Assembly (NCBI GenBank): GCA_902756345.1
Contig: CACVQR010000011.1
Coordinates: 62,001 to 126,000, forward strand
Source of the DNA: Fibrobacter succinogenes
GTDB taxonomy: Bacteria; Fibrobacterota; Fibrobacteria; Fibrobacterales; Fibrobacteraceae
Length of the DNA stretch: 64,000 nucleotides
Direction of reading: 5' to 3'
In this document: positions 1 to 64,000 of the stretch, in pieces
Layout: each line of letters begins with the position of its first letter
Position numbering within the stretch: position 1 is the first letter of the stretch
The notes under the pieces: generated by a model
What the model was told of the DNA's origin: nothing
What the model saw: only the letters and a program-made list of their open reading frames with translations
Database searches by the model: none
Position numbers and translations under genes: made by a program

Positions 1-1
1 A

Positions 2-442
2 ATTACGGATTTGGCGGATTATTTGCATATGTCTAGGACGACCATATACAGTTTTATGGAGGCCTATGATAAAGGCAATAAATCAGTCATTAGCCCAAAC
101 GTACTAAAACTCTTTGATTATGTAATGGATAATCCGCTATCTGGAAAAAAGAATGTAATGTCGCTGCTTTTATCCGACATTACAGGCGATATGGAACGTA
201 TCAATAAGGCTGAAAATACAGCCATCTCACCAGTTATCAAATATTTGACGGAATATCCAGAATCCTCCAAAGCCAAGTTTTTTCAGTTGGCTGTATCAAC
301 ATCGGATTTTGACAGCGTCATGGAATATTTATTAAAAGTGTATCCCTTACTTCGCAATCGTCGTTTGACTGATGCGGAAATAGAATTTATTAAACCGTAC
401 GATGATATTAGGAATATCATCGACAACAACAAGGAGAAATAA
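2..442 (+). CDS. HTH-containing protein, 5' end cut by window
   Basis: The reading frame is open from base 2, so the true start probably lies outside the window; a TTG at 11 is possible but would cut into the first helix. The visible part begins with a helix-turn-helix-like stretch (LADYLHMSRTTIYSFMEAYD) and continues as a mainly helical protein of about 145 residues. Its TAA ends two bases before the ATG of the OLD-family nuclease gene, and the Shine-Dalgarno of that gene lies inside this one, so the two are almost certainly co-transcribed and translationally coupled. Likely a DNA-binding regulator or partner of the nuclease; the partner role is inference. Confidence 0.7.
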   Translation: MTDLADYLHMSRTTIYSFMEAYDKGNKSVISPNVLKLFDYVMDNPLSGKKNVMSLLLSDITGDMERINKAENTAISPVIKYLTEYPESSKAKFFQLAVSTSDFDSVMEYLLKVYPLLRNRRLTDAEIEFIKPYDDIRNIIDNNKEK

Positions 443-444
443 AA

Positions 445-2346
445 ATGGCCGAACGATCTCTGAGAATAGAAGCGTTCCGAAATATCGGATTTAAGGATGG
501 AAAACCGAGGCGCGAGCGACTGGTACTTAATGGTTCTCTAAAAAAGGGAGAACTCGGTAACTTGCTTATCGTAATAGGAGCAAATAATTCTGGAAAAAGT
601 AATGTTCTGGATGCACTTCGTGTTTTAGGTGACAAACAGATTTCAGAACGTGATGTTACTGACTTGCAGTTTGATGCTGATGAATGCAAAAAACCTAAAA
701 TTTCCCTTTTCGCAAGAGATGAAGGCGACAAAGAAGATAAATACGCATACATTAGAGAATTCGAAAAGGATGATACGGTCGTAGTCCCAAATGTCGAGGA
801 AAAGGAGTATGAATGCACTTATTCAAACAAAGAGACGATTCTTAATGATATAAGTTCCCTTGCTGAAAACGAAAGACATTTTCTTTGTAATTTTAATGAT
901 ATACAAAAACTTAAAAATGAGTTTTCATCCGTCAATTCCAGTGAAATGTCTGATGAAAATTTTTGTGACCTAGCTAGTAGAATATTTGAAATTTTAGATA
1001 AATATGAAAAACACACAAACGAGTTATATTATTGGGATGAATTCAAAAACAGAATTTCCAGAAGGGACATAGTAAAGGATTGGTTTCAGAAAAATTCTGC
1101 AAAACAAGACAATATTGACAAACTAAATTCTCTTTTTAAAGAGGAATATGGGTATAATTTTATTCCAAAAATTCTCTCGTACAAGGAAAAACCGATTTCA
1201 AATGACGATTTAAATGTGGAATATGACGCCATAGAAAACAATCCATTCTTTATGGCTCTTTTTAAATCAATTGGTGAAGATGTGTCTATTGTGCAGAATG
1301 CTCATAATGAATTGACTCTTCGTAAAAACATGAGCAAAATGAAGGCCCTAACAAAGAAATTGAGCGACAAACTTAAAGTAGTATCGGATAAATTCAACAA
1401 ATTGTACTATCTTGACCAGTCAAGGTATAAGTTTGAAATAGATTTGCAAGAGGAAAAGATTCACTTTTGTCTTTATAAAGGTGATCAAGGCATTTTAATT
1501 GATTATCAATCAACTGGTTTTCGTTGGTTCTTTAATCTGTTCTTCAACTTGCTTAATTCAACAGAACTCGAGGCTGGAGACATCATCATGATGGACGAAC
1601 CCGCAACAAACCTCCATGTGAAAGGACAAAGAGAATTGCGGATTTTTTTAAAGGAATTTGCTATTCAGAATGACATTACAATTATCATTGTAACCCATTC
1701 CCCATTCCTTGTTGATATGGACAACCTTGATGAGCTTAGAATCGTTGTGAATGAAAATAGTGTTTCTCACATTGAAAATGTTTTCTCTGCAGTCTGCCAA
1801 AATGATCCCGATTCGCTTTTACCTATAAAGGAGAGTTTGACCATAGAAAACCATATTTTGGTCAATCCTGATGAAACAGTTATCTTTGTTGAAGGTATTA
1901 CGGATTACAACTATCTTACGGCATTTAAGAAACTATTTGAAAAGAAAGGCATTACATTCCTTCCGATAAATGGTGTCGGTGGGAATGAAACTGAATGTAA
2001 GAAAACGAGTAAAGAATTGATTAGAATTAGAAAGCATAATCCAATTCTTCTTGCTGATAATGATGACGCAGGACGGCTTATGAAAAAGGTGAATGAGACG
2101 GATTCTGCCTTAAAAGTTTACACTCTAGGTAATGTAGACGAGAAGTTCAAAACCATCGAATCCTTGTTTGCACAGGAAGATTTGCAGAAATTTAATCTTC
2201 TTGATGAAAACGGATTGTTCGTAAAGCACGCTTCAACATCTACGGTATTCAAAAATCAAATACAAAAGAATAGCGATTCGATATCCAAGGCAACCAAGGA
2301 TAATTTTGAAAAACTGTTTAAGTATCTAGAAGAACAAACAAACTAG
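445..2346 (+). CDS. OLD-family ATP-dependent nuclease (ABC ATPase + TOPRIM)
   Basis: 633 residues. The N-terminal ABC/SMC-type ATPase has Walker A GANNSGKS at residues 45-52, Walker B IIMMDEPATNLH near 379-390 with an H-loop VTHSP near 416. A C-terminal TOPRIM domain follows, with VIFVEGITDYNYL near 478-490 and the acidic pair in LLADNDDAGR near 534-543. This is the class 1 OLD layout shared with Gabija GajA and phage P2 Old; these act as DNA nucleases in phage defence or exclusion. No GajB-like helicase follows. The start at 445 is supported by AAGGAG at 431. The partner is the upstream HTH protein, and transcription appears to end at hairpins just downstream. Confidence 0.88.
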   Translation: MAERSLRIEAFRNIGFKDGKPRRERLVLNGSLKKGELGNLLIVIGANNSGKSNVLDALRVLGDKQISERDVTDLQFDADECKKPKISLFARDEGDKEDKYAYIREFEKDDTVVVPNVEEKEYECTYSNKETILNDISSLAENERHFLCNFNDIQKLKNEFSSVNSSEMSDENFCDLASRIFEILDKYEKHTNELYYWDEFKNRISRRDIVKDWFQKNSAKQDNIDKLNSLFKEEYGYNFIPKILSYKEKPISNDDLNVEYDAIENNPFFMALFKSIGEDVSIVQNAHNELTLRKNMSKMKALTKKLSDKLKVVSDKFNKLYYLDQSRYKFEIDLQEEKIHFCLYKGDQGILIDYQSTGFRWFFNLFFNLLNSTELEAGDIIMMDEPATNLHVKGQRELRIFLKEFAIQNDITIIIVTHSPFLVDMDNLDELRIVVNENSVSHIENVFSAVCQNDPDSLLPIKESLTIENHILVNPDETVIFVEGITDYNYLTAFKKLFEKKGITFLPINGVGGNETECKKTSKELIRIRKHNPILLADNDDAGRLMKKVNETDSALKVYTLGNVDEKFKTIESLFAQEDLQKFNLLDENGLFVKHASTSTVFKNQIQKNSDSISKATKDNFEKLFKYLEEQTN

Positions 2347-2367
2347 AAGATAATAAAAAACAAATAT

Positions 2368-2410
2368 TCCCAGAACAAAGGATTTCTCCGTAAGAAATCC
2401 TTGTTTGGGA
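2368..2410 (+). terminator. Long imperfect hairpin after OLD nuclease gene
   Basis: Left arm 2368-2387 pairs with right arm 2393-2410 around a five-base loop, with an uninterrupted core AAGGATTTCT/AGAAATCCTT and two small bulges lower down. It lacks a clean T-run, so it may be a processing or stabilising element as much as a terminator. Confidence 0.5.
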
Positions 2411-2427
2411 GTGTTGTTCAAAAAAGG

Positions 2428-2450
2428 CCCATTTTAACAAAATGGGTTTT
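2428..2450 (+). terminator. Rho-independent terminator
   Basis: CCCATTTT and AAAATGGG form a perfect 8-bp stem with a three-base loop followed by TTTT. It separates the HTH/OLD pair from the next small gene. Confidence 0.65.
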
Positions 2451-2481
2451 AGGCCTCTATTACCATAAAGGATCATAATTT

Positions 2482-2841
2482 ATGAAATCAGCAACCTGCT
2501 TTTCTAATACTACCAAGAATCCGCTTTCAGTTTACAATACAGAAGCGGAAGCCCAACAATCTGCAGACTACCAGCTCCGAAACGGCAGGAGCCTTTACGC
2601 CTACCGTTGCGAACGCTGTGGCCTATGGCATCTCGCTCCGACCGCATCGCGCATCAACGTCTTGCATAAAGCTTGTCGCTGCGAAGATAGCTTCGGAAAA
2701 TCAAAAGATCTCTATGTATCTCGCGAAGATGCTGAAAAGGCTAGGCGTAAACGTGAATCAGAAGGTGCTGGGCAATTGTACATATACGAATGCCCGCATG
2801 GTTGCGGATATCATTTGACCCACAAGGAACCGTGGGACTGA
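2482..2841 (+). CDS. Small protein with duplicated Cys/His motif
   Basis: 119 residues, not assigned to a named family. It consists of two related halves. Each has an acidic/helical lead-in (TEAEAQQSADYQLRNG; SREDAEKARRKRESEG), then an aromatic strand and a Cys/His motif: YRCERCGLWHLAP near residues 42-54 and YECPHGCGYHLTH near 102-114. The paired CxxC/CxxxC plus H pattern suggests a zinc-ribbon-like fold, possibly nucleic-acid binding. The ATG follows AAAGGATC. It stands alone between a terminator and convergent genes. A restart in another frame at 2618 is a shadow. Confidence 0.7.
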   Translation: MKSATCFSNTTKNPLSVYNTEAEAQQSADYQLRNGRSLYAYRCERCGLWHLAPTASRINVLHKACRCEDSFGKSKDLYVSREDAEKARRKRESEGAGQLYIYECPHGCGYHLTHKEPWD

Positions 2842-2858
2842 CGCAATGATGTTTTAGC

Positions 2859-3239
2859 TTAAGATTGAGGCTTGCAATTGATATCGTTATTGAAATTGTC
2901 GCGCATTTCTCGAATTAAGCAACGTTCCTTAACTGATAGCAATTCCTTAAAAGGATTCTCAGGCAAATTATGGAGAACTATTTTTTCATTTTCCTTTTCA
3001 AGAAACTCATAGAAATCCAGGAGCATTTCGTAAGCCCTACCTTTATTATGGGGCAGACCATCCTTACGACTTTTGGCGGCTTCGGCAAAATACTGTTTGA
3101 AAGTATTTTCAACAGATTCTTTTGCTCCCAACGGTTGTCCTCGCTTCTTCCGATAGTCACAATAATCCTGAATTTTCTGATTCCGTTTCCGCGATCCAAT
3201 AAGTTCATTAATTTTATCGGCGAGTTCAGACAACGTCAT
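2859..3239 (-). CDS. Unrecognised helical protein
   Basis: 126 residues, basic N-terminal half and predicted mostly helical (LSELADKINELIGSRKRNQKIQDYCDYRKKRG). No family recognised. The ATG has GGAG five bases upstream, just after the stop of the upstream minus-strand gene (ends at 3251), so the two form an operon. Nothing in the sequence fixes a function. Confidence 0.6.
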   Translation of the reverse strand: MTLSELADKINELIGSRKRNQKIQDYCDYRKKRGQPLGAKESVENTFKQYFAEAAKSRKDGLPHNKGRAYEMLLDFYEFLEKENEKIVLHNLPENPFKELLSVKERCLIREMRDNFNNDINCKPQS

Positions 3240-3250
3240 AAAGACTCCGT

Positions 3251-3796
3251 TTACTGCTTACACTTGAACTGAGAAACACTTTCCCACTCGGTAAGTTTCT
3301 TCTCTGTAGGGTATTGTTCCTGAAGTTTTCGCACAGCTTTTACGCAACAATCCTTGTAACTTGAATAGCTGTAGCTACTGTAAGAATTATAGTAACCGTT
3401 GGAACTACCATAAAGGCATTCGTACAGCAATGCGAATTCCTTTTCCATGGTGTAGCGTCCACCGAACTTCTTCTCGTACTTTTCAATTTCACGGTCTTTC
3501 TGTTTTACGACATCATTCAAGAGTTCTATTGATTTTTCGTTTTCTTGGATTTCCGCTCTTTGCGCTTTATATGCAACAACATACTCCTTTAACAAAGAGT
3601 CTTTTTCATAGATGACATTTTTCAAGGAATCCCAATACTCGCCATGAACATCAGCACGATCCCTGAGAACCTGTATTTCCTCATCCATGTGCTTGAGAAA
3701 TCTAGCTGATTCATCATTCTCGCGTTCATAGGACAAAACGCCACCACCAATAATTCCTGCTAGGGCACAAATAGCCCCTGTTTTTACGTGACCCAT
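3251..3796 (-). CDS. Membrane-anchored coiled-coil protein
   Basis: 181 residues if started at the ATG at 3796, chosen because GAGG sits six bases upstream; an in-frame ATG four codons earlier (3808) has no ribosome site. A short hydrophobic glycine-rich segment (ICALAGIIGGGVL) near the N-terminus is a likely membrane anchor. A long charged coiled coil follows (about residues 20-110), then a Tyr/Ser-rich patch (YYNSYSSYSYSSY) and a cysteine pair. No family recognised. Operon partner of the gene ending at 2859. Confidence 0.6.
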   Translation of the reverse strand: MGHVKTGAICALAGIIGGGVLSYERENDESARFLKHMDEEIQVLRDRADVHGEYWDSLKNVIYEKDSLLKEYVVAYKAQRAEIQENEKSIELLNDVVKQKDREIEKYEKKFGGRYTMEKEFALLYECLYGSSNGYYNSYSSYSYSSYKDCCVKAVRKLQEQYPTEKKLTEWESVSQFKCKQ

Positions 3797-3899
3797 AGAA
3801 GACCTCATTTCTAACCAAAAATAACTGATAAAAAAGCGATTTTAAAGGCATCATTAACGAGAAACATCATAAAACAATCATCAAAAAGGACTGAAACCT

Positions 3900-4142
3900 A
3901 TGTCAAACCTCTCAAACGATTCCAAAATCAACGAAATGTGCAATGCAATGCTGAAAAGCGGCCGATGGGCCTTGGCTCGGCACGCAAAACACCCCATTCT
4001 GCGACACATTGCCGATGGGGCGACCAAGTTCTTTATTGTCCCGTGCACGCCGAGTGACCCGCGCGCCTTTGCGAACTTCCGACGCGATTACAACCGCTAT
4101 ATCCGTGCGTTCCTCATCCAGACCGGCGTCATCATCGCCTAG
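3900..4142 (+). CDS. Small basic protein, possibly HicA-like fold
   Basis: 80 residues. The central stretch GRWALARHAKHPILRHIADGA followed by VPCTPSDPRAFANFRRDYNR resembles small proteins of the HicA/dsRBD-like type, in which a conserved His reads an RNA substrate and a VP-x-TPSD motif follows. This is resemblance by eye only. AAAGGA lies nine bases upstream of the ATG. It is 26 bases from the next gene and probably co-transcribed with it; no HicB-like antitoxin is evident, so a toxin role is unproven. Confidence 0.55.
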   Translation: MSNLSNDSKINEMCNAMLKSGRWALARHAKHPILRHIADGATKFFIVPCTPSDPRAFANFRRDYNRYIRAFLIQTGVIIA

Positions 4143-4168
4143 ACATCATCCAAAAAGGAGATTTCACC

Positions 4169-4795
4169 ATGTCATATAGAGACGATTTTCTACAGGCTTT
4201 TCAGAATAGAGCCAAATTTGTGCCAGCTGATCAGGCTAGGGTATGCTATCAAGACTTGGCTGGGTTCGGATTAGAGCAGGCTCATCAAAATAGCCGTGAT
4301 TTTCATGAGTTTACGCACCGATTTTTGATGAATTGGTTGTATGCTCGTGGTGTGCCAGAAAGCGCATGTCATAATGTATCTAGCAGCGCCATGATGACCG
4401 CCATACTGCAGGCGAATTACGTGGAAGAGGAGGTCAGCCTGACAATAGGAGATGTTGCGTTTAGGGGTGAGTGGATGTATAAGGTCAGCACGGAAAGCCT
4501 TCAGAAAATAATAGAAGAGGGAAGAGTGTACGAAAAAACTTTGGATTGCCATGTTTGGCTCACCTATCGTTCCAATCATGTATTTGATCTAAGTGTTCTA
4601 TACAATCTTAATAAAAGGCGATGGTATAGCCTTAAGGCGGAAGAAGACCCTGTTATTTACTGGAATGATCAAAGCGAGGTGACTAAGTGGGAATTGGAAT
4701 ACAAGCCTCTTCTTGTGGATAATGATTTCTTTTTCCGTGTTGATGGCATGGGTCCTGAAGACCCTTTGGGAAAAATCTGGTTGAGTAGACCTTGA
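4169..4795 (+). CDS. Unrecognised 208-residue protein
   Basis: Strong ribosome site (AAAAAGGAG) before the ATG. No signal peptide or membrane segment. The C-terminal half is beta-rich with many aromatics (VWLTYRSNHVFDLSVLYNL; EYKPLLVDNDFFFRVDG), suggestive of a substrate- or ligand-binding fold. It lies between a small basic protein gene and a radical SAM gene, all same strand with short gaps (26 and 21 bases). Function not recognised; the arrangement would allow a small operon. Confidence 0.6.
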   Translation: MSYRDDFLQAFQNRAKFVPADQARVCYQDLAGFGLEQAHQNSRDFHEFTHRFLMNWLYARGVPESACHNVSSSAMMTAILQANYVEEEVSLTIGDVAFRGEWMYKVSTESLQKIIEEGRVYEKTLDCHVWLTYRSNHVFDLSVLYNLNKRRWYSLKAEEDPVIYWNDQSEVTKWELEYKPLLVDNDFFFRVDGMGPEDPLGKIWLSRP

Positions 4796-4816
4796 TAGTG
4801 AAAAACGGAGGCCTCC

Positions 4817-6073
4817 ATGACGTCCCCTGTCCTTCGCGCTCCGCTTCGCGTGTTGCTCGTGAGCAGCAATTTCTGCCGCTCAAATGAGCCGCGCGACGCC
4901 TATGGCGCAAGTTGCCTTGTCTCTGCATTCCGGAACAGCCCGACCAATGCGGGAGATACGCTTGACGTATTCACTAGCGATTTGAATCGCTTTCAGAAGA
5001 TGAACAGCGATTTCAATATTGACTGGAATCTCGTGGCAAGCGAGGTTGTTACTAGGGCACTCATCGGGTGTTACAACGTGGTCGCGTTCAGTGTTTTCGG
5101 TTGGTGCGAAAAGATGGTTGCGCTCGCCGGCGCAGAACTTCGTCGGCGTGTTCCGGACATCTTCATTATGCTGGGGGGAGCCTCCATTTTTGGGAGTGAA
5201 GAGGATCTTCGCAGACGTTTCCCGTTCGCGGATATGTTTACGCTCAGCTACGGCGAAAAGATATTCGCGAATTTACGCCACTATATCAATCAAGGAGTTT
5301 CGCGTATGATGGATTTGCCCAAGTTTGGAGAACTTGAATCTCCGTATCTTTCGGGCGTCATCTCCCTTGGCGGTGGTGTTGATACCGTGCGGGCTGAAAC
5401 TCGCCGCGGTTGCTCTTTCCGCTGCTCCTTCTGCAAGCATCGTGATACGCTTTCGGGCAAGGTGTATCGCATAGATAATTACGAGCGATATCTCGATGAA
5501 CTCAAGTTGTTCAAGGAACACGGAGTGAAAAAACTGAACGTTCTTGACCCGCTCTTCAATGATTACGAGGGGCACGGGGAACAGTATCTGAAGCTTATTC
5601 GCAAGGTCGGTTTCAGCGGAAAGGTCACGCTGCAGATTCGTCCGGAATTATTGACAGAGCGCTTTATGGAAGAGGCTTCGTTGAATCCGAACGTGAGTTT
5701 TGAGATTGGCGTGCAGAGCCTTGATCCGACGGTGCTGAAGACTATTCAGCGTGGCGGCTACAAAACCGAAGCGCAGCTCCGCGAAAAGCTGGACCGTTGT
5801 AGGGAACTTGGCGTCGCGACGATGGTCACCCTGATTTACGGGCTTCCGTTGCAAACTTACGATTCCTTCGCCCGCGATATTGGGATTATCAAGAGCTATG
5901 GGGTCGGGAAGGTGGGGGCGTTTCCCCTGCAGGTTTACGAAGGAACGAAACTTGCCGATGACATTGGGCTGTATGGCCTCACCTTGAAAGAGGATGCGTT
6001 CGGCATCCCCGAAGTGGTCGACAATCCCACCCACGATTTCGAGAAGATGCAGAAGCTCGCGGAAACCATCTAG
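4817..6073 (+). CDS. B12-binding-type radical SAM protein
   Basis: 418 residues. The N-terminal part (about 1-160) looks like a cobalamin-binding Rossmann domain (VLLVSSNF, VAFSVFGW, IMLGGASIFG). The radical SAM core carries the cluster motif CSFRCSFC near residues 198-205 and later core elements (VSFEIGVQSLDPTVLKTIQRG, VTLIYGLPLQT). Typical members carry an extra C-terminal domain that is largely absent here. The substrate is unknown. GGAG lies six bases before the ATG. It closes a possible three-gene operon starting at 3900 and ends at a strong terminator. Confidence 0.82.
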   Translation: MTSPVLRAPLRVLLVSSNFCRSNEPRDAYGASCLVSAFRNSPTNAGDTLDVFTSDLNRFQKMNSDFNIDWNLVASEVVTRALIGCYNVVAFSVFGWCEKMVALAGAELRRRVPDIFIMLGGASIFGSEEDLRRRFPFADMFTLSYGEKIFANLRHYINQGVSRMMDLPKFGELESPYLSGVISLGGGVDTVRAETRRGCSFRCSFCKHRDTLSGKVYRIDNYERYLDELKLFKEHGVKKLNVLDPLFNDYEGHGEQYLKLIRKVGFSGKVTLQIRPELLTERFMEEASLNPNVSFEIGVQSLDPTVLKTIQRGGYKTEAQLREKLDRCRELGVATMVTLIYGLPLQTYDSFARDIGIIKSYGVGKVGAFPLQVYEGTKLADDIGLYGLTLKEDAFGIPEVVDNPTHDFEKMQKLAETI

Positions 6074-6104
6074 AAAGATATTTTCCTAACGACCAAGTAA
6101 ACCC

Positions 6105-6137
6105 ACTCCCCGGCCTTAGCGCTCGGGGAGTTTTTTC
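6105..6137 (+). terminator. Rho-independent terminator
   Basis: ACTCCCCG/CGGGGAGT stem with an eleven-base loop followed by TTTTTT, between the convergent radical SAM and DXS-like genes. Confidence 0.8.
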
Positions 6138-6148
6138 ATTAGCTAGCC

Positions 6149-7897
6149 TTACCTCAGCACCGCCATCACATCCTCCGCAATCTGCTTGGGCGTGAGGCGG
6201 TTCTTTTCCATGAGCTCGCCGTAGGGCACCTTGTCGTAGAATTCCTTCTTGAGGCCTTTCACGAGCACGCGCATGTCGCTGTTGCCGTAGAAGCGGGCGA
6301 TCTTTTCGCCGAAGCCGCCATCGACCACGCCGTTTTCGAGGGTTACGACAACCTGGTGGTCGGCGCGCAGACCTTCCAACACTTCGCAGTCGATGCCCGT
6401 GGCAAATCGCGGGTTGATGATGGTGGCGTCGATTCCCTTCTTTGCAAGTTCCGCGGCGACTTCTTCAGCGAGGGCGTAGTAGCTGCCGAGACCGATGAGG
6501 GCGACCTTGCTTCCGCGCTTGTCAACCTTGAATGTGTTGAGCTTGGAGTAGTCGGTATCGAATTTCACGCTGCGGTGTGCGACCCCGTTCGGGATGCGGA
6601 TGGCCATCGGATGTTCTGTCTGGTCAATCGCGTAATCCATCATGGCAATGGCCTCTTCTACGCAGGTGGGGCAGAGGTACACCAGGTTCGGGATGTTACT
6701 CATCATCGGGATGTCGAAAATGCAGAGGTGCGTGGTGTCGTTCATGCCGTCGGCGCCGGACATGGTAATGAGCAATGTAGCCGGGTTGTTGTTCGCGCAC
6801 AAATCCTGCGAGAGCTGGTCGTAGGTGCGCTGGATAAACGTGCTATGCGTGCTGTACACGGGCTTTGCACCACCCTTCGCGAGTCCGGAGGCGAGAGCGA
6901 CGGCGTGTTCTTCGGCGATGCCCACGTCAATGAACTGCTTGCCTGCCGCTTTACGCTGCTCGGCAAAGAATCCGATACCTGCAGGCACTGCGGAATGAAT
7001 CACGACAACCTTCGGGTCCGCCTTGATTTTTTTCATCAGGTAGTCGCCGAGGATTGCACCGTAAGATTCGCCGCTACCCCAGTTCACCACGCCGGTCGGG
7101 ATGTCGAAGGGGGCTGCCCAGTGGAAACCTTCCTTCGCGTTTTCGGCGAAGCTGTAGCCCTTGCCCTTGAGCGTGTGGATGTGCACGACCACGGGTTTCG
7201 TGGAATCTTTCACTTGCTTGAATGCCGCGATAAGCGCTTCGATGTCGTTACCTTGTTCTACATACAGGTAGTCAAAGCCGAGGCTCTTGAAGTAATTGTT
7301 TTCGCTCTTGCCTTGCGTGGCGCGGAGTTCTGCAAGGCTCCCGTAAAGGCCGCCGTGGTTTTCGGCGATAGACATTTCGTTATCGTTTACCACCACGATA
7401 AAGTTGGTGGCATATTCGCCAGCGTTGTCTAAGCCTTCGAATGCTTCGCCGCCGCTTAGGGAACCGTCACCGATGACAGCGATTACATTTCCCTTTTCAC
7501 CCTTGATATCGCGGGCGGTTGCAAGCCCGAGCGCAAGGCTTACGGAAGTCGAGGTGTGGCCAATCATGAACTGATCGTGTTCGCTTTCGCAGGGTTCGGT
7601 GTAGCCGGTAACGCTCCAGTACTTGTCCGGATTCAGGAACGCTTCGGCGCGGCCTGTCAAAATCTTGTGCGTGTAGCTCTGGTGGCTAACATCGTAGACA
7701 ATCTTGTCTTTGGGCGATTCAAAAACGTAATGCAAGGCGATGGTTGCTTCTACAATGCCGAGGTTCGGGCCCAGGTGCCCGCCGCAATGTGAAATCTTGT
7801 TGATGAGGGCTGTGCGGATTTCTGCCGCGAGTGCCTTGAGGCTTTCTGTGTCCATCTTTTTCACATCAGCAGGGGATGCAATCTTTTCCATCAGCAT
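6149..7897 (-). CDS. dxs: 1-deoxy-D-xylulose-5-phosphate synthase (DXS-like)
   Basis: 582 residues; thiamine-diphosphate enzyme that condenses pyruvate and glyceraldehyde 3-phosphate in the methylerythritol phosphate pathway. Seen: GGHLGPNLG and YDVSHQSYTHKILTGR (substrate/TPP histidines), the TPP motif GDGSLSGGEAFEGLDNAG, NDNEMSIAEN, and STFIQRTYDQLSQDL of the transketolase middle domain. It is about 40 residues shorter than E. coli Dxs, and the usual GADGxTHQG stretch reads GADGMNDTTHLC, so it belongs to a divergent DXS-like group; a canonical copy elsewhere cannot be excluded. AAAGGCGG precedes the ATG. Monocistronic. Confidence 0.85.
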   Translation of the reverse strand: MLMEKIASPADVKKMDTESLKALAAEIRTALINKISHCGGHLGPNLGIVEATIALHYVFESPKDKIVYDVSHQSYTHKILTGRAEAFLNPDKYWSVTGYTEPCESEHDQFMIGHTSTSVSLALGLATARDIKGEKGNVIAVIGDGSLSGGEAFEGLDNAGEYATNFIVVVNDNEMSIAENHGGLYGSLAELRATQGKSENNYFKSLGFDYLYVEQGNDIEALIAAFKQVKDSTKPVVVHIHTLKGKGYSFAENAKEGFHWAAPFDIPTGVVNWGSGESYGAILGDYLMKKIKADPKVVVIHSAVPAGIGFFAEQRKAAGKQFIDVGIAEEHAVALASGLAKGGAKPVYSTHSTFIQRTYDQLSQDLCANNNPATLLITMSGADGMNDTTHLCIFDIPMMSNIPNLVYLCPTCVEEAIAMMDYAIDQTEHPMAIRIPNGVAHRSVKFDTDYSKLNTFKVDKRGSKVALIGLGSYYALAEEVAAELAKKGIDATIINPRFATGIDCEVLEGLRADHQVVVTLENGVVDGGFGEKIARFYGNSDMRVLVKGLKKEFYDKVPYGELMEKNRLTPKQIAEDVMAVLR

Positions 7898-7930
7898 AAG
7901 TACCGCCTTTTTTTACCAAATATACAACAA

Positions 7931-7950
7931 AAGGACGATTGCTCGTCCTT
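7931..7950 (-). terminator. Terminator hairpin after lipoprotein gene
   Basis: AAGGACGA/TCGTCCTT perfect 8-bp stem with a TTGC loop; on the minus strand it is followed by TTTGTTG. It lies between the stop of the gene at 8009-8791 and the dxs start. Confidence 0.6.
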
Positions 7951-8008
7951 TAAAAAGAAATTTTCTGGTTCTCGCAGGAAACAGGATGCCTTCGTGCTCA
8001 CCCGCTGT

Positions 8009-8791
8009 TTACAGGTAAATGCTTACGCCGCCGGTAACGCCCGGATAGCTATTCCCCTCGGAAGTGTCTATGAAGGTCGCAATGCCGCCGACGCTGAATT
8101 CAAGCCAGCGGTTAAGCCTGTAGCCTGTGGTGAGGTAGGCTGTCGTGATGCGCGGAACATCTAGGTCGATTCCTTCTATTTGGGGGCTTGGGCTGTAAGA
8201 ACTTACGCTGAGGTTGGCAAAGAACTTTTCTAGGTAAAAGCCTGCATAGAGACCGGCAAAAAGGCTTGTACTGAAATCGTGACCGTGGCTGTCGAAGCTA
8301 TCGCCGTCCTTTTCTCCCGAGTATTCTATGTCGATGTACTGGTTGTATCCTCCGAGAAATACGCCGAACTCGAAATGCGAGTAGTTTGCACCCATTGTAA
8401 GGTGCGAATAGATTCCGTCTTTATAGCCTAAGCCGCCGCCAATTACAAAATTGCTTGCTTTATAGAGAAAGTCCCCCTTACCACTGAAATCGAGGCCGCC
8501 CATTTTGTATGAGGCATCCTTGAACTTTATCGGTACATCGAAAAGCCTGTCGAGATCCGGTGCTTCAGATACGTCTTTGGTGATGTCTATGTTCGTTTCG
8601 GCGTTGTAGTTGATTTTTCCGGTAAATCGCCATAATGAAGAGTGAGAGGCCTGCTGTGTGTTTGCCCCGTGTACTTCGGGGGCTTCGGACGCAGTCATGC
8701 GGAACTTGTGCACGTTCGTCGTGACGCACCCAGTGGAAAGCAGTACGAATATAAAGCAGAGTATGAATGATGCCGCGTGTTTAAACTTCAT
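8009..8791 (-). CDS. Putative outer-membrane-associated lipoprotein
   Basis: 260 residues. Signal peptide with lipobox LSTGC, lipidation Cys at residue 22. The mature part is rich in alternating amphipathic strands (VIGGGLGYKDGIYSHLTMG, FEFGVFLGGYNQYIDIEY) and ends in a strand (GVSIYL), as in small outer-membrane beta-barrel proteins, though a barrel behind a lipid anchor is unusual. No family recognised. No clear ribosome site before the ATG. Monocistronic, bounded by hairpins on both sides. Confidence 0.65.
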   Translation of the reverse strand: MKFKHAASFILCFIFVLLSTGCVTTNVHKFRMTASEAPEVHGANTQQASHSSLWRFTGKINYNAETNIDITKDVSEAPDLDRLFDVPIKFKDASYKMGGLDFSGKGDFLYKASNFVIGGGLGYKDGIYSHLTMGANYSHFEFGVFLGGYNQYIDIEYSGEKDGDSFDSHGHDFSTSLFAGLYAGFYLEKFFANLSVSSYSPSPQIEGIDLDVPRITTAYLTTGYRLNRWLEFSVGGIATFIDTSEGNSYPGVTGGVSIYL

Positions 8792-8864
8792 ACTAAAAAA
8801 AATAAGTTTTTAGTCTAACAATTCCATGCATAGCGAACGTTTTTACGACGAACGGCAAAATGTA

Positions 8865-8886
8865 CGGATAAAGCTTACTTTATCCG
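8865..8886 (-). terminator. Hairpin after dcuB
   Basis: CGGATAAAG/CTTTATCCG perfect 9-bp stem with a CTTA loop, downstream of the dcuB stop. No long T-run on either side, so factor-independent termination is only likely. Confidence 0.5.
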
Positions 8887-8911
8887 TCATTTGTTGCAAA
8901 CAGGTGATGTT

Positions 8912-10282
8912 CTAGTAGAAAATTTTCACCAAGATTGTGCCCACGATGGTCGAGACGATGACGCTCACCAAGCCCGGCCGCATAAAGCTATGGTTCAGCA
9001 GGTACTTGCCGATAACGGTGGTGCCCGAACGGTCGAAATTCACGGTCGCAATGTCCGAAGGGTAATTCGGAATAAAGAAGTAGCCGTATACGCTCGGGAG
9101 TACGCCCAGGAGCACAGGGCCCTCGATGCCGAGGCTATAGGCGAGCGGGAGCATGGCGACCACGACTGCGCCCTGCGAATTGATGAGCACGCTCACCGCA
9201 AAGAACGCGAATGCGATGGCCCACGGGTAATGCTGCACGATATCCTTGAGGCCTCCCTGCATCACGTCCATGTAGTTCGCGAAGTAGGTGTCGGCGAGCC
9301 AGGCGATTCCGTAAATGGCGACGACGGCGACCATGCCGCTTTGCCACACGGCGCCCGCCACGGCCTTCTTGGGACTCGCCTTGCAGCAGATAACCATGAA
9401 CGCCGCGGCCGTTATCATTACAATCTGGATGATGATGTTCATGGCGAGCGGTTTTACCTGCGCTACGCCGTCAACAACCTTGCCGGTGGGGAATTGCGGG
9501 CGAATGTCGTGGCCCGCAATCTGCATAATGGAGAAGAATACGATGACGGCGAGAGCACCGAGGAAAATGAACACGGCGCGCTTCGCTTCCTTGGAGACTT
9601 CCTTGTCGAGCACGGAAGCGGTATTCCCGTACATGTATTCCTTCATCTGCGGGTCCTTGAGGCGGGCCTGGAATGCCGGGTCCTTGTCGAGGTCGAGCCC
9701 GCGCTTGTACGAGACGGCTGCCGCGGCCATGATCCCGCAAAGGCACGCGGGAATCGTAATCGCGATGACCTGCAGGTTATTGATGTTGAATCCGTTTGCG
9801 TTCGAGATGATGACGAACGAGGCGACGGCTGCTGCAATGGGCGAGCAGGTGATGCCGACCTGCGATGCGACGGAGGCCACGCCGCAGGGGCGTTCCGGGC
9901 GGATTCCCTTCTTGAGCGAGATATCGCAGATAATCGGCATGAGGGTGTAAACCACGTGGCCGGTGCCTACGAGAACCGTGAGGAAGAACGTGCAGAGCGG
10001 AGCGAGAATCGTGATATGGTTCGGGTGCTTGCGCAACAGGCGCTCCGCAATCTGGATCAGCCAATCCATGCCGCCCGATGCCTGCAGAATGCCTGCGCAG
10101 GTCACCGCCGCGATGATGATGTAAATGACATCGGTAGGCGGTTTGCCGGGCTGTAGGCCGAAGCCGAGCACGAGAATCGCAAGACCGATTCCCGAAATCG
10201 CGCCGAGGGCGAGGCTCCCGTAACGCGAGCCCACGTAAAGTGCCAATAGTACAATCAAGAGCTGGATAATCATGAGGGTCAT
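8912..10282 (-). CDS. dcuB: Anaerobic C4-dicarboxylate antiporter DcuB
   Basis: 456 residues, the usual length for DcuA/DcuB. Inner-membrane antiporter exchanging fumarate, malate or aspartate for succinate. It follows E. coli DcuB closely in several blocks: LQPGKPPTDV, LQASGGMDWLIQIAERLLRK, GTGHVVYTLMPIICD, LDLDKDPAFQ, and near the C-terminus YPSDIATVNFDRSGTT. About 11-12 membrane segments are visible. AAGGAGG precedes the ATG. In a Fibrobacter-type succinate producer, succinate export is the expected role. Divergently arranged with rubrerythrin. Confidence 0.92.
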   Translation of the reverse strand: MTLMIIQLLIVLLALYVGSRYGSLALGAISGIGLAILVLGFGLQPGKPPTDVIYIIIAAVTCAGILQASGGMDWLIQIAERLLRKHPNHITILAPLCTFFLTVLVGTGHVVYTLMPIICDISLKKGIRPERPCGVASVASQVGITCSPIAAAVASFVIISNANGFNINNLQVIAITIPACLCGIMAAAAVSYKRGLDLDKDPAFQARLKDPQMKEYMYGNTASVLDKEVSKEAKRAVFIFLGALAVIVFFSIMQIAGHDIRPQFPTGKVVDGVAQVKPLAMNIIIQIVMITAAAFMVICCKASPKKAVAGAVWQSGMVAVVAIYGIAWLADTYFANYMDVMQGGLKDIVQHYPWAIAFAFFAVSVLINSQGAVVVAMLPLAYSLGIEGPVLLGVLPSVYGYFFIPNYPSDIATVNFDRSGTTVIGKYLLNHSFMRPGLVSVIVSTIVGTILVKIFY

Positions 10283-10413
10283 AAAAGGCCTCCTTTTTGT
10301 TTAGATATATATTATTTTGCAGAAAAAAGACTCCGATTGGACTTATTTTTGCCAAGAACGGTCTTAAAAATGTGTATATTCTTTTTGAGACACTTCAACC
10401 AAGAGAGGAATTT

Positions 10414-10953
10414 ATGGCAAACAAGTATGCTGGAACCCAAACCGAAAAGAACCTCCAGGCCGCCTTCGCTGGCGAATCCCAGGCTCGCAACAAGTACACC
10501 TACTTTGCAAGCTGCGCCAAGAAAGAAGGCTACGAACAGATCGCTGAACTGTTCCTGAAAACCGCAGACAACGAAAAGGAACACGCCAAGCTTTGGTTCA
10601 AGGAATTGGACGGTATCGGAGACACCGCTGCTAACCTGAAGGCTGCTGCCGACGGCGAAAACTACGAATGGACCGACATGTACGAAGACTTCGCAAAGAC
10701 TGCCGAAGCCGAAGGCTTTACCGCTCTCGCCAAGAAGTTCCGCATGGTCGCCGCTATCGAAAAGCGCCACGAAGAACGCTACCGCGCACTCCTCAAGAAC
10801 GTGGAGACTGCGGCCGTGTTCGAAAAGAGCGAAGTCAAGGTGTGGGAATGCCGCAACTGCGGTCACATTGTCGTGGGCACCAAGGCTCCGGCCGCATGCC
10901 CCGTGTGCGCCCACCCGCAGTCCTTCTTCGAAGTCACTGCTGAAAATTACTAG
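10414..10953 (+). CDS. rbr: Rubrerythrin
   Basis: 179 residues. The N-terminal ferritin-like di-iron domain has the Glu/His ligands in [19 protein letters not shown] and [10 protein letters not shown]. The C-terminal rubredoxin-like domain has the Cys pairs CRNC and CPVC (about residues 147-170). Rubrerythrins are NAD(P)H-linked peroxidases that protect anaerobes from peroxide. The frame is open further upstream, but the ATG at 10414 is chosen because AGAGAGG precedes it and homologues start [14 protein letters not shown]. Monocistronic. Confidence 0.95.
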
Positions 10954-10997
10954 GATATAGTAGGCCGCGCGACTCGTCGAGCAAACCATTAAGAAAA

Positions 10998-11030
10998 CCC
11001 TGCGATTGTCTCGCGGGGCAATTTCTTTTA
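10998..11030 (+). terminator. Terminator after rubrerythrin
   Basis: CCC-T-GCGA pairs with TCGC-GGG (one bulge), followed by CAATTTCTTTT. Confidence 0.5.
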
Positions 11031-11041
11031 TGCAGAAATTT

Positions 11042-11761
11042 TTAGTCCTTCACGCAGCGGATCGATAGTCCGCTATCCTTGAATATGGAACCGCCGCCGA
11101 AGCTAAATGTTTCGGAATAGCTCCAGATGCGGACGTTTTCTTTTCCGCCGAATTCGGAGTGGTCTTCGTCAGCAGTCCAGAAGTATGCGGTTCTGTCTAA
11201 GTCGGCGAAACCTGCGAAGTTATTCTTGCCGCCGAACTGGAAGTTGAATTCTGCCACTTTGTCATTGTCTTCAAGGTATGCAATGAGAATGTCCGTTTCG
11301 GCGTCGCTCGGAATATGGTATCCGACAGGGCAGAGTCCTTTGGTTACGGTGCCTTCGGGCAGGTTCGCGTAATTCTTCTGGTAAGATTTATCGAGGCCCA
11401 TTGCGGCTGTCCAGGTGTAAAGGCGTCCGTACTTTTGGCAGTTGGCTGCGTCACTACCGTAGCACCAGTTTTGACCGTTGATTTCGCAAGAATTGTAGTT
11501 CAAGTTTTCGGTCATCCATGTCTGCGTGCCGAAGGTCTGAATCTTGTAATGATTGCAATCGCGAAGGTCGTAAACTTCGTTTTCGTATTCGATAGCAGGG
11601 CAATTTACAGGTTCGTTGGGGCAGTTGACATTCGTCTCGGTGCCTCCATTACCGCTATTGCCGCCGTTGTCGCTGGCCGAGGTGGAATCGTCGCAGGCGG
11701 TGAATGCCAATGCGAAAGACAGGGCGCATGTAGCCGTTGCCATTTTATAAGAACTCTTCAT
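11042..11761 (-). CDS. FISUMP-domain lipoprotein
   Basis: 239 residues. Lipobox FTAC with Cys at residue 23, a short Ser/Gly/Asn linker, then one Fibrobacter major paralogous (FISUMP) domain: FGTQTWMTENLNY, YGRLYTWTAAMG, GLCPVGYHIPSDAETD, and the terminal SIRCVKD. The family is greatly expanded in Fibrobacter and is expected on the cell envelope; its molecular role is not established. GAGGAAAC precedes the ATG. It lies downstream of the xylanase gene on the same strand, but a terminator-like hairpin separates them. Confidence 0.9.
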   Translation of the reverse strand: MKSSYKMATATCALSFALAFTACDDSTSASDNGGNSGNGGTETNVNCPNEPVNCPAIEYENEVYDLRDCNHYKIQTFGTQTWMTENLNYNSCEINGQNWCYGSDAANCQKYGRLYTWTAAMGLDKSYQKNYANLPEGTVTKGLCPVGYHIPSDAETDILIAYLEDNDKVAEFNFQFGGKNNFAGFADLDRTAYFWTADEDHSEFGGKENVRIWSYSETFSFGGGSIFKDSGLSIRCVKD

Positions 11762-11794
11762 TGTTTCCTCACTAAGGTTTATTAGCTCATGATA

Positions 11795-11822
11795 GAAAAA
11801 AAATGCCCCCGCGTGGGAGCAT
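11795..11822 (-). terminator. Terminator after xylanase gene
   Basis: On the minus strand ATGCTCCCA pairs with (T)GGGGGCAT, followed by seven T residues. Confidence 0.7.
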
Positions 11823-11864
11823 CTTCTGAAAAATTTTTACTGTTTACTTCCTACTGTCTACCGT

Positions 11865-13499
11865 CTACTTTAACTCAACCATTTCGGACTTGTCGCCGAT
11901 GGTTACTTTGTACTTGCCGGGGTAGCCGCGGAACTTCACGACACCGTTTTCGTCGGCCTTGAACGTTCCGTTGGTGGTCCATACCTTGTGCCACAAGTCG
12001 TAAATGAGCTTGGCAGCGGGCTTTTCGCGACCGTCCATGGCAACGATACCGCCGTTTTTCACCCAGTGGCGGCCATCCCAGAAGCCCCACAGGATAATGC
12101 CTTCGACCGCCGGGTGGCTAAATGCGATGCGCAGGAACATTTCGTAGCGCTTGGCCTGTTCTTCTTCGCCGAAGTACATGCCCTTCTGCCAATCGCCAAA
12201 GTCAAGTTCCGTGACCTTGATCGGGAGACCCAAAGATCCGAGCCTATCGAGGCGGGCCTTGATGAATGCCGGGTTCAGCTGGCGGTCGCCAAAGTGGCAC
12301 TGCACGCCAATACCGTGTACGGGAACCTTGCGTTCGAGCATGCCCTTCACGATTTCGTACAGGCGGTCGGTTTCGCCGGCGGACACTACGTTGTATTCGT
12401 TAATGAAGAGGCGTGCATCGGGGTCGGCGCGGTGAGCCCAAACGTGGGCGCTATCCAACAGGTCCCAGCCGCACTTGTTAAAGATGAACGGTTCGTGGAA
12501 TGCTTCGTTCCACACGTCGTATTCCTTGATACGGCCCTTGTATTCCTTCACGTCGCGGGTGATGCGTTCCTTGATCTTTTTCGAGATATCCTTGCAGCTG
12601 CCCTGGTTACTGAAGTGCTTGTCGAAGCCGTAACCCTGGTGGCCCCACACGAGCGTATGGGCGCGGAAGCCCCACTTGTAATCGTTCACGTAATCCAGGT
12701 ACTGCTTGAATTCTTCGCGGCGGATCTTGCCCTTCTTGGGTTCGTATTCCGGCCACTTGAACTGGTTTTCGGGAACGCCGTACCAGAAGTACTTATTGGC
12801 GGTTTTGCGGTACCAGGTTTCGACGCTGTCCTTAGTCGGGTAGAGAGCGAGTGCTGTTCCGAAGGGGAATGCGTGGCGCATGAGTTCCACCTTCACCTGG
12901 GCGCCAGGGGCAGCATTTAGCGTCAAGTCCTTTTTGCGCAGGCTGTCGATGCGTGCGGCGGAATTGTTGTACCAGGTCATGTCATCCATGCCTTCGACTT
13001 TTTCGATAAAAACGTCGTCCATCTGGAGCCAGCCCTTGGCAAGGCCCACATGGAATGTCACGTTGTTCACGCCGTAACCCTTCTGGTCGGCAAGGAAAAT
13101 CATGGAATATTCCTTCCAGTCCTTGGTGAGCATGAACGAGGCGCTTTCTTTCTGGCGCCAATCGGGAGGGCCTCCCTGCACAATGGCGTTGATAGGCATG
13201 TTGCCCTTCGCCTTGAAGGTGAGCTTGTAGTAGGCGGAGTCGGCGAGCCACTTGGGCGGCTGCAACTGGAGTCCCCAAGAGGGGTTCGGCAGTTCGGTCA
13301 CGGTGACCTTTACGCCTTCGCTGCCGTTTACGCCGAGGCCTTCGACGCCGATTTTACCGTCGTACTTGGCGGGGCCATCGGGGTTGTTCCAAATGTACCA
13401 GCCGCCGTCACCGTAAGACAAGTCGCCGTTGGTGAGGAGCGGGGCGGCCAGGGTAGCAGAAGCGCCGAGGGCGCACACGGACAAGATTTTTTTGAGCAT
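11865..13499 (-). CDS. GH10 endo-1,4-beta-xylanase with N-terminal carbohydrate-binding-like domain
   Basis: 544 residues from the ATG at 13499, preferred over the ATG two codons earlier because AAGGG is then six bases upstream. Signal peptide to about residue 19, a beta-sandwich domain of CBM4/9-like appearance (about 20-175), the GH10 barrel (about 195-490) and a short C-terminal beta domain (KFRGYPGKYKVTIG). The acid/base Glu lies in YDVWNEAF (E332) and the nucleophile in KVTELDF (E431). Secreted hydrolysis of xylan. A perfect inverted repeat upstream (13554-13593) is a candidate control site. Confidence 0.93.
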   Translation of the reverse strand: MLKKILSVCALGASATLAAPLLTNGDLSYGDGGWYIWNNPDGPAKYDGKIGVEGLGVNGSEGVKVTVTELPNPSWGLQLQPPKWLADSAYYKLTFKAKGNMPINAIVQGGPPDWRQKESASFMLTKDWKEYSMIFLADQKGYGVNNVTFHVGLAKGWLQMDDVFIEKVEGMDDMTWYNNSAARIDSLRKKDLTLNAAPGAQVKVELMRHAFPFGTALALYPTKDSVETWYRKTANKYFWYGVPENQFKWPEYEPKKGKIRREEFKQYLDYVNDYKWGFRAHTLVWGHQGYGFDKHFSNQGSCKDISKKIKERITRDVKEYKGRIKEYDVWNEAFHEPFIFNKCGWDLLDSAHVWAHRADPDARLFINEYNVVSAGETDRLYEIVKGMLERKVPVHGIGVQCHFGDRQLNPAFIKARLDRLGSLGLPIKVTELDFGDWQKGMYFGEEEQAKRYEMFLRIAFSHPAVEGIILWGFWDGRHWVKNGGIVAMDGREKPAAKLIYDLWHKVWTTNGTFKADENGVVKFRGYPGKYKVTIGDKSEMVELK

Positions 13500-13553
13500 A
13501 ATCATCCCTTATTTTGACATCCAAAGTAGAAAATATCCTCTTTTTTAAGGGGA

Positions 13554-13593
13554 TGATACAGGAAAAACGCTGATTTTGTATACGGCTGTATCA
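13554..13593. promoter_or_regulatory. Inverted repeat between xylanase and FISUMP genes
   Basis: TGATACAG at 13554-13561 and CTGTATCA at 13586-13593, perfect 8-bp arms with a 24-base AT-rich spacer, in the divergent region of the GH10 gene and the double-FISUMP gene. Arm centres are 32 bp apart, about three helical turns. A regulator site is inference. Confidence 0.4.
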
Positions 13594-13669
13594 ATTGTTA
13601 TACTGATTCGGATTTCAGTTTTCGGAATTCGGAATGATTGATGCCGGTATCTTTTCTACCTTTATTTTT

Positions 13670-15394
13670 ATGAAGAGGAACTTTGTTCTATTTGGTGTGC
13701 TTTCGGCCATGGCGTCGTTTTATGGTTGCGGGGGCGACAGTAAAAGCAGTGCGCCGGAAGAGCCTGTGGTTGACCCTGTTGCTGACCGGTGTTACGAAAA
13801 ATACGGTTTCGAAGAAAACGCCGAATGGTCCAAAATGATATCCGGCGATAGCTATCTGGAAAAGATAGTGTGCGACAGGGTGTCCGAACGCATGAGCTAC
13901 ATGCTGTCGTTCTACGCAAGGTGTACCAAGGCGAAATACGACAAGTCGAAAAAACGCTTCGAGATCAATGTCCTTACCGAAAGAGGGGACAATCACCTTT
14001 GGGCCGATGTTACGGGGTGCAAGTACAAGCTGGGTGTCGATGACAATTATCAATTCAATGGATTTGTCGCCAATTCGCCCGAATTTGATTTTGGCGAATG
14101 CTTTTGCAAGACCGAAGGTGAAAAGACTTATTACCGCAACATCAATCCTGAATTGCTCAAGGAGGAATCCAGCTCTTCTGCTGAATCGAGCTCCAGCGAT
14201 TCAAAGATTTCTTCGAGTAGTAAAGACGAAAAAGGCTCTTCGTCAAGTGCGGCAAAGTCCAGCAGCAGTGTCGAAAAAGTTGCGCCTACGGATTCCGGTT
14301 TTGTGAATGTCGGTGGCCAGATATGGACGACAAGGAATTTGGATGTTGCCGTTGACGGTAGCATGTGCTATGACGACAAATCTGCAAATTGCGACAAGTA
14401 TGGCCGCATGTACACCTGGGCGCAAGTGATGCAGGTTGACGAGAGCTACAACAAAAAAGAACTGGGCAAAATCAAGTTGCCGTATCAGGGCATTTGCCCC
14501 GAAGGTACGCACCTGCCGAGTTATGCGGAATGGGATTGGCTTTTCAGCTACCTTGAAAAAAATCCTGACTATAACAAGTATTTCAACCAGCAATCTGGCG
14601 GCGCCTACGATTACAAGGGCTATTACAGGTCCGAAGGTTACGAGGCTCTTTTCTGGAGTTCTACGGAATATCAAGTGACGGCGCTTTATGAATATGAATT
14701 TGCGTGGCTATGGTCGTTCCGTAACGACGGATCTAGAGGTCGCGACAACGGTCATAAAATTACGGGAGCCTATGTGCGCTGCCTTAGGGATGATTCTAAA
14801 AAGGTGGAACTGAGCTCTTCAAGCGCGCAGTCTTCTTCGTCTAGCGAGCCGGTGTATTCTTCGATGAATGAAGTGTACGATCCGGAACTGACGAGCATTC
14901 AGTTAGGTGACCAAAAATGGATGATGCGCAACTTGAATGTTGAAGTTGAAGGTAGCCGCTGCTACGACGATGTCCCTGAAAATTGCGAAAAGCATGGCCG
15001 CCTTTATACGTGGGCGCAGGCGATGAATATCGATACGAAATACGACAAGGAAAAACTGGGTGATATTGATTTGCCGTATCAGGGAATTTGCCCCGAAGGC
15101 ACGCACTTGCCCAGTTTTGAGGAATGGAAAAAACTCAAGGAATATTTCAATAGCCACCCCGAATACACCGTGTATTTCACGAACCAGATTGGTGGATATT
15201 ATCACTACGAAGGGCGTTACAAGAATGGGGATTACGAATCTTTATATTGGAGCTCTACGGAGTACGATGTTTCGGGAACGGGCTATGGTTATGAATTTGC
15301 CTATTTGTGGGCCTATCATGTGGACGATACGGATGGATACGACAACGCGCATAAATACGCTGCGGTAAACGTCCGTTGCATTTATAACGACTAG
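13670..15394 (+). CDS. Lipoprotein with two FISUMP domains
   Basis: 574 residues from the ATG at 13670, chosen because it gives a clean lipoprotein signal (KRNF... FYGC, Cys at residue 20); an in-frame ATG at 13634 would add 12 residues before it. The N-terminal unit (about 20-165) is cysteine-bearing and unassigned. A Ser-rich linker leads to FISUMP domain 1 (about 215-380), a second SSSS linker leads to domain 2 (about 408-574). Both domains carry the paired motifs MCYDD/RCYDD, YTWAQ, LPYQGICPEGTHLPS and a YxRC/NVRC end. Probably surface-exposed; function unknown. Followed eight bases later by the phosphomutase gene. Confidence 0.88.
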   Translation: MKRNFVLFGVLSAMASFYGCGGDSKSSAPEEPVVDPVADRCYEKYGFEENAEWSKMISGDSYLEKIVCDRVSERMSYMLSFYARCTKAKYDKSKKRFEINVLTERGDNHLWADVTGCKYKLGVDDNYQFNGFVANSPEFDFGECFCKTEGEKTYYRNINPELLKEESSSSAESSSSDSKISSSSKDEKGSSSSAAKSSSSVEKVAPTDSGFVNVGGQIWTTRNLDVAVDGSMCYDDKSANCDKYGRMYTWAQVMQVDESYNKKELGKIKLPYQGICPEGTHLPSYAEWDWLFSYLEKNPDYNKYFNQQSGGAYDYKGYYRSEGYEALFWSSTEYQVTALYEYEFAWLWSFRNDGSRGRDNGHKITGAYVRCLRDDSKKVELSSSSAQSSSSSEPVYSSMNEVYDPELTSIQLGDQKWMMRNLNVEVEGSRCYDDVPENCEKHGRLYTWAQAMNIDTKYDKEKLGDIDLPYQGICPEGTHLPSFEEWKKLKEYFNSHPEYTVYFTNQIGGYYHYEGRYKNGDYESLYWSSTEYDVSGTGYGYEFAYLWAYHVDDTDGYDNAHKYAAVNVRCIYND

Positions 15395-15402
15395 AGGAAT
15401 CT

Positions 15403-16962
15403 ATGAGCATTTCGATGCAAGAAGTAATGAAACAGTCCGGCGTGGCATTCGGTACAAGCGGTGCCCGCGGCCTGGTGACGGCAATGACGGACCGCGTGTG
15501 CTATGTGTACGCGCGCTCGTTTATCAAGTACTGCGAATCTAGCTACAAGTGCGACCATACGATTGCAATTGCAGGCGACTTGCGCCCGAGTACCGAACGC
15601 ATTTTGAAGGCGCTTGTAAAGGCCGGCGAAGATTCCTGCTGGAAGGTTGTTTACTGCGGTCGCATTCCGAGCCCGGCGATTGCCCTCTATGGCATTGACA
15701 AGGCGCTCCCGACTATCATGGTCACGGGTAGCCACATTCCGGCAGACCGTAACGGCATCAAGTTCAACCACCCGCAGGGCGAAATCACCAAGAAAGACGA
15801 ACAGGGAATTGTTTCGCAGTCGGTGGATTTCGACGAATCGATTTTCGATGCGAAGGGCATGCTCAAGAATGCACCCGCGCTCCCGGCTGTGGAAACCGAA
15901 GCCGAAGAAAATTATTGCAAGCGTTATCCGGAATTTTTCGGTACTAAAGCTTTGCAAGGTTTGACCATTGGCGTGTACCAGCATTCCGCCGTGGGCCGCG
16001 ACATCGTGGTGAAGGTGCTCGAAAGCTTGGGTGCAACGGTCAAGCCTTTTGCCCGCAGCGAAACCTTTATTCCGGTGGATACCGAAGCGATTCGTAAAGA
16101 AGACGAAGACTTGGCCCGCGAATTTGCGCACAAGGATTTCGTAGATGCCATCTTCAGTACCGATGGCGATAGCGACCGCCCGCTTTTGGCAGACGATGTA
16201 GGCATGTGGCTGCGTGGCGACGTGCTGGGCATCCTGGCTGCCCAGGCGCTTGGTATCAAGCGCATTGCAACTCCGGTGAGTTGCAACACGTCGCTCGAAA
16301 AATCTGGCAGCTTCGAGAAAATCTGCCGCACGCGAATCGGAAGCCCGTATGTGATTGCCGGCATGGAAAGCCTGGTCGATGCAAACGACGCAAGCGTCTC
16401 TGTCGCAGGCTACGAAGCTAACGGCGGATTCTTGCTGCAGACAAACCTCACGCGCGAATTCATTGATAGCGATGGCCGCGGCGGTGAGACTCGCACAACC
16501 CGCACGCTTCCGGCTTTGCCGACCCGCGATGCATTGCTCCCGATGATTGCCGTGATGGACAGGGTTAGAAGAGAGAAAATGTGCGTGGTGGATTTACTCA
16601 AGAAACTTCCGAAGCGCTTTACGGTGAGTGACCGCCTCAAAGAATTCCCGACCGAAGTGTCGAAGGCAAAGCTCGCCGAAATCCGCGAAAAGAAACTCGG
16701 CGCAAAACTCTTTGGCGCCCTCACAGCAAAGCCCTCCAAGTTCAAGCCGAAAGATGGTCCGGCCCCGAAGCCGTTCCACGGCGAAGTCGTCTCGATTGAT
16801 GAAACCGACGGCTATCGTATGGAATTCGATTCCGGCGACATTGTGCACCTGCGCCCGAGCGGCAACGCTCCGGAATTCCGCTGCTACGTGGAAACCGAGG
16901 CCAAGGACCGTTCCGCCGAACTGCTCGCCGGCTGCATGAAGATCATGGAATCCTGGCGCTAG
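15403..16962 (+). CDS. Phosphohexomutase (phosphomannomutase/phosphoglucomutase)
   Basis: 519 residues, alpha-D-phosphohexomutase superfamily; interconverts hexose 1- and 6-phosphates for nucleotide-sugar and polysaccharide synthesis. Seen: GTSGARG at the N-terminus, the phosphoserine loop TGSHIP (S110), the metal loop DGDSDR (D254, D256, D258), the sugar-binding EANGG and the C-terminal phosphate loop RPSGNAPEFR. Whether mannose, glucose or glucosamine phosphate is preferred cannot be told. Eight bases after the double-FISUMP gene, hence probably co-transcribed. Confidence 0.88.
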   Translation: MSISMQEVMKQSGVAFGTSGARGLVTAMTDRVCYVYARSFIKYCESSYKCDHTIAIAGDLRPSTERILKALVKAGEDSCWKVVYCGRIPSPAIALYGIDKALPTIMVTGSHIPADRNGIKFNHPQGEITKKDEQGIVSQSVDFDESIFDAKGMLKNAPALPAVETEAEENYCKRYPEFFGTKALQGLTIGVYQHSAVGRDIVVKVLESLGATVKPFARSETFIPVDTEAIRKEDEDLAREFAHKDFVDAIFSTDGDSDRPLLADDVGMWLRGDVLGILAAQALGIKRIATPVSCNTSLEKSGSFEKICRTRIGSPYVIAGMESLVDANDASVSVAGYEANGGFLLQTNLTREFIDSDGRGGETRTTRTLPALPTRDALLPMIAVMDRVRREKMCVVDLLKKLPKRFTVSDRLKEFPTEVSKAKLAEIREKKLGAKLFGALTAKPSKFKPKDGPAPKPFHGEVVSIDETDGYRMEFDSGDIVHLRPSGNAPEFRCYVETEAKDRSAELLAGCMKIMESWR

Positions 16963-16967
16963 ATGTC

Positions 16968-16987
16968 ATGCTGAGGAAACTCAGCAT
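16968..16987. terminator. Intergenic hairpin, REP-like
   Basis: ATGCTGAG/CTCAGCAT with a GAAA loop, preceded by GTC, so the left arm reads GTCATGCTGAG. It lies between convergent genes; no T-run. It resembles other GTCAT-led hairpins at 23421 and 48771. Confidence 0.5.
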
Positions 16988-16991
16988 CAGC

Positions 16992-18584
16992 TTATCTCGC
17001 CAAATGTAATTTCCTCATTATTTTGCCAAGGAGTTCGTTGAGAATATCCTTGGCGTCTTTGCTTCCAAGGTAACGCTGGATAATCAGTGTGAGCGTGAAG
17101 AGCAAAATGCCTGCAGCGCACGCGTAAACCACGAGTACCACGAAGTTTGCTTCGCGTACGAATGTGCCCGAGACGCGGTCAAGCCCGACAGCGGCGGCAA
17201 TCATGATGCCGAAAGCGACCAGGGCACGCACCATGTTCAAAAGCGCTTCCTTCATGCCGTCGGTGCCGTTCTTCTTGGCCCACATGACAATCATCGCAAT
17301 CACCTGGAGAATGGCTCCCGTCGCACCGACAATCGGCACGCTCTTGATGCCGAGTCCCATTTCGGGAGCGCCTAGCAGAATGTAAGCGGGAATGGTCGCG
17401 GCAAAAATGCCCGTATTCAAAAGGGTCGGCACCCACATGCGTTCGCAGGCGTAAAAACTACGCACGAGCACTGCTTGCAGGCAAAGGCCAAGGCTCACGG
17501 GCAAGTACCAGCGCAAAATTTCGGAAATCGCTTCGGTGGTTTCTCGTTGGAAAGCTCCGCGTTCAAATAAGATTCGCACTGCCGGGAAACTCAGCGCCCA
17601 CACGGCGACCACCGCCGGAATCAAGATGCAGAACATGCGTGAAAGGCTCTTCCAGATTTTACGGTTCAGCTGGCCGAAATCGCCTTCTTTCACGAGGCGT
17701 GCCATGTCGGGGTAGCTCGTCACGCTCACCGAGAATCCAAAGACTGCCACCAGCGTGTACATCACGCGGTAAGCGTAGTTCAAGCTCGAAATACCGCCCG
17801 TGCCGAAGTTCGCGCCAAAGCTCCTGATAATGAATTCAAGACCGAACATGGAACCCACGCCAAGCGACATCGGGAGCATCATCTTAAAGTAGCGAACGAT
17901 ATCGGGGTGAGTCGGCTGCACCAAGAGTTCATAATGCACGCCGCCACGCCGGGCGCCAAAAATCTGCAACGCGAAGAACCCGATAAAGGCGCCGACCGGC
18001 ACGCCCCAGGCGAAACCTTCCAGGCCGTATTCCGTGCCGGTGAATTTTTCGAGCGCAAGCCCTAAAGCGCCACCGCCCACAATCGCCACGTTGTAAATTA
18101 GGCCAGTGAGCGACGGAATCAGGAACTGCTTGCGGGTATGCTGCACGGCAACCAAAATGCTCCCGACAAAAATGAAAACCTGCCCCGGCAAAATGATGCG
18201 GCCATAGTAAGCGGCGCGCTCGATCAGTTCCGGCGTGGCTCCCTCGACCGTCAAGAGTTGCAAGAGTTCCTTCATCCAAATAAACGCGGGCACCACCAAA
18301 ATCAACAGTGCAATCCCGAAAGTATTCAACACGTTGCTAAAGAACTTCCAACCGCCTTTTTCGTCGCCGGCCACCTTGTAGCCCGTGAAAATCGGGATAA
18401 AGATAATCGACAAAAATCCGGTGCTCACCATGTGATTCAAAATGTCCGGAATCATGAACGCAAGGTCAAGCGCGTTCTTTTCGAGCGACACGCCCGCGGC
18501 ATGCGCCAAAAGCATTTCGCGGAAAATTCCGAGCACGCGGCTCAGAAGCATCGAAACGGCAACGATAATAGCGGCTTTATTCAT
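16992..18584 (-). CDS. murJ: Lipid II flippase MurJ
   Basis: 530 residues, MATE/MOP-fold membrane protein with about 14 segments that flips lipid II across the inner membrane for peptidoglycan synthesis. Typical N-terminus (AAIIVAVSMLLSRVLGIFRE), then NHMVSTGFLSIIFIPIF, INSL-type core residues and FYACERMWVPTLLNTG. The start ATG has no clear ribosome site. Convergent with the phosphomutase gene. Confidence 0.92.
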   Translation of the reverse strand: MNKAAIIVAVSMLLSRVLGIFREMLLAHAAGVSLEKNALDLAFMIPDILNHMVSTGFLSIIFIPIFTGYKVAGDEKGGWKFFSNVLNTFGIALLILVVPAFIWMKELLQLLTVEGATPELIERAAYYGRIILPGQVFIFVGSILVAVQHTRKQFLIPSLTGLIYNVAIVGGGALGLALEKFTGTEYGLEGFAWGVPVGAFIGFFALQIFGARRGGVHYELLVQPTHPDIVRYFKMMLPMSLGVGSMFGLEFIIRSFGANFGTGGISSLNYAYRVMYTLVAVFGFSVSVTSYPDMARLVKEGDFGQLNRKIWKSLSRMFCILIPAVVAVWALSFPAVRILFERGAFQRETTEAISEILRWYLPVSLGLCLQAVLVRSFYACERMWVPTLLNTGIFAATIPAYILLGAPEMGLGIKSVPIVGATGAILQVIAMIVMWAKKNGTDGMKEALLNMVRALVAFGIMIAAAVGLDRVSGTFVREANFVVLVVYACAAGILLFTLTLIIQRYLGSKDAKDILNELLGKIMRKLHLAR

Positions 18585-18709
18585 AAACTAGTACGAAGTA
18601 GACAGTAGGAAGTTGGAAGTGGCCTGTGGAATGGAATTTCTCATTCCTCATCGCTAAAAGGTAGTAATAAGCAAAGGGGGCGCTTTTTCTTTCGTCTATT
18701 TTATTTATC

Positions 18710-18722
18710 TATATTTAGGGAC
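18710..18722 (+). promoter_or_regulatory. -10 element placed for a leaderless mRNA
   Basis: TATATT at 18710-18715 ends seven bases before the ATG at 18723. If it is the -10 element, transcription starts at or next to the start codon. No strong -35 is seen. Confidence 0.4.
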
Positions 18723-19685
18723 ATGAAGAAGATTATTACGGCCCTTTTCTCTCTGGCGGCAATCTCGTTTGCCGCAAACGTTCAAGTCCTCGCCCCCGAA
18801 GGCGCGGAATTTGCGCCCGACGCCCCGAACATGGTGCAGTCCATTGTTCGCGCCTCCGTGAGCCAGACGGGCAACACCCCGGTTGACGGCAGCGCCGAAA
18901 TCCAGCTGCGCACCAACGTCATGACCATGGGCTCTACCTTCGTGGTGGTTTGCGAACAGGTCAAGGACGGTTCCGTGGTCGGTAGCGGTAAACAAAAAGC
19001 CGGCTCCGTAGACGACCTCGACGTGGCCATTGAAGGTGCCGTGAAGTCCGCCCTTGCCAATACTGCTGACGATGCCGACGATGGCGCTTACGCTTCTACG
19101 GCATCTCGCTCCGCAGAACCCGAAGTCGTCGTGCTCGTGCCCGCCGACCGTAACGACGGCGATCCGAACGACAACTTTGCCCACAAGCGCCCCACCCGCA
19201 ACTACGTGAGCTACGGTCTGGGTGCCGCTATTTGGCACAACTACGAATTTGAAGACAAGAAATGGGGCCATAGTGTCGAACGCTCCTGGGAACAGGCTTT
19301 CGTATTCCACTATGCCCGCATTTTTGAAGTGATTCCGCAGGCCGCCATCACCATCGTGAACAACATGAACATGTCTTTTGGCGATGAATGGGAATGGCAC
19401 GAAACATTCTTGCTGGGTGGCCGTTTCTTCCCGAGCACCGGAACGATTACACCGTTCCTAGGTGCAGGTATCGGTCTCGGTATTCAGATAGACGACCACT
19501 ATAACGACAGCGATGAAAGCTTTGCAATCGGTCTTGCCGGTGGCGCAGAACTCGGTGTCATCTTCTTCCGCAATTCCGCGACCCAGCTCGAAGTTGGCTT
19601 TGCATGGGATGCCCTGTGGGATGGCTTTGAAAGCTTTGACCGTCGTTTCGGTGCCGGCAGCTTCTACATTGCTATCAACTACTAA
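18723..19685 (+). CDS. Secreted protein with C-terminal outer-membrane beta-barrel
   Basis: 320 residues. Cleavable signal peptide (about residues 1-18), a periplasmic-type N-terminal domain (about 19-115), a charged Ala/Asp linker, then a strand-rich region of about 190 residues (YVSYGLGAAIWHNYEF, FLLGGRFFP, ITPFLGAGIGLGIQI, AGGAELGVIFF) ending in SFYIAINY, as outer-membrane barrels do. No named family recognised. No Shine-Dalgarno close to the ATG; a -10 box seven bases upstream suggests a leaderless message. A strong terminator follows. Confidence 0.75.
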   Translation: MKKIITALFSLAAISFAANVQVLAPEGAEFAPDAPNMVQSIVRASVSQTGNTPVDGSAEIQLRTNVMTMGSTFVVVCEQVKDGSVVGSGKQKAGSVDDLDVAIEGAVKSALANTADDADDGAYASTASRSAEPEVVVLVPADRNDGDPNDNFAHKRPTRNYVSYGLGAAIWHNYEFEDKKWGHSVERSWEQAFVFHYARIFEVIPQAAITIVNNMNMSFGDEWEWHETFLLGGRFFPSTGTITPFLGAGIGLGIQIDDHYNDSDESFAIGLAGGAELGVIFFRNSATQLEVGFAWDALWDGFESFDRRFGAGSFYIAINY

Positions 19686-19712
19686 TTGCTAGTTGAAAGA
19701 GAATAAAAAAAG

Positions 19713-19739
19713 GTCATTGGCGTTTGCCAATGACTTTTT
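19713..19739 (+). terminator. Rho-independent terminator
   Basis: GTCATTGGC/GCCAATGAC perfect 9-bp stem, GTTT loop, TTTTT tail. An A-run precedes it, so it could act on both strands. Confidence 0.85.
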
Positions 19740-19761
19740 AAATGTTTAAAACCGCTTGTGA

Positions 19762-19845
19762 TTAACCGTAAATAAAACCGAGGGTCACAGCTACGGCAAC
19801 CAGCAACACGATTTGTTTAACGATTTGAAGTTCTCTTGAGTTCAT
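19762..19845 (-). CDS. Candidate 27-residue membrane peptide
   Basis: A short open frame starts at ATG 19845 and ends at TAA 19762. It encodes MNSRELQIVKQ followed by a hydrophobic run (IVLLVAVAVTLGFIYG) long enough to span the membrane. It lies alone between a terminator and the stop of the SGNH hydrolase gene, in otherwise noncoding DNA. The ribosome site is weak. The N-in charged, C-out hydrophobic layout is typical of real small membrane proteins, but chance cannot be excluded at this length. Confidence 0.4.
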   Translation of the reverse strand: MNSRELQIVKQIVLLVAVAVTLGFIYG

Positions 19846-19977
19846 GCCTATAAGATACATTTCTAGACTCCCAAAAGCCATATTGTAAGGAACGAATAAT
19901 TTTACAGCCGTAAACAGTGTGATATAGCTTACATTACAATAATCTTATTTCGCAAAAATCGCCGAAAAATCGCAAAA

Positions 19978-21168
19978 TTATTTCAACAATTCTTCGGGAA
20001 CGCATTCGGCCATGGCCTCGTAAGCCTTGGCGCTCGGGTGCAAATGGTCGCCGGAATCGAACCCGTTGCTGAACGCCTTCGGATTGTCGTGACCGCGCAC
20101 CGCCTTGTCAAAATCGACGCAGCCGTCAAAATCGGGGGCGGTGCGGAGCCATTCGTTGAATGCCGTGCGAATGATGTCGCGGTTTTCGTTGTAGGTGCGC
20201 CAGCCGTAAATCGGGAGTAGCGTGCCGCTGTAAATCTTGAGGCCGAGCTTGCGTGCATGCGTAATGTAGAGTGAACGCACGCCGTTGATGAGGTCGTCGG
20301 CCGTAGGCATATCACTCCAGGGGCGGAACTTGTTGACCTCGACACCGACCGGGTGGATGATATCGTTGATGCCGTGCTGCACGATGACAGCGCGTGCGCC
20401 CGCCACGTTCATCTCAATCGGGAAACGCGTGGCGCCTTTTAAACCGTAGGCCGCGTAGGTAATGCAACTGTATTCGCGGAGAATGCGCGTGCCGCTAACT
20501 GCGCGACGGATAATCGCCACATTGTTAAAGCCCTCGCGTGCGCAACGCAATGTGAGATAATCGGGCCAGTCCTGCGCCGTAATGGAATCGCCGAAGCACA
20601 CCAGCGCAAAGTTCTTTTCTTCGGTGAAAATGTCGATCGTGTTGAGAAAATAAATCCAGTTCGTTTTGCGCGTTAAGTCATCGGGGAGTGTCGCGGATTT
20701 TGCGAAGTTGCCGTAGCTGTACTTGCCGCCCGAAAGCGGGCCCGTAATCGCCGTGCCCGCGTTCATTTGTGTAAAATCAGCGAAGTACAGGCTCACGTCG
20801 AAAGTCTCGCCCGCAACGACATCGAATGCGATTTCATCGCTCAAAATCTCTTCACCCGCGGGAATCGTGCCAGAGGTACGGTCGCCGAACGTAATTGTTG
20901 TAGGCGCGTACTCGAACTGCGTGGCACTTGTTTCGCTGGCGGTGGACTGCGCGGAGGTTGCCTGGGAATGCGCGACATACGCTTCGCTAATCGTCACGGG
21001 TTCTGTGCCGGTGAGGTTCGAAAAATGGAACCGCAACTTGTTCCCCGAAAAGCACGCGCGAATCGGGTAACGCAGCGTCAAGTCCTTGGCGTAAGTCGCC
21101 TCTTTGCGGTCGGTAATGGAGGTGGCGTTTCCCCAGCAGGCAACCCATTTCGAAAAATTCTCTGGCAT
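19978..21168 (-). CDS. SGNH/GDSL hydrolase with N-terminal beta domain
   Basis: 396 residues from the ATG at 21168, chosen because GGAG lies seven bases upstream; an ATG ten codons earlier has no such site. The N-terminal part (about 1-175) is a beta-sandwich-like domain; the SGNH domain has FGDSITA (nucleophile S195), GIND and the catalytic DHLH pair (D374, H377). Such enzymes deacetylate carbohydrates or cleave esters. No signal peptide, so it is probably cytoplasmic. Followed upstream by the NhaC gene on the same strand with a 51-base gap; an operon is possible. Confidence 0.85.
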   Translation of the reverse strand: MPENFSKWVACWGNATSITDRKEATYAKDLTLRYPIRACFSGNKLRFHFSNLTGTEPVTISEAYVAHSQATSAQSTASETSATQFEYAPTTITFGDRTSGTIPAGEEILSDEIAFDVVAGETFDVSLYFADFTQMNAGTAITGPLSGGKYSYGNFAKSATLPDDLTRKTNWIYFLNTIDIFTEEKNFALVCFGDSITAQDWPDYLTLRCAREGFNNVAIIRRAVSGTRILREYSCITYAAYGLKGATRFPIEMNVAGARAVIVQHGINDIIHPVGVEVNKFRPWSDMPTADDLINGVRSLYITHARKLGLKIYSGTLLPIYGWRTYNENRDIIRTAFNEWLRTAPDFDGCVDFDKAVRGHDNPKAFSNGFDSGDHLHPSAKAYEAMAECVPEELLK

Positions 21169-21219
21169 ATTGACTCCGCAAAAGTTTGCAATGAGCAAAA
21201 ATAGAAAAATGTAAATCCG

Positions 21220-22656
21220 CTATACCAGTCGGCAAATCGGCAGCAGATACAAGAAGCATGCGCACAGCACGGAACTTGCAGGGGCATTGGCCGCGGCAAG
21301 CACCATCGCCGTCGCAACCGACCACGGCACAAGCGCAATCACCGTCACCGCCGTATCATAAAGATCAAGCGCGTGGGATTCGTTCTTGACGATTGCGTTT
21401 GGCTTATCGCCAGGTTTAACTGTGTCGCAACATTTTTTAGCGCCCGAAGCAGAATCTGTGTCAAGATTTTTCGTGAGTTGGTGGGTCAGAATGATGGTGA
21501 GCGTCTGGTTGCAAACAACGCAGGCCGTAACGCAAGAAGCCACGAGCGTCGCACAAAAAGAGTTTGTCCTGGTCGCGATTTTTTCGATCGCTGATTTTAG
21601 GGGCGCAAGCATCCCGGTCTCCTTGAAAATCCCCGCATAGCACCCCGCAATAACCACAATCCAGAACACGTTCAACATTGAAAGAAGTCCACCACCATTA
21701 ATCATCGGCGCGAGCTCTGGAGTACGGGCTTTGAACCCGAAAACAATCACTTGCAATACATCGGCTAAGGAATGTTTTTTGACAACAAAAGCAAGCGGTA
21801 AAGCCGCGAGAGCGCTCAGGAGCAATACCCGCGAAGACCGCACCCGGAGTACGGATAAAATAATCATCAAAACCGCAGGGAGAATGCACCACGGCGAAAG
21901 ACTGAATTCCTTTGCGAAAAGCGCTCGCACCGGTTCCGCCGAAAAATTGCCCGCAACATCGCTTGCCACGCTTAAACTCCCCGCAGCATTAACGCCGCTT
22001 GCGTAAGTCAAGCCGCCCGCCACCCCGCTTAAATCATTCGCGAAACCGCAGAGACCAACAACCAGATAAACGGCGCAACTCAAAAGCAATGGGAGCCAAG
22101 TGGTTTTCAGCATCCGCCGCACATTCGCATAAATATCCGTATTCGTAATGTTCGCCGTCAAAAGCGCCATCGAAGAAATCGGCGAAATCCTGTTCCCGAA
22201 ATACGCCCCCGCCAAAATGGCGCCGCCCACCCAGCAAGGCGACACGCCGAGCGCATGCCCCGCCGTCGCGCAAACCACGCCCACCGTTGCCGCCGTACCA
22301 AGCGCAGTCCCCGTCAAGAGCGACATCGCGCAGTTCAGCATGAATACCGCAAGCAAGAAACCGCCACCGTGAATAACCTTCACCGAATGCACCACCATCA
22401 GCGGGATTACACCACCCGCCCGCCACAAGGCTGTCAACAACCCGAGCAGTACAAACAAAATAAGAATTCCCTTCGCCGTGACAATGCCTCGCCCACACAT
22501 GGCAAGCACACGCCGCGCCCCATGCCCCCGCACAAGCGCATAACCTACAAAAAGCGCAAGCCCCGCCAGCATGGCAAACACCAGCTTCACCTTGAAGGCA
22601 AGCGCCGCCACCAAGACTGCTACGAACAAAAGAAGTGTACAAAGCTCCAGAAACAT
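21220..22656 (-). CDS. NhaC-family Na+/H+ antiporter
   Basis: 478 residues, about 11-12 membrane segments. Matches the NhaC family in size and motifs: GTALGTAATVGVVC, GGAILAGAYFGNRISPISS (conserved DNA-like turn with Arg), and late VVCNQTLTIILTHQL. A short cytoplasmic insert (about 405-430) is hydrophilic. The exchanged substrate may be Na+/H+ or an organic acid as in MleN; not decided here. No clear ribosome site before the ATG. Confidence 0.82.
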   Translation of the reverse strand: MFLELCTLLLFVAVLVAALAFKVKLVFAMLAGLALFVGYALVRGHGARRVLAMCGRGIVTAKGILILFVLLGLLTALWRAGGVIPLMVVHSVKVIHGGGFLLAVFMLNCAMSLLTGTALGTAATVGVVCATAGHALGVSPCWVGGAILAGAYFGNRISPISSMALLTANITNTDIYANVRRMLKTTWLPLLLSCAVYLVVGLCGFANDLSGVAGGLTYASGVNAAGSLSVASDVAGNFSAEPVRALFAKEFSLSPWCILPAVLMIILSVLRVRSSRVLLLSALAALPLAFVVKKHSLADVLQVIVFGFKARTPELAPMINGGGLLSMLNVFWIVVIAGCYAGIFKETGMLAPLKSAIEKIATRTNSFCATLVASCVTACVVCNQTLTIILTHQLTKNLDTDSASGAKKCCDTVKPGDKPNAIVKNESHALDLYDTAVTVIALVPWSVATAMVLAAANAPASSVLCACFLYLLPICRLV

Positions 22657-22728
22657 AGAGAGGTAAATTTAGATAAAAATGGGGAGCTTGAAAAATAGCT
22701 AATTTGCGGTTGCCTTGCTAGGTAGAAA

Positions 22729-23364
22729 ATGAGCGAGATTTCGTACAGCAAAAAGAATGACCGGATTGAATGCGTGCGTTACAAGGAATGGCGCAAGTCG
22801 TACCCGCCGCATACGCATACCGCCCACATGATCGTCGGCTATATTGAAGAGGGCCGCGTTTGCATGGTGCTGAACGGCGAGGCGAAAATTTATGGCGCCG
22901 GAGAACGGTTCCAAATTCCACCGAATACGTTGCACGAAATCAAAACTGTCGGCGACGAATGCTATTCGATGGCGGTGCTGTGTACCGCTTTAGAGGCCGA
23001 CGAGATTGTTGCTGAGGACTGCGCGCGGGATTATGAAAGTATAGTCGCGCGGTTAGATGAATTGCAAAAAAGCATCCTTGAAAATCCCGAAAACATTTAC
23101 TTGATAGAACAAATGGCGCATGATGCATGCATCAGCCCGTTCCACATGATACGCGAATTCAAAAAGGCCTTCGGACTCACGCCGCATCAGTTCCAGATGC
23201 AGTGCAAAGTCCGCAAGGCGCAAAAACTGCTCGAAGAAAGGCCCGCGGCCGAGGTGACCTTTGACGCTGGATTTTACGACCAAAGCCACATGGACCGCTG
23301 CTTTAAAAAAGTGGTCGGCTTGAGCCCGAAGGAATATAAACGCGCCGTGAAGACAGATGACTAA
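22729..23364 (+). CDS. AraC-family transcriptional regulator
   Basis: 211 residues. N-terminal cupin sensor (about 1-85: PPHTHTAHMIVGYIEEG, MVLNGEAKIYGAGERFQIPP) and C-terminal double HTH (about 110-207: LIEQMAHDACISPFHMIREFKKAFGLTPHQF; EVTFDAGFYDQSHMDRCFKKVVGLSPKEY). A shortened AraC protein. Convergent with a small cupin gene; a functional link to it is only suggested by position. Confidence 0.9.
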   Translation: MSEISYSKKNDRIECVRYKEWRKSYPPHTHTAHMIVGYIEEGRVCMVLNGEAKIYGAGERFQIPPNTLHEIKTVGDECYSMAVLCTALEADEIVAEDCARDYESIVARLDELQKSILENPENIYLIEQMAHDACISPFHMIREFKKAFGLTPHQFQMQCKVRKAQKLLEERPAAEVTFDAGFYDQSHMDRCFKKVVGLSPKEYKRAVKTDD

Positions 23365-23416
23365 TATGTCATTGCGAGACCGTAAGGGCGACGCAATCTC
23401 TTAGCATTACTTTTTC

Positions 23417-23444
23417 TGTCATCCCCGCGTAAGCGGGGATCTCC
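23417..23444. repeat. REP-like palindromic element
   Basis: GTC followed by ATCCCCGC/GCGGGGAT with a GTAA loop and CTCC after it. Immediately before it (23370-23399) lies a second GTCATTGCGAG element whose right side reads GACGCAATCTC. The same arrangement recurs inverted at 48767-48795. It may also end transcription of the AraC gene. Confidence 0.55.
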
Positions 23445-23849
23445 TTAACAAAGCGCCGGCATGAACTTCGCGAACAGATAAAGTCCCTGGTCGCCTGCGT
23501 CTACCTGGTGCGGGACTTTTGCCTGCATAATCGAGATGATGCCCGGAACGTATTCGAGCTTGGCGCCGTCATTGGTGCAAATGCCGCTCCCTGCGATAAC
23601 CTCGTGCGTTTCGAGCTGGGTTTCGTGAATGTGCGTTTTGATGCTCTTGTTCGGCGCAATTCTCACCAAGTGATAGCTGAACGTGCCGCCGGTATCTTTT
23701 GCGGTAATGATATGCTTGAGTTCTACCCCCTCGAAAGTCGGATGCTTGGACCACGCGATACCTTTGAAAGCGACCGTTTTGCCCGAGAGCCTGAGCTCGC
23801 CCACGTTGAATTTTTCAAAAATATCGTTACCGAGAATAGCTTTTTCCAT
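23445..23849 (-). CDS. Small cupin-domain protein
   Basis: 134 residues forming a single cupin barrel: HIHETQLETHEVIAGSG (metal-ligand His/Glu motif) and later VPHQVDAG. AGGAG stands seven to eight bases before the ATG. Could be a small enzyme or a ligand-binding protein; no substrate can be named. It faces the AraC gene end to end. Confidence 0.8.
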   Translation of the reverse strand: MEKAILGNDIFEKFNVGELRLSGKTVAFKGIAWSKHPTFEGVELKHIITAKDTGGTFSYHLVRIAPNKSIKTHIHETQLETHEVIAGSGICTNDGAKLEYVPGIISIMQAKVPHQVDAGDQGLYLFAKFMPALC

Positions 23850-23963
23850 GATTTTACTCCTATGATAGTGTTTCGTCCGCGACTTTTGCCAACTGTGTCG
23901 CGGTTATGCCCGAAATCTATACGAAGGGGTGCATGGAAAAATTGGACAAAATTGCGGAAATAC

Positions 23964-25295
23964 CTACATCTCTTCCAATGCAAACGGCAACATATACAGT
24001 GGCTTGAGTTGTAGTGTCCCGATGTGATCCACGTCTTTTTGTGAGAAAAGAATTCTGCGGTAAACTTTTCTGGAATATTTTTTGGCGAACTGGTCGATGG
24101 ATTCGTGGTTTCGTGCCGCCGAGGACTTGATTTCGACAGGGACAACCTTGTGGCCGTGCGATAGCAGAAAATCAATCTCGTAGTAATGCGTGCTGTTTTC
24201 TTTTTGCCAGGTGTGGTAATACAGTTCCCTGTCGCTTGATGCTATAATCTGGGCCGCGACATTTTCGTACAGGTAGCCTAAATCGGCATCCAGCTTGTCG
24301 CTCAGAAGTTTCTTGTAAATCTCGTTGGTCTGTTTCGAGTTATCGAACATCAGCGAGATAAAAAGTCCCGTGTCGGCGGCGTAGAGTTTGAACTTGTCCA
24401 AATCCTTTGTCTGTGCGAGAGCCGAGGCCGGGTTGGCTACGTGGTAGCAGGCAAGCACCGTCTTGGAGTCCATCAGTTCAAAAAAGCGTTCCTCGTCTTT
24501 TGGCGTTTTCTGCTTGCCTGTTGCCGTGGTGATGACGAAGTTCTTTTTCTTCAGCGCGAGCTGGCTCGGGATTGCCTTGTAGATGTTGGACAGGCGGCCC
24601 GTCGGGTCCAGTTTTTTCAAGTCGTCAAAATACAGGTCGTTTATTTTCCGCTTGATGCCGTCGATGACCTCGAAGTTTTCTTTGCGGATGTACGCGTCAA
24701 CTGCTTGCGGCATGCCGCCGACAGCCATGTAAAGCCGAAAGTCGCGCATCAGGCTTCTGTTGGTGGCGTTCCCGATGGGTGTCTTGGCCTTGTAGATTTC
24801 GCGTATCACCGCGGGATCTTTGCCAATAGCCCACATGAACTCCTCGTAATCCATGGGATAGACGTTAATCTTGTGCTCCTCGGAAGGGATGACGATTCCC
24901 TGGATGTTCTTTTTGATGGATATGAGCGACCCTGTTTCGATGTAGTCGTAGCGGCCATCTTGAACAAGGTATTTGATTGCCTGGCGCACCTTGGGCTGCA
25001 ACTGGATTTCGTCGAAGATAATCGCGGACTTACGTTCCTTGAGGTTCACGCCCGTCTCTGCCTGGAGGCGCAAAAAGAAAAGGTCCGGCTTGGAAATATC
25101 GCGAAAGACATCTAGCATTTCGTCTGTGACATTGGCGAAGTCAATCCGGATGTAGGATTCGTATTCGTTCTTGGCGAATTCCTCGGCGATGGTGGATTTG
25201 CCCACGCGCCGCGCCCCCTCCAGAAGGCAGGCGTACCGCCCGGAGTAAGTCTGTTTCCACTCCTTCAATTTGTCATATGCCTTGCGTTTGAACAT
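23964..25295 (-). CDS. DUF4143-type AAA ATPase
   Basis: 443 residues. N-terminal AAA domain with Walker A GARRVGKST (27-35) and Walker B AIIFDEIQ (about 89-96), sensor-like TGS, then the DUF4143 domain (about 205-405) whose end reads YYEIDFLLSHG and VPVEIKSS, a pattern of a PD-(D/E)xK-like nuclease fold. The family is common in accessory regions and is of uncertain function. GAGGAAG precedes the ATG. The upstream region carries three 23-bp iterated repeats and is shared with hsdM. Confidence 0.88.
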   Translation of the reverse strand: MFKRKAYDKLKEWKQTYSGRYACLLEGARRVGKSTIAEEFAKNEYESYIRIDFANVTDEMLDVFRDISKPDLFFLRLQAETGVNLKERKSAIIFDEIQLQPKVRQAIKYLVQDGRYDYIETGSLISIKKNIQGIVIPSEEHKINVYPMDYEEFMWAIGKDPAVIREIYKAKTPIGNATNRSLMRDFRLYMAVGGMPQAVDAYIRKENFEVIDGIKRKINDLYFDDLKKLDPTGRLSNIYKAIPSQLALKKKNFVITTATGKQKTPKDEERFFELMDSKTVLACYHVANPASALAQTKDLDKFKLYAADTGLFISLMFDNSKQTNEIYKKLLSDKLDADLGYLYENVAAQIIASSDRELYYHTWQKENSTHYYEIDFLLSHGHKVVPVEIKSSAARNHESIDQFAKKYSRKVYRRILFSQKDVDHIGTLQLKPLYMLPFALEEM

Positions 25296-25316
25296 GCTTC
25301 CTCGCCGTTTTTATCC

Positions 25317-25406
25317 AAAAATTATAGTTTTTTCAACATAAATATACCCTAAAATTATAGATATTTCAACATAAAATCTGTTAAAAATTATAGATTTTTC
25401 AACGAA
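25317..25406. repeat. Three iterated 23-bp repeats
   Basis: Units start at 25317, 25351 and 25384, each AAAATTATAG, then a T-rich five to six bases, then TTCAAC and an A-rich end. Spacing is 34 and 33 bp, about three helical turns, so all would face the same side of the helix. They lie directly upstream of the DUF4143 ATPase gene and 145-234 bp before the hsdM start. Confidence 0.75.
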
Positions 25407-25459
25407 ATTGACAATAATTGTGGAAAATTGACGAAATTTCGGTAAAAAGGGCAATTTTG

Positions 25460-25484
25460 AACTGTCGCAAAATTTGCGACAGTT
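25460..25484. promoter_or_regulatory. Perfect 25-bp palindrome
   Basis: AACTGTCGCAAA, a central A, then TTTGCGACAGTT: 12-bp perfect arms. No T-run follows. It is 66 bp upstream of hsdM, the right place for an operator. Confidence 0.6.
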
Positions 25485-25550
25485 GGAATATCTTTGAGTT
25501 TTCCTCTCCCCTGTCACTCCATTGTCATTCCATTATTATATATTTCCGGC

Positions 25551-27140
25551 ATGCCTAGAACAAAATCGACTTCCGCGCAGTCTGCGCCCGCAAAAAAGAA
25601 ATCCGTCCCCGAAAAGTCCGTAGAGGCGTCCCTCTGGGAGTCTGCGAACAAGTTGCGCGGCAGCGTGGAACCCGCCGAATACAAGCACGTGGTGCTTTCG
25701 TTAATCTTCCTCAAGTTTGCAAGCGACAAGTTCGAGGAACAGCGCGAAAAGCTCATCGCCGCCGGCCGCCAGAAATACGTGGAAATGCCCGAGTTCTACA
25801 ACAAGGACAACGTCTTTTACCTGGAAGAAACTTCCCGCTGGAGCTTTATCATCGAGCATGCCCGCCAAAGCGACATTGCGCTCCTGATCGATACCGCGCT
25901 TGCGAACATCGAAAAGAAGAACAAGGCGTTGCGCGGGGCGCTCCCCGACAACTATTTCTCGCGTCTGCAGCTCGACACCGCAAAACTCGCGGCGCTCATC
26001 AGCGACATCGACGGCATCGACACCATCAAGGACAAGGAACAGGATGTCGTTGGCCGCGTCTATGAATATTTCCTCGGCAAGTTCGCCATCGCCGAAGGCA
26101 AGGGCAAGGGCGAATTCTATACGCCCAAGACAATCGTCGGACTCATCGCCGAAATGATTGAACCCTACCGCGGCAAGATTTACGACCCCTGCTGCGGTTC
26201 GGGTGGCATGTTCGTGCAGAGCATGAAGTTTATCGAGGCGCATCACGGCAACAAACGCGAAGTCTCCGTATATGGTCAGGAATACACCGGCACCACGTAC
26301 AAACTAGCGAAGATGAACCTCGCCATCCGCGGCATCTCCGGAAACCTTGGCGACAAACCCGCCGACACCTTTGCCGAAGACCAGCACAAGGATTTGAAGG
26401 CTGACTTTATCATGGCGAACCCGCCGTTCAACCAAAAATCGTGGCGTGCCGAAAACGAACTCCTCGACGACCCGCGCTGGAAAGGCTACACCGTGCCGCC
26501 TACGAGCAACGCGAACTACGGCTGGATTCTGAACATCCTCTCGAAACTCTCCGAAAACGGCGTGGCAGGCTTTTTGCTCAGCAATGGTGCCCTCAGCGGC
26601 GAAGGCGACGAACAGCAAATCCGCAAGGAACTTTTGCAGAACGACAAGGTCGAGGCAATCCTCATTCTGCCCCGCAACATGTTCTACTCCACCGACATCA
26701 GCGTGACGCTCTGGATTCTGAACAACAACAAGACCGCCCGCGAAGTCAAGGTCGGCGATGCCATGCGCAAGTACCGTAACCGCAAAGGCGAAGTGCTCTT
26801 TATGGACCTGCGCCAGATGGGCGAACCCTTCGAAAAGAAATACACCCAGTTCAGCGCCGAGGACATCGCAAAAATCAGCGGCACCTACCACAAGTGGCAA
26901 ACGCAGAAAATCAAGGACGAACCCGAATACTGCGCCACCGCTACCCTCAAGGAAATCGAGGCGAAAAACTGGTCGCTCGTGCCGAGCAAGTACATTGAAT
27001 TCAGGAACCGCGACGAGACCGTGAACTTTGACGAAAAGATGCGTGAACTCCAAGCGGGAATGCGCACCCTCCTCAAGGCCGAAAAAGAAAGCGAAAAGGA
27101 ACTCGCCAAAGTGTTCAAGAACCTGGGATTTGAATTGTAG
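25551..27140 (+). CDS. hsdM: Type I restriction-modification DNA methyltransferase
   Basis: 529 residues from the ATG at 25551; the frame is open to a TTG further upstream, but that stretch has no coding character. An N-terminal HsdM helical domain (ASLWESANKLRG, EYKHVVLSLIFLKFASDKFEE) precedes the adenine-methyltransferase core: SAM motif DPCCGSGGMF (about 211-220) and catalytic NPPF (about 290-293), then a target-facing C-terminal helix bundle. It methylates DNA at sites chosen by HsdS and forms the core of the HsdRMS complex. No Shine-Dalgarno; TATATATT ends about seven bases before the ATG. Confidence 0.96.
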   Translation: MPRTKSTSAQSAPAKKKSVPEKSVEASLWESANKLRGSVEPAEYKHVVLSLIFLKFASDKFEEQREKLIAAGRQKYVEMPEFYNKDNVFYLEETSRWSFIIEHARQSDIALLIDTALANIEKKNKALRGALPDNYFSRLQLDTAKLAALISDIDGIDTIKDKEQDVVGRVYEYFLGKFAIAEGKGKGEFYTPKTIVGLIAEMIEPYRGKIYDPCCGSGGMFVQSMKFIEAHHGNKREVSVYGQEYTGTTYKLAKMNLAIRGISGNLGDKPADTFAEDQHKDLKADFIMANPPFNQKSWRAENELLDDPRWKGYTVPPTSNANYGWILNILSKLSENGVAGFLLSNGALSGEGDEQQIRKELLQNDKVEAILILPRNMFYSTDISVTLWILNNNKTAREVKVGDAMRKYRNRKGEVLFMDLRQMGEPFEKKYTQFSAEDIAKISGTYHKWQTQKIKDEPEYCATATLKEIEAKNWSLVPSKYIEFRNRDETVNFDEKMRELQAGMRTLLKAEKESEKELAKVFKNLGFEL

Positions 27141-27221
27141 CGTGATGGAAAGCAGGCACTATTGCATACAAAAGCGGACGAATGTATATTAAGGCAAAAT
27201 GATTAACCTTTAAGGAACTGC

Positions 27222-28595
27222 ATGCCCGAAAGTCAGAACATCGAGTACAAGGAATCATGGCGAGATGAGTATATCAAGTGGATATGCGGTTTTGCGAATG
27301 CTCAAGGTGGAAAGATTTTTGTAGGTGTAGATGACAAGGGGCATGTTGTCGGATTGCAGAATGCCAAGAAGCTCATGGAAGATATCCCGAATAAAGTCAG
27401 GGATGCATTGGGTTTGTTGGTCGATGTGAACCTGCTTTCTGTAGATTCCAAGGAATACATCGAAATATCGGTTTCTCCGAGTACATATCCCGTAAATTAT
27501 AAAGGCGAATATCACTATCGGACCGGGAGTACCAAGCAGCTTTTGCAAGGTGCTTCGCTCACGCAGTTTTTGCTGAACAAGACCGGAACGAAATGGGATG
27601 CTCTCCCTGTCGATGGGGTTAGCTTTAGGGATTTGGACAAGGAAAGCTTTGACATCTTCCGCCGGGAGGCGAAAAAGTCGGGCAGGATGACATCACAAGA
27701 TTTGTCGATGACGGACGAAGAACTGCTTGACAGCCTGAATCTGGTTGTAGATGGAAAATTGACCCGAGCCGCAGTCTTGCTTTTTCACCGCAAGCCGGAA
27801 AAATGGTTTGGCGGCGCATACGTGAAAATAGGTTTTTTTGGCGATGGCCCCGATTTGCAATACCAGGATGAAATTTACGGTTCGTTGTTCATTCAGGCTG
27901 ATCGAGTCGTCGAGCTCATTTACCTCAAGTATTTCAAGGCACGCATCAGTTACGACGGCCTGATCCGGGTGGAACGCTACCCCATTCCAAAGGATGCCAT
28001 GCGCGAAGCCGTTTACAACGCCCTGATGCATTCGAATTACTCCTCTGGAGTCCCGATTCAAATTCGCATACACGAGAACGAAGTTCTTATAAGCAATGAC
28101 TGCATTTTCCCGGCCAATTGGACTGCAGAAACATTGATGCAACGGCACCGTTCGGAACAATACAACCCCAAAATCGCAAACGCGTTTTTTAGGGCGGGCT
28201 ACGTGGAAGCGTGGGGCAGGGGCATCGAAAACATGTGCAAACTTTGCAAGGATTATGGAGTCAAGACGGAATATACCGTACATCCCGAAGATGTGATGCT
28301 TGCATTTTTTGCCAAGCAAGAGACTGCGGCCACCCAATCCGCCACCCAATCGACCACCCAATCCGCCACCCAATCGACTCAAAAATACTTGCCGATTGAA
28401 ATTAAACTTATGCATTATCTGGTAGCCAATCCACGTGCAACTCAGGGTCAAATTGCAAAATACTTGGGAATGAACTTGAATACCACCAAGTATTATTTGA
28501 ACAAACTAGGTAAACTTGAAGTCCCCGCGATTAAGCACGAAGGCACGACAAGAAAAGGCTCGTGGATGGTTTTGATAGACTTGGAGAATCTATGA
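27222..28595 (+). CDS. AlbA/Schlafen-type ATP-binding regulator with winged helix
   Basis: 457 residues. N-terminal AlbA_2 (Schlafen-like) domain (about 1-120: NIEYKESW, GFANAQGGKIFVGVDDKG), a GHKL ATPase-type domain with the N-box AMREAVYNALMHSNYSSG near 259-276, and a C-terminal winged helix (about 390-457). A Thr-Gln repeat of four TQSA/TQST units sits between the ATPase and the HTH. Proteins of this family are usually annotated as transcriptional regulators. TAAGGA precedes the ATG. The stop overlaps the hsdS start (ATGA), so it is an integral part of the hsd operon. Confidence 0.87.
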   Translation: MPESQNIEYKESWRDEYIKWICGFANAQGGKIFVGVDDKGHVVGLQNAKKLMEDIPNKVRDALGLLVDVNLLSVDSKEYIEISVSPSTYPVNYKGEYHYRTGSTKQLLQGASLTQFLLNKTGTKWDALPVDGVSFRDLDKESFDIFRREAKKSGRMTSQDLSMTDEELLDSLNLVVDGKLTRAAVLLFHRKPEKWFGGAYVKIGFFGDGPDLQYQDEIYGSLFIQADRVVELIYLKYFKARISYDGLIRVERYPIPKDAMREAVYNALMHSNYSSGVPIQIRIHENEVLISNDCIFPANWTAETLMQRHRSEQYNPKIANAFFRAGYVEAWGRGIENMCKLCKDYGVKTEYTVHPEDVMLAFFAKQETAATQSATQSTTQSATQSTQKYLPIEIKLMHYLVANPRATQGQIAKYLGMNLNTTKYYLNKLGKLEVPAIKHEGTTRKGSWMVLIDLENL

Positions 28596-29740
28596 CAGGG
28601 CAGAATATGAAACGGCTTGGAGACTATATACGGCCCGTAGATGTGCGGAACAGGGACTTGAAAGTGAACTTATCTCAAGGAATCTGTAACCAAAAGTATT
28701 TCCAAAATCCAAAACAGGTTGCGGAAAATCCTGAAACGCATAAAATTGTTCGAACCGGACAGTTCGCGTATAATCGTGCAACTACTCGTAATGGAGAAAA
28801 AATATCAATTGCTTTACGAGAAGGTCCTGATTGCACAGTGTCTTCCGCATATCAGGTGTTTGAAGTGATTGACGAGAATGTTCTTAATTCCGAATATCTG
28901 ATGATGTGGTTTCGTCGCCCGGAATTTGACAGGCTTGCAATTTACTTCTCCCACGGAAGTGCCCATGAATTCTTTGAATGGGAATCAATGTGCGAAGTCC
29001 AGGTCCCCGTCCCAACGATAGAAAAACAGCGTGAAATCGTCGCCGAATACAACACCCTCGCCACCCGCATCGAAACCAACAAGAAACTCATCGCCACCCT
29101 CGAACAAACCGCCCAAACCCTCTACCGCCACACCTTTATCGACAACATCGACCCAAACAATTTGCCGGACGGGTGGAGGATGGGAACGATTGGTGATTTG
29201 GGAGAAATGGTGAGTGGGGCAACGCCTTCAACTACAGTTCCTGAGTATTGGTGTGAAAATGGAATTCCTTGGATCTCTCCTGCAGATCTCTCTCGAACAG
29301 GCTTAAAATTTATTTCAAGAGGGGCAAAAGACATAACAAAAAGTGGCTATGATAGTGCTAGTACATGGCTCCTTCCTAAAGGTTCGGTATTATTTTCATC
29401 TCGAGCTCCTATTGGGCTGATGGGTATAGTTGTCTCGGAATTATGTACTAATCAAGGCTTTAAGTCGATTGTTCCCAACGAAAAATATGGCTTTGGCTAC
29501 GTTTACTATTGTCTTAATTCGTTAAAGGATAAAATAGCCTCAGAAAATACAGGTTCCACATTTGATGAAGTTTCTGGTGAACGATTAAAATTATATGAAG
29601 TTGTACTTCCCGAAGAGAAAGTTACCGTAGAATTTCAAAATGCAATTGAAAAAATTTTTAATTTACAAGAAAAAAAAGAAAATGAAAATATAATTTTAGA
29701 TAAAATGATATCTGTTGTATTGTCAAAAATTTGCTGTTAG
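28592..29740 (+). CDS. hsdS: Type I restriction specificity subunit
   Basis: 382 residues from the ATG at 28592, which overlaps the preceding stop as ATGA and has GGAG eight bases upstream. Two target-recognition domains (about 1-150 and 200-355), each followed by a helical spacer (about 150-195 with PTIEKQREIVAEYNTL; about 355-382). The first TRD is of an atypical, shorter type; the second has the common GDLGEMVSGATPST and IPWISPADLS. Base composition changes abruptly at about 29160, at the boundary of the second TRD, indicating domain exchange. HsdS sets the sequence specificity. Confidence 0.92.
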   Translation: MTGQNMKRLGDYIRPVDVRNRDLKVNLSQGICNQKYFQNPKQVAENPETHKIVRTGQFAYNRATTRNGEKISIALREGPDCTVSSAYQVFEVIDENVLNSEYLMMWFRRPEFDRLAIYFSHGSAHEFFEWESMCEVQVPVPTIEKQREIVAEYNTLATRIETNKKLIATLEQTAQTLYRHTFIDNIDPNNLPDGWRMGTIGDLGEMVSGATPSTTVPEYWCENGIPWISPADLSRTGLKFISRGAKDITKSGYDSASTWLLPKGSVLFSSRAPIGLMGIVVSELCTNQGFKSIVPNEKYGFGYVYYCLNSLKDKIASENTGSTFDEVSGERLKLYEVVLPEEKVTVEFQNAIEKIFNLQEKKENENIILDKMISVVLSKICC

Positions 29741-29750
29741 GAGTAATCGA

Positions 29751-30776
29751 ATGGCTTTAAAAGAATGTATTGCATTAGATACAATCAAGTTCATGTCCAC
29801 AAAGACTAACTTGCATTATCAATTGCATTTTAATTTATGGAATTCTGATGACAATAAAATTAAAGCATTGGATGTTGGCGTAATGTGTCCAATTGCTGGT
29901 GATGATCATGTTGTATCTCTGATAATTCCGGGAGATTATTCTAAAGACAACGTGGTCTGCTTAAATAAAAAACTTCATGATTCGGATACCATAGACAATA
30001 TTTTTAATGCTCATGTTTCGTGGATAAAAGAAACAGATGATTTCAAAATTGCGGAAATTGATAAATCCCCAAAGCCAAACCTTATTTTTGCTATTTCGAA
30101 TTTTCACAACAAAAAAGATAAAGATGAAAAGGATGAATTGCTAATTCCTCTTAAAGAGCAAAGTAAATCCCAAAAAATTTCCCAAGAAATAAAAAATCAG
30201 AATTTGGTAATTCATTTTGAGGTCGCGAAAAAAATTGATGCGTCTGTAAAAAAAGAAGCTGTGACTGAATATTATGAATATTTTAGAATTAGAATAAACA
30301 AATTTGATTTAGCAAGATTTTCAATAATCGTGGAATCAAAACCAAATTTCGTTGTTCCGTCTTATGAAAAAAATGTTGTTCTAGAGTTTCGAGTAAACGA
30401 TCGGAAATTGATGTCGAGTGATGACCGGAAAGAAATGGATGAGCACAAAGTTTATTTTGATAAGATTCATTTTCTATTGATAAATGATATTCCTTGTAAA
30501 ACAATGATAACGGATGCATCAGCGAAAATTCGTCTATTTGAGAATAATAAATGGAAAGAGTATCTTTGTGGTGAAGAAATAAAAAAGCCCATGCTGGCAT
30601 ATCATTTAAGTAAAAAAAGTGAAGAAAATCAAAAAATCGAAATGAGTAGTTTTTTGATTAAATTTCAAGAAAAAAAGATGGCTAAATGCCAAGTTGGTTT
30701 ATATGTTATTGTCGCATTTCTTTTAGGTCTACTAGGAAGCCTTTGCTCCGATATTTTTAAATCTTTGTTTAGTTAA
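29751..30776 (+). CDS. Unrecognised protein with C-terminal membrane anchor
   Basis: 341 residues from the ATG at 29751; TTAGGAG formed by the hsdS stop is its ribosome site. The body is an AT-rich-coded, lysine-rich mixed alpha/beta protein with no recognised family. The last 24 residues (VGLYVIVAFLLGLLGSLCSD) form one membrane segment, so the bulk would face the cytoplasm as a tail-anchored protein. Five bases separate it from the PIN-GNAT gene. C-terminal anchors are common in effectors of abortive defence systems, but no effector motif is seen. Confidence 0.7.
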   Translation: MALKECIALDTIKFMSTKTNLHYQLHFNLWNSDDNKIKALDVGVMCPIAGDDHVVSLIIPGDYSKDNVVCLNKKLHDSDTIDNIFNAHVSWIKETDDFKIAEIDKSPKPNLIFAISNFHNKKDKDEKDELLIPLKEQSKSQKISQEIKNQNLVIHFEVAKKIDASVKKEAVTEYYEYFRIRINKFDLARFSIIVESKPNFVVPSYEKNVVLEFRVNDRKLMSSDDRKEMDEHKVYFDKIHFLLINDIPCKTMITDASAKIRLFENNKWKEYLCGEEIKKPMLAYHLSKKSEENQKIEMSSFLIKFQEKKMAKCQVGLYVIVAFLLGLLGSLCSDIFKSLFS

Positions 30777-30781
30777 CGGTT

Positions 30782-32248
30782 ATGCTTCGAATATTAATTG
30801 ATACTAATATTTTACTTCCTCTAGAACCAACATCTTTGAATGATGTCGAGTCTCAATCTCATTTGGCAAATGAATTTATTCAGAAAACTCAAAAGGCAAA
30901 TGCTTTAATATATTTATTGGATGTTCAAAAAAATGATATTAATCGTGATAAAGATGAAGTACGTCGAAAGCTGCGGTTGCTCGCTTGTGAAAAATATCAA
31001 TTATTAACAAAAATCCAAATTACCGATTTCATTAAAGAACATTTTGAAATAGATGATTTAAATTCTCATGATTATGTTGATGTCTCGCTTTTAAATGCTC
31101 TTTATTGTAATGCCGTCTCGATTTTAGTTACTAATGATTATGGAATTCATGCAAAAGCGAAAAGAATAGGCTTAGAGGATAAAGTCTATCGATTGGAAGA
31201 TGCTGTTGATTTTATCAATTTGCAACTTCCTTCAGAGTTAAAAGCGGAACCCCTGCATCCAATTATAAGCAGCGAGAAATGCTATAAATTGGACATACAT
31301 GATGCTTTCTTCGATTCGTTAAGGAAGGATTATCAAGGATTTGATAACTGGTTTACGCAAAAATGTCAATTAGAGCATCGTGATTGTTTTGTAATTCGGA
31401 ATGAGTCAAAAATCGCTGGGTTGTGTATTTACAAAAATGAAGAACCATCCTATGGAATGGCTGGTAAAGTGGTGAAAATATGCACATTTAAGTTGGGCTA
31501 CTCTGGAACAAAACAGGGAGAACTCCTTTTGCGACAACTTTTTAAAATGAGCTACGATTCAGATGTTGATTGGCTTTATGTGACCGCTTTTGAACAAAAC
31601 TATATATGTCAATTTTTTGAGGATTTTGGATTTGAACGTTACAGTGAAAAAAAGGCTGATACTGGAGAATTGATTTATCGACGCCATATGAAACCGTCTT
31701 TTGATGATCGAAATGCATTAGAGGCTTTGTCGTTTCATAAAAAATTTGGGTATCGCTACTTTATCCCTTCAAAAAATGCGTTTCTAATACCGACGGAAGA
31801 ACGTTTTTATGACCGGTTGTTCCCTGAAACAACAACATTAGACTTGTTTGGCGGAGAGCCTTGTTCGAACGCCATTAGAAAGGCTTATCTTTGTAACAGT
31901 AACTCAAGAAAACTTATCCCCGGTGATATTTTATTTTTCTACAGAACACACTCAGATAAAAAAATTGAATGCTGCGGTATTTTGGAAAAAGTACTTCATT
32001 CATCGAATCCTGATGAAATTCTTTCCTTGGTTGGAAAAAGATCTGTTTTTTCAAAAGTAGAAATAGAATCGATGTGCTCTAAAAGCAGAGATTGCTTTTT
32101 AATGCTGTTCAGACAAACGGAAAATCTTAAAAAACCATATAATTTGGAAAGTCTAAAGAAACAACATCTTGTAAATGGTTATCCCCAATCAATCACGATG
32201 ATTTCGAACGAGGCAAAAGAATGCATTCTGTCCCATATGCTATATTAA
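30782..32248 (+). CDS. PIN - GNAT - PUA-like fusion protein
   Basis: 488 residues in three parts. PIN nuclease (about 1-155): acidic ILIDTNILLP at the start and LVTNDYGIHAKAKRIGL later. GNAT acetyltransferase (about 170-312): IAGLCIYKNE, GTKQGELLLRQL in place of the acetyl-CoA loop, and QFFEDFGFERY. An EVE/ASCH-like PUA-superfamily domain (about 345-488): PGDILFFYRTHSDKKIECCG, then KRSVFSKVEI and CFLMLFRQT. PIN domains cut RNA, some GNAT toxins acetylate aminoacyl-tRNA, and PUA folds read RNA or modified bases. Combining them in one chain implies an RNA-directed activity. It overlaps the ASCH gene by 28 bases. Confidence 0.82.
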   Translation: MLRILIDTNILLPLEPTSLNDVESQSHLANEFIQKTQKANALIYLLDVQKNDINRDKDEVRRKLRLLACEKYQLLTKIQITDFIKEHFEIDDLNSHDYVDVSLLNALYCNAVSILVTNDYGIHAKAKRIGLEDKVYRLEDAVDFINLQLPSELKAEPLHPIISSEKCYKLDIHDAFFDSLRKDYQGFDNWFTQKCQLEHRDCFVIRNESKIAGLCIYKNEEPSYGMAGKVVKICTFKLGYSGTKQGELLLRQLFKMSYDSDVDWLYVTAFEQNYICQFFEDFGFERYSEKKADTGELIYRRHMKPSFDDRNALEALSFHKKFGYRYFIPSKNAFLIPTEERFYDRLFPETTTLDLFGGEPCSNAIRKAYLCNSNSRKLIPGDILFFYRTHSDKKIECCGILEKVLHSSNPDEILSLVGKRSVFSKVEIESMCSKSRDCFLMLFRQTENLKKPYNLESLKKQHLVNGYPQSITMISNEAKECILSHMLY

Positions 32249-32637
32249 TATCAATTTTTCCCCTATATTCAAATCAAATTTTTGAGGGCTCGAAAAAAAT
32301 TGAATTTAGAAAAAAGAGTTTTTCGTCAGATATAAAGAAAATCGTAGTTTATTCCACACTGCCCGTGGGAAAAATTGAAGGTGTATGGGATTATGATGGC
32401 GTTGAAGAATCAACTCCAGCTGGATTGTGGAAAAAATACTCTAAAGTTGGTGGAATAAAAAAGGACAAATATGACGCCTACTTTTTCGAAAGCGAAATCG
32501 CTTATGGAATAAAGGTCAAGAACCCTGTTCGTTTTAATAAGCCTGTGCCTATTGATGAAATTGGCAAAAAACCTCCGCAGGCTTATACTTATTTGACCGA
32601 AGCGGAATTTAATGAAATTTGCAAGAAAGGATGTTGA
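32221..32637 (+). CDS. ASCH-domain (PUA-like) protein
   Basis: 138 residues, a single ASCH domain of the COG4933 type: ILISIFPLYSNQIFEGSKKIEFRKKSF, VVYSTLPVGKIEG, YFFESEIAYGIKVKNPVRF, GKKPPQAYTYL. ASCH proteins bind RNA or modified nucleosides; one member, E. coli YqfB, deacetylates N4-acetylcytidine. Its start lies inside the preceding gene (28-base overlap), so the two proteins are translationally coupled and probably act as a pair. Confidence 0.85.
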   Translation: MHSVPYAILISIFPLYSNQIFEGSKKIEFRKKSFSSDIKKIVVYSTLPVGKIEGVWDYDGVEESTPAGLWKKYSKVGGIKKDKYDAYFFESEIAYGIKVKNPVRFNKPVPIDEIGKKPPQAYTYLTEAEFNEICKKGC

Positions 32638-32681
32638 AAATTGAGATTTTATTTATTTTTGAATAAACAGGAAATAAAAAT

Positions 32682-33455
32682 ATGTGCGGTCCCATTTTAA
32701 CATTTGTTTCTTATAATATAACGCAATCTAAAACATTATATGAACTGATTTTAAAGTATTTGTCTAATCAAACAGATACGATTCTTTTCTTGCAAGAGGT
32801 GAAGCCAACATTTACACTAGATCGGAATAAATATAATGTGGCACAAGTTCGTGGGCAAAAGAGAATGTCGGATTTGCGCATCTACGCCTCAAATAATTTA
32901 GATTCATTTTGTATAAAGTGTAATTCTCAAGATCGCTATCAAATCCTACAAACAAAGAATGGCTGTTTTGCAAATGTTCATATGCCTTCAAGTTGGAGAA
33001 ATGGAATGACTGAAGGCGATCGTTATGGAAAGCTTGCCAAAAAAATTAGGTCAAATTTTGAGTTAGATTTGATTGGAGGGGATATAAATGCAAATCCATT
33101 CGAAGAAGCGGTCTTTTCTCCTTCAGCATGGTTTGCAAAAAGGACATTGGATGACTTTACACGATATAGGGACAAAGGCTTAATAAATCCTTTTTGGCAA
33201 ATTTTTAATTCTAGTGCAAAAGAGGATTCTTTTGGATCGTTTCCAGGAAGCATGAATCATTTTTCCCGAAGGCAAATTTTGGATCAATTTTTTGTTCCAA
33301 CATCAAAACATGATAAAATTGTTGAAATTGGCGTTTTGAAGGAGCTATTTGGAGAATCTTTCGATGTGATAAATGCTAAAAAGGATGTGAAAGATGATAA
33401 GGGGAAGGGTAAACTTCATTGGCCTGTATTTATTAAATACAAAATAGGAGATTAA
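32682..33455 (+). CDS. Endonuclease/exonuclease/phosphatase (EEP) fold protein
   Basis: 257 residues. The motifs of the EEP superfamily are in order: FVSYNI (N12), LFLQEV (metal-binding E39), NVHMPSSW, GGDINANP (D134, N136) and the catalytic LHWPVF (H246). The nearest relatives are Mg-dependent DNases or phosphodiesterases; substrate unknown. Codon use is AT-rich like its neighbours. It starts 44 bases after the ASCH gene and its stop is one base before the next start. Confidence 0.75.
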   Translation: MCGPILTFVSYNITQSKTLYELILKYLSNQTDTILFLQEVKPTFTLDRNKYNVAQVRGQKRMSDLRIYASNNLDSFCIKCNSQDRYQILQTKNGCFANVHMPSSWRNGMTEGDRYGKLAKKIRSNFELDLIGGDINANPFEEAVFSPSAWFAKRTLDDFTRYRDKGLINPFWQIFNSSAKEDSFGSFPGSMNHFSRRQILDQFFVPTSKHDKIVEIGVLKELFGESFDVINAKKDVKDDKGKGKLHWPVFIKYKIGD

Positions 33456-33456
33456 C

Positions 33457-34134
33457 ATGTCTGAAAACTTATTAAAAAAAGAAATTGCAAGAACAAAAAA
33501 ACCTGAGAATACAGAAGACCAAAAAATTAATGAAGCGATTCTTCGTTTGGCCGAAGAAGCTAACGAAATTCGATCAGAGCAAAAATGGGATAATGTTTTA
33601 TTTACTTATAAGTTTATCCCTTTTTTCAAGAAATGGCTATTTCTTTCATTCTCGCCTTTTTATAAGGACACGGAAACAACCATTTTCAGCTTAGAGAAAC
33701 AGAACTCTAACATTATTCTTGATTGTTCGTATTGGCTAGATGCAAAAACAATCGCAATTGATGAGCATTTTTATGAAAATTTGGTGAAAATGTTTTCTAG
33801 TGTAGCAGAAACGGATGAATTTAGAGATACAATTAGAATATTTAATGATTTAGCAGGAAAGGAATACTTCGACTTAACGATTTTTTATGAGGCTGATATG
33901 CAGTATAGTCGTAAAAATCTTTTTGTTCAAGTTGATAGTAATTATTTTAAGTCATTCGTTGATCCGTCTAATGGAAAGTTGAAGATCAAGGAAATGTTGG
34001 TGCCATGTAATGATGTCACTCTTCTCCCGCCATTGACATTGCAAAGTTATTTAGGAAAGAATGGAGAAATAAATGGTTATCGATTTACATGTGCTAAGGT
34101 TGAGGGAAATCAAATATCTCTAAATTTTGCGTAA
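33457..34134 (+). CDS. Unrecognised 225-residue protein
   Basis: AGGAG lies six bases before the ATG, and the start almost touches the stop of the EEP gene, so the two are coupled. N-terminal charged helix (about 1-45), then a mixed alpha/beta body with aromatics (FFKKWLFLSFSPFYKD). No signal peptide, no recognised motif. Being coupled to the nuclease gene, it could be its inhibitor or partner; that is inference. Confidence 0.6.
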   Translation: MSENLLKKEIARTKKPENTEDQKINEAILRLAEEANEIRSEQKWDNVLFTYKFIPFFKKWLFLSFSPFYKDTETTIFSLEKQNSNIILDCSYWLDAKTIAIDEHFYENLVKMFSSVAETDEFRDTIRIFNDLAGKEYFDLTIFYEADMQYSRKNLFVQVDSNYFKSFVDPSNGKLKIKEMLVPCNDVTLLPPLTLQSYLGKNGEINGYRFTCAKVEGNQISLNFA

Positions 34135-34248
34135 CTTTTGTCGTTGTTTAAGTAATTGATAGAAGAGAACCATTAAGGGAGTCTTGTCTTAAAAAACAAT
34201 ATAAGCACTTTTCAAATTTAGTAGATTAATGTAAATCGGACTTATTCT

Positions 34249-34320
34249 ATGACTCCCCAATCCTTCTCTAAAATTTTCTGGATGCAGTATCTTCCCGAAT
34301 CTGAGCGAGATTGTGTTTGA
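34249..34320 (+). pseudogene. Remnant copy of the start of the gene at 36536
   Basis: A 24-codon frame whose first 15 codons match those of the gene at 36536 in 40 of 45 bases (MTPQ-FSKIFW-QYL), after which similarity ends and a stop follows. The two copies bracket the KAP-like NTPase gene, as if that gene had been inserted at, or left behind by recombination across, this 5' end. Confidence 0.75.
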
Positions 34321-34405
34321 TCAAAAAATCAAAAAGATAGAATTATGAGTAAAATTTTATAGGTCAATTTTACAAGTATTGAGATTTGAACAGGAGTTTG
34401 CTGTT

Positions 34406-36532
34406 ATGTCTAGCGAAAATAGTTTTTTTGGAAATAATCAACACATTGCAAATTTTCTAGATGGTTACTTAAGTGCTTCTAATAAACCGGACTATGCGGT
34501 ATTGATTACTGGTGACTGGGGCTCTGGAAAGACCCATTTTATTAAGAAATATCTTGGTGGTGATAAGAAAATTGTTAAGGATTGGCTGACTGATTGTGAA
34601 AAACATATTGTTCTTTATGTTAGTCTTTTTGGGGCCAAATCTAGAGCAGACATGGATGGTAGAGTCCTTGAAAAACTCCATCCGATTTTAAAGTCAAATA
34701 AAATAAAGGTATTTACTAGTTCATTTCCTATTATCGGAATGATTGCTGGTGCAAGTGCTCCTATTCCTGGCGGTACAATTATCGGTGAACGCATAGGTAA
34801 AGATTTTCAGTGTTTTACAGACGTGTTTAGGGAATCTTTGCTCAAAGAAAAACAAGAAAAGGATTTCAAAAATCTTGTGGTTGTTTTTGACGATGTGGAA
34901 CGAGCCGACATGCCATTGCCGGAATTACTTGGTTACTTAAACGAATATGTAGAACATTTGCAAGTTCCCTGTATTTTACTTGCCGATGAAAATGTTTGGA
35001 AAGAAATAAATGAATCACAAAAAATTCACCAAAAGAAAATTACAGGTAAAGTTGGTGGAACGGGTAAAGTGAATTTAATTGTTGAAAAAGCGATAAATCA
35101 AACTTTACATCGCCTTTCAAGTACAGAAGAAAAGGTTGTTGGCAAAAAATTTCAAATTCAGACATCACCGGAAGAAATCATTGAGGCATGGTTTCCGGAG
35201 AACAAAAATGGTACAACCATATTTGGCGAGGAAATTTATGAATTACTAAAACCTCATAAGGCTTTGCTCATATCAATTCTTGAAAAATCTCCTAAGCATA
35301 ACTATCGTGCATTTAAACAGTCTATTGATGATTTGAAAATTTTCATTGGTCCAAATTTTGAAAATATTTCAAAGGACTTACTAAAAGAAGAAAAATTAAA
35401 TTCCTTGATTTTTGCCGATTTCTTATGCTCTGTTTACGGGGCAAAATTAGCCATGCTTCGCAATGATCCATTTGTTGTTGCGGCCCAGAAAATTCAAATG
35501 GCAAGGGCTTTTGCTCGTGGAGCGGGAAACATTGTTGATGAAGAAGATGATGAAAATGTTAAAGATCCTTTTGATGATGCTTTTGGTAAAATAGAATGCA
35601 TTAGTCAAATGAGTCATGCTTGTGATACTGAAAAGTGGAATGCCATCTGGGAAAAATGGCTCGAATCATCTATTATTGACAAAGATGAAATTACCGCAGC
35701 AATAAAAGACACTATTTGGTTTGATAGGAAAAAACAGTATTGGACAGAACAACTATATCATTGGTATGAACTGAGCGATGATGAAGGTCGTCTTGCCTTA
35801 GATTCGTTTTATGAATCTATTGAGTCAAAAACAATTTTAAATCCAGATACGTTAATAGCATTGTATTATCGATTGTATTGGTATGCTTCAGAAGGTGTTT
35901 TGAAGGAGTCTGCTGAAGAGTTTTCAAAAAAAATGTATCAATACGTTGATGATGTTGCAAATGAAATGGAATATAGTGATTTAAGCCAATGGGACGATAA
36001 CTATGGCCGGGCCTATGACAGCGCTTATCTTGTACATGAAGAAAAAAATAAAGCCTTTGTTGAGCACATAAGGGAAAAATTAACTATTCGTAAGACAAAA
36101 CAACAGAAAAATGAAATTACGAATATAGAAAAGACTTTTGACCCCCAAAACCCTAAAAACGTTGATGACTTGTGTGGTAAAATCTCTTGCAGATTTGGTA
36201 GCTTGCAAGATTTTGAATTTGAAAAAATTGATCCAGATGTAATTGCAAGAATTTATGTCAGTTTAACGAATGTTAATGACAGTAGAAAGTTTATTGAGGC
36301 CATAAAAGAAAGATTTCGTAAGGAGTCATATGGTCTGATTGAACATGAGGAATTTTTGAATAAATTAAAGGAAAGTGCCGAAAAATTGAAGAAATCGTAC
36401 CCTAGGCCATTAACTACAAGGCAGTTTTCTCTGTATTATCTTGCAAAGGTTGCAGGGGATTATCTTGATTTCCTTCCTAGACTAAAAGAAGAACAAAAGG
36501 CTAGGCTGAATGATATGAAAAAGGATTTTTAA
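34406..36532 (+). CDS. KAP-like P-loop NTPase
   Basis: 708 residues from the ATG at 34406, chosen because CAGGAG lies nine bases upstream; a TTG nine codons earlier is less likely. Walker A GDWGSGKT (36-43), Walker B LVVVFDDVERA (about 157-167), with a hydrophobic stretch between them (FPIIGMIAGASAPIPGGTIIG) that may dip into or cross the membrane, the hallmark of KAP NTPases. The C-terminal 400 residues are helical and unassigned. KAP NTPases are found in phage defence and at membranes. Four bases separate its stop from the next gene. Confidence 0.78.
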   Translation: MSSENSFFGNNQHIANFLDGYLSASNKPDYAVLITGDWGSGKTHFIKKYLGGDKKIVKDWLTDCEKHIVLYVSLFGAKSRADMDGRVLEKLHPILKSNKIKVFTSSFPIIGMIAGASAPIPGGTIIGERIGKDFQCFTDVFRESLLKEKQEKDFKNLVVVFDDVERADMPLPELLGYLNEYVEHLQVPCILLADENVWKEINESQKIHQKKITGKVGGTGKVNLIVEKAINQTLHRLSSTEEKVVGKKFQIQTSPEEIIEAWFPENKNGTTIFGEEIYELLKPHKALLISILEKSPKHNYRAFKQSIDDLKIFIGPNFENISKDLLKEEKLNSLIFADFLCSVYGAKLAMLRNDPFVVAAQKIQMARAFARGAGNIVDEEDDENVKDPFDDAFGKIECISQMSHACDTEKWNAIWEKWLESSIIDKDEITAAIKDTIWFDRKKQYWTEQLYHWYELSDDEGRLALDSFYESIESKTILNPDTLIALYYRLYWYASEGVLKESAEEFSKKMYQYVDDVANEMEYSDLSQWDDNYGRAYDSAYLVHEEKNKAFVEHIREKLTIRKTKQQKNEITNIEKTFDPQNPKNVDDLCGKISCRFGSLQDFEFEKIDPDVIARIYVSLTNVNDSRKFIEAIKERFRKESYGLIEHEEFLNKLKESAEKLKKSYPRPLTTRQFSLYYLAKVAGDYLDFLPRLKEEQKARLNDMKKDF

Positions 36533-36535
36533 TAA

Positions 36536-37075
36536 ATGACTCCCCAACAATTCTCCAAAATTTTCTGGAAGCAGTATCTTCTGCTTGAAAAAGATTTCCT
36601 TGAAACGGATGAGTTTGTGACGATTGACAAGAGCAACTTCAAAACGTTCTCCAGCCGTTACACTTATCTGTTCTTGAACATCTGTAGTGAAATTGATTCC
36701 ATCGCAGAAGAATATTGCAAGGTTGTGAAGGCTCCTTCGAAGGTCAAGAACATCTTGCAGAAAATGACCGTCATTGTGAATGACGACCCGAAGATTAAAG
36801 ATCAAAGGGTTTCTACGAAGTATCCTTACGAGATTATCAATTTTGTCCCGTTTGCCGGTTTTGACAGCGAGTCGGCTGCTGGCTGGTGGCAGGATTATAA
36901 CTTGGTCAAGCATTTCCGTGCCGATGTTCCGGAAAAGGGAATCCCGAACTATCAGCACGCGCACTTGAAAAATGTGATGAACGCCCTCGCCGCCCTCTAC
37001 ATTCTCTGCCAGAATCTCTACAAACTCCTCGGCGAATCCGACCTGCAACTCGAACCGTCAAGGCTGTTTGAATAG
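36536..37075 (+). CDS. Small helical protein, HEPN-like in appearance
   Basis: 179 residues, predicted all-helical, with a pattern WWQDYNLVKHFR...HAHLKNVMNALAALYIL reminiscent of HEPN-type four-helix bundles, but without the RxxxxH nuclease motif. Three bases after the NTPase stop. Its codon use is host-like and GC-richer than the NTPase gene before it, so the two probably have different histories. A truncated copy of its start lies at 34249. No function assigned. Confidence 0.65.
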   Translation: MTPQQFSKIFWKQYLLLEKDFLETDEFVTIDKSNFKTFSSRYTYLFLNICSEIDSIAEEYCKVVKAPSKVKNILQKMTVIVNDDPKIKDQRVSTKYPYEIINFVPFAGFDSESAAGWWQDYNLVKHFRADVPEKGIPNYQHAHLKNVMNALAALYILCQNLYKLLGESDLQLEPSRLFE

Positions 37076-37087
37076 CAGAAAAAAGTC

Positions 37088-37116
37088 TTGACAAATCTGC
37101 TCTAGAAATATATATT
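37088..37116 (+). promoter_or_regulatory. Sigma-70-type promoter for rhuM gene
   Basis: TTGACA at 37088-37093, a 17-base spacer, TATATT at 37111-37116; transcription would begin near 37123, 27 bases before the ATG at 37150. Confidence 0.65.
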
Positions 37117-37149
37117 TAGTGCACAAGTGAGTAGAGAAACGGCGGAGAT

Positions 37150-38160
37150 ATGTCGAACGAACTAGCCAAGCAGATATCGTATATTCTTTACAGTAGTCCT
37201 GAAGAAGATGTCAAGGTCATGGCCTTAGTCAAAGACGAGACCATCTGGCTGACGCAGAAGGCTATGGCCGAGTTGTTTGATGTTAATGTTCCGGGCATTT
37301 CGAAGCATTTGAAAAACATATACGAGGAAGGAGAGCTTAGTGAATCCGCAACTGTTTCCATTTTGGAAACAGTTCAAAATGAAAATGGCCGTTCCGTAAA
37401 GCGCAATGTCTCTTTTTACAATCTCGATGCAATTATTTCCGTCGGTTACCGTGTAAATTCTGCGAAGGCCACAAAGTTCCGCATTTGGGCTACGGGAATC
37501 CTGAAGGAATACATCAAGAAGGGTTTTGTGCTCGACGACGAGCGTTTAAAGCAGGGTAACGCTGTTTTCGGTAAGGACTACTTCAAGGAACTTTTGGAAA
37601 GAGTCCGCTCTATCCGTGCGAGCGAACGCCGCATTTGGCAGCAGATAACGGATATTTTTGCGGAGTGTTCCATAGACTACGACAAGGATTCTGAAATAAC
37701 GAAAAAGTTTTTCGCCACGGTTCAGAACAAGTTTCACTATGCGATAACGGGGCAGACTGCTGCAGAAATCGTGTACGAGAGGGCCGACCACAAAAAAGAG
37801 CACATGGGGCTTACGACCTGGAAAAATTCTCCGAGCGGGCGTGTGCTGAAAAGCGATGTGAACATTGCCAAGAATTATTTGTCAGAAAAGCAGATCCGTC
37901 AGCTGGAACGCGCTGTGAGCGGTTATTTTGACTACATCGAAGACTTGATAGAGCGGGAGATTGCTTTTAACATGGAGCAGTTTGCCGCAAGCGTGAACGA
38001 GTTCTTGGAATTCAGGCGCTACGACATTCTCGATGGCAATGGAAAAGTCAGCCGGGACCAGGCGGACGAGAAAGCTTTCGGGGAATACGAGATTTTCAAC
38101 CGCACGCAAAAAATTGACTCTGATTTCGACAAGGTAATCCGGAAAATAAAGAAGAATTAG
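37150..38160 (+). CDS. RhuM-family protein
   Basis: 336 residues matching the RhuM (virulence RhuM) family: VKDETIWLTQKAMAELFDVNVPGISKHLKNIYEEGEL (winged-helix-like N-terminus), RKNVSFYNLDAI-type block, GYRVNSAKATKFRIWAT, and KNSPSGRVLKSDVNIAKNYL. RhuM genes are often found inside type I restriction loci; the role is unproven, though the HTH suggests DNA binding. Own promoter at 37088. Confidence 0.88.
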   Translation: MSNELAKQISYILYSSPEEDVKVMALVKDETIWLTQKAMAELFDVNVPGISKHLKNIYEEGELSESATVSILETVQNENGRSVKRNVSFYNLDAIISVGYRVNSAKATKFRIWATGILKEYIKKGFVLDDERLKQGNAVFGKDYFKELLERVRSIRASERRIWQQITDIFAECSIDYDKDSEITKKFFATVQNKFHYAITGQTAAEIVYERADHKKEHMGLTTWKNSPSGRVLKSDVNIAKNYLSEKQIRQLERAVSGYFDYIEDLIEREIAFNMEQFAASVNEFLEFRRYDILDGNGKVSRDQADEKAFGEYEIFNRTQKIDSDFDKVIRKIKKN

Positions 38161-38227
38161 GGGCTTTTTGCCTCAAAAACGCCATTTTGCTTATTGCGCA
38201 GAAAAATAATGAATTTATTTTTACTGC

Positions 38228-41200
38228 ATGGCGTTCAAGGAAGCCGACTTAGAGAAAGTGTTTATTGACCTCCTGGTTCAGGAGGGCTGCAAGTACGTGC
38301 CCGGCGAGGCGATTGACCGTGGCGAGGGCGAGGTCTTGATTGAGCAGGACATGCGCGACTACTTGCACCGTCGCTACGATTCCGAGGGCATTACCGAGAA
38401 TGAAATCCGTTCAATTGTTCTGCAGTTGCGTTCGCTTTCGGCGAGTGCGCTCTACGAGAGCAACAAGAAGTTCTGCTCATGGCTATCGGACGGATTTATG
38501 CTCAAGCGCGAGAACCCGAAGGACAAGGACATTCTCATTGAGCTTTTGGATTTTAGGCCGCTGGGTGAGCGTAGAAAATCGGGCGTCGGTGTCAATGATG
38601 ATGAAGAGGCGATGCCGCTGGCGGCCGATGTGGTGGCGAAATACTGCGCCGACTGCAATATCGTCAAGATTGTAAACCAATTTGAAATTGTCGGCTCCGA
38701 AAAGCGGATTCCCGATGCAATTCTTTTTTTGAACGGGCTCCCGCTTGTGGTGTTCGAGTTCAAGAGTGCCGTGCGCGAGGAGGCGACGGTTTTCAACGCC
38801 TACGAACAGTTGACGGTGCGTTACCGCCGCGACATTCCGCAGCTGTTTGTCTATAACGCCTTCTGCGTGATTAGCGATGGCGTGAACAACCGGGCGGGCA
38901 GTTTCTTTGCCAAGTACGATTACTTTTATGCGTGGCGTCGCGTGGAATTTGGCGACAAGCGAATCGAGGCCGAGGGCATCGAGAGCCTTTACTCCATGAT
39001 TCAGGGGATGTTCAATCGCAAACGCCTGTTGGACATTTTCAAGAACTTCCAGTATTTCCCGGACAGCAGCAAAAAGGAGCAGAAGGTTCTGTGCCGTTAT
39101 CCGCAATATTATGCGGCGCGGTCTTTGTACGAAAACATTTGCAAGGCCCGCAAACCGCATGGCGACGGCAGGGGCGGCACGTATTTTGGCGCGACGGGTT
39201 GCGGCAAGAGCTTTACGATGCTCTTCTTGACGCGGTTGCTCATGAAGTCGCTCTCATTTAAGACGCCGACGATTGTGCTGATTACCGACCGCACCGATTT
39301 GGATGACCAACTTTCGGGACTGTTTACGGCATCCAAGAAGTATATCGGTGACGAGCGTGTCGAAAGCGTGGAGAGTCGTGCCGACCTGCGTGAAAAATTG
39401 CAGGGCCGCAAAAGCGGTGGCGTGTTCCTCACGACCATCCAGAAGTTCAGCGAAGATATTGAATTGCTGACCGACCGCGATAATGTTGTCTGCATTTCGG
39501 ACGAAGCGCACCGCACGCAGACAAACCTGGACCAGAAAATTACCGTGACCGATAAGGGTGTCAAGACGAGTTTCGGTTTTGCGCGTTACTTGCACAACTC
39601 CTTGCCCAATGCGACTTACGTGGGCTTTACGGGAACGCCGATTGATGCGACGCTCGATGTGTTCGGCCCCGAGGTCGATATTTACACCATGACCGAATCG
39701 GTGAAGGACGGCATTACGGTGCCCATCGTTTATGAGGGCCGTGCCGCCAAGGTGGTGTTGAACAATTCCGTTCTCGAAGAGATTGAGAAGTATTACGAAG
39801 AAGCCGCAGAAGCGGGTGCCAACGATTACCAGATTGACCAGAGCAAACAGGATGTCGCGCAGATGGGCGTGATTCTCGGCGACCCCGACCGATTGAAGGC
39901 TGTGGCGAAGGATTTCGTGGCGCATTACGAGGCCCGTGTTCAGGAAAAATCAACCGTTCGCGGCAAGGCGATGTTCGTTTGCTATAGTCGCCAGATTGCG
40001 TATGCATTGTACAAGAACATCTTGGAACTGCGCCCAGAATGGGGCGTGGCGAAAATTTGCGACGATGCGGAATTTGCGGGCGAGGCGACCGAACTTACCG
40101 ACAAGGAAAAGCGGGAACTGAAACCGGTTGAAAAAATCAAGATGGTCATGACCCGCAGCAAGGACGACGAAAAGGAACTTTACGACTTGCTCGGCGACAA
40201 GGACGCCCGCAAGGAACTGGACCGCCTTTTCAAACAGGAACGCTCCAACTTCAAGATTGCGATTGTCGTGGATATGTGGCTCACGGGTTTTGACGTTCCG
40301 TGCCTCGATGCCATTTACATCGACAAGCCGATTCAGCAGCATTCCCTGATTCAGACGATTTCCCGCGTGAATAGGACGTTTGCGGGCAAGGACAAGGGAA
40401 TCGTCGTCGATTACATCGGCATCAAGCGCAAGATGAACCTGGCACTAAAGCAGTACGGTGCCGGTTCCGAGCAGAATGTAGAAGACATTACCGCAGCGAT
40501 TGCGGAATTCCGCAACCATCTGGATTTGCTTGACAAGTTGATGTACAAGTTCGATGCGTCGGCGTATTTCAAGAGTGCAGGTGACGGTGCGGAATTGAAA
40601 AAGCTGGAATGTCTCAAGCAGGCGCAGGAATTCGTGCAAACCACGAAGGAAAAGGAAGCTCGCTTTATGGGCCTCGCGAAACGCTTGAAAGCCGCATACG
40701 ACATTTGCGTCGGCAACGAGGGAATTACGCAGGCCGAGCGCGACCGTGCGCATTTCTACTTCGCGATTCGCTCCATTTTGCATAAACTCACCAAGGGCAA
40801 TGCCCCCGATACCGCGCAGATGAACGCCCGTGTGCGCGAGATGATTGCATCGGCACTCCAGAGCGAAGGCGTGGAAGACGTTCTGCAGTTGAGCGATGCC
40901 GAAGCCGACCAGGCAAAACAGAACATCTTTGACGACGAATACCTGCAGCACATCAACCGCATCAAACTGCCGAATACAAAAATCAAGTTGCTGCAGATGC
41001 TCTTGCAAAAGGCCATCGGGCAAATCCGCAAGGTGAACAAAGTCAAGGGCGTCAACTTCACGCAGAAAATGCAACAGCTCGTGGAGCAATACAACGACCG
41101 CACCGAACAAGACATCTTGAAAAGCGAAGTCTATGAAGAAATGGCCGAAACCTTGACCGACATGATTGTCCAAGTCCGCAAGGCATTCACCGAAGGCGAA

Positions 41201-41494
41201 GAAAAGGGCCTCAGCTTCGAAGAAACCGCGTTCTATGATATTCTAAAATCGCTCTGCGTCAAGTACCACTTCACCTATCCCGAAGACAAACTAATTGCCC
41301 TCTCGAAACGCGTCAAGATTCTCGTTGACGAACAAGCCGCATACCCCGACTGGGACAAGCGCGACGACATTAAATCCGCATTGAAAGTGGACCTGATAAT
41401 CCTTCTCGATGAATTCGGTTACCCGCCCGTAGAACGCGACGAAGTCTATGGGGAGATATTTGAGCAGGCCGAGAATTTTAAGAAGAATTTGTAA
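38228..41494 (+). CDS. hsdR: Type I restriction endonuclease, R subunit
   Basis: 1088 residues. The N-terminal PD-(D/E)xK nuclease has PDAILFLNG and VVFEFKSA (about 161-182). The SF2 helicase/translocase has Walker A GATGCGKSF (about 322-330), DEAH (about 424-427), GFTGTPID, and the later motif QTISRVNRTF. A long helical C-terminus binds the methylase complex. Complete, no frameshift. GC-rich, host-like codon use, matching hsdM. No Shine-Dalgarno before the ATG; TTGCGC, 16 bases, TATTTT ends seven bases upstream, hence possibly leaderless. Confidence 0.95.
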   Translation: MAFKEADLEKVFIDLLVQEGCKYVPGEAIDRGEGEVLIEQDMRDYLHRRYDSEGITENEIRSIVLQLRSLSASALYESNKKFCSWLSDGFMLKRENPKDKDILIELLDFRPLGERRKSGVGVNDDEEAMPLAADVVAKYCADCNIVKIVNQFEIVGSEKRIPDAILFLNGLPLVVFEFKSAVREEATVFNAYEQLTVRYRRDIPQLFVYNAFCVISDGVNNRAGSFFAKYDYFYAWRRVEFGDKRIEAEGIESLYSMIQGMFNRKRLLDIFKNFQYFPDSSKKEQKVLCRYPQYYAARSLYENICKARKPHGDGRGGTYFGATGCGKSFTMLFLTRLLMKSLSFKTPTIVLITDRTDLDDQLSGLFTASKKYIGDERVESVESRADLREKLQGRKSGGVFLTTIQKFSEDIELLTDRDNVVCISDEAHRTQTNLDQKITVTDKGVKTSFGFARYLHNSLPNATYVGFTGTPIDATLDVFGPEVDIYTMTESVKDGITVPIVYEGRAAKVVLNNSVLEEIEKYYEEAAEAGANDYQIDQSKQDVAQMGVILGDPDRLKAVAKDFVAHYEARVQEKSTVRGKAMFVCYSRQIAYALYKNILELRPEWGVAKICDDAEFAGEATELTDKEKRELKPVEKIKMVMTRSKDDEKELYDLLGDKDARKELDRLFKQERSNFKIAIVVDMWLTGFDVPCLDAIYIDKPIQQHSLIQTISRVNRTFAGKDKGIVVDYIGIKRKMNLALKQYGAGSEQNVEDITAAIAEFRNHLDLLDKLMYKFDASAYFKSAGDGAELKKLECLKQAQEFVQTTKEKEARFMGLAKRLKAAYDICVGNEGITQAERDRAHFYFAIRSILHKLTKGNAPDTAQMNARVREMIASALQSEGVEDVLQLSDAEADQAKQNIFDDEYLQHINRIKLPNTKIKLLQMLLQKAIGQIRKVNKVKGVNFTQKMQQLVEQYNDRTEQDILKSEVYEEMAETLTDMIVQVRKAFTEGEEKGLSFEETAFYDILKSLCVKYHFTYPEDKLIALSKRVKILVDEQAAYPDWDKRDDIKSALKVDLIILLDEFGYPPVERDEVYGEIFEQAENFKKNL

Positions 41495-41521
41495 GAGATT
41501 TTTCCAAAAAGGAATACGAAT

Positions 41522-43267
41522 ATGTCAAAACTAAATATTGACCAAAAAACAATCAGTCAATTATTTGCTGATAAGAAGTCTGATTTTTTAATTCCGGACT
41601 ATCAGCGTCCTTATGCTTGGGAAGATACTGAGTGTCAGACTTTATGGGAGGATATCTTCACATTTGCTTTTCCCGATAATGATTATTCCAAATTTAATAG
41701 CGATAATGACGAATATTTTCTCGGTCCTATCGTTACATTCAAGAATGATTCAGGGAAAATGGAAATTATTGATGGTCAACAACGACTAACAACCTTGATG
41801 TTACTTCTGCGTGCTTTCTATGAGAAGTATGGAAACATGAAAGATGAAAATTCCATAAAAACTCGAGAAAGATTGGAAAAGTGCATATGGAAAACTGATG
41901 AATTTGGAACACCAAATAAGGATGCCCTAAAAATCAATTCTGAAGTTGCTACGGATAACGATAAAGACGAATTCCTCACTATTCTTCGTACTGGTAAAAT
42001 TACTGATAAAATGAAGAGTAAGTATGCTCTTAACTATCAATTCTTCCAAGAAAGAATAAATGAATTTTTAGGGACTTTTCCAGGGTATTTTTCGTATTTA
42101 CCAACGCGCATATTAAACAATTGTATTTTGCTACCGATTGAGGCTGAATCGCAAGATACAGCTTTACGAATTTTCTCTACTTTGAACGATAGAGGCTTAC
42201 CCCTGTCTGATGCGGATATTTTCAAAGCCCAATTCTATAAGTATTACTCATCTAAGGGTGAAAAGGATGCTTTTATAAAGAGATGGAAGTCGCTTGAAGA
42301 TGTTTGTGAAAAAATATTCCACCCGATAACGGGAACTGCAATGGATGAGCTTTTCACACGCTATATGTATTATGAACGGTCATTGCAAAAGAACAAATCT
42401 ACAACAACAGAGGCTTTACGTAAATTCTACGAGAAAAATACATATTCTCTTTTGAAGAAAGATGAAACATTGGATAATCTTGAATGTTTGGCTGATTTTT
42501 GGAATGATGTTTCCAATCAAGATTCTGATCGGTTCTCAGAACGCATTCTAAAACGACTATTTGTTTTAAACTATGCGCCGAATGGAATGTGGAATTATTT
42601 TGTGTCAGTGTACTTTATGCATAATAAAGATGCTGACAATATGCTTGATGAAAATAAATTCTATGAATTTCTCAACAAGATTACAGCATTTATTTGGGCG
42701 TACGCTTTTATTCATCCTGGCCTGAATGCTTTGAGAGCCCCTGTATTCACGGAAATGATAAATGTTATTGAAAATAAAGATATTTCGTTTGCTGATTACC
42801 TATTTAATGAAGAAAATGTAAGGGGAATTTTCCACAATTATAAATTTGCCAATAATCGCCCCATTACAAAATCAATGATTACGTGGTGGGCTTTCCAAGA
42901 TGAAAATCAGGAAATACCGTCTCTTGAGACTGTTTTTGAAATTGAGCATATTTATGCAAAGAAACGACAGGAAAATGAACAATCGTTGAAAGATTTGAAG
43001 AATTTGGAAGTTCTTGGAAATAAGGCTTTATTGGAGAAAAGAATAAATATCAGAGCATCCGATTATCGATTGCAAGATAAATGGAAATATTATGTTGGAT
43101 TTGTCAATGGCAAGAAAAAGAAAAAAGAGGGGACAAAAATTTTGGAACTTCGTAAATTGGGTGAAGATAAATCCGATTTCACTGAATCTGATATAATATC
43201 AAGAAATTCAAATATTTTGAATGCGTTTGTTCAGTTTTTAAAGAGTAATGGTCTTTTAGCCAAATAA
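41522..43267 (+). CDS. DUF262/DUF1524 (GmrSD-like) nuclease
   Basis: 581 residues. DUF262 N-terminus with IPDYQRPYAWE (24-34) and IIDGQQRLTTLM (about 81-92), then a C-terminal HNH-like DUF1524 part with FEIEHIYAKKR (about 472-482) and LGNKALLEKRINIRASDY. This is the fused GmrSD layout; GmrSD enzymes cut modified (glucosylated hydroxymethylcytosine) phage DNA using NTP. AAGGAA precedes the ATG. 27 bases after hsdR, same strand, AT-rich codon use. Confidence 0.88.
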   Translation: MSKLNIDQKTISQLFADKKSDFLIPDYQRPYAWEDTECQTLWEDIFTFAFPDNDYSKFNSDNDEYFLGPIVTFKNDSGKMEIIDGQQRLTTLMLLLRAFYEKYGNMKDENSIKTRERLEKCIWKTDEFGTPNKDALKINSEVATDNDKDEFLTILRTGKITDKMKSKYALNYQFFQERINEFLGTFPGYFSYLPTRILNNCILLPIEAESQDTALRIFSTLNDRGLPLSDADIFKAQFYKYYSSKGEKDAFIKRWKSLEDVCEKIFHPITGTAMDELFTRYMYYERSLQKNKSTTTEALRKFYEKNTYSLLKKDETLDNLECLADFWNDVSNQDSDRFSERILKRLFVLNYAPNGMWNYFVSVYFMHNKDADNMLDENKFYEFLNKITAFIWAYAFIHPGLNALRAPVFTEMINVIENKDISFADYLFNEENVRGIFHNYKFANNRPITKSMITWWAFQDENQEIPSLETVFEIEHIYAKKRQENEQSLKDLKNLEVLGNKALLEKRINIRASDYRLQDKWKYYVGFVNGKKKKKEGTKILELRKLGEDKSDFTESDIISRNSNILNAFVQFLKSNGLLAK

Positions 43268-43294
43268 CAGGTCATTTGTTTTCAGAGAATGCCG

Positions 43295-43332
43295 AGTACC
43301 ATTTTGCCAGCGTCGGCAAAATGGTACTTTTA
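43295..43332 (+). terminator. Strong terminator
   Basis: AGTACCATTTTGCC/GGCAAAATGGTACT, a perfect 14-bp stem with a six-base loop, followed by TTTTA. Between the convergent DUF262 gene and a small minus-strand gene. Confidence 0.85.
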
Positions 43333-43515
43333 TTTCTTCCTCATCTTCCCGCCAGCAAATACCACCAAGAGTGCCCCCACGGCTACACCGCCGACTTTCT
43401 TAAGGTCGCTCCAGAATTGCCGGCGATTTGCCTTGCACTGCTCGCAAAGTTTTTCGGTGTCTTCGGGCTTGTCGCAGCCGCACTTTTTGCATTTGTTCCA
43501 GAGTTTTTGGGTCAT
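43330..43515 (-). CDS. Small zinc-ribbon membrane protein
   Basis: 61 residues from the ATG at 43515 (GGAG nine bases upstream; an ATG five codons earlier lacks a site). Two CxxC pairs (CKKCGC, CEQCKANR) in the N-terminal half suggest a small zinc ribbon, followed by a hydrophobic segment (VGGVAVGALLVVFAGG) and a basic tail. Downstream of the XRE/ImmA gene on the same strand with a 34-base gap, so probably its operon partner. No family recognised. Confidence 0.65.
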   Translation of the reverse strand: MTQKLWNKCKKCGCDKPEDTEKLCEQCKANRRQFWSDLKKVGGVAVGALLVVFAGGKMRKK

Positions 43516-43549
43516 AGGCCTTTTCTCCATTTTGCAATTCGTTCTTCAA

Positions 43550-44605
43550 TCATACCAGCGCTAAATCCCTACGGACTTGTTCGATGTCCAGGTGCAACAA
43601 GCTTGCCGCCTTGGATATGGTGATGAGTTCCTTGCTCAGTGCCTTATAGACTAGGCTCACGAACCGGGTGGATTCTTCGTCGTGGTACAGCGACTTTTCG
43701 ATAAGCGCCCTGAATTTTGTCGCCTTGTTCTTCTGGATGCAGAAGGTACGGTAGCGCTGTTCCGAGATGATACCGCATTCCTTCGCCTTGTACATGATCG
43801 CGTCGCAAGAAATTCCGTAACCGAGCTGGATGGCTCTCAGTTCCTGGTACGAAATGTCTTTGCGAGCCTTGCCGAGGATTCGCTTGAGTTCAGGTTCCGG
43901 GACTAGCATTTCGCTTGCGAACAGGTGGCAGAAAGACTCTTCTTGCTTTTTGTCGATGGACTTGGGGAAGCGAAGTACGAGGTGCCCGAGTTCGTGAAGC
44001 GCGGTAAAGCGTTTCCGTTCGACGGAAAAAGCCTTGTTCAGAATGACAACATGGAATTTTTCGTTGACCAGGCTGCTCATACCGTCGAAGGATTCCGGGG
44101 CGTCGATTTCGATAACCTTTATGCCGCGATTTTCGAGCAGGTCAATTACGTTCACGATGCCAGCGAGACCGAGCCGCCATTCTTTACGGACAATCGCTGC
44201 GGCCATTTTGACTTCTTCGGCGGAGTTAGCTCTGATTTGGGGGATAAGGTGTTTCGCGGCAGAGCTGCTGCAGATTTCCTCGATGTTGATGTAGCGTTCC
44301 ATCAGGTCGGCGATGGTTTCGCGGAGACTATTCTCCTTTTTCTGCGGGAGCGAGCTCTTTTTGCGGAATCGCACAGAATCCACTTGAACCGTGAAGGGTC
44401 TGAAAAAGTAGTCGATGGGCTGCTCCAATGCCTTGGATAGTGCGATGATGACTCTGCTGTTCGGTGCCAGCTGGCCGTTCTCGTATTTTGAAATCGTCAT
44501 CTTCGAGACGATATTTCCCATGGCCGAGCAAAGTTCGTCCATTGAGAGCCCTTTCATGACTCGGGCATTTTTAAGCCTAGCTGAGAAAATGGAAAGTTCT
44601 GCCAT
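43550..44605 (-). CDS. XRE-type repressor fused to ImmA/IrrE metallopeptidase
   Basis: 351 residues. N-terminal HTH (about 8-62: SARLKNARVMKGLSMDELCSAMG, SKYENGQLAPNSRVI) and an ImmA/IrrE zinc protease domain with ALHELGHLV (HExxH, about residues 200-206) and FASEML providing the third ligand. Such proteins control prophages, integrative elements and toxin loci, by cleaving a repressor in response to damage. The upstream region has a near-perfect dyad (44618-44654), a likely autoregulatory operator. Apart from the gene itself, no integrase or phage genes are nearby. Confidence 0.9.
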   Translation of the reverse strand: MAELSIFSARLKNARVMKGLSMDELCSAMGNIVSKMTISKYENGQLAPNSRVIIALSKALEQPIDYFFRPFTVQVDSVRFRKKSSLPQKKENSLRETIADLMERYINIEEICSSSAAKHLIPQIRANSAEEVKMAAAIVRKEWRLGLAGIVNVIDLLENRGIKVIEIDAPESFDGMSSLVNEKFHVVILNKAFSVERKRFTALHELGHLVLRFPKSIDKKQEESFCHLFASEMLVPEPELKRILGKARKDISYQELRAIQLGYGISCDAIMYKAKECGIISEQRYRTFCIQKNKATKFRALIEKSLYHDEESTRFVSLVYKALSKELITISKAASLLHLDIEQVRRDLALV

Positions 44606-44617
44606 AGCGCCTCCGTT

Positions 44618-44654
44618 GTTTACAAATATATATCTTTTTGTATATTCTGTAAAC
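44618..44654. promoter_or_regulatory. Dyad operator candidate at XRE/ImmA promoter
   Basis: GTTTACA at 44618-44624 and TGTAAAC at 44648-44654, with further matching AATATA/TATATT inside (one extra G). It overlaps the likely promoter of the minus-strand regulator, 13 bases from its start codon. Confidence 0.5.
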
Positions 44655-44678
44655 CCGACTGCAAAGGCGACAATAACA

Positions 44679-44738
44679 CTACAATAAATGCTACAAAAAA
44701 CGCTACAAAAAACGCTACAATAAATGCTACAATAAAAC
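44679..44738. repeat. Five tandem 12-bp units
   Basis: Units CTACAATAAATG, CTACAAAAAACG, CTACAAAAAACG, CTACAATAAATG, CTACAATAAAAC follow each other exactly. They lie in the 334-base gap between divergent genes (44606-44939), together with dyads at 44618 and 44772. No gene is seen in that gap. Confidence 0.85.
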
Positions 44739-44771
44739 CTATGGATATAATGCAGGCGATACTTACTTGAG

Positions 44772-44801
44772 GACCATTTTGTTGGTGACGACCAAATGGT
44801 C
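44772..44801. promoter_or_regulatory. Bulged dyad upstream of 44940 gene
   Basis: GACCATTT and AAATGGTC, perfect 8-bp arms, with an inner GGT/ACC pair around GACG after a four-base bulge. Either an operator or an RNA hairpin in the leader of the downstream gene. Confidence 0.4.
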
Positions 44802-44939
44802 TGCTTTGTAAAATTTTCTTGCCCCTCTTGCCAGCATCCTAATATTATCTACATTTCAGTTGCGGTTCCTAATAGTGTAGGCTCCGAAAGGCATTTGATG
44901 ATTATCAAATGTTTTTCTTTTTTTTTCAAAGGAGCTACT

Positions 44940-45500
44940 ATGACAAAACAATCATTTCACGATGTAAATGTTTTCATCAATGGCATTGCAAGTGTATGCA
45001 AGGATTCTGCCATTATTGAAGAAAAGACTCTAGCCCACTTTGGGGACGAGTATAAGCGAATTGTGCGGTACATTTTGATGATGAAATTTCAAAAGTATTC
45101 TGCAAAACAATTTGCAGAGGCTTTGGTTCCTCGCGATTATTTAGATGGCCTCTATGATGTAGAAAGAGAATGTGCCAAGAGAAACGGCTTAACTGTTGTT
45201 TACGGCTATTCGGATGATTTGATGGAACTTGATGGAGCAATTCGTGCCGAAGGAAATTGCTTTAAGGGTGGAGCTTTTCATTTGAAACGGGACAAGGGTA
45301 AATGGAAACTCGTGGATGGAATTGGTAAGCGCAATAACATTACTGCGATGTGGTATGATAGTGCTGCTATTAACGATGACGGTGAAAGAATCCCGTGGAC
45401 ATACAATACCGACATTCCCTTCGAAAAGTTTAATATGATAAATGGCGGGTCCCCATATTGTGAGTGTCTTGTGTTTGAAGTGAAAGATTTAGGGATTTAG
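44940..45500 (+). CDS. Unrecognised 186-residue protein
   Basis: Start at 44940, preceded by AAAGGAG; the frame continues upstream but without a ribosome site. The N-terminal half is helical (about 1-85), the C-terminal half beta-rich with aromatics (TAMWYDSAAINDDGERIPWTYN, GGSPYCECLVFEV). No family recognised. 20 bases before the second AlbA/GHKL gene, probably an operon with it. Confidence 0.65.
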   Translation: MTKQSFHDVNVFINGIASVCKDSAIIEEKTLAHFGDEYKRIVRYILMMKFQKYSAKQFAEALVPRDYLDGLYDVERECAKRNGLTVVYGYSDDLMELDGAIRAEGNCFKGGAFHLKRDKGKWKLVDGIGKRNNITAMWYDSAAINDDGERIPWTYNTDIPFEKFNMINGGSPYCECLVFEVKDLGI

Positions 45501-45520
45501 AAAGTTAGGGAGGTCGCGTA

Positions 45521-46993
45521 ATGGATCTTGCAAAATTTGAGAAAGCCCTAATGATTGGGGAAACTGTGGCCATTGAGTTCAAGCGGGCTGGCGGCACAAT
45601 CGAAACGGATACCTTCGAGACGGTTTGCTCGTTTTCGAACCGATTTGGTGGCGATATTTACTTGGGGGTACTTGACAATGGGACAGTTGTCGGCGTTCCT
45701 GAAAACGCCGCGCCGTCCATGGTGAAGAATTTTATCAGTGCCATCGGCAATCCGAACTTGTTCAGCCCAACGCTCTATCTTGAACCGGAAATTTTCAAGT
45801 ATCGCAAGAAGACTTTGATTCATATCCACGTTCCTTCGAGTGGCGAGGTACATTCGTTCAAGAAACGGATTTACGACCGCGTGGATGAAGCGGACGTCAA
45901 GGTGAGCGCGACGGCAAAGATTGCGCAGATGTATATCCGCAAGCAAGAAATCTACACGGAACGCAAGGTGTATCCGTACGTGAAGTTGAAGGACTTGCGC
46001 TTGGATTTGCTGCCGATGGTGCGGATCCTGGCGAAGAATAATGCCGGCGGTAGCCACCTGTGGGAAAAACTTCCGAATATGGATTTGCTGAAGAGTGCTG
46101 GGCTTTACGCCGAGGACCATGCGACCGGCAAAGACGGGTTTAACCTTGCTGCAGTGATGCTCCTTGGTCGTGACGAGGTTATTCGCGATGTTTGCCCGGC
46201 TTACCAGACAGATGCTCTTGTCCGCAAGGTGAACGTTGATAGGTATGATGACCGTTTGACCGTGGTGACAAACCTTATTGAAAGTTTTGAACAGCTTTTC
46301 AAGTTTGCGACGTTGCATCTGCCTGATAAATTTTATGTGGAGGGTGCCGAACGCAAGTCGCTCCGGAATATTGTAGCCCGTGAAATGCTGGTGAATACGC
46401 TGATGCACCGCGAGTATTCGAGTTCGTTCCAGGCGAAGTTTGTGATAGAGCAAGACAGGATGTATGTGGAAAATGCGAACAGGGCTCGGTTCAATGGGCC
46501 GATAACGCTCAGGAATCTTGAGCCGTTCCCGAAGAATCCGCTAATCGCGAGTTTTTTTCGCAATATCGGCTATTCGGAGAAACTCGGGTCTGGCACGCGC
46601 AAAATGTTCAAGTACGGGCGTCTTTATTCCGGTGTTGACCCCGAGTTTATCGAAGACGATGTATTCCGCATCATTCAGCCGTTGAACGAAAATTATTCAT
46701 TTGATGCGGAACTTGCAAATGGGGTAGGTGGTCAAATGGGTGGTCAAATGGGTGGTCAAATAGGTGGTCAAATCGCATTAAACGAACGCCAATTGGACAT
46801 TTTGCAAATTATCAAAGATAATCCGACGGTCACACGAAAAATACTAGCGGAGATGCTTGGCATAAATGAATCAGCTGTCCAGAAGCACCTAGAGACCTTA
46901 AAAGAAAATGGAGTTATCAGGCACGTTGGAAAAACACGTGGTCACTGGGAAGTAACCCCTACCTCCCGACTTTCACCCGTTTCCCGTTCTTGA
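45521..46993 (+). CDS. AlbA/Schlafen-type ATP-binding regulator with winged helix
   Basis: 490 residues, same layout as the protein at 27222: AlbA_2-type N-terminus (VAIEFKRAGGTI, FSNRFGGDIYLGVLDNG), GHKL N-box-like IVAREMLVNTLMHREYSSS (about 284-302), GYSEKLGSGTRKM, then a repeat GGQMGGQMGGQIGGQI (about 405-420) and a winged helix (ERQLDILQIIKDNPTVTRKILAEMLG...). Probable regulator. GGGAGG precedes the ATG. Its last 35 bases overlap the convergent lyase gene. Confidence 0.85.
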   Translation: MDLAKFEKALMIGETVAIEFKRAGGTIETDTFETVCSFSNRFGGDIYLGVLDNGTVVGVPENAAPSMVKNFISAIGNPNLFSPTLYLEPEIFKYRKKTLIHIHVPSSGEVHSFKKRIYDRVDEADVKVSATAKIAQMYIRKQEIYTERKVYPYVKLKDLRLDLLPMVRILAKNNAGGSHLWEKLPNMDLLKSAGLYAEDHATGKDGFNLAAVMLLGRDEVIRDVCPAYQTDALVRKVNVDRYDDRLTVVTNLIESFEQLFKFATLHLPDKFYVEGAERKSLRNIVAREMLVNTLMHREYSSSFQAKFVIEQDRMYVENANRARFNGPITLRNLEPFPKNPLIASFFRNIGYSEKLGSGTRKMFKYGRLYSGVDPEFIEDDVFRIIQPLNENYSFDAELANGVGGQMGGQMGGQIGGQIALNERQLDILQIIKDNPTVTRKILAEMLGINESAVQKHLETLKENGVIRHVGKTRGHWEVTPTSRLSPVSRS

Positions 46994-48062
46994 GCTGGTG
47001 CGTGGCGGCGTCGGGGAGGGTGTTTTTGCGGCCGACAAAGGTGCCGTCGATGCGGTAGGTTTCAACGGGGGTGACCGTGGCGCGGCTCTGAGCCCGCGGC
47101 ATAATCCGTTCGGTGCCGCTGGAGTCGCGGGCGGTTGTGTCCGGTGCGCCCGCCTTTACCGCGATGGAATCTGTCGATACGGTGAAGTTGTCAAATCGTA
47201 TAAAGCAGTCGTGGGTGGGGGCCCATTCGGCGCTGCTTCCGCCGTGGAATGTGGAGAGGTAGAACTTGTCGACTTTCACGGTGTCGTAGTCGCGGAGCCT
47301 GAGCGTATCCACGTCCAGTACGAGTTCGCCGTCTAACCAAGTCTGCACGCGGCCGTTCTTGTCGCCGTTGCCGGGAGTGGCGATGGTGTTCATGCTTACC
47401 TTGTTTACAATACGGTGCCAGGTGCCGGTAGAGAACTGTTTTTGCGGGATGGTACCGTTCAAGTCCCACTTGAAGTCGTCGCCGTATACGGACTCTTGCC
47501 CCATGAAGTAGATGAGCTGCACGGCGTTGCCATCTTTGCGCCACATAATACGCGCGCTCCAGCCGTCGCCGGTTTGGGGCATGGCGTTGCCGGTGTAGCA
47601 CTTGCCGCCGCATAGGCCGGGGAGCTTGCCGCCCAGCTGGAACTCGAATCCGTCTTCGAAGAATATGTCGTAGGCGCTCCACATGGTGTCGGCGGTTTTC
47701 ACGAGGGGCTGGATGATTTGCGCGGCGCAGGCGGGGGTGTCGTTGTCGTTCGGGCCTACGCAGCCCTTGGGGTACTTGAGTTGCAGTACTTTGCCGTGTT
47801 CTTCGCCGTCGTACACGACCTTGGAATTTTCGCCATTGTTCTTGTCCATGGCGTACCACCAGCTTTTGTCGTAGTCGTTGCGCTTGAAGTCTTCCTTGGC
47901 TTCGGCATTGCCGTACACGCCGACTTCGCGGTTTTCGAAGTTCACGAACGAGACGGTGTCGGCCGCAGTTTGTGCGAAAGCAGCCGGGGCAAGCGCGGCG
48001 GAGGTGGTAGCCGTGACGGCGAACATCGCCGCAGAAAAGGTGTTACGAATTTTTGCGCTCAT
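46959..48062 (-). CDS. Secreted polysaccharide lyase, family 14-like
   Basis: 367 residues. Signal peptide (about 1-31, ending AFAQ). The middle resembles the PL14 alginate lyase fold: YDGEEHGKVLQLKYPKG, YDIFFEDGFEFQLGGKLPGL, GWSARIMWRKDGNAVQLIYF, GTWHRIVNKVSMNT, VDKFYLSTFHGGS, FIRFDNFTVS. The C-terminal end (GRKNTLPDAATHQLKNGKRVKVGR shortened: KNGKRVKVGR) is a basic tail like the basic terminal domains known from Fibrobacter secreted enzymes, probably a sorting signal. Substrate not certain. Confidence 0.78.
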   Translation of the reverse strand: MSAKIRNTFSAAMFAVTATTSAALAPAAFAQTAADTVSFVNFENREVGVYGNAEAKEDFKRNDYDKSWWYAMDKNNGENSKVVYDGEEHGKVLQLKYPKGCVGPNDNDTPACAAQIIQPLVKTADTMWSAYDIFFEDGFEFQLGGKLPGLCGGKCYTGNAMPQTGDGWSARIMWRKDGNAVQLIYFMGQESVYGDDFKWDLNGTIPQKQFSTGTWHRIVNKVSMNTIATPGNGDKNGRVQTWLDGELVLDVDTLRLRDYDTVKVDKFYLSTFHGGSSAEWAPTHDCFIRFDNFTVSTDSIAVKAGAPDTTARDSSGTERIMPRAQSRATVTPVETYRIDGTFVGRKNTLPDAATHQLKNGKRVKVGR

Positions 48063-48111
48063 ACCTTTAAAATAATCTTTTTCGAGGGAGATTAAACTAT
48101 CTTTTTAATGT

Positions 48112-48378
48112 ATGGCCGATTCACTTGACGAAAAACACAATGAAACTGGCACGAATTTTGCTGCGACTCCTGCCGCAGCCCCCACTGCCCAGGATGCCGC
48201 ACAAGACGCTGCAAACCGTGCTGCTCGAGCTTCAGCAGACACCGTTGCCGAGGCTCGCAAGGCACGCATCAAGAAGATGCGCGGGTGGCTTTCTCCGCGC
48301 GATACCGTGGCCGACGACTTTGGCCCCGAAGACGCCGCCCTCTATTACGGCGAGGGGCATTCCGGGTGGAACAGGTAG
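48112..48378 (+). CDS. Small Ala-rich hypothetical protein
   Basis: 88 residues, low-complexity Ala/Asp/Thr-rich first half, then a basic helix (ARKARIKKMRGW) and LSPRDTVADDFGPEDAALYYGEGHSGW, which looks constrained. No ribosome site; TATCTTTT lies about ten bases before the ATG. No family recognised. Convergent with the next gene. Confidence 0.5.
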   Translation: MADSLDEKHNETGTNFAATPAAAPTAQDAAQDAANRAARASADTVAEARKARIKKMRGWLSPRDTVADDFGPEDAALYYGEGHSGWNR

Positions 48379-48389
48379 CGTTTTCGAGA

Positions 48390-48713
48390 CTAAATGTCTT
48401 TTCCGCTGCGGGCGCAGAACGCAAGCACAACAAAAGCTCCCGCGACAATCCCGATGAGCGGTAAGTCCGCCTGACTTCGTAGGAACATCTTTAGGAGTTT
48501 CACCAGCTGCGATGACATGAACGCATAGCCCGCGCTGCAAAGCACCACGAAAAGTGCAAATCGTCCGAGAAAAGGGACGCTCTTGGTTATCTTCTTGAAA
48601 TAGGCGTTGATATGCCCACCGTAAATGATGAGCAATGTCGCGACAAGACCCACTGAAATGGAATCCATGTGCAAGCGCAAAAAGTTTGCAAACTGATGGA
48701 TGTATGGCTGCAT
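48390..48713 (-). CDS. DUF3392-like membrane protein
   Basis: 107 residues with three hydrophobic segments (SVGLVATLLIIYGGHINAYF; FALFVVLCSAGYAFMSSQL; IGIVAGAFVVLAFCA). The arrangement, with a short basic loop and FVVLCSAGYAF, fits the DUF3392 family of small inner-membrane proteins, whose role is unknown. Ends in a basic tail. Confidence 0.7.
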   Translation of the reverse strand: MQPYIHQFANFLRLHMDSISVGLVATLLIIYGGHINAYFKKITKSVPFLGRFALFVVLCSAGYAFMSSQLVKLLKMFLRSQADLPLIGIVAGAFVVLAFCARSGKDI

Positions 48714-48724
48714 GGCGTAAATAT

Positions 48725-48753
48725 AAAAAGCCGCCGACTTGAATGCCGACGGC
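48725..48753 (-). terminator. Terminator after ahcY
   Basis: On the minus strand GCCGTCGGC pairs with GTCGGCGGC (two G-U pairs), six-base loop, then TTTTT. Confidence 0.75.
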
Positions 48754-48766
48754 GATTTTGCTAAAA

Positions 48767-48795
48767 GGAGATCCCGGCACTGGGGCCGGGATGAC
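48767..48795. repeat. REP-like palindromic element
   Basis: GGAG, ATCCCGGC/GCCGGGAT, then GAC: the inverse orientation of the element at 23417-23444 (GTC, ATCCCCGC/GCGGGGAT, CTCC). Confidence 0.55.
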
Positions 48796-48846
48796 GCTCG
48801 CGCGGTTGGCAGTTATTCCTAACCACCAACCACTAGCCACTAACCA

Positions 48847-50307
48847 CTAGTATCTGTAGTGATCCGCCTTGTACGGGCCTTCCACAGGCACGCCGATGTA
48901 GTCGGCCTGAGCCTGCGTGAGCTTGGTGAGGTGTACGCCGAGCTTTTCGAGGTGGAGGCGTGCGACCTTTTCGTCGAGGATCTTCGGGAGCGTGTACACG
49001 ACGCCGCTTTCGTACTTGATGCCAGCGACAGTCTGCTTGCCCTGAGCGTTGAGCCAGAGGTCAATCTGTGCGATGGTCTGGTTCGTGAAGCTTGCACTCA
49101 TCACGAAGCTCGGGTGACCGGTGGCGCAGCCGAGGTTCAGCAGGCGGCCTTCGGCGAGCACGAGGATGCTGTGGCCGTCGGGGAAAATCCATTCGTCGTA
49201 CTGCGGCTTGATTTCGTTCCTCTTGATGCCCGGAATCTTCTTGAGGCCGGCCATGTCGATTTCGTTGTCGAAGTGACCGATGTTGCCCACGATGGCGCGG
49301 TGCTTCATCTTGCCCATCTGCGCGGCGCTGATGATGCCGGTGTTGCCGGTGGTAGTCACGAAGATGTCGGCGTAGCTAACCACTTCGTCGAGGGTTTTGA
49401 CTTCGTAGCCTTCCATAGCGGCCTGGAGTGCGCAAATCGGGTCGATTTCGGTGATAATCACGCGAGCGCCCTGACCGCGGAGGGACTGGGCGCAGCCCTT
49501 ACCCACGTCGCCGTAGCCGCACACGACTGCAATCTTACCAGCCATCATCACGTCGGTGGCGCGGTTGATGCCGTCGATGAGGGAGTGGCGGCAGCCGTAG
49601 AGGTTGTCGAACTTGGACTTCGTAACGGAGTCGTTCACGTTGATTGCCGGGAACTTCAGGCGTCCGGCCTGGGCCATCTGGTACAGGCGATGCACGCCGG
49701 TGGTGGTTTCTTCGGAAACGCCGCGGAGAGTTTCGCGGGCGCGGGTCCACTGCTTCGGGTCCTTCTCGAAAATCTTTTTGCAGGTGGCGAGGAACACGCC
49801 CCATTCTTCGCTGTCGGTTGCGGGGTTGAATTCGGGCACCTTGCCGGCATCTTCGAATTCGGCGCCGCAGGTCACGAGCATGGTGGCGTCGCCACCGTCA
49901 TCCACGATGAGGTCTGCGGTCTTGCCGTCGGGCCACACGAGGGCGCGGGCGGTGTTTTCCCAGTAGTCTTCCAAGGATTCACCCTTCCAAGCGAACACAG
50001 GCACGCCCTGCGGATTTTCCACAGTGCCCTTCTTGCCCACCACCACGGCGGCAGCAGCGTTGTCCTGCGTACTGAAAATGTTGCAGCTCACCCAGCGCAC
50101 GTCGGCACCGAGGTCCACGAGCGTTTCGATGAGGATAGCGGTCTGCACAGTCATGTGGAGGCTACCCATGATGCGGGCGCCAGCGAGCGGCTTCTTGCCT
50201 GCATATTCCTTGCGGAGAGCCATCAGGCCCGGCATTTCAGTTTCGGCGAGGTCGAGTTCCTTGCGGCCTTCCACAGCAAGGTTGATATCCTTAATTTTGT
50301 ATTCCAT
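48847..50307 (-). CDS. ahcY: S-adenosylhomocysteine hydrolase
   Basis: 486 residues; splits S-adenosylhomocysteine into adenosine and homocysteine, relieving inhibition of methyltransferases. Seen: [43 protein letters not shown], the NAD-binding [20 protein letters not shown] with the acidic TEIDP, and C-terminal KADHYRY. Full length. AAAGGAT precedes the ATG. Its promoter region has an inverted repeat at 50332-50361; the upstream STAS/SpoIIE operon ends at a terminator. Confidence 0.97.
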
Positions 50308-50331
50308 GTTATATCCTTTTTAAAAATCTTA

Positions 50332-50361
50332 TTTATGCATAAATATAGTTATATGCATAAA
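50332..50361. promoter_or_regulatory. Inverted repeat in ahcY promoter
   Basis: TTTATGCATA at 50332-50341 and TATGCATAAA at 50352-50361, perfect 10-bp arms with a ten-base spacer, 25-54 bases before the ahcY start codon. Candidate operator. Confidence 0.5.
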
Positions 50362-50383
50362 ACATGTCAACGGCCCCGGTAAT

Positions 50384-50408
50384 AAAAAATCCCCGACCGG
50401 GGTCGGGG
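50384..50408 (-). terminator. Terminator after STAS gene
   Basis: CCCCGACC/GGTCGGGG with a two-base loop as drawn (larger if outer pairs only), followed on the minus strand by a T-rich run. Confidence 0.75.
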
Positions 50409-50444
50409 GTAAGTCTTGCGGACCAATCTTATTAAATAGGCTGG

Positions 50445-50741
50445 TTATTCGATAGTCAGAATGTCGCAGAACCCGGTCACTTCGAAAATTTCCTTGATTT
50501 CGGAGCTTGCGTTCTTCACGACCATGGAACCTTGCTTGTTCATCACCTTCTGGGCCATCAGCAGAATGCGCAGTCCTGCCGAAGAGATATAGTCCAGGCT
50601 CTTGAAATCGAACACCAGCGACTTCACGCCGTCAAGCTTGCCCTGGATTTCGGCATCGAGCTGCGGAGCAGTCAAGGTATCCAGTCTTCCTTTGAGAGCA
50701 ATGGTCAAAGAATCGTTATCGTTAGTCTTTGTAATCTGCAT
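50445..50741 (-). CDS. STAS-domain anti-sigma factor antagonist
   Basis: 98 residues, one STAS domain: LTIALKGRLDTLTAPQLDAE, LVFDFKSLDYISSAGLRILL with the phosphorylatable Ser (S53/S54), then VVKNASSEIKEIFEVTGF. These proteins are dephosphorylated by SpoIIE/RsbU phosphatases and then titrate an anti-sigma kinase. AAGGA precedes the ATG. 46 bases downstream of the SpoIIE-type phosphatase gene, with which it forms an operon and a plausible signalling pair. Confidence 0.92.
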   Translation of the reverse strand: MQITKTNDNDSLTIALKGRLDTLTAPQLDAEIQGKLDGVKSLVFDFKSLDYISSAGLRILLMAQKVMNKQGSMVVKNASSEIKEIFEVTGFCDILTIE

Positions 50742-50787
50742 GGTTAATCCTTCTTTCTCTTAGAAATTTAAAAAAGTTTACAGAATA

Positions 50788-53241
50788 TTACAAGGTTTTT
50801 GTGATGGCGAGTTCGTTATTTTCACCATTTCTGCGGTAACTCACGCTATCCATCGTCTTTTTCACAATGAAAATTCCGAGTCCGCCGATTTCGCGTTCTT
50901 CGGCCGGAAGCGTTATGTCGGGATCGGCCTGCTTAATCGGGTCGTAGGGTTTGCCGTTGTCGATAAAGGTGAGCCTTGCGGTAAGGGTCGCCTTTCTGAC
51001 TTCCACGATCAAGGTCACGCGGGTTGCGCCCGAGAACTTCACGATGTTGCTGTAGATTTCGTCGATAGCGATGTTGATCTGCATCTGCGACTTCATGGAA
51101 CCGTCCATGGGCGCAAGAATTCCTTCGACGAACGCGGTCAATATGTCCTGGTTTTCGGGGATTACGTCCACTATCTTTTCATAACGCTCCCAAGCGTCTT
51201 GCATTTGCATTTTCTTTGCTCCATCCATTGGTGTCAAGATGTCTTCTACAAACGATTTGAGTTCACCCTTGTTGTTGCCCGAAACGTCAATCGTTTTTTC
51301 GTAGCGTTCCCACACGGGTTCGTCGCTTCCGTTGAATTTGACGGCGAGCATGGTGATGTCGTCGAATTGAGGAACATCCTGTACGAATTTGTCGATTTCT
51401 TTTTTGACAAAGGTACATGTATTGGCGGTGTCCAAGTCGCCGCTTTTCTTAATTGTTTCGAGCAGCCTGTCGTCTCCGAACAGTTTGTTCTCGCTGTTGG
51501 TTGCTTCGGTCACACCGTCGGTGTAAAGGAACAGGGTGTCGCCTTTTTTCATTTCATAAGACTGCTGCTTGTAAACGGTGTCTTCCATGGCGGCCATCAC
51601 GAGCCCTGCCTTACTGGGAATAAATTCCACGGAGCCGTCATTATGTCGTACGACAGGTGGGTTGTGGCCCGCCGAGGCAAAGTCAATATGTCCTGTACGC
51701 AGGTCGATAATGCCTGCCCAGACCGTTACGAACATGTTCAGCCGGTTGCGTTTGGCGAGAGCGTAGTTGGTTTTATTGAAAGCGTCAACGACAGACTTCA
51801 AGTTCTTGGTCATGGTGCGGAGGATTATTCGTGCGACCATCATGAACAGGGCTGCGGCAACGCCCTTGCCGGACACGTCGCCAATCACTACGCACAAATG
51901 ATCGTTGTCGATTTTAAAGAAGTCGTAGAAGTCTCCGCCCACTTCCTTGGCCGGTAGCAGGAACGGTGCAAGTTCGTGGCGGTCATCATCGGAGTTTTCA
52001 TCTCGTTCTTCGCCGGGGAGCATCGAGAGCTGAATGTTTCTTGCAAGGTCCAATTCGCGCTCGATGCGCTTCATGTCTTTTTGCTTTTCGATGTTGTCCT
52101 TAAGTTCGGTGAGCATATTCGAGAATGCCCATGCAAATTCTGCAACCTCGTCGCGGCCTTTCATTTTTGGAATGGCGACGTCGAAGTTTCCGCGTCCTAA
52201 TTTTCTTGCCGCCAAGGCCAGTTCCTTCAGCGGTTTTGCCACGCGGAAAGAAATCAGCAAGATAATCACGAATATGATACCGTAGCCGCCGAGAGCCATC
52301 AGCAGGAATAGCCTGCGCATGGCGCTCTGGTCTTCCAGGTATTTCTGAATGGGCCACACGACCATGAATGTCCAGTTGGTCGAATTGATGGTGGTGTAGT
52401 AAATGGCCGATTCTTCGCCGTCGGCAACCGTACCGATAAACAGCCCGCTGCTGTCGCGGCCTTTGCGGTCAAAATCGATTAGCTTCTGTCCGCGCTTTTC
52501 CCTTACAATAATGTCGCGGTTTCTTTTTCCTTGGGCAAGTTCCTTGGGGTACGCCACAGCCAAGTTCTTGGCGGTGGTAACCAAGGCGTATCCGGAGTTC
52601 GAAACAGGAATCGATCCGATTTCTTCTTTCAGGAATTCGATGGACATGTCAACGGCAAGCACGCCGACTAGCACGTCTTCGCCATTCTTGTCTTTCTTGA
52701 AAAGGGGAACGGTGTAGACGGCGATCGGTTCCGGAACAAATTCACCGATGAACGGTTCCTGCCAGCGCGATGTCTTGCCGTCCCTGGTGCTGGCGTACCA
52801 TTCCTTGTCTTGGTAATTGGCGCCGGTCACGAGCTTGGTATCGGTGTGATTGAAGCGGGCGAGCCTCATGTATTCACCCTTCGGTGTTTCAGGGCCCATG
52901 CCCGGTTCGTAGGCGACTACCACGGCGACCACTTGGGGCACCAGGTTGCGGGCGTTAAAGAGCGACTGCAGCAAAAAGTCGTCCATGTCGCTTTTGGTCA
53001 TGGGGTGATCGGTCAGTTTGTGCGACAAGTCCTCGCCAATGAGCTTGCTTGCGTTAAAGAGCTTGTCGATGTAGTTCACGTTGGCGCGGCTGGTCTCTTC
53101 ACCGTTTTCGACAGTCATCTTGTTTAGCATGTTCTGAGTCTTGTAACTCATGATGCCAAAAATCAAGCCGAACACGATTGTGATGGCGGCCAAAATCATC
53201 AAGGATTGCTTAAAAGCGAGCCCGCGGAAATTAAATCCCAT
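50788..53241 (-). CDS. Membrane SpoIIE phosphatase fused to anti-sigma kinase-like HATPase
   Basis: 817 residues. Membrane segment (about 11-31), extracytoplasmic Cache-type sensor (about 35-300), second segment (about 305-328), HAMP (about 328-382), coiled coil, SpoIIE/PP2C phosphatase (about 405-625: LPAKEVGGDFYDFF, VIGDVSGKGVAAALFM, DDITMLAVKF) and a C-terminal HATPase_c domain (about 690-817: INIAIDEIYSNIVKF, GGLGIFIVKKTMD). A phosphatase and an RsbW-type kinase in one chain can both act on the neighbouring STAS protein. A 40-residue tandem duplication starts at each WERYEK (codons at 51310 and 51190). GAGAGGA precedes the ATG. Confidence 0.9.
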   Translation of the reverse strand: MGFNFRGLAFKQSLMILAAITIVFGLIFGIMSYKTQNMLNKMTVENGEETSRANVNYIDKLFNASKLIGEDLSHKLTDHPMTKSDMDDFLLQSLFNARNLVPQVVAVVVAYEPGMGPETPKGEYMRLARFNHTDTKLVTGANYQDKEWYASTRDGKTSRWQEPFIGEFVPEPIAVYTVPLFKKDKNGEDVLVGVLAVDMSIEFLKEEIGSIPVSNSGYALVTTAKNLAVAYPKELAQGKRNRDIIVREKRGQKLIDFDRKGRDSSGLFIGTVADGEESAIYYTTINSTNWTFMVVWPIQKYLEDQSAMRRLFLLMALGGYGIIFVIILLISFRVAKPLKELALAARKLGRGNFDVAIPKMKGRDEVAEFAWAFSNMLTELKDNIEKQKDMKRIERELDLARNIQLSMLPGEERDENSDDDRHELAPFLLPAKEVGGDFYDFFKIDNDHLCVVIGDVSGKGVAAALFMMVARIILRTMTKNLKSVVDAFNKTNYALAKRNRLNMFVTVWAGIIDLRTGHIDFASAGHNPPVVRHNDGSVEFIPSKAGLVMAAMEDTVYKQQSYEMKKGDTLFLYTDGVTEATNSENKLFGDDRLLETIKKSGDLDTANTCTFVKKEIDKFVQDVPQFDDITMLAVKFNGSDEPVWERYEKTIDVSGNNKGELKSFVEDILTPMDGAKKMQMQDAWERYEKIVDVIPENQDILTAFVEGILAPMDGSMKSQMQINIAIDEIYSNIVKFSGATRVTLIVEVRKATLTARLTFIDNGKPYDPIKQADPDITLPAEEREIGGLGIFIVKKTMDSVSYRRNGENNELAITKTL

Positions 53242-53429
53242 ATATTCCTCTCTTCTTATTGTTTAATAATATATGTAATTTTCTGTCTTTTTTGCCTTTT
53301 TTTCTTGAAATTCCGCCTTATTTCATTTTTTAGAATCCGAAATGGGGTTACGAACTTATTATATTTATGTTCCCTAGACTTTACGCTGTGGAAATGCGGT
53401 ACTTTCCGTAAGAGAAGCACGTGGGTTCG

Positions 53430-53456
53430 GAAGCGTCCATACTTTTGGAAAGCTTC
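53430..53456 (+). promoter_or_regulatory. Hairpin in the rng leader
   Basis: GAAGC/GCTTC outer pairs and TCCA/TGGA inner pairs, 43 bases before the RNase G start codon. RNase E/G genes in other bacteria are feedback-controlled through leader hairpins; whether this one is transcribed is not shown. Confidence 0.35.
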
Positions 53457-53498
53457 TTAGGGACGTCCAACAAGTTTTGCTTACTTTTAGGAGCTTTA

Positions 53499-55034
53499 AT
53501 GGCAAATAAGTGCAAGCGCGGAATTTTGATTAGTAAGACCCCTTACGAAAAACGTATCGCCATCATGGAAGACGGCGAACTCGTTGAACTTGTCGTCGAG
53601 GGTGTATCTTCTAATCGAGTTCTGGGCAATATTTATAAGGGCGTGGTCCAGAAGGTGCTTCCGGCACTCAAGGCTGCGTTCATTGATATTGGCCTTGAAA
53701 AGGCAGGCTTTTTGCATCAAGAAGACGCCATGGACAGAAACGAACTCCTCCGCCGCGAATATGGCGACGATGACGACGAGGACGGTTCTTCCAAGGAAGT
53801 CTCGATTGACGAAATCCTGCAAGAAGGCCAGGAAATCATGGTTCAGGTGGTCAAGGAACCGATTAGCACCAAGGGTGCCCGTCTGACCACTCACCTGAGC
53901 TTTGCAGGTCGTTTCCTCGTGTGCATGCCGGGCACCAACTTCATTGGGGTGTCCAAGCGTGAACGCGACCCGGCCAAGCGCCGCGAATTCAAGAAGGTGG
54001 TCCGCCGCCTCAAGGGTCGCGACGTGGGCTACATTGTTCGTACCAACGGTCTGAACGAATCCGAATTCGAAATCAACAAGCAGATGCGCGAACTCGAAAG
54101 CAAGTGGGAACAGACGAAGTACAACTTCGAAAACCAGCCTGCCGAAACCTGCATCTACGAAGAATCTGATTCTATTGAACAGACCGTCCGCGAATACTTC
54201 AGCGATAACACTGACTACGTGTATATCGACAACCGCGACGAATACTTCGCCCTGCGTGAATACCTCAAGGTGCTCTCGCCGGACAAGCTCGACAAGGTGA
54301 AGCTCTGGAGCTCTAACGAAAGCCTGTTCGAATACTTCAAGATCGAAAACGACTACGCACGTTCCCTGCAGCGTCAGGTACCGCTTCCGCGTGGTGGTAA
54401 CCTCGTCATCGAACAGACCGAAGCACTCGTCTCTATTGACGTGAACACTGGTCCCAAGGTGCACGGCAAGGACCAGGGCAAGATCATCCTCGAAACCAAC
54501 ATCGACGCCTGCTACGAAATTGCAAAGCAGCTTAGGCTCCGCGATGTGGGTGGCCTTATCATTATCGACTTTATCGATATGGAATCCGAAGAAGACAACG
54601 AAAAGGTCTACCAGGAATTCCGCAAGGCAATCCGCCGCGACAAGGCCCCGATCAGCCCCGCTCCCATCAGCCAGTTTGGCCTCATGGAAGTCACCCGTAA
54701 GCGCGTCCGCGTGAACCTGATGACCGAAAAGACCGAACGCTGCCCGGTGTGCGACGGCGATGGCCGCATTGCAACGCTCGAATCCACGCTCGGCATGATC
54801 GACCGCTGGATGGCTCGCGCCAAGGCCAAGGGCAAGCTCCGCGAAGTGACCCTCGTGGTAAGCGCCCAGGTAATCGACGTGCTCTGCAAGGACCACAACC
54901 GCATGTTCAACTACTTGGAATACAAGCATGGCATGAGCATCAGCCTGGTCGAAGACGAACACGCCCACATCAACCAGTTCTGGTTCTACGACAAGAACAA
55001 CGAAGACATTACCGACCTCTACAAGTTCGTGTAA
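53499..55034 (+). CDS. rng: Ribonuclease G/E
   Basis: 511 residues from the ATG at 53499, preceded by TAGGAG; the frame is open upstream without a site. S1 domain (about 38-130, with an acidic insert DDDDED), then RNase H-like and DNase I-like subdomains with the catalytic LVSIDVNTG and IIIDFIDM, and the zinc-link CPVCDGDGR, followed by the small C-terminal domain. Endonuclease of rRNA and mRNA processing. The long RNase E tail is missing, so RNase G is the better name. Confidence 0.93.
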   Translation: MANKCKRGILISKTPYEKRIAIMEDGELVELVVEGVSSNRVLGNIYKGVVQKVLPALKAAFIDIGLEKAGFLHQEDAMDRNELLRREYGDDDDEDGSSKEVSIDEILQEGQEIMVQVVKEPISTKGARLTTHLSFAGRFLVCMPGTNFIGVSKRERDPAKRREFKKVVRRLKGRDVGYIVRTNGLNESEFEINKQMRELESKWEQTKYNFENQPAETCIYEESDSIEQTVREYFSDNTDYVYIDNRDEYFALREYLKVLSPDKLDKVKLWSSNESLFEYFKIENDYARSLQRQVPLPRGGNLVIEQTEALVSIDVNTGPKVHGKDQGKIILETNIDACYEIAKQLRLRDVGGLIIIDFIDMESEEDNEKVYQEFRKAIRRDKAPISPAPISQFGLMEVTRKRVRVNLMTEKTERCPVCDGDGRIATLESTLGMIDRWMARAKAKGKLREVTLVVSAQVIDVLCKDHNRMFNYLEYKHGMSISLVEDEHAHINQFWFYDKNNEDITDLYKFV

Positions 55035-55075
55035 TTCTAAATGTTCCGCGGCTTCGCCGCGAAAGCAATTAAAGA

Positions 55076-55102
55076 ATGCCGCTCTACTGAGCGGCGTTCT
55101 TT
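55076..55102 (+). terminator. Terminator after rng
   Basis: GCCGCTC/GAGCGGC stem with a four-base loop followed by GTTCTTTG; a second small hairpin CGCGG/CCGCG lies just before it at about 55048. Confidence 0.65.
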
Positions 55103-55125
55103 GTATAAATTAATAACTATTAATA

Positions 55126-55398
55126 TTATTTTGAAGATTTTAGTGCGTCAAGCCGAGCCTTTATTTCGGCAATTTTTTCCGGCGGAAGTCCCACATCTTG
55201 CATGACGCTGATTGCGTCGTCGTGGCCTTTAGTTTCCGCTTCGGCAATTTGCTTGCGAAAATAATCACCGGCACTTTCAAAGCCGTATTTTTGCCCAATG
55301 CTTACGAATGCCATGTCCAACTCCTTGAAAAGGTCTTTGCCGAGGTACTCTGCCAAAAACCTACAAGCTGAGTGCAGCGGAAAAGCTTGCTTTTCCAT
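55126..55398 (-). CDS. Small helical protein, possibly the C-terminal part of an Rpn-type gene
   Basis: 90 residues, helical. The end (AEAETKGHDDAISVMQDVGLPPEKIAEIKARLDAL) resembles the C-terminal tail of Rpn/PD-(D/E)xK transposase-like nucleases, which often end in similar repeated helices. No ribosome site. It follows a truncated Rpn-like fragment by 33 bases on the same strand, so both are probably pieces of one decayed gene, but it could be a free-standing small gene. Confidence 0.45.
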   Translation of the reverse strand: MEKQAFPLHSACRFLAEYLGKDLFKELDMAFVSIGQKYGFESAGDYFRKQIAEAETKGHDDAISVMQDVGLPPEKIAEIKARLDALKSSK

Positions 55399-55431
55399 TG
55401 CCGAAGCGTAGGGTTTTCTGAAAATATATAT

Positions 55432-55698
55432 TTATTTTCTGCCAAAGGCAAGACGCCTCATTGTGTGGTAATTTTCGCAATCTTTCATTGCGCCTTCGCC
55501 AGTGTCGCTGACATTGGAGTATGAATCGGGAATGCGCACAAGCGTGTTGAGATTCACGGTCGAGAGAAACTTGTCAACCTTCACGTTGACTTTGCCGGAA
55601 AGCTCTAGCAAGGCTTTCGTGTGATTGACGTCGGCAAACAGCCATCGGAAAAACGGGTCATGCTTGCGCTTTGTTGTCTTGTTCTTTTCTTCATCCAT
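55432..55698 (-). pseudogene. Truncated Rpn-family nuclease fragment
   Basis: 88 residues from the ATG at 55698 (GAAAGGA upstream). The start KRKHDPFFRWLFADVNHTKALLEL is the N-terminal signature of Rpn/PD-(D/E)xK transposase-like nucleases, and VRIPDSYSNVSDTGE leads to the first acidic catalytic region, but the frame then jumps to GAMKDCENYHTMRRLAFGRK and stops. The nuclease core is missing, consistent with an internal deletion. Confidence 0.65.
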
Positions 55699-55954
55699 AT
55701 GGTATTCCTTTCTCCTTAGAGAAAAACGTTTCAAGACCGAGTTTTGAAAAAACTCAGCCCGATTGCAGCACTTTCGGTGCGTTTAATTTAAAGGGAAGGG
55801 ACCGATTTTGCAGTCCATCTAAAAAGCCATATAAAAATCATCAGGTTGAAGAACGTGTATAGTTCAACAAAAACTGATTGGGCTTAATTTAATAAAATGA
55901 TTGTAGAAAAACAAGCAAATCGCTCTCACAATAATTATTATTTTGGATGTGATT

Positions 55955-56662
55955 ATGAAATATTCTAAAAGCATTTTGTCTGTTAGCGTAGCATTCCTCG
56001 CACTATTGCTTTCCGCCTGTGACGACGGTTCATCCGCGCCCGAGGAGCCCGTTGACACCTTCGATGCGGCGGTGGTTTGCCCGGCAGACGGTATGAACGC
56101 TTACGGAGAACCGAACCGTGGCACCTTTACCGATGCCCGCGATGGTCAGGTTTATAAGTACACGACTATCGGCAACCAGGTATGGATGGCCGAGAACCTG
56201 AAATTCAACGCACCCTATAGCGTCTGCTACGACAAGATTGAAGGATACTGCGAAACATTTGGTAGATTTTATTCCCTCCATGAAAATGGTGAGTGGTTTG
56301 ATTTCTTTGACCAGGAATTATTGGATACGATTTGCCCCGCAGGGTGGCATGTTCCGTCTGTAGACGAGTGGACGTTATTGTCAATCTCTATGGGGGGTGG
56401 TGCAAAAGCGATCTACAGATTATATAGTTCAACAAGTTTCGGAGAAAATGGCAGAACTGGTTCGGACGATTGCGGATTTAATTCAAAACCAGCCGGATAT
56501 TGGCTTTCAAATGGGGATATTTCTGGAGAATATAGATTGTCTATTTATTGGACATCAACAGCCCGTAGCATGAAAACCGCCGAGGAATGTGCATTTAATC
56601 CTGAAGGAATTTATTTTTGGACGAATCAACATAGAATGTCCATTCGTTGCATAAAAGATTAA
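55955..56662 (+). CDS. FISUMP-domain lipoprotein, tandem copy 1
   Basis: 235 residues from the ATG at 55955. Lipobox LSAC (Cys 22), then DDGSSAPEEP linker and a FISUMP domain (YKYTTIGNQVWMAENLKF, FGRFYSLHENGEWFDFF, TICPAGWHVPSVDEW, SIRCIKD). The middle part is nearly identical in DNA to the next gene, offset 701 bases. The stop overlaps the next start as TAATG, so the copies are co-transcribed and coupled. Expected on the envelope; function unknown. Confidence 0.9.
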   Translation: MKYSKSILSVSVAFLALLLSACDDGSSAPEEPVDTFDAAVVCPADGMNAYGEPNRGTFTDARDGQVYKYTTIGNQVWMAENLKFNAPYSVCYDKIEGYCETFGRFYSLHENGEWFDFFDQELLDTICPAGWHVPSVDEWTLLSISMGGGAKAIYRLYSSTSFGENGRTGSDDCGFNSKPAGYWLSNGDISGEYRLSIYWTSTARSMKTAEECAFNPEGIYFWTNQHRMSIRCIKD

Positions 56663-57363
56663 TGAATTACCAAACGAAATTTTGGAGCGCTCTTTTTTTG
56701 GCCGCACTGTTTTCTGCCTGTGACGACGGTTCCTCCGCGCCCGAAGAGCCCATTGACACCTTCGATGCGACGGTGGTTTGCCCGGCAGATGGTATGAACG
56801 CTTACGGAGAACCGAACCGTGGCACCTTTACCGATGCCCGCGATGGCCAGGTTTATAAGTACACGACTATCGGCAACCAGGTATGGATGGCCGAGAACCT
56901 GAAATTCAACGCACCCTATAGCGTCTGCTACGACAAGATTGAGGGTTTCTGCGATACGTTTGGAAGGTTTTATTCCCTCCACGAAAATGGTGAGTGGTTT
57001 GATTTATTTGACCAGGAATTATTGGATACGATTTGCCCCACAGGGTGGCATGTTCCGTCTGTAGACGAATGGAGTGCATTAGCCAATAATATGGGTGAAG
57101 GAGCAAAAGCCGTTTCTAGATTAAATAGTTTCAAAAGCTTTGGGGAACACTACACACCTGGTTCCGATAACTGTGGATTCAACTCTTTACCCGCGGGTGC
57201 GTTGCTTGAAAACGGAGATCTTGAAGTTGTATATGTAACTTCCGTTTATTGGACTTCCACCGCCAAGGATTTGAGTTCTTCTTATTGCAGTTGGTTTAGT
57301 TCAAATGAAATTTCATTTGGAATAAACAGAGCCAAAATGACAATCCGTTGTGTAAGAGATTGA
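56662..57363 (+). CDS. FISUMP-domain lipoprotein, tandem copy 2
   Basis: 233 residues. Lipobox FSAC (Cys 20). Very close to copy 1 from the lipobox to about residue 135, diverging in the C-terminal third (variable loop with SYCSWFSSNEISFGINRAKM, then TIRCVRD). Start overlaps the previous stop (TAATG); two bases separate it from copy 3. The pattern of a conserved front and a diversified end suggests recent duplication with selection or conversion. Confidence 0.9.
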   Translation: MNYQTKFWSALFLAALFSACDDGSSAPEEPIDTFDATVVCPADGMNAYGEPNRGTFTDARDGQVYKYTTIGNQVWMAENLKFNAPYSVCYDKIEGFCDTFGRFYSLHENGEWFDLFDQELLDTICPTGWHVPSVDEWSALANNMGEGAKAVSRLNSFKSFGEHYTPGSDNCGFNSLPAGALLENGDLEVVYVTSVYWTSTAKDLSSSYCSWFSSNEISFGINRAKMTIRCVRD

Positions 57364-57365
57364 AT

Positions 57366-58028
57366 ATGAAATATCAAAAGCGGTTCTTTTTTCTTTGTTT
57401 GATGGCATTTGCTTCGATATTTTATGCCTGTTCCGATGATGGCTCCTCTGCGGAATATGTATTCGATGCATCTGTAGTCTGCCCAGAAAACATGCGTGGA
57501 ACTTTTACGGATGCACGAGATGGACAAGTGTACAAGTACACGACTATCGGCAATCAAGTGTGGATGGCTGAAAATTTGAGATTTGATGACGGCTCTTGGT
57601 GTGCGGAAGATACTTGCTCGTCGAAGGGACGGATTTACGAGTTTGAAAATGCTTTGAACGCATGTCCAACAGGTTGGCATTTGCCGAGCGGCGATGAGTG
57701 GAATGAACTTTTCAATAGTGTTGGGGGTGCCGATAGTGCTGGCATGCGCCTAAAGGCTACTGCTGGATGGACTCCCTTGAATCCTGGGCAACTTTCTAAT
57801 GGAACGGACGATTGTGGCTTCGCTTTATTACCAATACCGGTATCAAATAAGGTCACCAATAGTGTGGGTGGGGAAAAACATGATGGTTATATTACTTACC
57901 TATGGACGACAAGCCCTGGAATCAATGATTATATAGTTGGAGTTTTGTTTGAAACACAGAATGTCTATGTGCAAGTGGCATCTTATTATGGATGGAATCA
58001 TTTGTCGGCTCGTTGTGTAAAGGACTAA
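57366..58028 (+). CDS. FISUMP-domain lipoprotein, tandem copy 3
   Basis: 220 residues. Lipobox FYAC (Cys 22). It shares the core RGTFTDARDGQVYKYTTIG and NQVWMAENLRF with copies 1 and 2 but is more diverged, and carries CAEDTCSSKGRIYEFENAL, CPTGWHLPSGDEW and a SARCVKD end. Last gene of the three-gene cluster; a terminator follows. Confidence 0.9.
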   Translation: MKYQKRFFFLCLMAFASIFYACSDDGSSAEYVFDASVVCPENMRGTFTDARDGQVYKYTTIGNQVWMAENLRFDDGSWCAEDTCSSKGRIYEFENALNACPTGWHLPSGDEWNELFNSVGGADSAGMRLKATAGWTPLNPGQLSNGTDDCGFALLPIPVSNKVTNSVGGEKHDGYITYLWTTSPGINDYIVGVLFETQNVYVQVASYYGWNHLSARCVKD

Positions 58029-58057
58029 TTTTTTATTGGAATTTGAAAAATAAAAAA

Positions 58058-58084
58058 GGCTGCTCAATCGAGCGGCCCTGTTTT
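58058..58084 (+). terminator. Terminator after FISUMP triplet
   Basis: GGC-T-GCTC pairs with GAGC-G-GCC, followed by CTGTTTTG. It is close in sequence to the terminator after rng. Confidence 0.65.
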
Positions 58085-58104
58085 GTATAAATTATTCTTT
58101 TCTA

Positions 58105-59493
58105 TTAACCCGCCTGTACTGCTGTGAGGGCAATCGTGTAGACGATGTCTTCCACGAGGGCGCCGCGGCTGAGGTCGTTCACCGGCTTTGCGAGGCCCTG
58201 GAGCATCGGGCCGATGGCGATGGTGCCATGGGCACTGCGCTGCACCGCCTTGTAACCGATGTTACCTGCAGAGAGGCTCGGGAACACGAACACGGTCGCG
58301 TGGCCTGCGACGGTGCTGCCCGGGGCCTTCAGGGAACCGACGCTCGGCACGGTCGCCGCGTCATACTGCAGCGGGCCATCCACCAGCATTTCGGGGCGAG
58401 CTTCCTTCACGATCTTGGTAGCTTCGCGAACCAGGTCTGCATCGGGGCCCTTGCCGCTGTTCATGGTGCTGTAGCTGAGCAAGGCGACACGGCTCGGCAG
58501 GCCAAAGGCCTTCGCGGTGTCGTCGCACTGCTGAGCAATGCCGGCGAGTTCTTCGGCGGTCGGGTTCAGGTTAATGGCGCAGTCGCCGTAGATGTAGGTC
58601 TTGTCCGGCATGCACATGAAGAACACGGAACTCACGGACTTCACGCCCGGAGCGCACTTGATCACCTGCAGGGCAGGGCGCAGCGTGTCGGCGGTAGAGT
58701 GGATGGCGCCAGAAACAAGGCCGTCCACTTCGCCCATCTTGAGCATCATGGTACCGAGCATTACGTTATCTGCAAGAGCGGCGCGGGCCTGGTCTTCGGT
58801 CATGCCCTTCGACTTGCGGAGTTCCACAAGCGTCGGCACGTACTTTTCGGCAAGTTCTGCAGAGGGTTCAATAATTTCAATATCGGCGGGGAGCGTTACA
58901 CCCTGCTCCTTGGCGACGGCAAGGATTTCGTCCTTCTTGCCGATGAGTACCGGCACGGCAATGCCGCGGTCAATCACGAGCTTCGCGGCCTGCACGGTAC
59001 GCGGCTCGGAACCTTCGGGGAGCACAATGCGCTTCTTGGCCTTGGATGCCTTCAACAGAAGGCCTGCGCGGAACATGGCCTGGCTGGTCTTGCGTTCGGC
59101 CGGGGCTTCAGCCAAGTCCTTGGCGAGGCACTTGGGACAGAAGAGAATGCGGTTCGGGCAGAACAGGTCAGCGTCTTCGTTGTCGGAATAAATCTTTGCA
59201 TCGAGGGCGGTTGCGAGCGTGTCGTTGTACTTCTGGGCCATCACGTCGCTCATACCCTGGGCACCTTCGACCACCACGGCGTCTACGGAATCAAAGTCCT
59301 GCGAAAGGAAATCGGCCGCGATCTTTTCCATAAGCACGGCGGAATTGTGGGCCTTCAGTTCCTTCACGGCTTCGGCTCCGTTCACGCAGGGCTTGTAGGC
59401 GGTAGCGATCAGGCCGGCACCGGCAACTGCGTCCATGACTTCCTTGACTTTGGCTTCCATATTGGCGGAGGCGACCAGATAAACTCGATTCAT
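58105..59493 (-). CDS. pta: Phosphate acetyltransferase
   Basis: 462 residues. The C-terminal PTA_PTB domain (about 137-462) is complete: [106 protein letters not shown]. It converts acetyl-CoA to acetyl phosphate, the first step of acetate formation. The N-terminal part (about 1-130) is a shrunken BioD-like domain without a P-loop and with a cysteine cluster (C112, C119, C122; [12 protein letters not shown]). AGGAG precedes the ATG. No ackA adjacent. Confidence 0.93.
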
Positions 59494-59521
59494 AAAAAAC
59501 TCCTGTTGATTTGTAAATTCC

Positions 59522-59536
59522 TCCTAAAAATTAGGA
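59522..59536. promoter_or_regulatory. Palindrome in pta leader region
   Basis: TCCTAA, AAA, TTAGGA: 6-bp perfect arms, 29 bases before the pta start codon. Short, so it could be chance. Confidence 0.25.
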
Positions 59537-59722
59537 TTTTGATACCCCGCAGGCCTCGCTTTTTGTATTTAATTAGTGGGTTTTATTGAACTTCTCTCAA
59601 TAAACCTTATAAAATTCGCAAAAAGACCACCTAGTAAAGGAATATTTGCAGATAGGTATTGCGAAAAAACCTATTTTTTTGTCGGTTGTGTCTTGTGTGT
59701 GGGACATTTATGGAGAGAACGG

Positions 59723-62700
59723 ATGAAGTGCAAAAACTTTTTCCGGGGTTTAGCATTATGCTTGACCCTTTTAGTTGTTAACACATTTGCGCAGGACTGT
59801 GTTGCCATAGCCCATGTTATTTACGATGGCAATAACCTTTTCTACGCCGATAACGAAGCCAATTTCAAGTACAAGCAGTTGAGCAAAGAAGACGACGGTA
59901 CGTTTAAAGTCTGCTTCACTCAGGAACGTCTTGAAGGTTCCGACCGACAGGGTAGAGAAGACGTGCGCCAGTTGCGTTTCGGCTCTTTCTGCGCCGAGGG
60001 CAAGGATACCTGCGCCTCGTACTTGAACGAAGGCCACGAACCCTTCCTCGCCGAGCTGTTCCCCGAGTACAAGAACGGCGTAGACAGCCAGCAGGTGTTC
60101 CAGGTCTGGCTCCAGATTAACCCCGACGGCACGTTGACAAAGTCAACGACCAAACCGGTCATTGTGGAACCTGCCAAGAAGACGATCCGTTTCCTTGCTC
60201 CGTGGAGCAATACGGGTGTGGTCATCATGCTGAACGGCAAGGCCGACTATACCACTCCGGTGGGTAGTCCCTACTGCGGTTGGTTCGAATACCGCGCCGT
60301 ACTGACCCCCAAAGACGCCTTTGTTTCTTTCAAGCAGACCATCGGTGACCTGCATATCGGTGCCGAAGGCGCTTCCAAGGAAGAAATCCCCGTGGAACAG
60401 GAAATCAAGCTGGATTCCCTGCTGCAAATTTCCGATACCGTCTGGATTGTGGGTTCCAAGTACAGCGAACCCGAACTCTATACGGAATTCCCTGGCGAAC
60501 TCGGCGACTGCCCCATCAAGAAGCTCCCGGTCATGATGTTCGACTGGCTGCATGGCGATGGCAGCGACGAAGAAAACACCAAGGCCCAGGCCGGCACCAC
60601 AAGCCAGGACTTCGGTACCGGTGGATGCAAGAACGACAATGGTCACCAGATTATGAAGGGCATGGTCGAACGAGAACTGGGACCCAACGGCGTTCCCGTT
60701 CCTGCTGCAAACTTCCCGAGCAACTGCAAAGTTACAGAACACCTCGGCAACTGGTTCTTGCCCGAAGTTGTCGCAACCGATGCCGCCGGCAATAGCTACA
60801 CCAACGCCACCTGCCGCGATCTTGAACTTTCCTTGACTGACGACGGATTCTGGTTCGGCCAGAAAAATACCGAAAGCCCTGAAAGAGGTCTTTTCTTCTT
60901 GGACGACTTCCAGTTCCTCGATTCGGCAGGCACTGTGCCGAACCCCATGTACGACAACATTTCCTCTGACTACGGGACGCACAACTACGGCTTCACCATG
61001 AAGATCCAGGCCACCTTCGAATACGTGCCTGGCCAGTATTTTGAATTCCTGGGTGACGACGACGTGTGGGTGTTCATCAACAACAAGCTGGTGGTGGATA
61101 TCGGCGGCCAGCATACGCAGATCGAGGGCAAGGTCAAACTCGACACCATCGGCAAGAACAATCCTGCAGACAAGTTAATTCCTGGCGAAACGTATTCCTT
61201 CCACATCTTCTACGCCGAGCGTCACCGCAACGAATCGAACTTCAAGATGCGTACCTCCATGGACTTGAAGGCCGAAGCGAGCATGTTCCTGACCGACCTT
61301 TCGGATGACCCGAAGTTGATTATCAAGGAAGTATGGCAGATCGTGCGCGAAACGGTTCTCGCTTGCGACTTCTCTACAAGCCCCGAAAAGCAGCACACCG
61401 AACGCGGCCCGTCCAACTTCACCCTTTACGGCAAGAGCCTCGACAAGAACGGCGTCGCCCTCAAGACACTCGATTCCGCTTACTACAGCGGCATTACCGT
61501 GACAAACGACTTCACCATGATCACCATCGATACCAAGGCGATCACGAAGGCGCAAGCCCTGCCGCCGGGAAACTACTATGTTCGCGTTCGCCTCAAGAGC
61601 AATCCGGATGACTACAAGGATATTCCGTTTACCATTGAACCTTACGAACTGCCGAACCTCGCGTTTGCAAGCGTCAAGGATTCCACCTACTTTATCGTAG
61701 ACTTCGACACGCAAGATACGATTCACTTTACGGAATATTGGAGTGCCTTCGGTAACGAACTCAGCCGCGACGTGTCTAGCGATACCTTGCCTATTAACCT
61801 CGACAAGACCGAAAAGATGTGGGCTGGCCGCTCTTACCCCGTGCATATTATGTACGCCGAAGAATGGGCCTCCATTTACAGCGGTATCGCGGTGCAAGTC
61901 AAGGCCTCGACTCCGAACCTGACCATTTGCGATTCTACTGGCAAGCCCATTACCGAAATCGTGTTGATGGAAGGCCGCGCAAACTTCTTTGTAAAGGCGA
62001 CCGACGAAGTGGTCGACGGCGTGCTTACCCTGACTACTGCCGGCGCCAAGAATAAGGAAATTCACTGGACCAAGATCAATATTGCCGTACCCCCGGTTCC
62101 GCAAATCGAGGCCGCCTACATTTACGACCGCACCGGCGATGGCCGCGCCGACAGCATTTGGATCAAGCTGAACAAGGCTATCGACAACCGCACGGTCATC
62201 GACTCTGTCAAGTATATCTTCCAAGAAGAAAACGAAGACTACAAGAAGACCAAGGTCGCCTACAAGATCAGCAAATACAAGGTCGGTGATATTTCCATTT
62301 CACTTTCCGCCGAAGGGACTGGTTTTGAACCGTCCATCTTTACCGGACGCAGGACGAACTCTAGCGACTTGTTCAGCCTGGTCAACATCTGGTACACCTA
62401 TACCGGCGATGACGGCAAGCCTTCCATATTCCCGGTAGACGGCTCGCTCACCGATCAGGTCGGCCCTGTTATTGTCGCTGCCGAAGTCTCGTACCTTAAG
62501 GACGGCAACACACAACTTGCCCTTGAATTTAGCGAAGGCGTTAACGGCTCCGATGCAAACACCGAATTCTTCCGCTTCCACTGCTGGAAAAACAACGTGC
62601 AAGACAGCGCCGTCAAGAGCGCAAGCGACATCTTGACCACTCCCGAAAACGCGTGGAAGTTGATTTTCCCGAAGGGCCTCGATACCGATGTGGTGCCCGC

Positions 62701-63634
62701 CGTGGGAGACTCCGTGCGCTTTATGCCGCCGTCTCAGCTCGGCATGGCGCTTGACCTTGTGGGGGTCGGCCCGCATGAACTGAACCCCTGGATTCGCATT
62801 ACCGGCGAACAGAAGGTGACGGTAACCAGCCCGAAGGTGGTAAGCCTCTCGACAGAATCTGAAGCCTTCGATAGCGCCCGCGCCATTATTCGTAGCGAAG
62901 AGGCGACCGTGCCCAAGTTGGTGGGTGGTGAAACGGTGCCTACCGCCGAACAGGTGGCTGCACAGTACGGCACGCAGGGCCATTACCTGGGCGACCTCGA
63001 CATGGCCGAACTCGTGGAAAACGAAATCGCCGAAATCGTGAAGGCTGTCCAGAATCCGGACAACGGCAAGCTCGTCAACAAGGACGAAGCCAAGGCCGCC
63101 GAAAAGGAAGGTACAATTCCGCGCACCTACACCATCGAAGAAGTTATCGCCAAGGTGGAATCCGGCGAAATGTCGATCAAGGATGCCCAGAAGAAGTTCG
63201 GCTTGAACTCGGTAATCGTGGACGCCTACGAAAACGGCCTTTTGAACAAGGAAAACCTGAAGAACTACCAGAGCGGCACTCCGGCCGATGTCCAGAAGAT
63301 TGTAAGCTCTGTCGCCGACAAGACCGAATTGCGTTACGAAGCGATCTACTATTCTAGCCTCGGTCACTACGTGAACAGCCATTCCGGCATCATTACCTGT
63401 AACGATGACATCTTCAAGGCAAACGGTTCCAAGAACTGCCTCGAAAACGAGGGCAGGCTCTTCTTGGCCTGGAACATGCGTTCGGATAGCGGCCGGTTGG
63501 CTGCCACGGGTGTCTACATCGCCCGCCTCAAGTTCCGTATCAAGGTGAACACCAAGGTCATTACCGACCGCACCCAGGACTTCCTGTGGGGTGTGCGCCG
63601 CGGCCAGGTGAACGCTATCGACCTCGGAATTTAG
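59723..63634 (+). CDS. Fibro-slime domain secreted protein
   Basis: 1303 residues from the ATG at 59723 (GGAGAG upstream); the frame runs far upstream without coding character. Signal peptide (about 1-24, VVNTFAQ). N-terminal beta domain, then the fibro-slime domain (about 270-560) with FLGDDDVWVFINNKLVVDIGG, HTQIEG, LIPGETYSFHIFYAERH. Beta-sandwich repeats follow; near 1080-1190 a helical, charged region (VENEIAEIVKAVQN, TYTIEEVIAKVESGE) precedes a final beta domain (RLAATGVYIARLKFRIKVN). Fibro-slime proteins were linked to adhesion or extracellular matrix in F. succinogenes. A second gene with a similar start begins at 63869. Confidence 0.92.
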   Translation: MKCKNFFRGLALCLTLLVVNTFAQDCVAIAHVIYDGNNLFYADNEANFKYKQLSKEDDGTFKVCFTQERLEGSDRQGREDVRQLRFGSFCAEGKDTCASYLNEGHEPFLAELFPEYKNGVDSQQVFQVWLQINPDGTLTKSTTKPVIVEPAKKTIRFLAPWSNTGVVIMLNGKADYTTPVGSPYCGWFEYRAVLTPKDAFVSFKQTIGDLHIGAEGASKEEIPVEQEIKLDSLLQISDTVWIVGSKYSEPELYTEFPGELGDCPIKKLPVMMFDWLHGDGSDEENTKAQAGTTSQDFGTGGCKNDNGHQIMKGMVERELGPNGVPVPAANFPSNCKVTEHLGNWFLPEVVATDAAGNSYTNATCRDLELSLTDDGFWFGQKNTESPERGLFFLDDFQFLDSAGTVPNPMYDNISSDYGTHNYGFTMKIQATFEYVPGQYFEFLGDDDVWVFINNKLVVDIGGQHTQIEGKVKLDTIGKNNPADKLIPGETYSFHIFYAERHRNESNFKMRTSMDLKAEASMFLTDLSDDPKLIIKEVWQIVRETVLACDFSTSPEKQHTERGPSNFTLYGKSLDKNGVALKTLDSAYYSGITVTNDFTMITIDTKAITKAQALPPGNYYVRVRLKSNPDDYKDIPFTIEPYELPNLAFASVKDSTYFIVDFDTQDTIHFTEYWSAFGNELSRDVSSDTLPINLDKTEKMWAGRSYPVHIMYAEEWASIYSGIAVQVKASTPNLTICDSTGKPITEIVLMEGRANFFVKATDEVVDGVLTLTTAGAKNKEIHWTKINIAVPPVPQIEAAYIYDRTGDGRADSIWIKLNKAIDNRTVIDSVKYIFQEENEDYKKTKVAYKISKYKVGDISISLSAEGTGFEPSIFTGRRTNSSDLFSLVNIWYTYTGDDGKPSIFPVDGSLTDQVGPVIVAAEVSYLKDGNTQLALEFSEGVNGSDANTEFFRFHCWKNNVQDSAVKSASDILTTPENAWKLIFPKGLDTDVVPAVGDSVRFMPPSQLGMALDLVGVGPHELNPWIRITGEQKVTVTSPKVVSLSTESEAFDSARAIIRSEEATVPKLVGGETVPTAEQVAAQYGTQGHYLGDLDMAELVENEIAEIVKAVQNPDNGKLVNKDEAKAAEKEGTIPRTYTIEEVIAKVESGEMSIKDAQKKFGLNSVIVDAYENGLLNKENLKNYQSGTPADVQKIVSSVADKTELRYEAIYYSSLGHYVNSHSGIITCNDDIFKANGSKNCLENEGRLFLAWNMRSDSGRLAATGVYIARLKFRIKVNTKVITDRTQDFLWGVRRGQVNAIDLGI

Positions 63635-63656
63635 GCTAAAATCGCAAATTTTTGGA

Positions 63657-63680
63657 AAACGCCCGAAAGGGCGTTTTTTT
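63657..63680 (+). terminator. Rho-independent terminator
   Basis: AACGCCC/GGGCGTT stem with a GAAA loop followed by TTTTT. Confidence 0.9.
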
Positions 63681-63868
63681 GTTCTCAAAAAAAAACGCTG
63701 TCTTTTTCGGGAATTTTGTCCCCAAAACACGCCCTTTACACGATTGTTAAGCAGAATTAACCCTTTTCCGTTCTCGTCCAGTTGATTTTTTTGAAAAAAA
63801 AATTTATTTCTACAATACAATATTGTAAAAAGTACGTACAGTTAGGCCTATGGCCCTAGGAGATGTGG

Positions 63869-64000
63869 ATGAGGTGTAATTTATTCAAGAGAGCAACTCA
63901 GTTGCTCGCTTTATTAGTTCCCGTGGCTTTCGCGGCGACGTATACGCTTACAGCTACTCACGAAGGTGAACTTTATTACGCTATTTACAACAATGTAGAA
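63869..64000 (+). CDS. Secreted protein, 3' end cut by window
   Basis: 44 codons visible. AGGAG lies six bases before the ATG at 63869; an ATG two codons earlier would touch the site. Signal peptide (RCNLFKRATQLLALLVPVAFA) followed by ATYTLTATHEGELYYAIYN. Position and the similar opening of the neighbouring 1303-residue protein suggest another fibro-slime-type or surface protein; the domain itself lies beyond the window. Confidence 0.7.
   Translation, partial: MRCNLFKRATQLLALLVPVAFAATYTLTATHEGELYYAIYNNVE

Follow-up and report, generated by a model that had tools for sequence, protein, structure and literature searches.

A dead gene start that lies upstream of a KAP-family NTPase gene in a Fibrobacter type I restriction-modification (R-M) operon is, in our judgement, probably the scar of a modular gene exchange in a defence hotspot, effected by one-sided homology together with an illegitimate joint. 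The dead start and its intact counterpart, a gene of 179 codons beginning at position 36536 (hereafter the 36536 gene), bracket the NTPase gene in the stretch of 64,000 nucleotides that was analysed (hereafter the window), and they appear to derive from two different alleles rather than from the copying of one gene end.

Organization of the R-M locus

The genes of this Fibrobacter locus make up a type I R-M operon that also houses a variable set of defence genes (Table 1); its HsdM, HsdS and HsdR subunits were all recognized by Pfam searches. Candidate defence genes located by PADLOC between hsdS and hsdR are PDC-M11A and PDC-M11B, the KAP gene (PDC-S49) and a RhuM-family gene (PDC-S05). The left frame gene, hsdM, is 93-99% identical in G071, L003, L006 and G091. 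On the right, sequence comparison indicates a frame made of the 36536 gene and RhuM, conserved while the cargo varies; RhuM is mostly 98-100% identical where it lies near the 36536 gene (91% in G071). Comparison of positions 32221-34240, in the left-hand cargo, with 61 genomes of the genus returned nothing beyond short chance-level DNA matches. The strong-looking promoter element upstream of RhuM was observed in dozens of places across the genus.

Table 1. Features of the R-M locus and of the KAP joint (window coordinates)
Feature	Position	Strand	Evidence or remark
hsdM, type I R-M methylase, left frame	25494-27140	+	Pfam HsdM_N, N6_Mtase
Schlafen/AlbA_2-type gene at the hsdM/hsdS joint	27222-28595	+	Pfam; tblastn, 98.7% identical in G071
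hsdS, specificity subunit	28562-29740	+	Pfam Methylase_S
Cargo block left of the remnant	29715-34134	+	ORFs, PADLOC
Cargo gene, no assigned identity	29715-30776	+	ORF
PDC-M11A	30782-32248	+	PADLOC
PDC-M11B	32221-32637	+	PADLOC
Two cargo genes, no assigned identity	32682-33455, 33457-34134	+	ORFs
Decayed leader (ribosome-binding region) before the remnant	34231-34248	+	Aligns with the leader that separates KAP from the 36536-type relic in G098
Remnant, initial 46 bases of a different 36536 allele	34249-34294	+	41/46 to own copy
Filler between remnant and KAP unit	34295-34367		Without match in the genus
KAP unit (gene and short leader)	34368-36535	+	Also present at a second chromosomal site in G098 and G004
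KAP-family P-loop NTPase, PADLOC candidate PDC-S49	34406-36532	+	Pfam KAP_NTPase 1.3e-14; PDC-S49 1.6e-72
36536 gene, intact 179-aa frame gene	36536-37075	+	Fits no curated family; for relatives see text
Promoter-like element (TTGACA, TATATT) before RhuM	37086-37138	+	Repeated across the genus
RhuM-family gene (PDC-S05)	37150-38160	+	Profile matches (Pfam, PADLOC)
hsdR, restriction subunit, right frame	38228-41494	+	Pfam HSDR_N, SWI2_SNF2, T1RH-like_C

The KAP product matches the PDC-S49 profile over residues 11-675, near its full length, and contains the P-loop motif GDWGSGKTHF; its gene is under purifying selection (dN/dS about 0.14) and is a probable anti-phage gene, a candidate PDC-S49 system. 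It resembles that PADLOC candidate single-gene defence system in the extent of the match and in being intact, and differs in adjoining a 179-aa gene that stands beside other cargo too, the defence role being predicted from the profile. A transposon-like cassette was ruled out for KAP because neither a transposase nor terminal inverted repeats are present. The first-pass annotation had pointed to the difference in base composition between KAP (34% G + C, GC3 27%) and its intact neighbour (45%, GC3 61%); the contrast is real but not peculiar to KAP, and separates cargo from frame, since the left-hand cargo block (30-35%) is similar to KAP and the 36536 gene to RhuM (45-46%), with HsdR at 52%.

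No curated family fitted the 36536 protein in profile searches, and its AlphaFold model (mean pLDDT 51) was too poor for use. The gene is under strong purifying selection (dN/dS 0.04-0.06), and about a dozen loci with the gene or its ends were found when GTDB genomes were scanned and 80 genomes of the genus searched. The idea that it is the exclusive partner of KAP was rejected, as at least five other cargo types adjoin it and distant relatives occur on plasmids without KAP. In L010 (9866-10096) its last 31 codons are fused in frame to the start of hsdM, which is the deletion scar of a whole cargo region.

A duplicated gene start on either side of the KAP gene

Positions 34249-34294 agree with 36536-36581 at 41 of 46 bases (blastn E 4e-11 within the window), and form with them the top-scoring direct repeat of the 64 kb. 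The earlier count of 40 equal bases in the first 45 was thereby confirmed, as were the dead state of the remnant, whose reading frame has 23 codons and a stop (34249-34320), and the place of the KAP gene between the copies (ATG at 34406, stop ending at 36532). Homology between the copies begins precisely at the ATG and ends abruptly at 34294. Just 15 comparable short direct repeats were found in a scan of about 1.26 Mb of the same genome, so that the pair is rare and no chance match. Positions 34231-34294, which include the decayed leader, align with G098 at 90.6% over 64 columns (blastn); the 73 bases that follow matched nothing in a genus-wide comparison, and Rfam gave no match to a structured RNA at the junction.

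The same joint in related genomes

In relatives, the place next to the start of the 36536-type gene is taken by at least five other and unrelated cargo genes: a 1271-aa nSTAND-like ATPase (L002, L004), a RecD2-like helicase (G081), an FRG-type gene preceded by SIR2- and HerA-type genes (G071; these three names were read from the sequence and are not profile-based) and small proteins (G091, L003), whereas KAP is found there in the window and in G098. Relatives bearing the 36536 gene without the NTPase, and other cassettes at the same junction, had been proposed as a check by the first-pass annotation, and both exist. The closest relative at the same locus, G071 (hsdM 99% and hsdR 97% identical), has one intact 36536 gene and neither KAP nor remnant, and the association of both copies with the NTPase, far from being common to all relatives, was found in none of the 80 genomes of the genus besides the source genome. 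No empty-site allele for the exact KAP joint was found in the genus genomes searched, which counts against the explanation that we prefer; relatives of the cargo block to the left of the remnant are lacking in the genus, so that the state before insertion is not seen.

KAP also occurs at another chromosomal site, next to metH. In G098 a KAP gene 88% identical to that of the window is followed by 14 bp and then by the start of a 36536-type gene, about 46 codons long, and at the same site in G004 KAP is followed by the leader alone, without a 36536-type gene. Homology of the KAP unit starts at 34368 or 34378 and extends to the gene start (blastn: 34368-36631 against G098, 88.8%; 34378-36536 against G004, 88%). 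KAP joined to the start of a 36536-type gene thus exists outside the R-M locus. A 36536-type gene accompanied by a Schlafen-type gene was likewise observed at both places, within the R-M operon of L004 (9508-11594) and next to metH in G062/L005. These two chromosomal hotspots, metH and the R-M operon, exchange parts. Many of the related loci come from metagenome assemblies, so that any one junction may be an artefact of assembly; the most important of them recur in independent genomes.

Two alleles rather than one copied end

Over its 46 bases the remnant agrees with G098 at 45 positions, with L002 and G071 at 44, with G081 at 43 and with the adjacent intact copy at 41. Four of the five differences between the copies correspond to alleles seen in relatives, and codon 12 holds the sole private change of the remnant. 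At codon 5 the intact copy and the three divergent relatives (L004, L005, G091) read CAA, the remnant and its close group TCC or ACC; the intact copy thus has the outgroup codon and the remnant a derived one. Although this comparison rests on a short stretch of 46 bases, the copies are not sisters, the remnant carrying the start allele of G098, L002, G071 and G081. A fresh duplication followed by decay is disfavoured because mostly private changes would be expected, and standing alleles are seen. The insertion of a cassette with duplication of the target end, as first suggested, therefore holds in part: the cassette does sit at a recurrent joint, where relatives have other cargo and no NTPase, but the resident end was probably not copied, and the second gene start probably came in with the cassette. 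It counts against our preferred explanation that the intact copy could have had its start exchanged in a later recombination.

Different alleles would also be expected had two full modules once stood in tandem, each ending in its own 36536 gene, and had a later deletion, not directly connected with the arrival of KAP, left 46 bases of the first of these genes. The gene is indeed frequently eroded to end pieces (L006, L007, L009, L010, L011); this history needs an extra step, however, none of the related loci was seen to hold two complete copies in tandem, and we regard it as unlikely.

Recombination within the gene and sister scars

In L004, the left flank and about the first 190 bases of the 36536-type gene are L002-like, the body of the gene and the next gene are L005-like, and RhuM is L002-like again. 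Between L002 and L004, dS is 0.24 in the flanking ATPase and 0.97 in the 36536-type gene. By its sequence L004 is a natural recombinant with a breakpoint inside this gene.

A scar of the same architecture was found at hsdS. In L003 and L004, 42 bases from the hsdS ATG stand upstream of a 473-aa ATPase gene that is followed by an intact hsdS, the two copies agreeing at 41 of 42 bases. In four genomes (G010, G072, G077, G095) the leader is joined directly to hsdS, with one copy and no ATPase; empty-site alleles, which the first-pass annotation had called for, were thus found for a like architecture at hsdS and not at the KAP joint. Because the hsdS scar has these empty sites, the class of event is documented and not merely deduced. 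Position 18 of the dead and intact hsdS starts has the same base within a genome and differs between L003 (3223-3264/4811-4852) and L004 (316-357/1904-1945), a pattern at one site only that hints at gene conversion between copies.

Inserted genes in L003 and G091 are flanked by copies of the 3' end of the 36536 gene, 43-44 bp long in the former and 59 bp in the latter; further rearrangements are marked in G004, G098 and L010 by degraded pieces of hsdM, of hsdS and of the 36536 gene. Among the short repeats that bracket genes in 176 kb of such loci, five of seven are gene-end copies, which represent four independent events; 439 kb of control sequence yielded one clear case. The comparison is a rough one, as the loci were chosen as relatives.

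The hsdS case, with near-identical copies and clear empty sites, fits plain duplication equally well, and direct repeats do flank the KAP insert. A true target-site duplication would suppose a transposition-like insertion of KAP at a point 46 bases inside the resident gene, the target being copied and the dead copy then decaying. On the other side, the differences between the copies are relatives' alleles (four of five, over a short comparison) and not private decay; KAP alone is encoded between them, and neither a transposase ORF nor terminal inverted repeats are present; elsewhere on the chromosome, in G098, KAP also stands next to this gene start; and the copies are of unequal lengths (42-67 bp). 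To our knowledge, copies of such lengths are no usual transposase footprint. This explanation is accordingly given a low probability. An integrase-type island mobilized by an enzyme encoded elsewhere could also leave direct repeats at gene starts or ends and an intact frame gene, as SXT restores the gene end at prfC on integration, but this is very improbable, as no tyrosine or serine recombinase ORF lies between the repeats, repeat lengths and positions vary between cases, and the copies are different alleles.

Repeats around AAA_14/DUF4143 ATPase genes

Elsewhere in the source genome (L125, G000:C6), the promoter and first 11 bases of a RhuM-family gene are duplicated (6987-7053 and 8907-8973; 67 bp, 98.5%) around a gene for a 444-aa AAA_14/DUF4143 ATPase. 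In G102, G005, G030, G081 and G061 the flanks of this insert overlap by exactly 67 bp, corresponding to one copy without the ATPase; a lipoprotein-like gene piece precedes the second copy in L125, which is thus not a simple insertion. An intergenic repeat at about 8609-8702 of L125 is present in most genomes of the genus and multicopy in some. At L201 (G000:C4, about 232808-234822) an 80-bp promoter-to-ATG repeat (92.5%) surrounds an AAA_14-type ATPase gene on the opposite strand. The idea that these ATPase genes are mobile cassettes which gene-start repeats generally bracket was rejected, flanking repeats being found for only 3 of the 35 members of the family in the genus, one of them a 31-bp match.

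Proposed mechanism

In the exchange that we favour, the resident chromosome would have carried the left-hand cargo (29715-34134) followed by its own 36536-type gene, and foreign DNA would have entered in which KAP was already joined to another allele of that gene; KAP thus probably arrived with its own copy of the gene start attached. Homologous recombination inside the shared gene or downstream would have closed the right side, and an illegitimate joint 46 bases into the resident gene the left side, leaving the old gene start (dead), the filler, KAP and the new intact gene. Unrelated defence genes would in this way be exchanged to the left of the start codon of the frame gene. The one-sided homologous event, the order of the steps and the entry route of the DNA are reconstructions. 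Such an event would explain both the different alleles of the two copies and the intact downstream gene, and the repeat would begin exactly at the ATG because the sequences upstream of it in donor and resident were unrelated.

Homology-facilitated illegitimate recombination is the simplest account. On the right, the window shares homology from the 36536 gene to hsdR with relatives whose left-hand cargo is different, and L004 has a breakpoint in this gene; a leftover of the displaced module persists as a different allele of the frame gene. On the left, where the illegitimate joint would lie, homology ends at 34294 and the filler beyond it is without match. Such recombination is known from transformable bacteria and from E. 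coli conjugation, the illegitimate joint usually showing 3-10 bp of microhomology (PMC3240628). It has been proposed for the displacement of effector modules in Vibrio T6SS arrays, to which rhs C-terminal displacement was cited as a parallel (PMC5361080). Common to the Vibrio case and to ours are a conserved anchor, an illegitimate other end, the addition of a new module and an old piece left behind; here, in contrast, the leftover is a dead gene start of 46 bases, the frame gene encodes a small uncharacterised protein, and the modules are defence genes in a type I R-M operon.

Discussion

The locus is like known defence islands and hotspots in that variable defence cargo lies between conserved frame genes, and differs from them in that the R-M operon itself serves as frame and offers three joints (hsdM/hsdS, hsdS/36536 gene and 36536 gene/RhuM/hsdR). 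No direct precedent for cargo between hsd genes was found in the literature searched, which is not proof of absence. A broader proposal, that the Fibrobacter R-M operon sustains a standing, recombinase-free uptake of single defence genes exactly at frame-gene start or stop codons, with duplications of about 40-70 bp, the frame gene kept and the insert losable, is considered doubtful. The scar is real and largely explained, and its mechanism is ordinary: the event is of an already known kind, well documented here.

The locus gives a base-by-base view of how defence genes that lack a mobile element of their own can be exchanged inside an R-M operon. Where a gene start or end lies dead next to the intact gene, it is a searchable mark for ordering such events, and attention is drawn to a 179-aa protein, strongly conserved, that keeps its place as the neighbouring defence genes change.

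Follow-up and report, generated by a model that had tools for sequence, protein, structure and literature searches.

A tandem duplication of the beta1-alpha1 unit in a putative one-chain partner-switching phosphatase/kinase of Fibrobacter succinogenes

Gene content and domain architecture of the locus

The gene described here lies on the minus strand of the window, i.e., the whole 64,000-nucleotide stretch of Fibrobacter succinogenes DNA that was analysed, at positions 50788..53241 (stop codon included). Its open reading frame and Pfam matches indicate an 817-aa membrane sensor phosphatase/kinase of the dCache-HAMP-PP2C-[beta1-alpha1]-HATPase_c_2 type, all parts of which are encoded on the same strand. 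The dCache_1 sensor domain (aa 137-292; 52366..52833; 47.0 bits in Pfam at a cut-off of 45) is followed by a HAMP domain, also assigned by Pfam (aa 331-381; 52099..52251), and by a SpoIIE/PP2C phosphatase domain (aa 446-636; 51334..51906), recognised by Pfam at E 7.6e-52 and matching the PDB structures 3ke6, 6k4e (SiaA), RssB, and SpoIIE. The C-terminal part is an RsbW/SpoIIAB-type kinase domain (aa 684-817; 50791..51192), identified by Pfam, by its motifs, and by structure alignment, with the best HATPase_c_2 stretch at aa 714-815. SpoIIE/PP2C and HATPase_c_2 each pass the Pfam cut-off within this single ORF, so that the phosphatase-kinase fusion proposed in a sequence-only reading of the locus stands. 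The RsbW and SpoIIAB NCBIfam equivalog cut-offs were not reached (22.6 bits against 145 and 20.7 bits against 135, respectively).

The motifs GDFYDFF, GDVSGKG, YTDGVTEA, and QFDDITML are present in the phosphatase part of the protein, and DEIYSN, FIDNGKP, and GGLGIF in the kinase part; we take them to be the phosphatase and kinase active sites, respectively. The kinase domain comprises an N-box (E728/N732), DxG (D761/G763), and GGLG (786-789), whose roles are presumably those of their counterparts in the family. In the source genome there is a single SpoIIE match and a single HATPase_c_2 match at E 0.001, both in this gene, and a mutant should therefore be easy to read.

Directly downstream of the fusion, on the same strand, lies the STAS gene that the sequence-only reading had placed there (50445..50741). 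It codes for a 98-aa single-domain protein of the anti-sigma factor antagonist type, as assigned by Pfam, NCBIfam, and its motif. Ser54 of this protein is situated within an ISSAG motif and presumably corresponds to Ser56 of RsbV. By analogy with characterised fused systems (HsbR, CrsR, and Rv1364c), the STAS protein is a likely phospho-substrate of the fusion, and opposing phosphatase and kinase action on it can be soundly inferred. Four STAS matches occur in the genome; the frames containing them are 649, 104, 229, and 371 residues long. That adjacent to the fusion is the only one of about 100 residues, while the 649-residue frame is, judging from its first residues, presumably a SulP transporter. 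No protein of the genome reaches the cut-off for a SigB/F/G-type sigma factor (best TIGR02980 score 97.1 bits, cut-off 234.35). Other sigma-70 proteins are present (six Sigma70_r2 matches), and a sigma factor of another type may be the target.

Elsewhere in the window, two adjacent ORFs of the plus strand (55943-56662 and 56647-57363) code for closely similar putative lipoproteins, both containing SACDDGSSAPEEP and a long common stretch, and apparently represent a recent tandem gene duplication.

The 40-residue repeat and the beginning of the kinase fold

The phosphatase domain is followed by two copies of a 40-residue sequence, which abut in register and repeat at an interval of exactly 120 bp (51312-51193 and 51192-51073 in the direction of the gene). 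Copy 1 (aa 644-683; 51193..51312) is an extra beta1-alpha1 unit, as indicated by self-alignment, pN/pS, relatives, and hhalign, and copy 2 (aa 684-723; 51073..51192) is the normal beta1-alpha1 unit of the kinase domain, as indicated by self-alignment, the AlphaFold2 model, and structure alignment. The copies are identical in 23/40 amino acids and 69/120 nucleotides; the top 40-residue self-match in 60 shuffles of the whole protein had 13 identities. The tandem repeat, first reported as two copies spaced by exactly 120 bases, is thus confirmed. The same codon is used at 4 of the 20 identical residues (Met and Trp excluded), which indicates that the duplication is old, with no sign of recent gene conversion. 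When the profile of copy 1 (28 sequences, filtered to 12, Neff 1.6) was aligned by hhalign with the first 39 residues of the single-copy kinase profile, a probability of 96% was obtained, with an E value of 2.1e-9 that refers to this one-against-one comparison. The hydrophobic positions of alpha1 (L661, F664, V665, I668, L669, and M672) are common to both copies, while the remainder of the copy 1 helix, on the opposite side, has diverged from copy 2.

In the predicted model of aa 634-817, residues 50-184 align to residues 1-139 of SpoIIAB (1th8; Z 17.0, 124 aligned, rmsd 2.6). Model residue 50 is the final residue of copy 1 (aa 683), and the alignment runs from there to the end; therefore the entire kinase fold lies from copy 2 onward, with copy 1 as an addition to it. 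Matches of this fold, from copy 2 onward, to 1th8, 6m37, and 1l0o reach Z 16.8-17.0. Modelling of the domain, which the sequence-only reading had suggested, thus yields a complete SpoIIAB fold (residues 683-817, Z 17.0) without copy 1. Among the 50 matches listed by VIA-align, only 6kko_B (SiaB, Z 12.8) extends well into copy 1 (to model residue 32), these being mostly kinase-domain matches by which copy 1 is barely probed. In Foldseek, the model of aa 384-817 gave 3ke6, the RsbU-RsbW domains of Rv1364c, as the best match (E 2.9e-21), and its PP2C domain resembles SiaA, RssB, and SpoIIE.

In both AlphaFold2 monomer models (aa 384-817 and aa 634-817) copy 2 is predicted with confidence and copy 1 with low confidence (block pLDDT values of 43-58-46-39 in one run and 65-70-61-52 in another), only the helices of copy 1 being given, without its strand. 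In a monomer model such values might fit a segment whose partner belongs to the other chain, or a loose one. In the crystal structure of the RsbV-RsbW complex, alpha1 and beta1 of RsbW are described to 'directly mediate the dimerization', and the beta1 strands of both subunits join in a cross beta-sheet (PMC7340262). Because beta1-alpha1 of RsbW is the dimer interface, the 40 duplicated residues correspond to a dimerisation element; the 'linker/ATPase start' label given to the repeat previously is made more precise by this assignment.

Distribution, origin, and evolution of the two copies

A search of 167 Fibrobacterota genomes with a profile built solely from two-copy rows found a match in 89 of them and both copies in 31, in 30 of which the match spans both; in the remaining one (G116) the gene carries both copies and then the contig ends. 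All the 31 genomes fall within the 80 listed for the genus of the window, of which 64 have a match and 16 do not. Two further matches, in G104 and G123, seemed to start inside copy 1, but when inspected each turned out to have one copy. Among the relatives collected first, from 60 genomes, both copies are present at 14/14 loci that have a close orthologue (L002-L015). Of these, L002 is the gene of the window itself, the others are 69-94% identical to it, and L015 is truncated where its contig ends. Taken by itself, such constancy would favour the view that both copies belong to the normal fold of the family. However, a single copy is found in the PP2C-kinase fusions L024, L026, L027, L031, L043, L044, L074, L075, L077, L078, and L079, as well as in those standalone kinases that were inspected, whose open frames are 134-147 residues long. 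The proposed alignment of homologues has therefore revealed many, fused and standalone, with one copy (e.g., L074, L043, and L044), contrary to the supposition that all of them could have two, and together with the SpoIIAB fold complete without copy 1 they rule out the normal-fold view, to which we assign a very low probability.

A second collection of loci, partly overlapping the first, came from sources named Fibrobacter, F. succinogenes included, and once Fibrobacterales bacterium. Both copies are spanned at 21 of its 22 loci, a yield biased towards two-copy genes because DEPVWERY was one of the two search patterns. The recurrence of the same repeat, with the copies diverged at the codon level, in 31/167 genomes and at 21/22 loci of this collection rules out an assembly or sequencing artefact, in favour of which nothing was found and which is the explanation of the repeat that is hardest of all to credit.

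The STAS gene adjoins the fusion at 31/35 two-copy loci, and a STAS neighbour was not found at the other four (L013, L068, L069, and L070), where the substrate need not be a neighbour. Within the stretches of DNA examined, the two-copy genes without an adjacent STAS are L013, L068/L088, L069/L083, and L070/L084; in the genomes of L013 (G033) and L088 (G114), a STAS gene is located elsewhere, beside another kinase or fusion (L032 and L074, respectively). Other arrangements also occur, the partner switch having been rebuilt as several domain combinations inside one genus. In G023 and G015, PP2C is fused to STAS and not to a kinase (L022:1117-2298 and L023:1258-2439, from the PP2C start to the C-terminus), and G015 contains a separate kinase-STAS pair elsewhere (L033). 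In G029 (L048:2399-7547), a two-copy fusion with its STAS gene is immediately followed by a second PP2C gene, devoid of a kinase, and another STAS gene, as two switch modules in tandem. The PP2C-kinase fusion of G034 (L024 and L047, which are the same gene) is apparently degenerate, with altered DxG and GGLG of the kinase; L077 (G118) and L078 (G141) resemble it and have the PP2C end DDAATL, against DDITML in others. Judging from these motifs, all three are possible pseudo-enzymes.

When 43 kinase domains were placed in a tree from copy 2 onward (L074 and L075 not among them), the 29 two-copy rows formed one clade (support 92/94). The single-copy fusions L043/L044 adjoin this clade (95/91), and further single-copy kinases surround it. 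A second tree, of 53 rows and without support values, includes L074 and L075, the closest single-copy fusions; 28/28 two-copy rows again form one clade in it. Five kinases that are divergent or degenerate (L089, L081, L047, L077, and L078) and identical rows were left out of this second tree. The PP2C-STAS fusions L022 and L023 were left out of alignment A1 and L024 out of alignment A3, and loci from L074 onward are in neither. A single two-copy clade is explained by one duplication on its stem. The closest single-copy fusion by identity is L074, the kinase of which is 66% identical and which is carried by the same genome (G114) as the two-copy L088. Its junction consists of the PP2C end, a short linker, W-E-K-H-E, and the kinase, which places the duplication most simply inside an already fused gene. 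A second fusion, in which the 'MQDAW' preceding copy 2 would preserve the start codon of a formerly standalone kinase, was considered on account of the many standalone kinases starting with MQN or MQD, and dropped because L074, L077, L078, and L024 likewise run from the PP2C end through a short linker to a W-E or W-D kinase start. A plain tandem duplication in the fused gene suffices as the origin, and the MQ resemblance is probably due to chance.

Pooled pairwise pN/pS in 29 distinct sequences is lowest in copy 2 (0.043) and the rest of the kinase (0.092) and highest in the cache domain (0.264) and PP2C (0.200), while copy 1 (0.175) and the seven linker residues preceding it (0.149) lie in between, with pS near saturation, pairs non-independent, and rows recognised by EPVWERYEK, which slightly lowers the linker and copy 1 values. 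In the distant orthologues L013 and L014, pN of copy 1 is 0.169 and 0.194 vs. 0.149 and 0.168 for PP2C. By these substitution rates copy 1 is evidently under purifying selection and has been retained. The earlier argument that the copies had diverged and so were kept is thus upheld in its conclusion, by purifying selection on copy 1 across orthologues, the divergence itself being no evidence for it.

Change is unevenly spread over the repeat. In the 53-row tree, 89 changes over 41 columns were counted in copy 1, mostly in the loop after the first strand, and 26 changes over 40 columns in copy 2. The copy 1 loop (SGNNKGE) is freely variable and accepts one-residue insertions, and L063 is two residues short near the end of the copy. 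WERYEKT of copy 1 is invariant in 28/28 rows, partly by construction, since the two-copy rows in the pN/pS, pairwise-rate, and 53-row-tree work were recognised by EPVWERYEK or DPVWERYEK; one or the other motif is present in 35/35 rows tried for pN/pS, and WERYEK is found also in all 13 orthologues from other genomes obtained by a whole-protein search. Per column and relative to the rest of the kinase, beta1-alpha1 changes at 0.87 in copy 2 vs. 1.40 in single-copy relatives (residues 690-723, genus only), a tightening that falls short of significance in the column bootstrap (ratio of ratios 0.61, 95% 0.26-1.14) and that is seen in pooled, non-independent pairs as well. A slower change of copy 2, as far as these rates go, would fit what an added contact predicts.

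A candidate mechanism and comparison with known systems

The reading we prefer, at a probability of roughly 0.45, is that of a one-chain partner-switching phosphatase/kinase whose extra arm docks on the beta1-alpha1 edge and so couples kinase dimerisation to the phosphatase dimer. The dCache sensor would act via the HAMP helix on the PP2C phosphatase dimer, which would take phosphate off the neighbouring STAS protein, to be rephosphorylated by the C-terminal RsbW-type kinase. Following tandem duplication of the first 40 kinase residues (beta1 and alpha1) in one Fibrobacter clade, copy 2 would have stayed at the head of the kinase fold, as its first strand and helix, and copy 1 would have turned into a conserved beta-alpha arm of its own, lying between the two enzymes. 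This arm would most likely dock on the beta1-alpha1 edge of copy 2, in its own or the sister chain, where it might replace or flank the usual kinase-kinase contact and tie kinase dimerisation to the dimer state of the phosphatase. Related phosphatases have been proposed to be switched by coiled-coil linkers dimerising their phosphatase domains, and a HAMP-linked one is described among those modelled (PMC12143880). In a bolder version, which we regard as rather doubtful, copy 1 would act as an internal decoy for the interface of the kinase dimer, pairing with the edge of copy 2 to give a pseudo-dimeric kinase per chain, with the pairing switched by the phosphatase/HAMP dimer. If this were true, a 120-bp duplication would have brought a GHKL kinase that was constitutively dimeric under allosteric gating by the phosphatase fused to it.

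Copy 1 could instead be a spacer with no specific partner, the longer linker allowing phosphatase and kinase to reach the same STAS protein. The low pLDDT of copy 1 and the tolerance of its loop to substitutions and indels agree with this, as do the short linkers of differing lengths in the single-copy fusions, from which linker length itself appears to vary. However, the preservation of LK.FV, ILTPMDG, and QM is unexpected for a pure spacer, the changes in copy 1 are concentrated in the loop, and its pooled pN/pS is close to the value for the catalytic PP2C domain, which leaves the spacer a somewhat unlikely explanation. Unlikelier again is a docking site for another protein, be it STAS or another output target: alpha1 of RsbW also touches the STAS partner, so that a second alpha1 could hold it or compete for it, and the diverged face of the copy 1 helix would suit such a role. 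On the other hand, the contacts described between RsbW and RsbV, made by alpha1-alpha3, include alpha2 and alpha3, absent from copy 1 (PMC7340262), and four of the 35 two-copy loci are those at which no STAS neighbour was found.

To our knowledge, it is an open question how proteins of the HsbR, CrsR, and Rv1364c types, which carry both enzymes in one chain, escape a futile cycle on the STAS protein that these share. The natural two-copy clade, in which just the dimerisation element of the kinase is doubled, offers with its close single-copy relatives as controls a comparison by which kinase dimerisation can be addressed as a control point; the single-copy L074 and two-copy L088 occur in one genome (G114). 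Apart from this, the repeat is an embellishment, within one lineage, of a signalling architecture already known.

Among known systems, SiaA of the Pseudomonas aeruginosa SiaABCD system is the top NCBIfam match (aa 322-636), and its PP2C structure 6k4e matches as well, but the score of 81.6 bits is far under the 700-bit SiaA cut-off. SiaA has the dCache-HAMP-PP2C layout, SiaB is encoded separately, and SiaC is not regarded as a STAS protein of the classic type. RsbW and SpoIIAB share the kinase fold from copy 2 on (Z 16.8-17.0), whereas the kinase described here is fused and has the extra beta1-alpha1 in front. PP2C and an RsbW-type kinase in one chain are found in HsbR and CrsR, whose input, which we take to be a response-regulator receiver, is unlike the dCache-HAMP membrane sensor of this protein; RpoS/FlgM-type outputs pertain to their side of the comparison. 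In HsbR/HsbA of P. aeruginosa and CrsR/CrsA of Shewanella oneidensis, a one-chain PP2C and RsbW-type kinase/anti-sigma domain act oppositely on the STAS partner, and no beta1-alpha1 duplication is mentioned in the passages on which this comparison by description is based (PMC6482189). Rv1364c of Mycobacterium tuberculosis is a fused system with a phosphatase and a kinase acting on STAS; it has PP2C followed by the kinase in one chain and provides the best Foldseek match (3ke6), and it differs in its PAS input and in having STAS in the same chain (PMC9138534). The kinase of 3ke6 aligns only from model residue 49, two residues before copy 2, and this alignment to a predicted model suggests a single beta1-alpha1 in Rv1364c. 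Among the open-access papers listed, nothing was found on partner switching in Fibrobacter or on beta1-alpha1 duplication in RsbW-type kinases. The architecture itself has precedents, on which the kept, doubled dimerisation element is a variation confined to one clade; the protein is best read as a one-chain partner-switching phosphatase/kinase of the established HsbR, CrsR, and Rv1364c kind that has retained an extra dimerisation arm.
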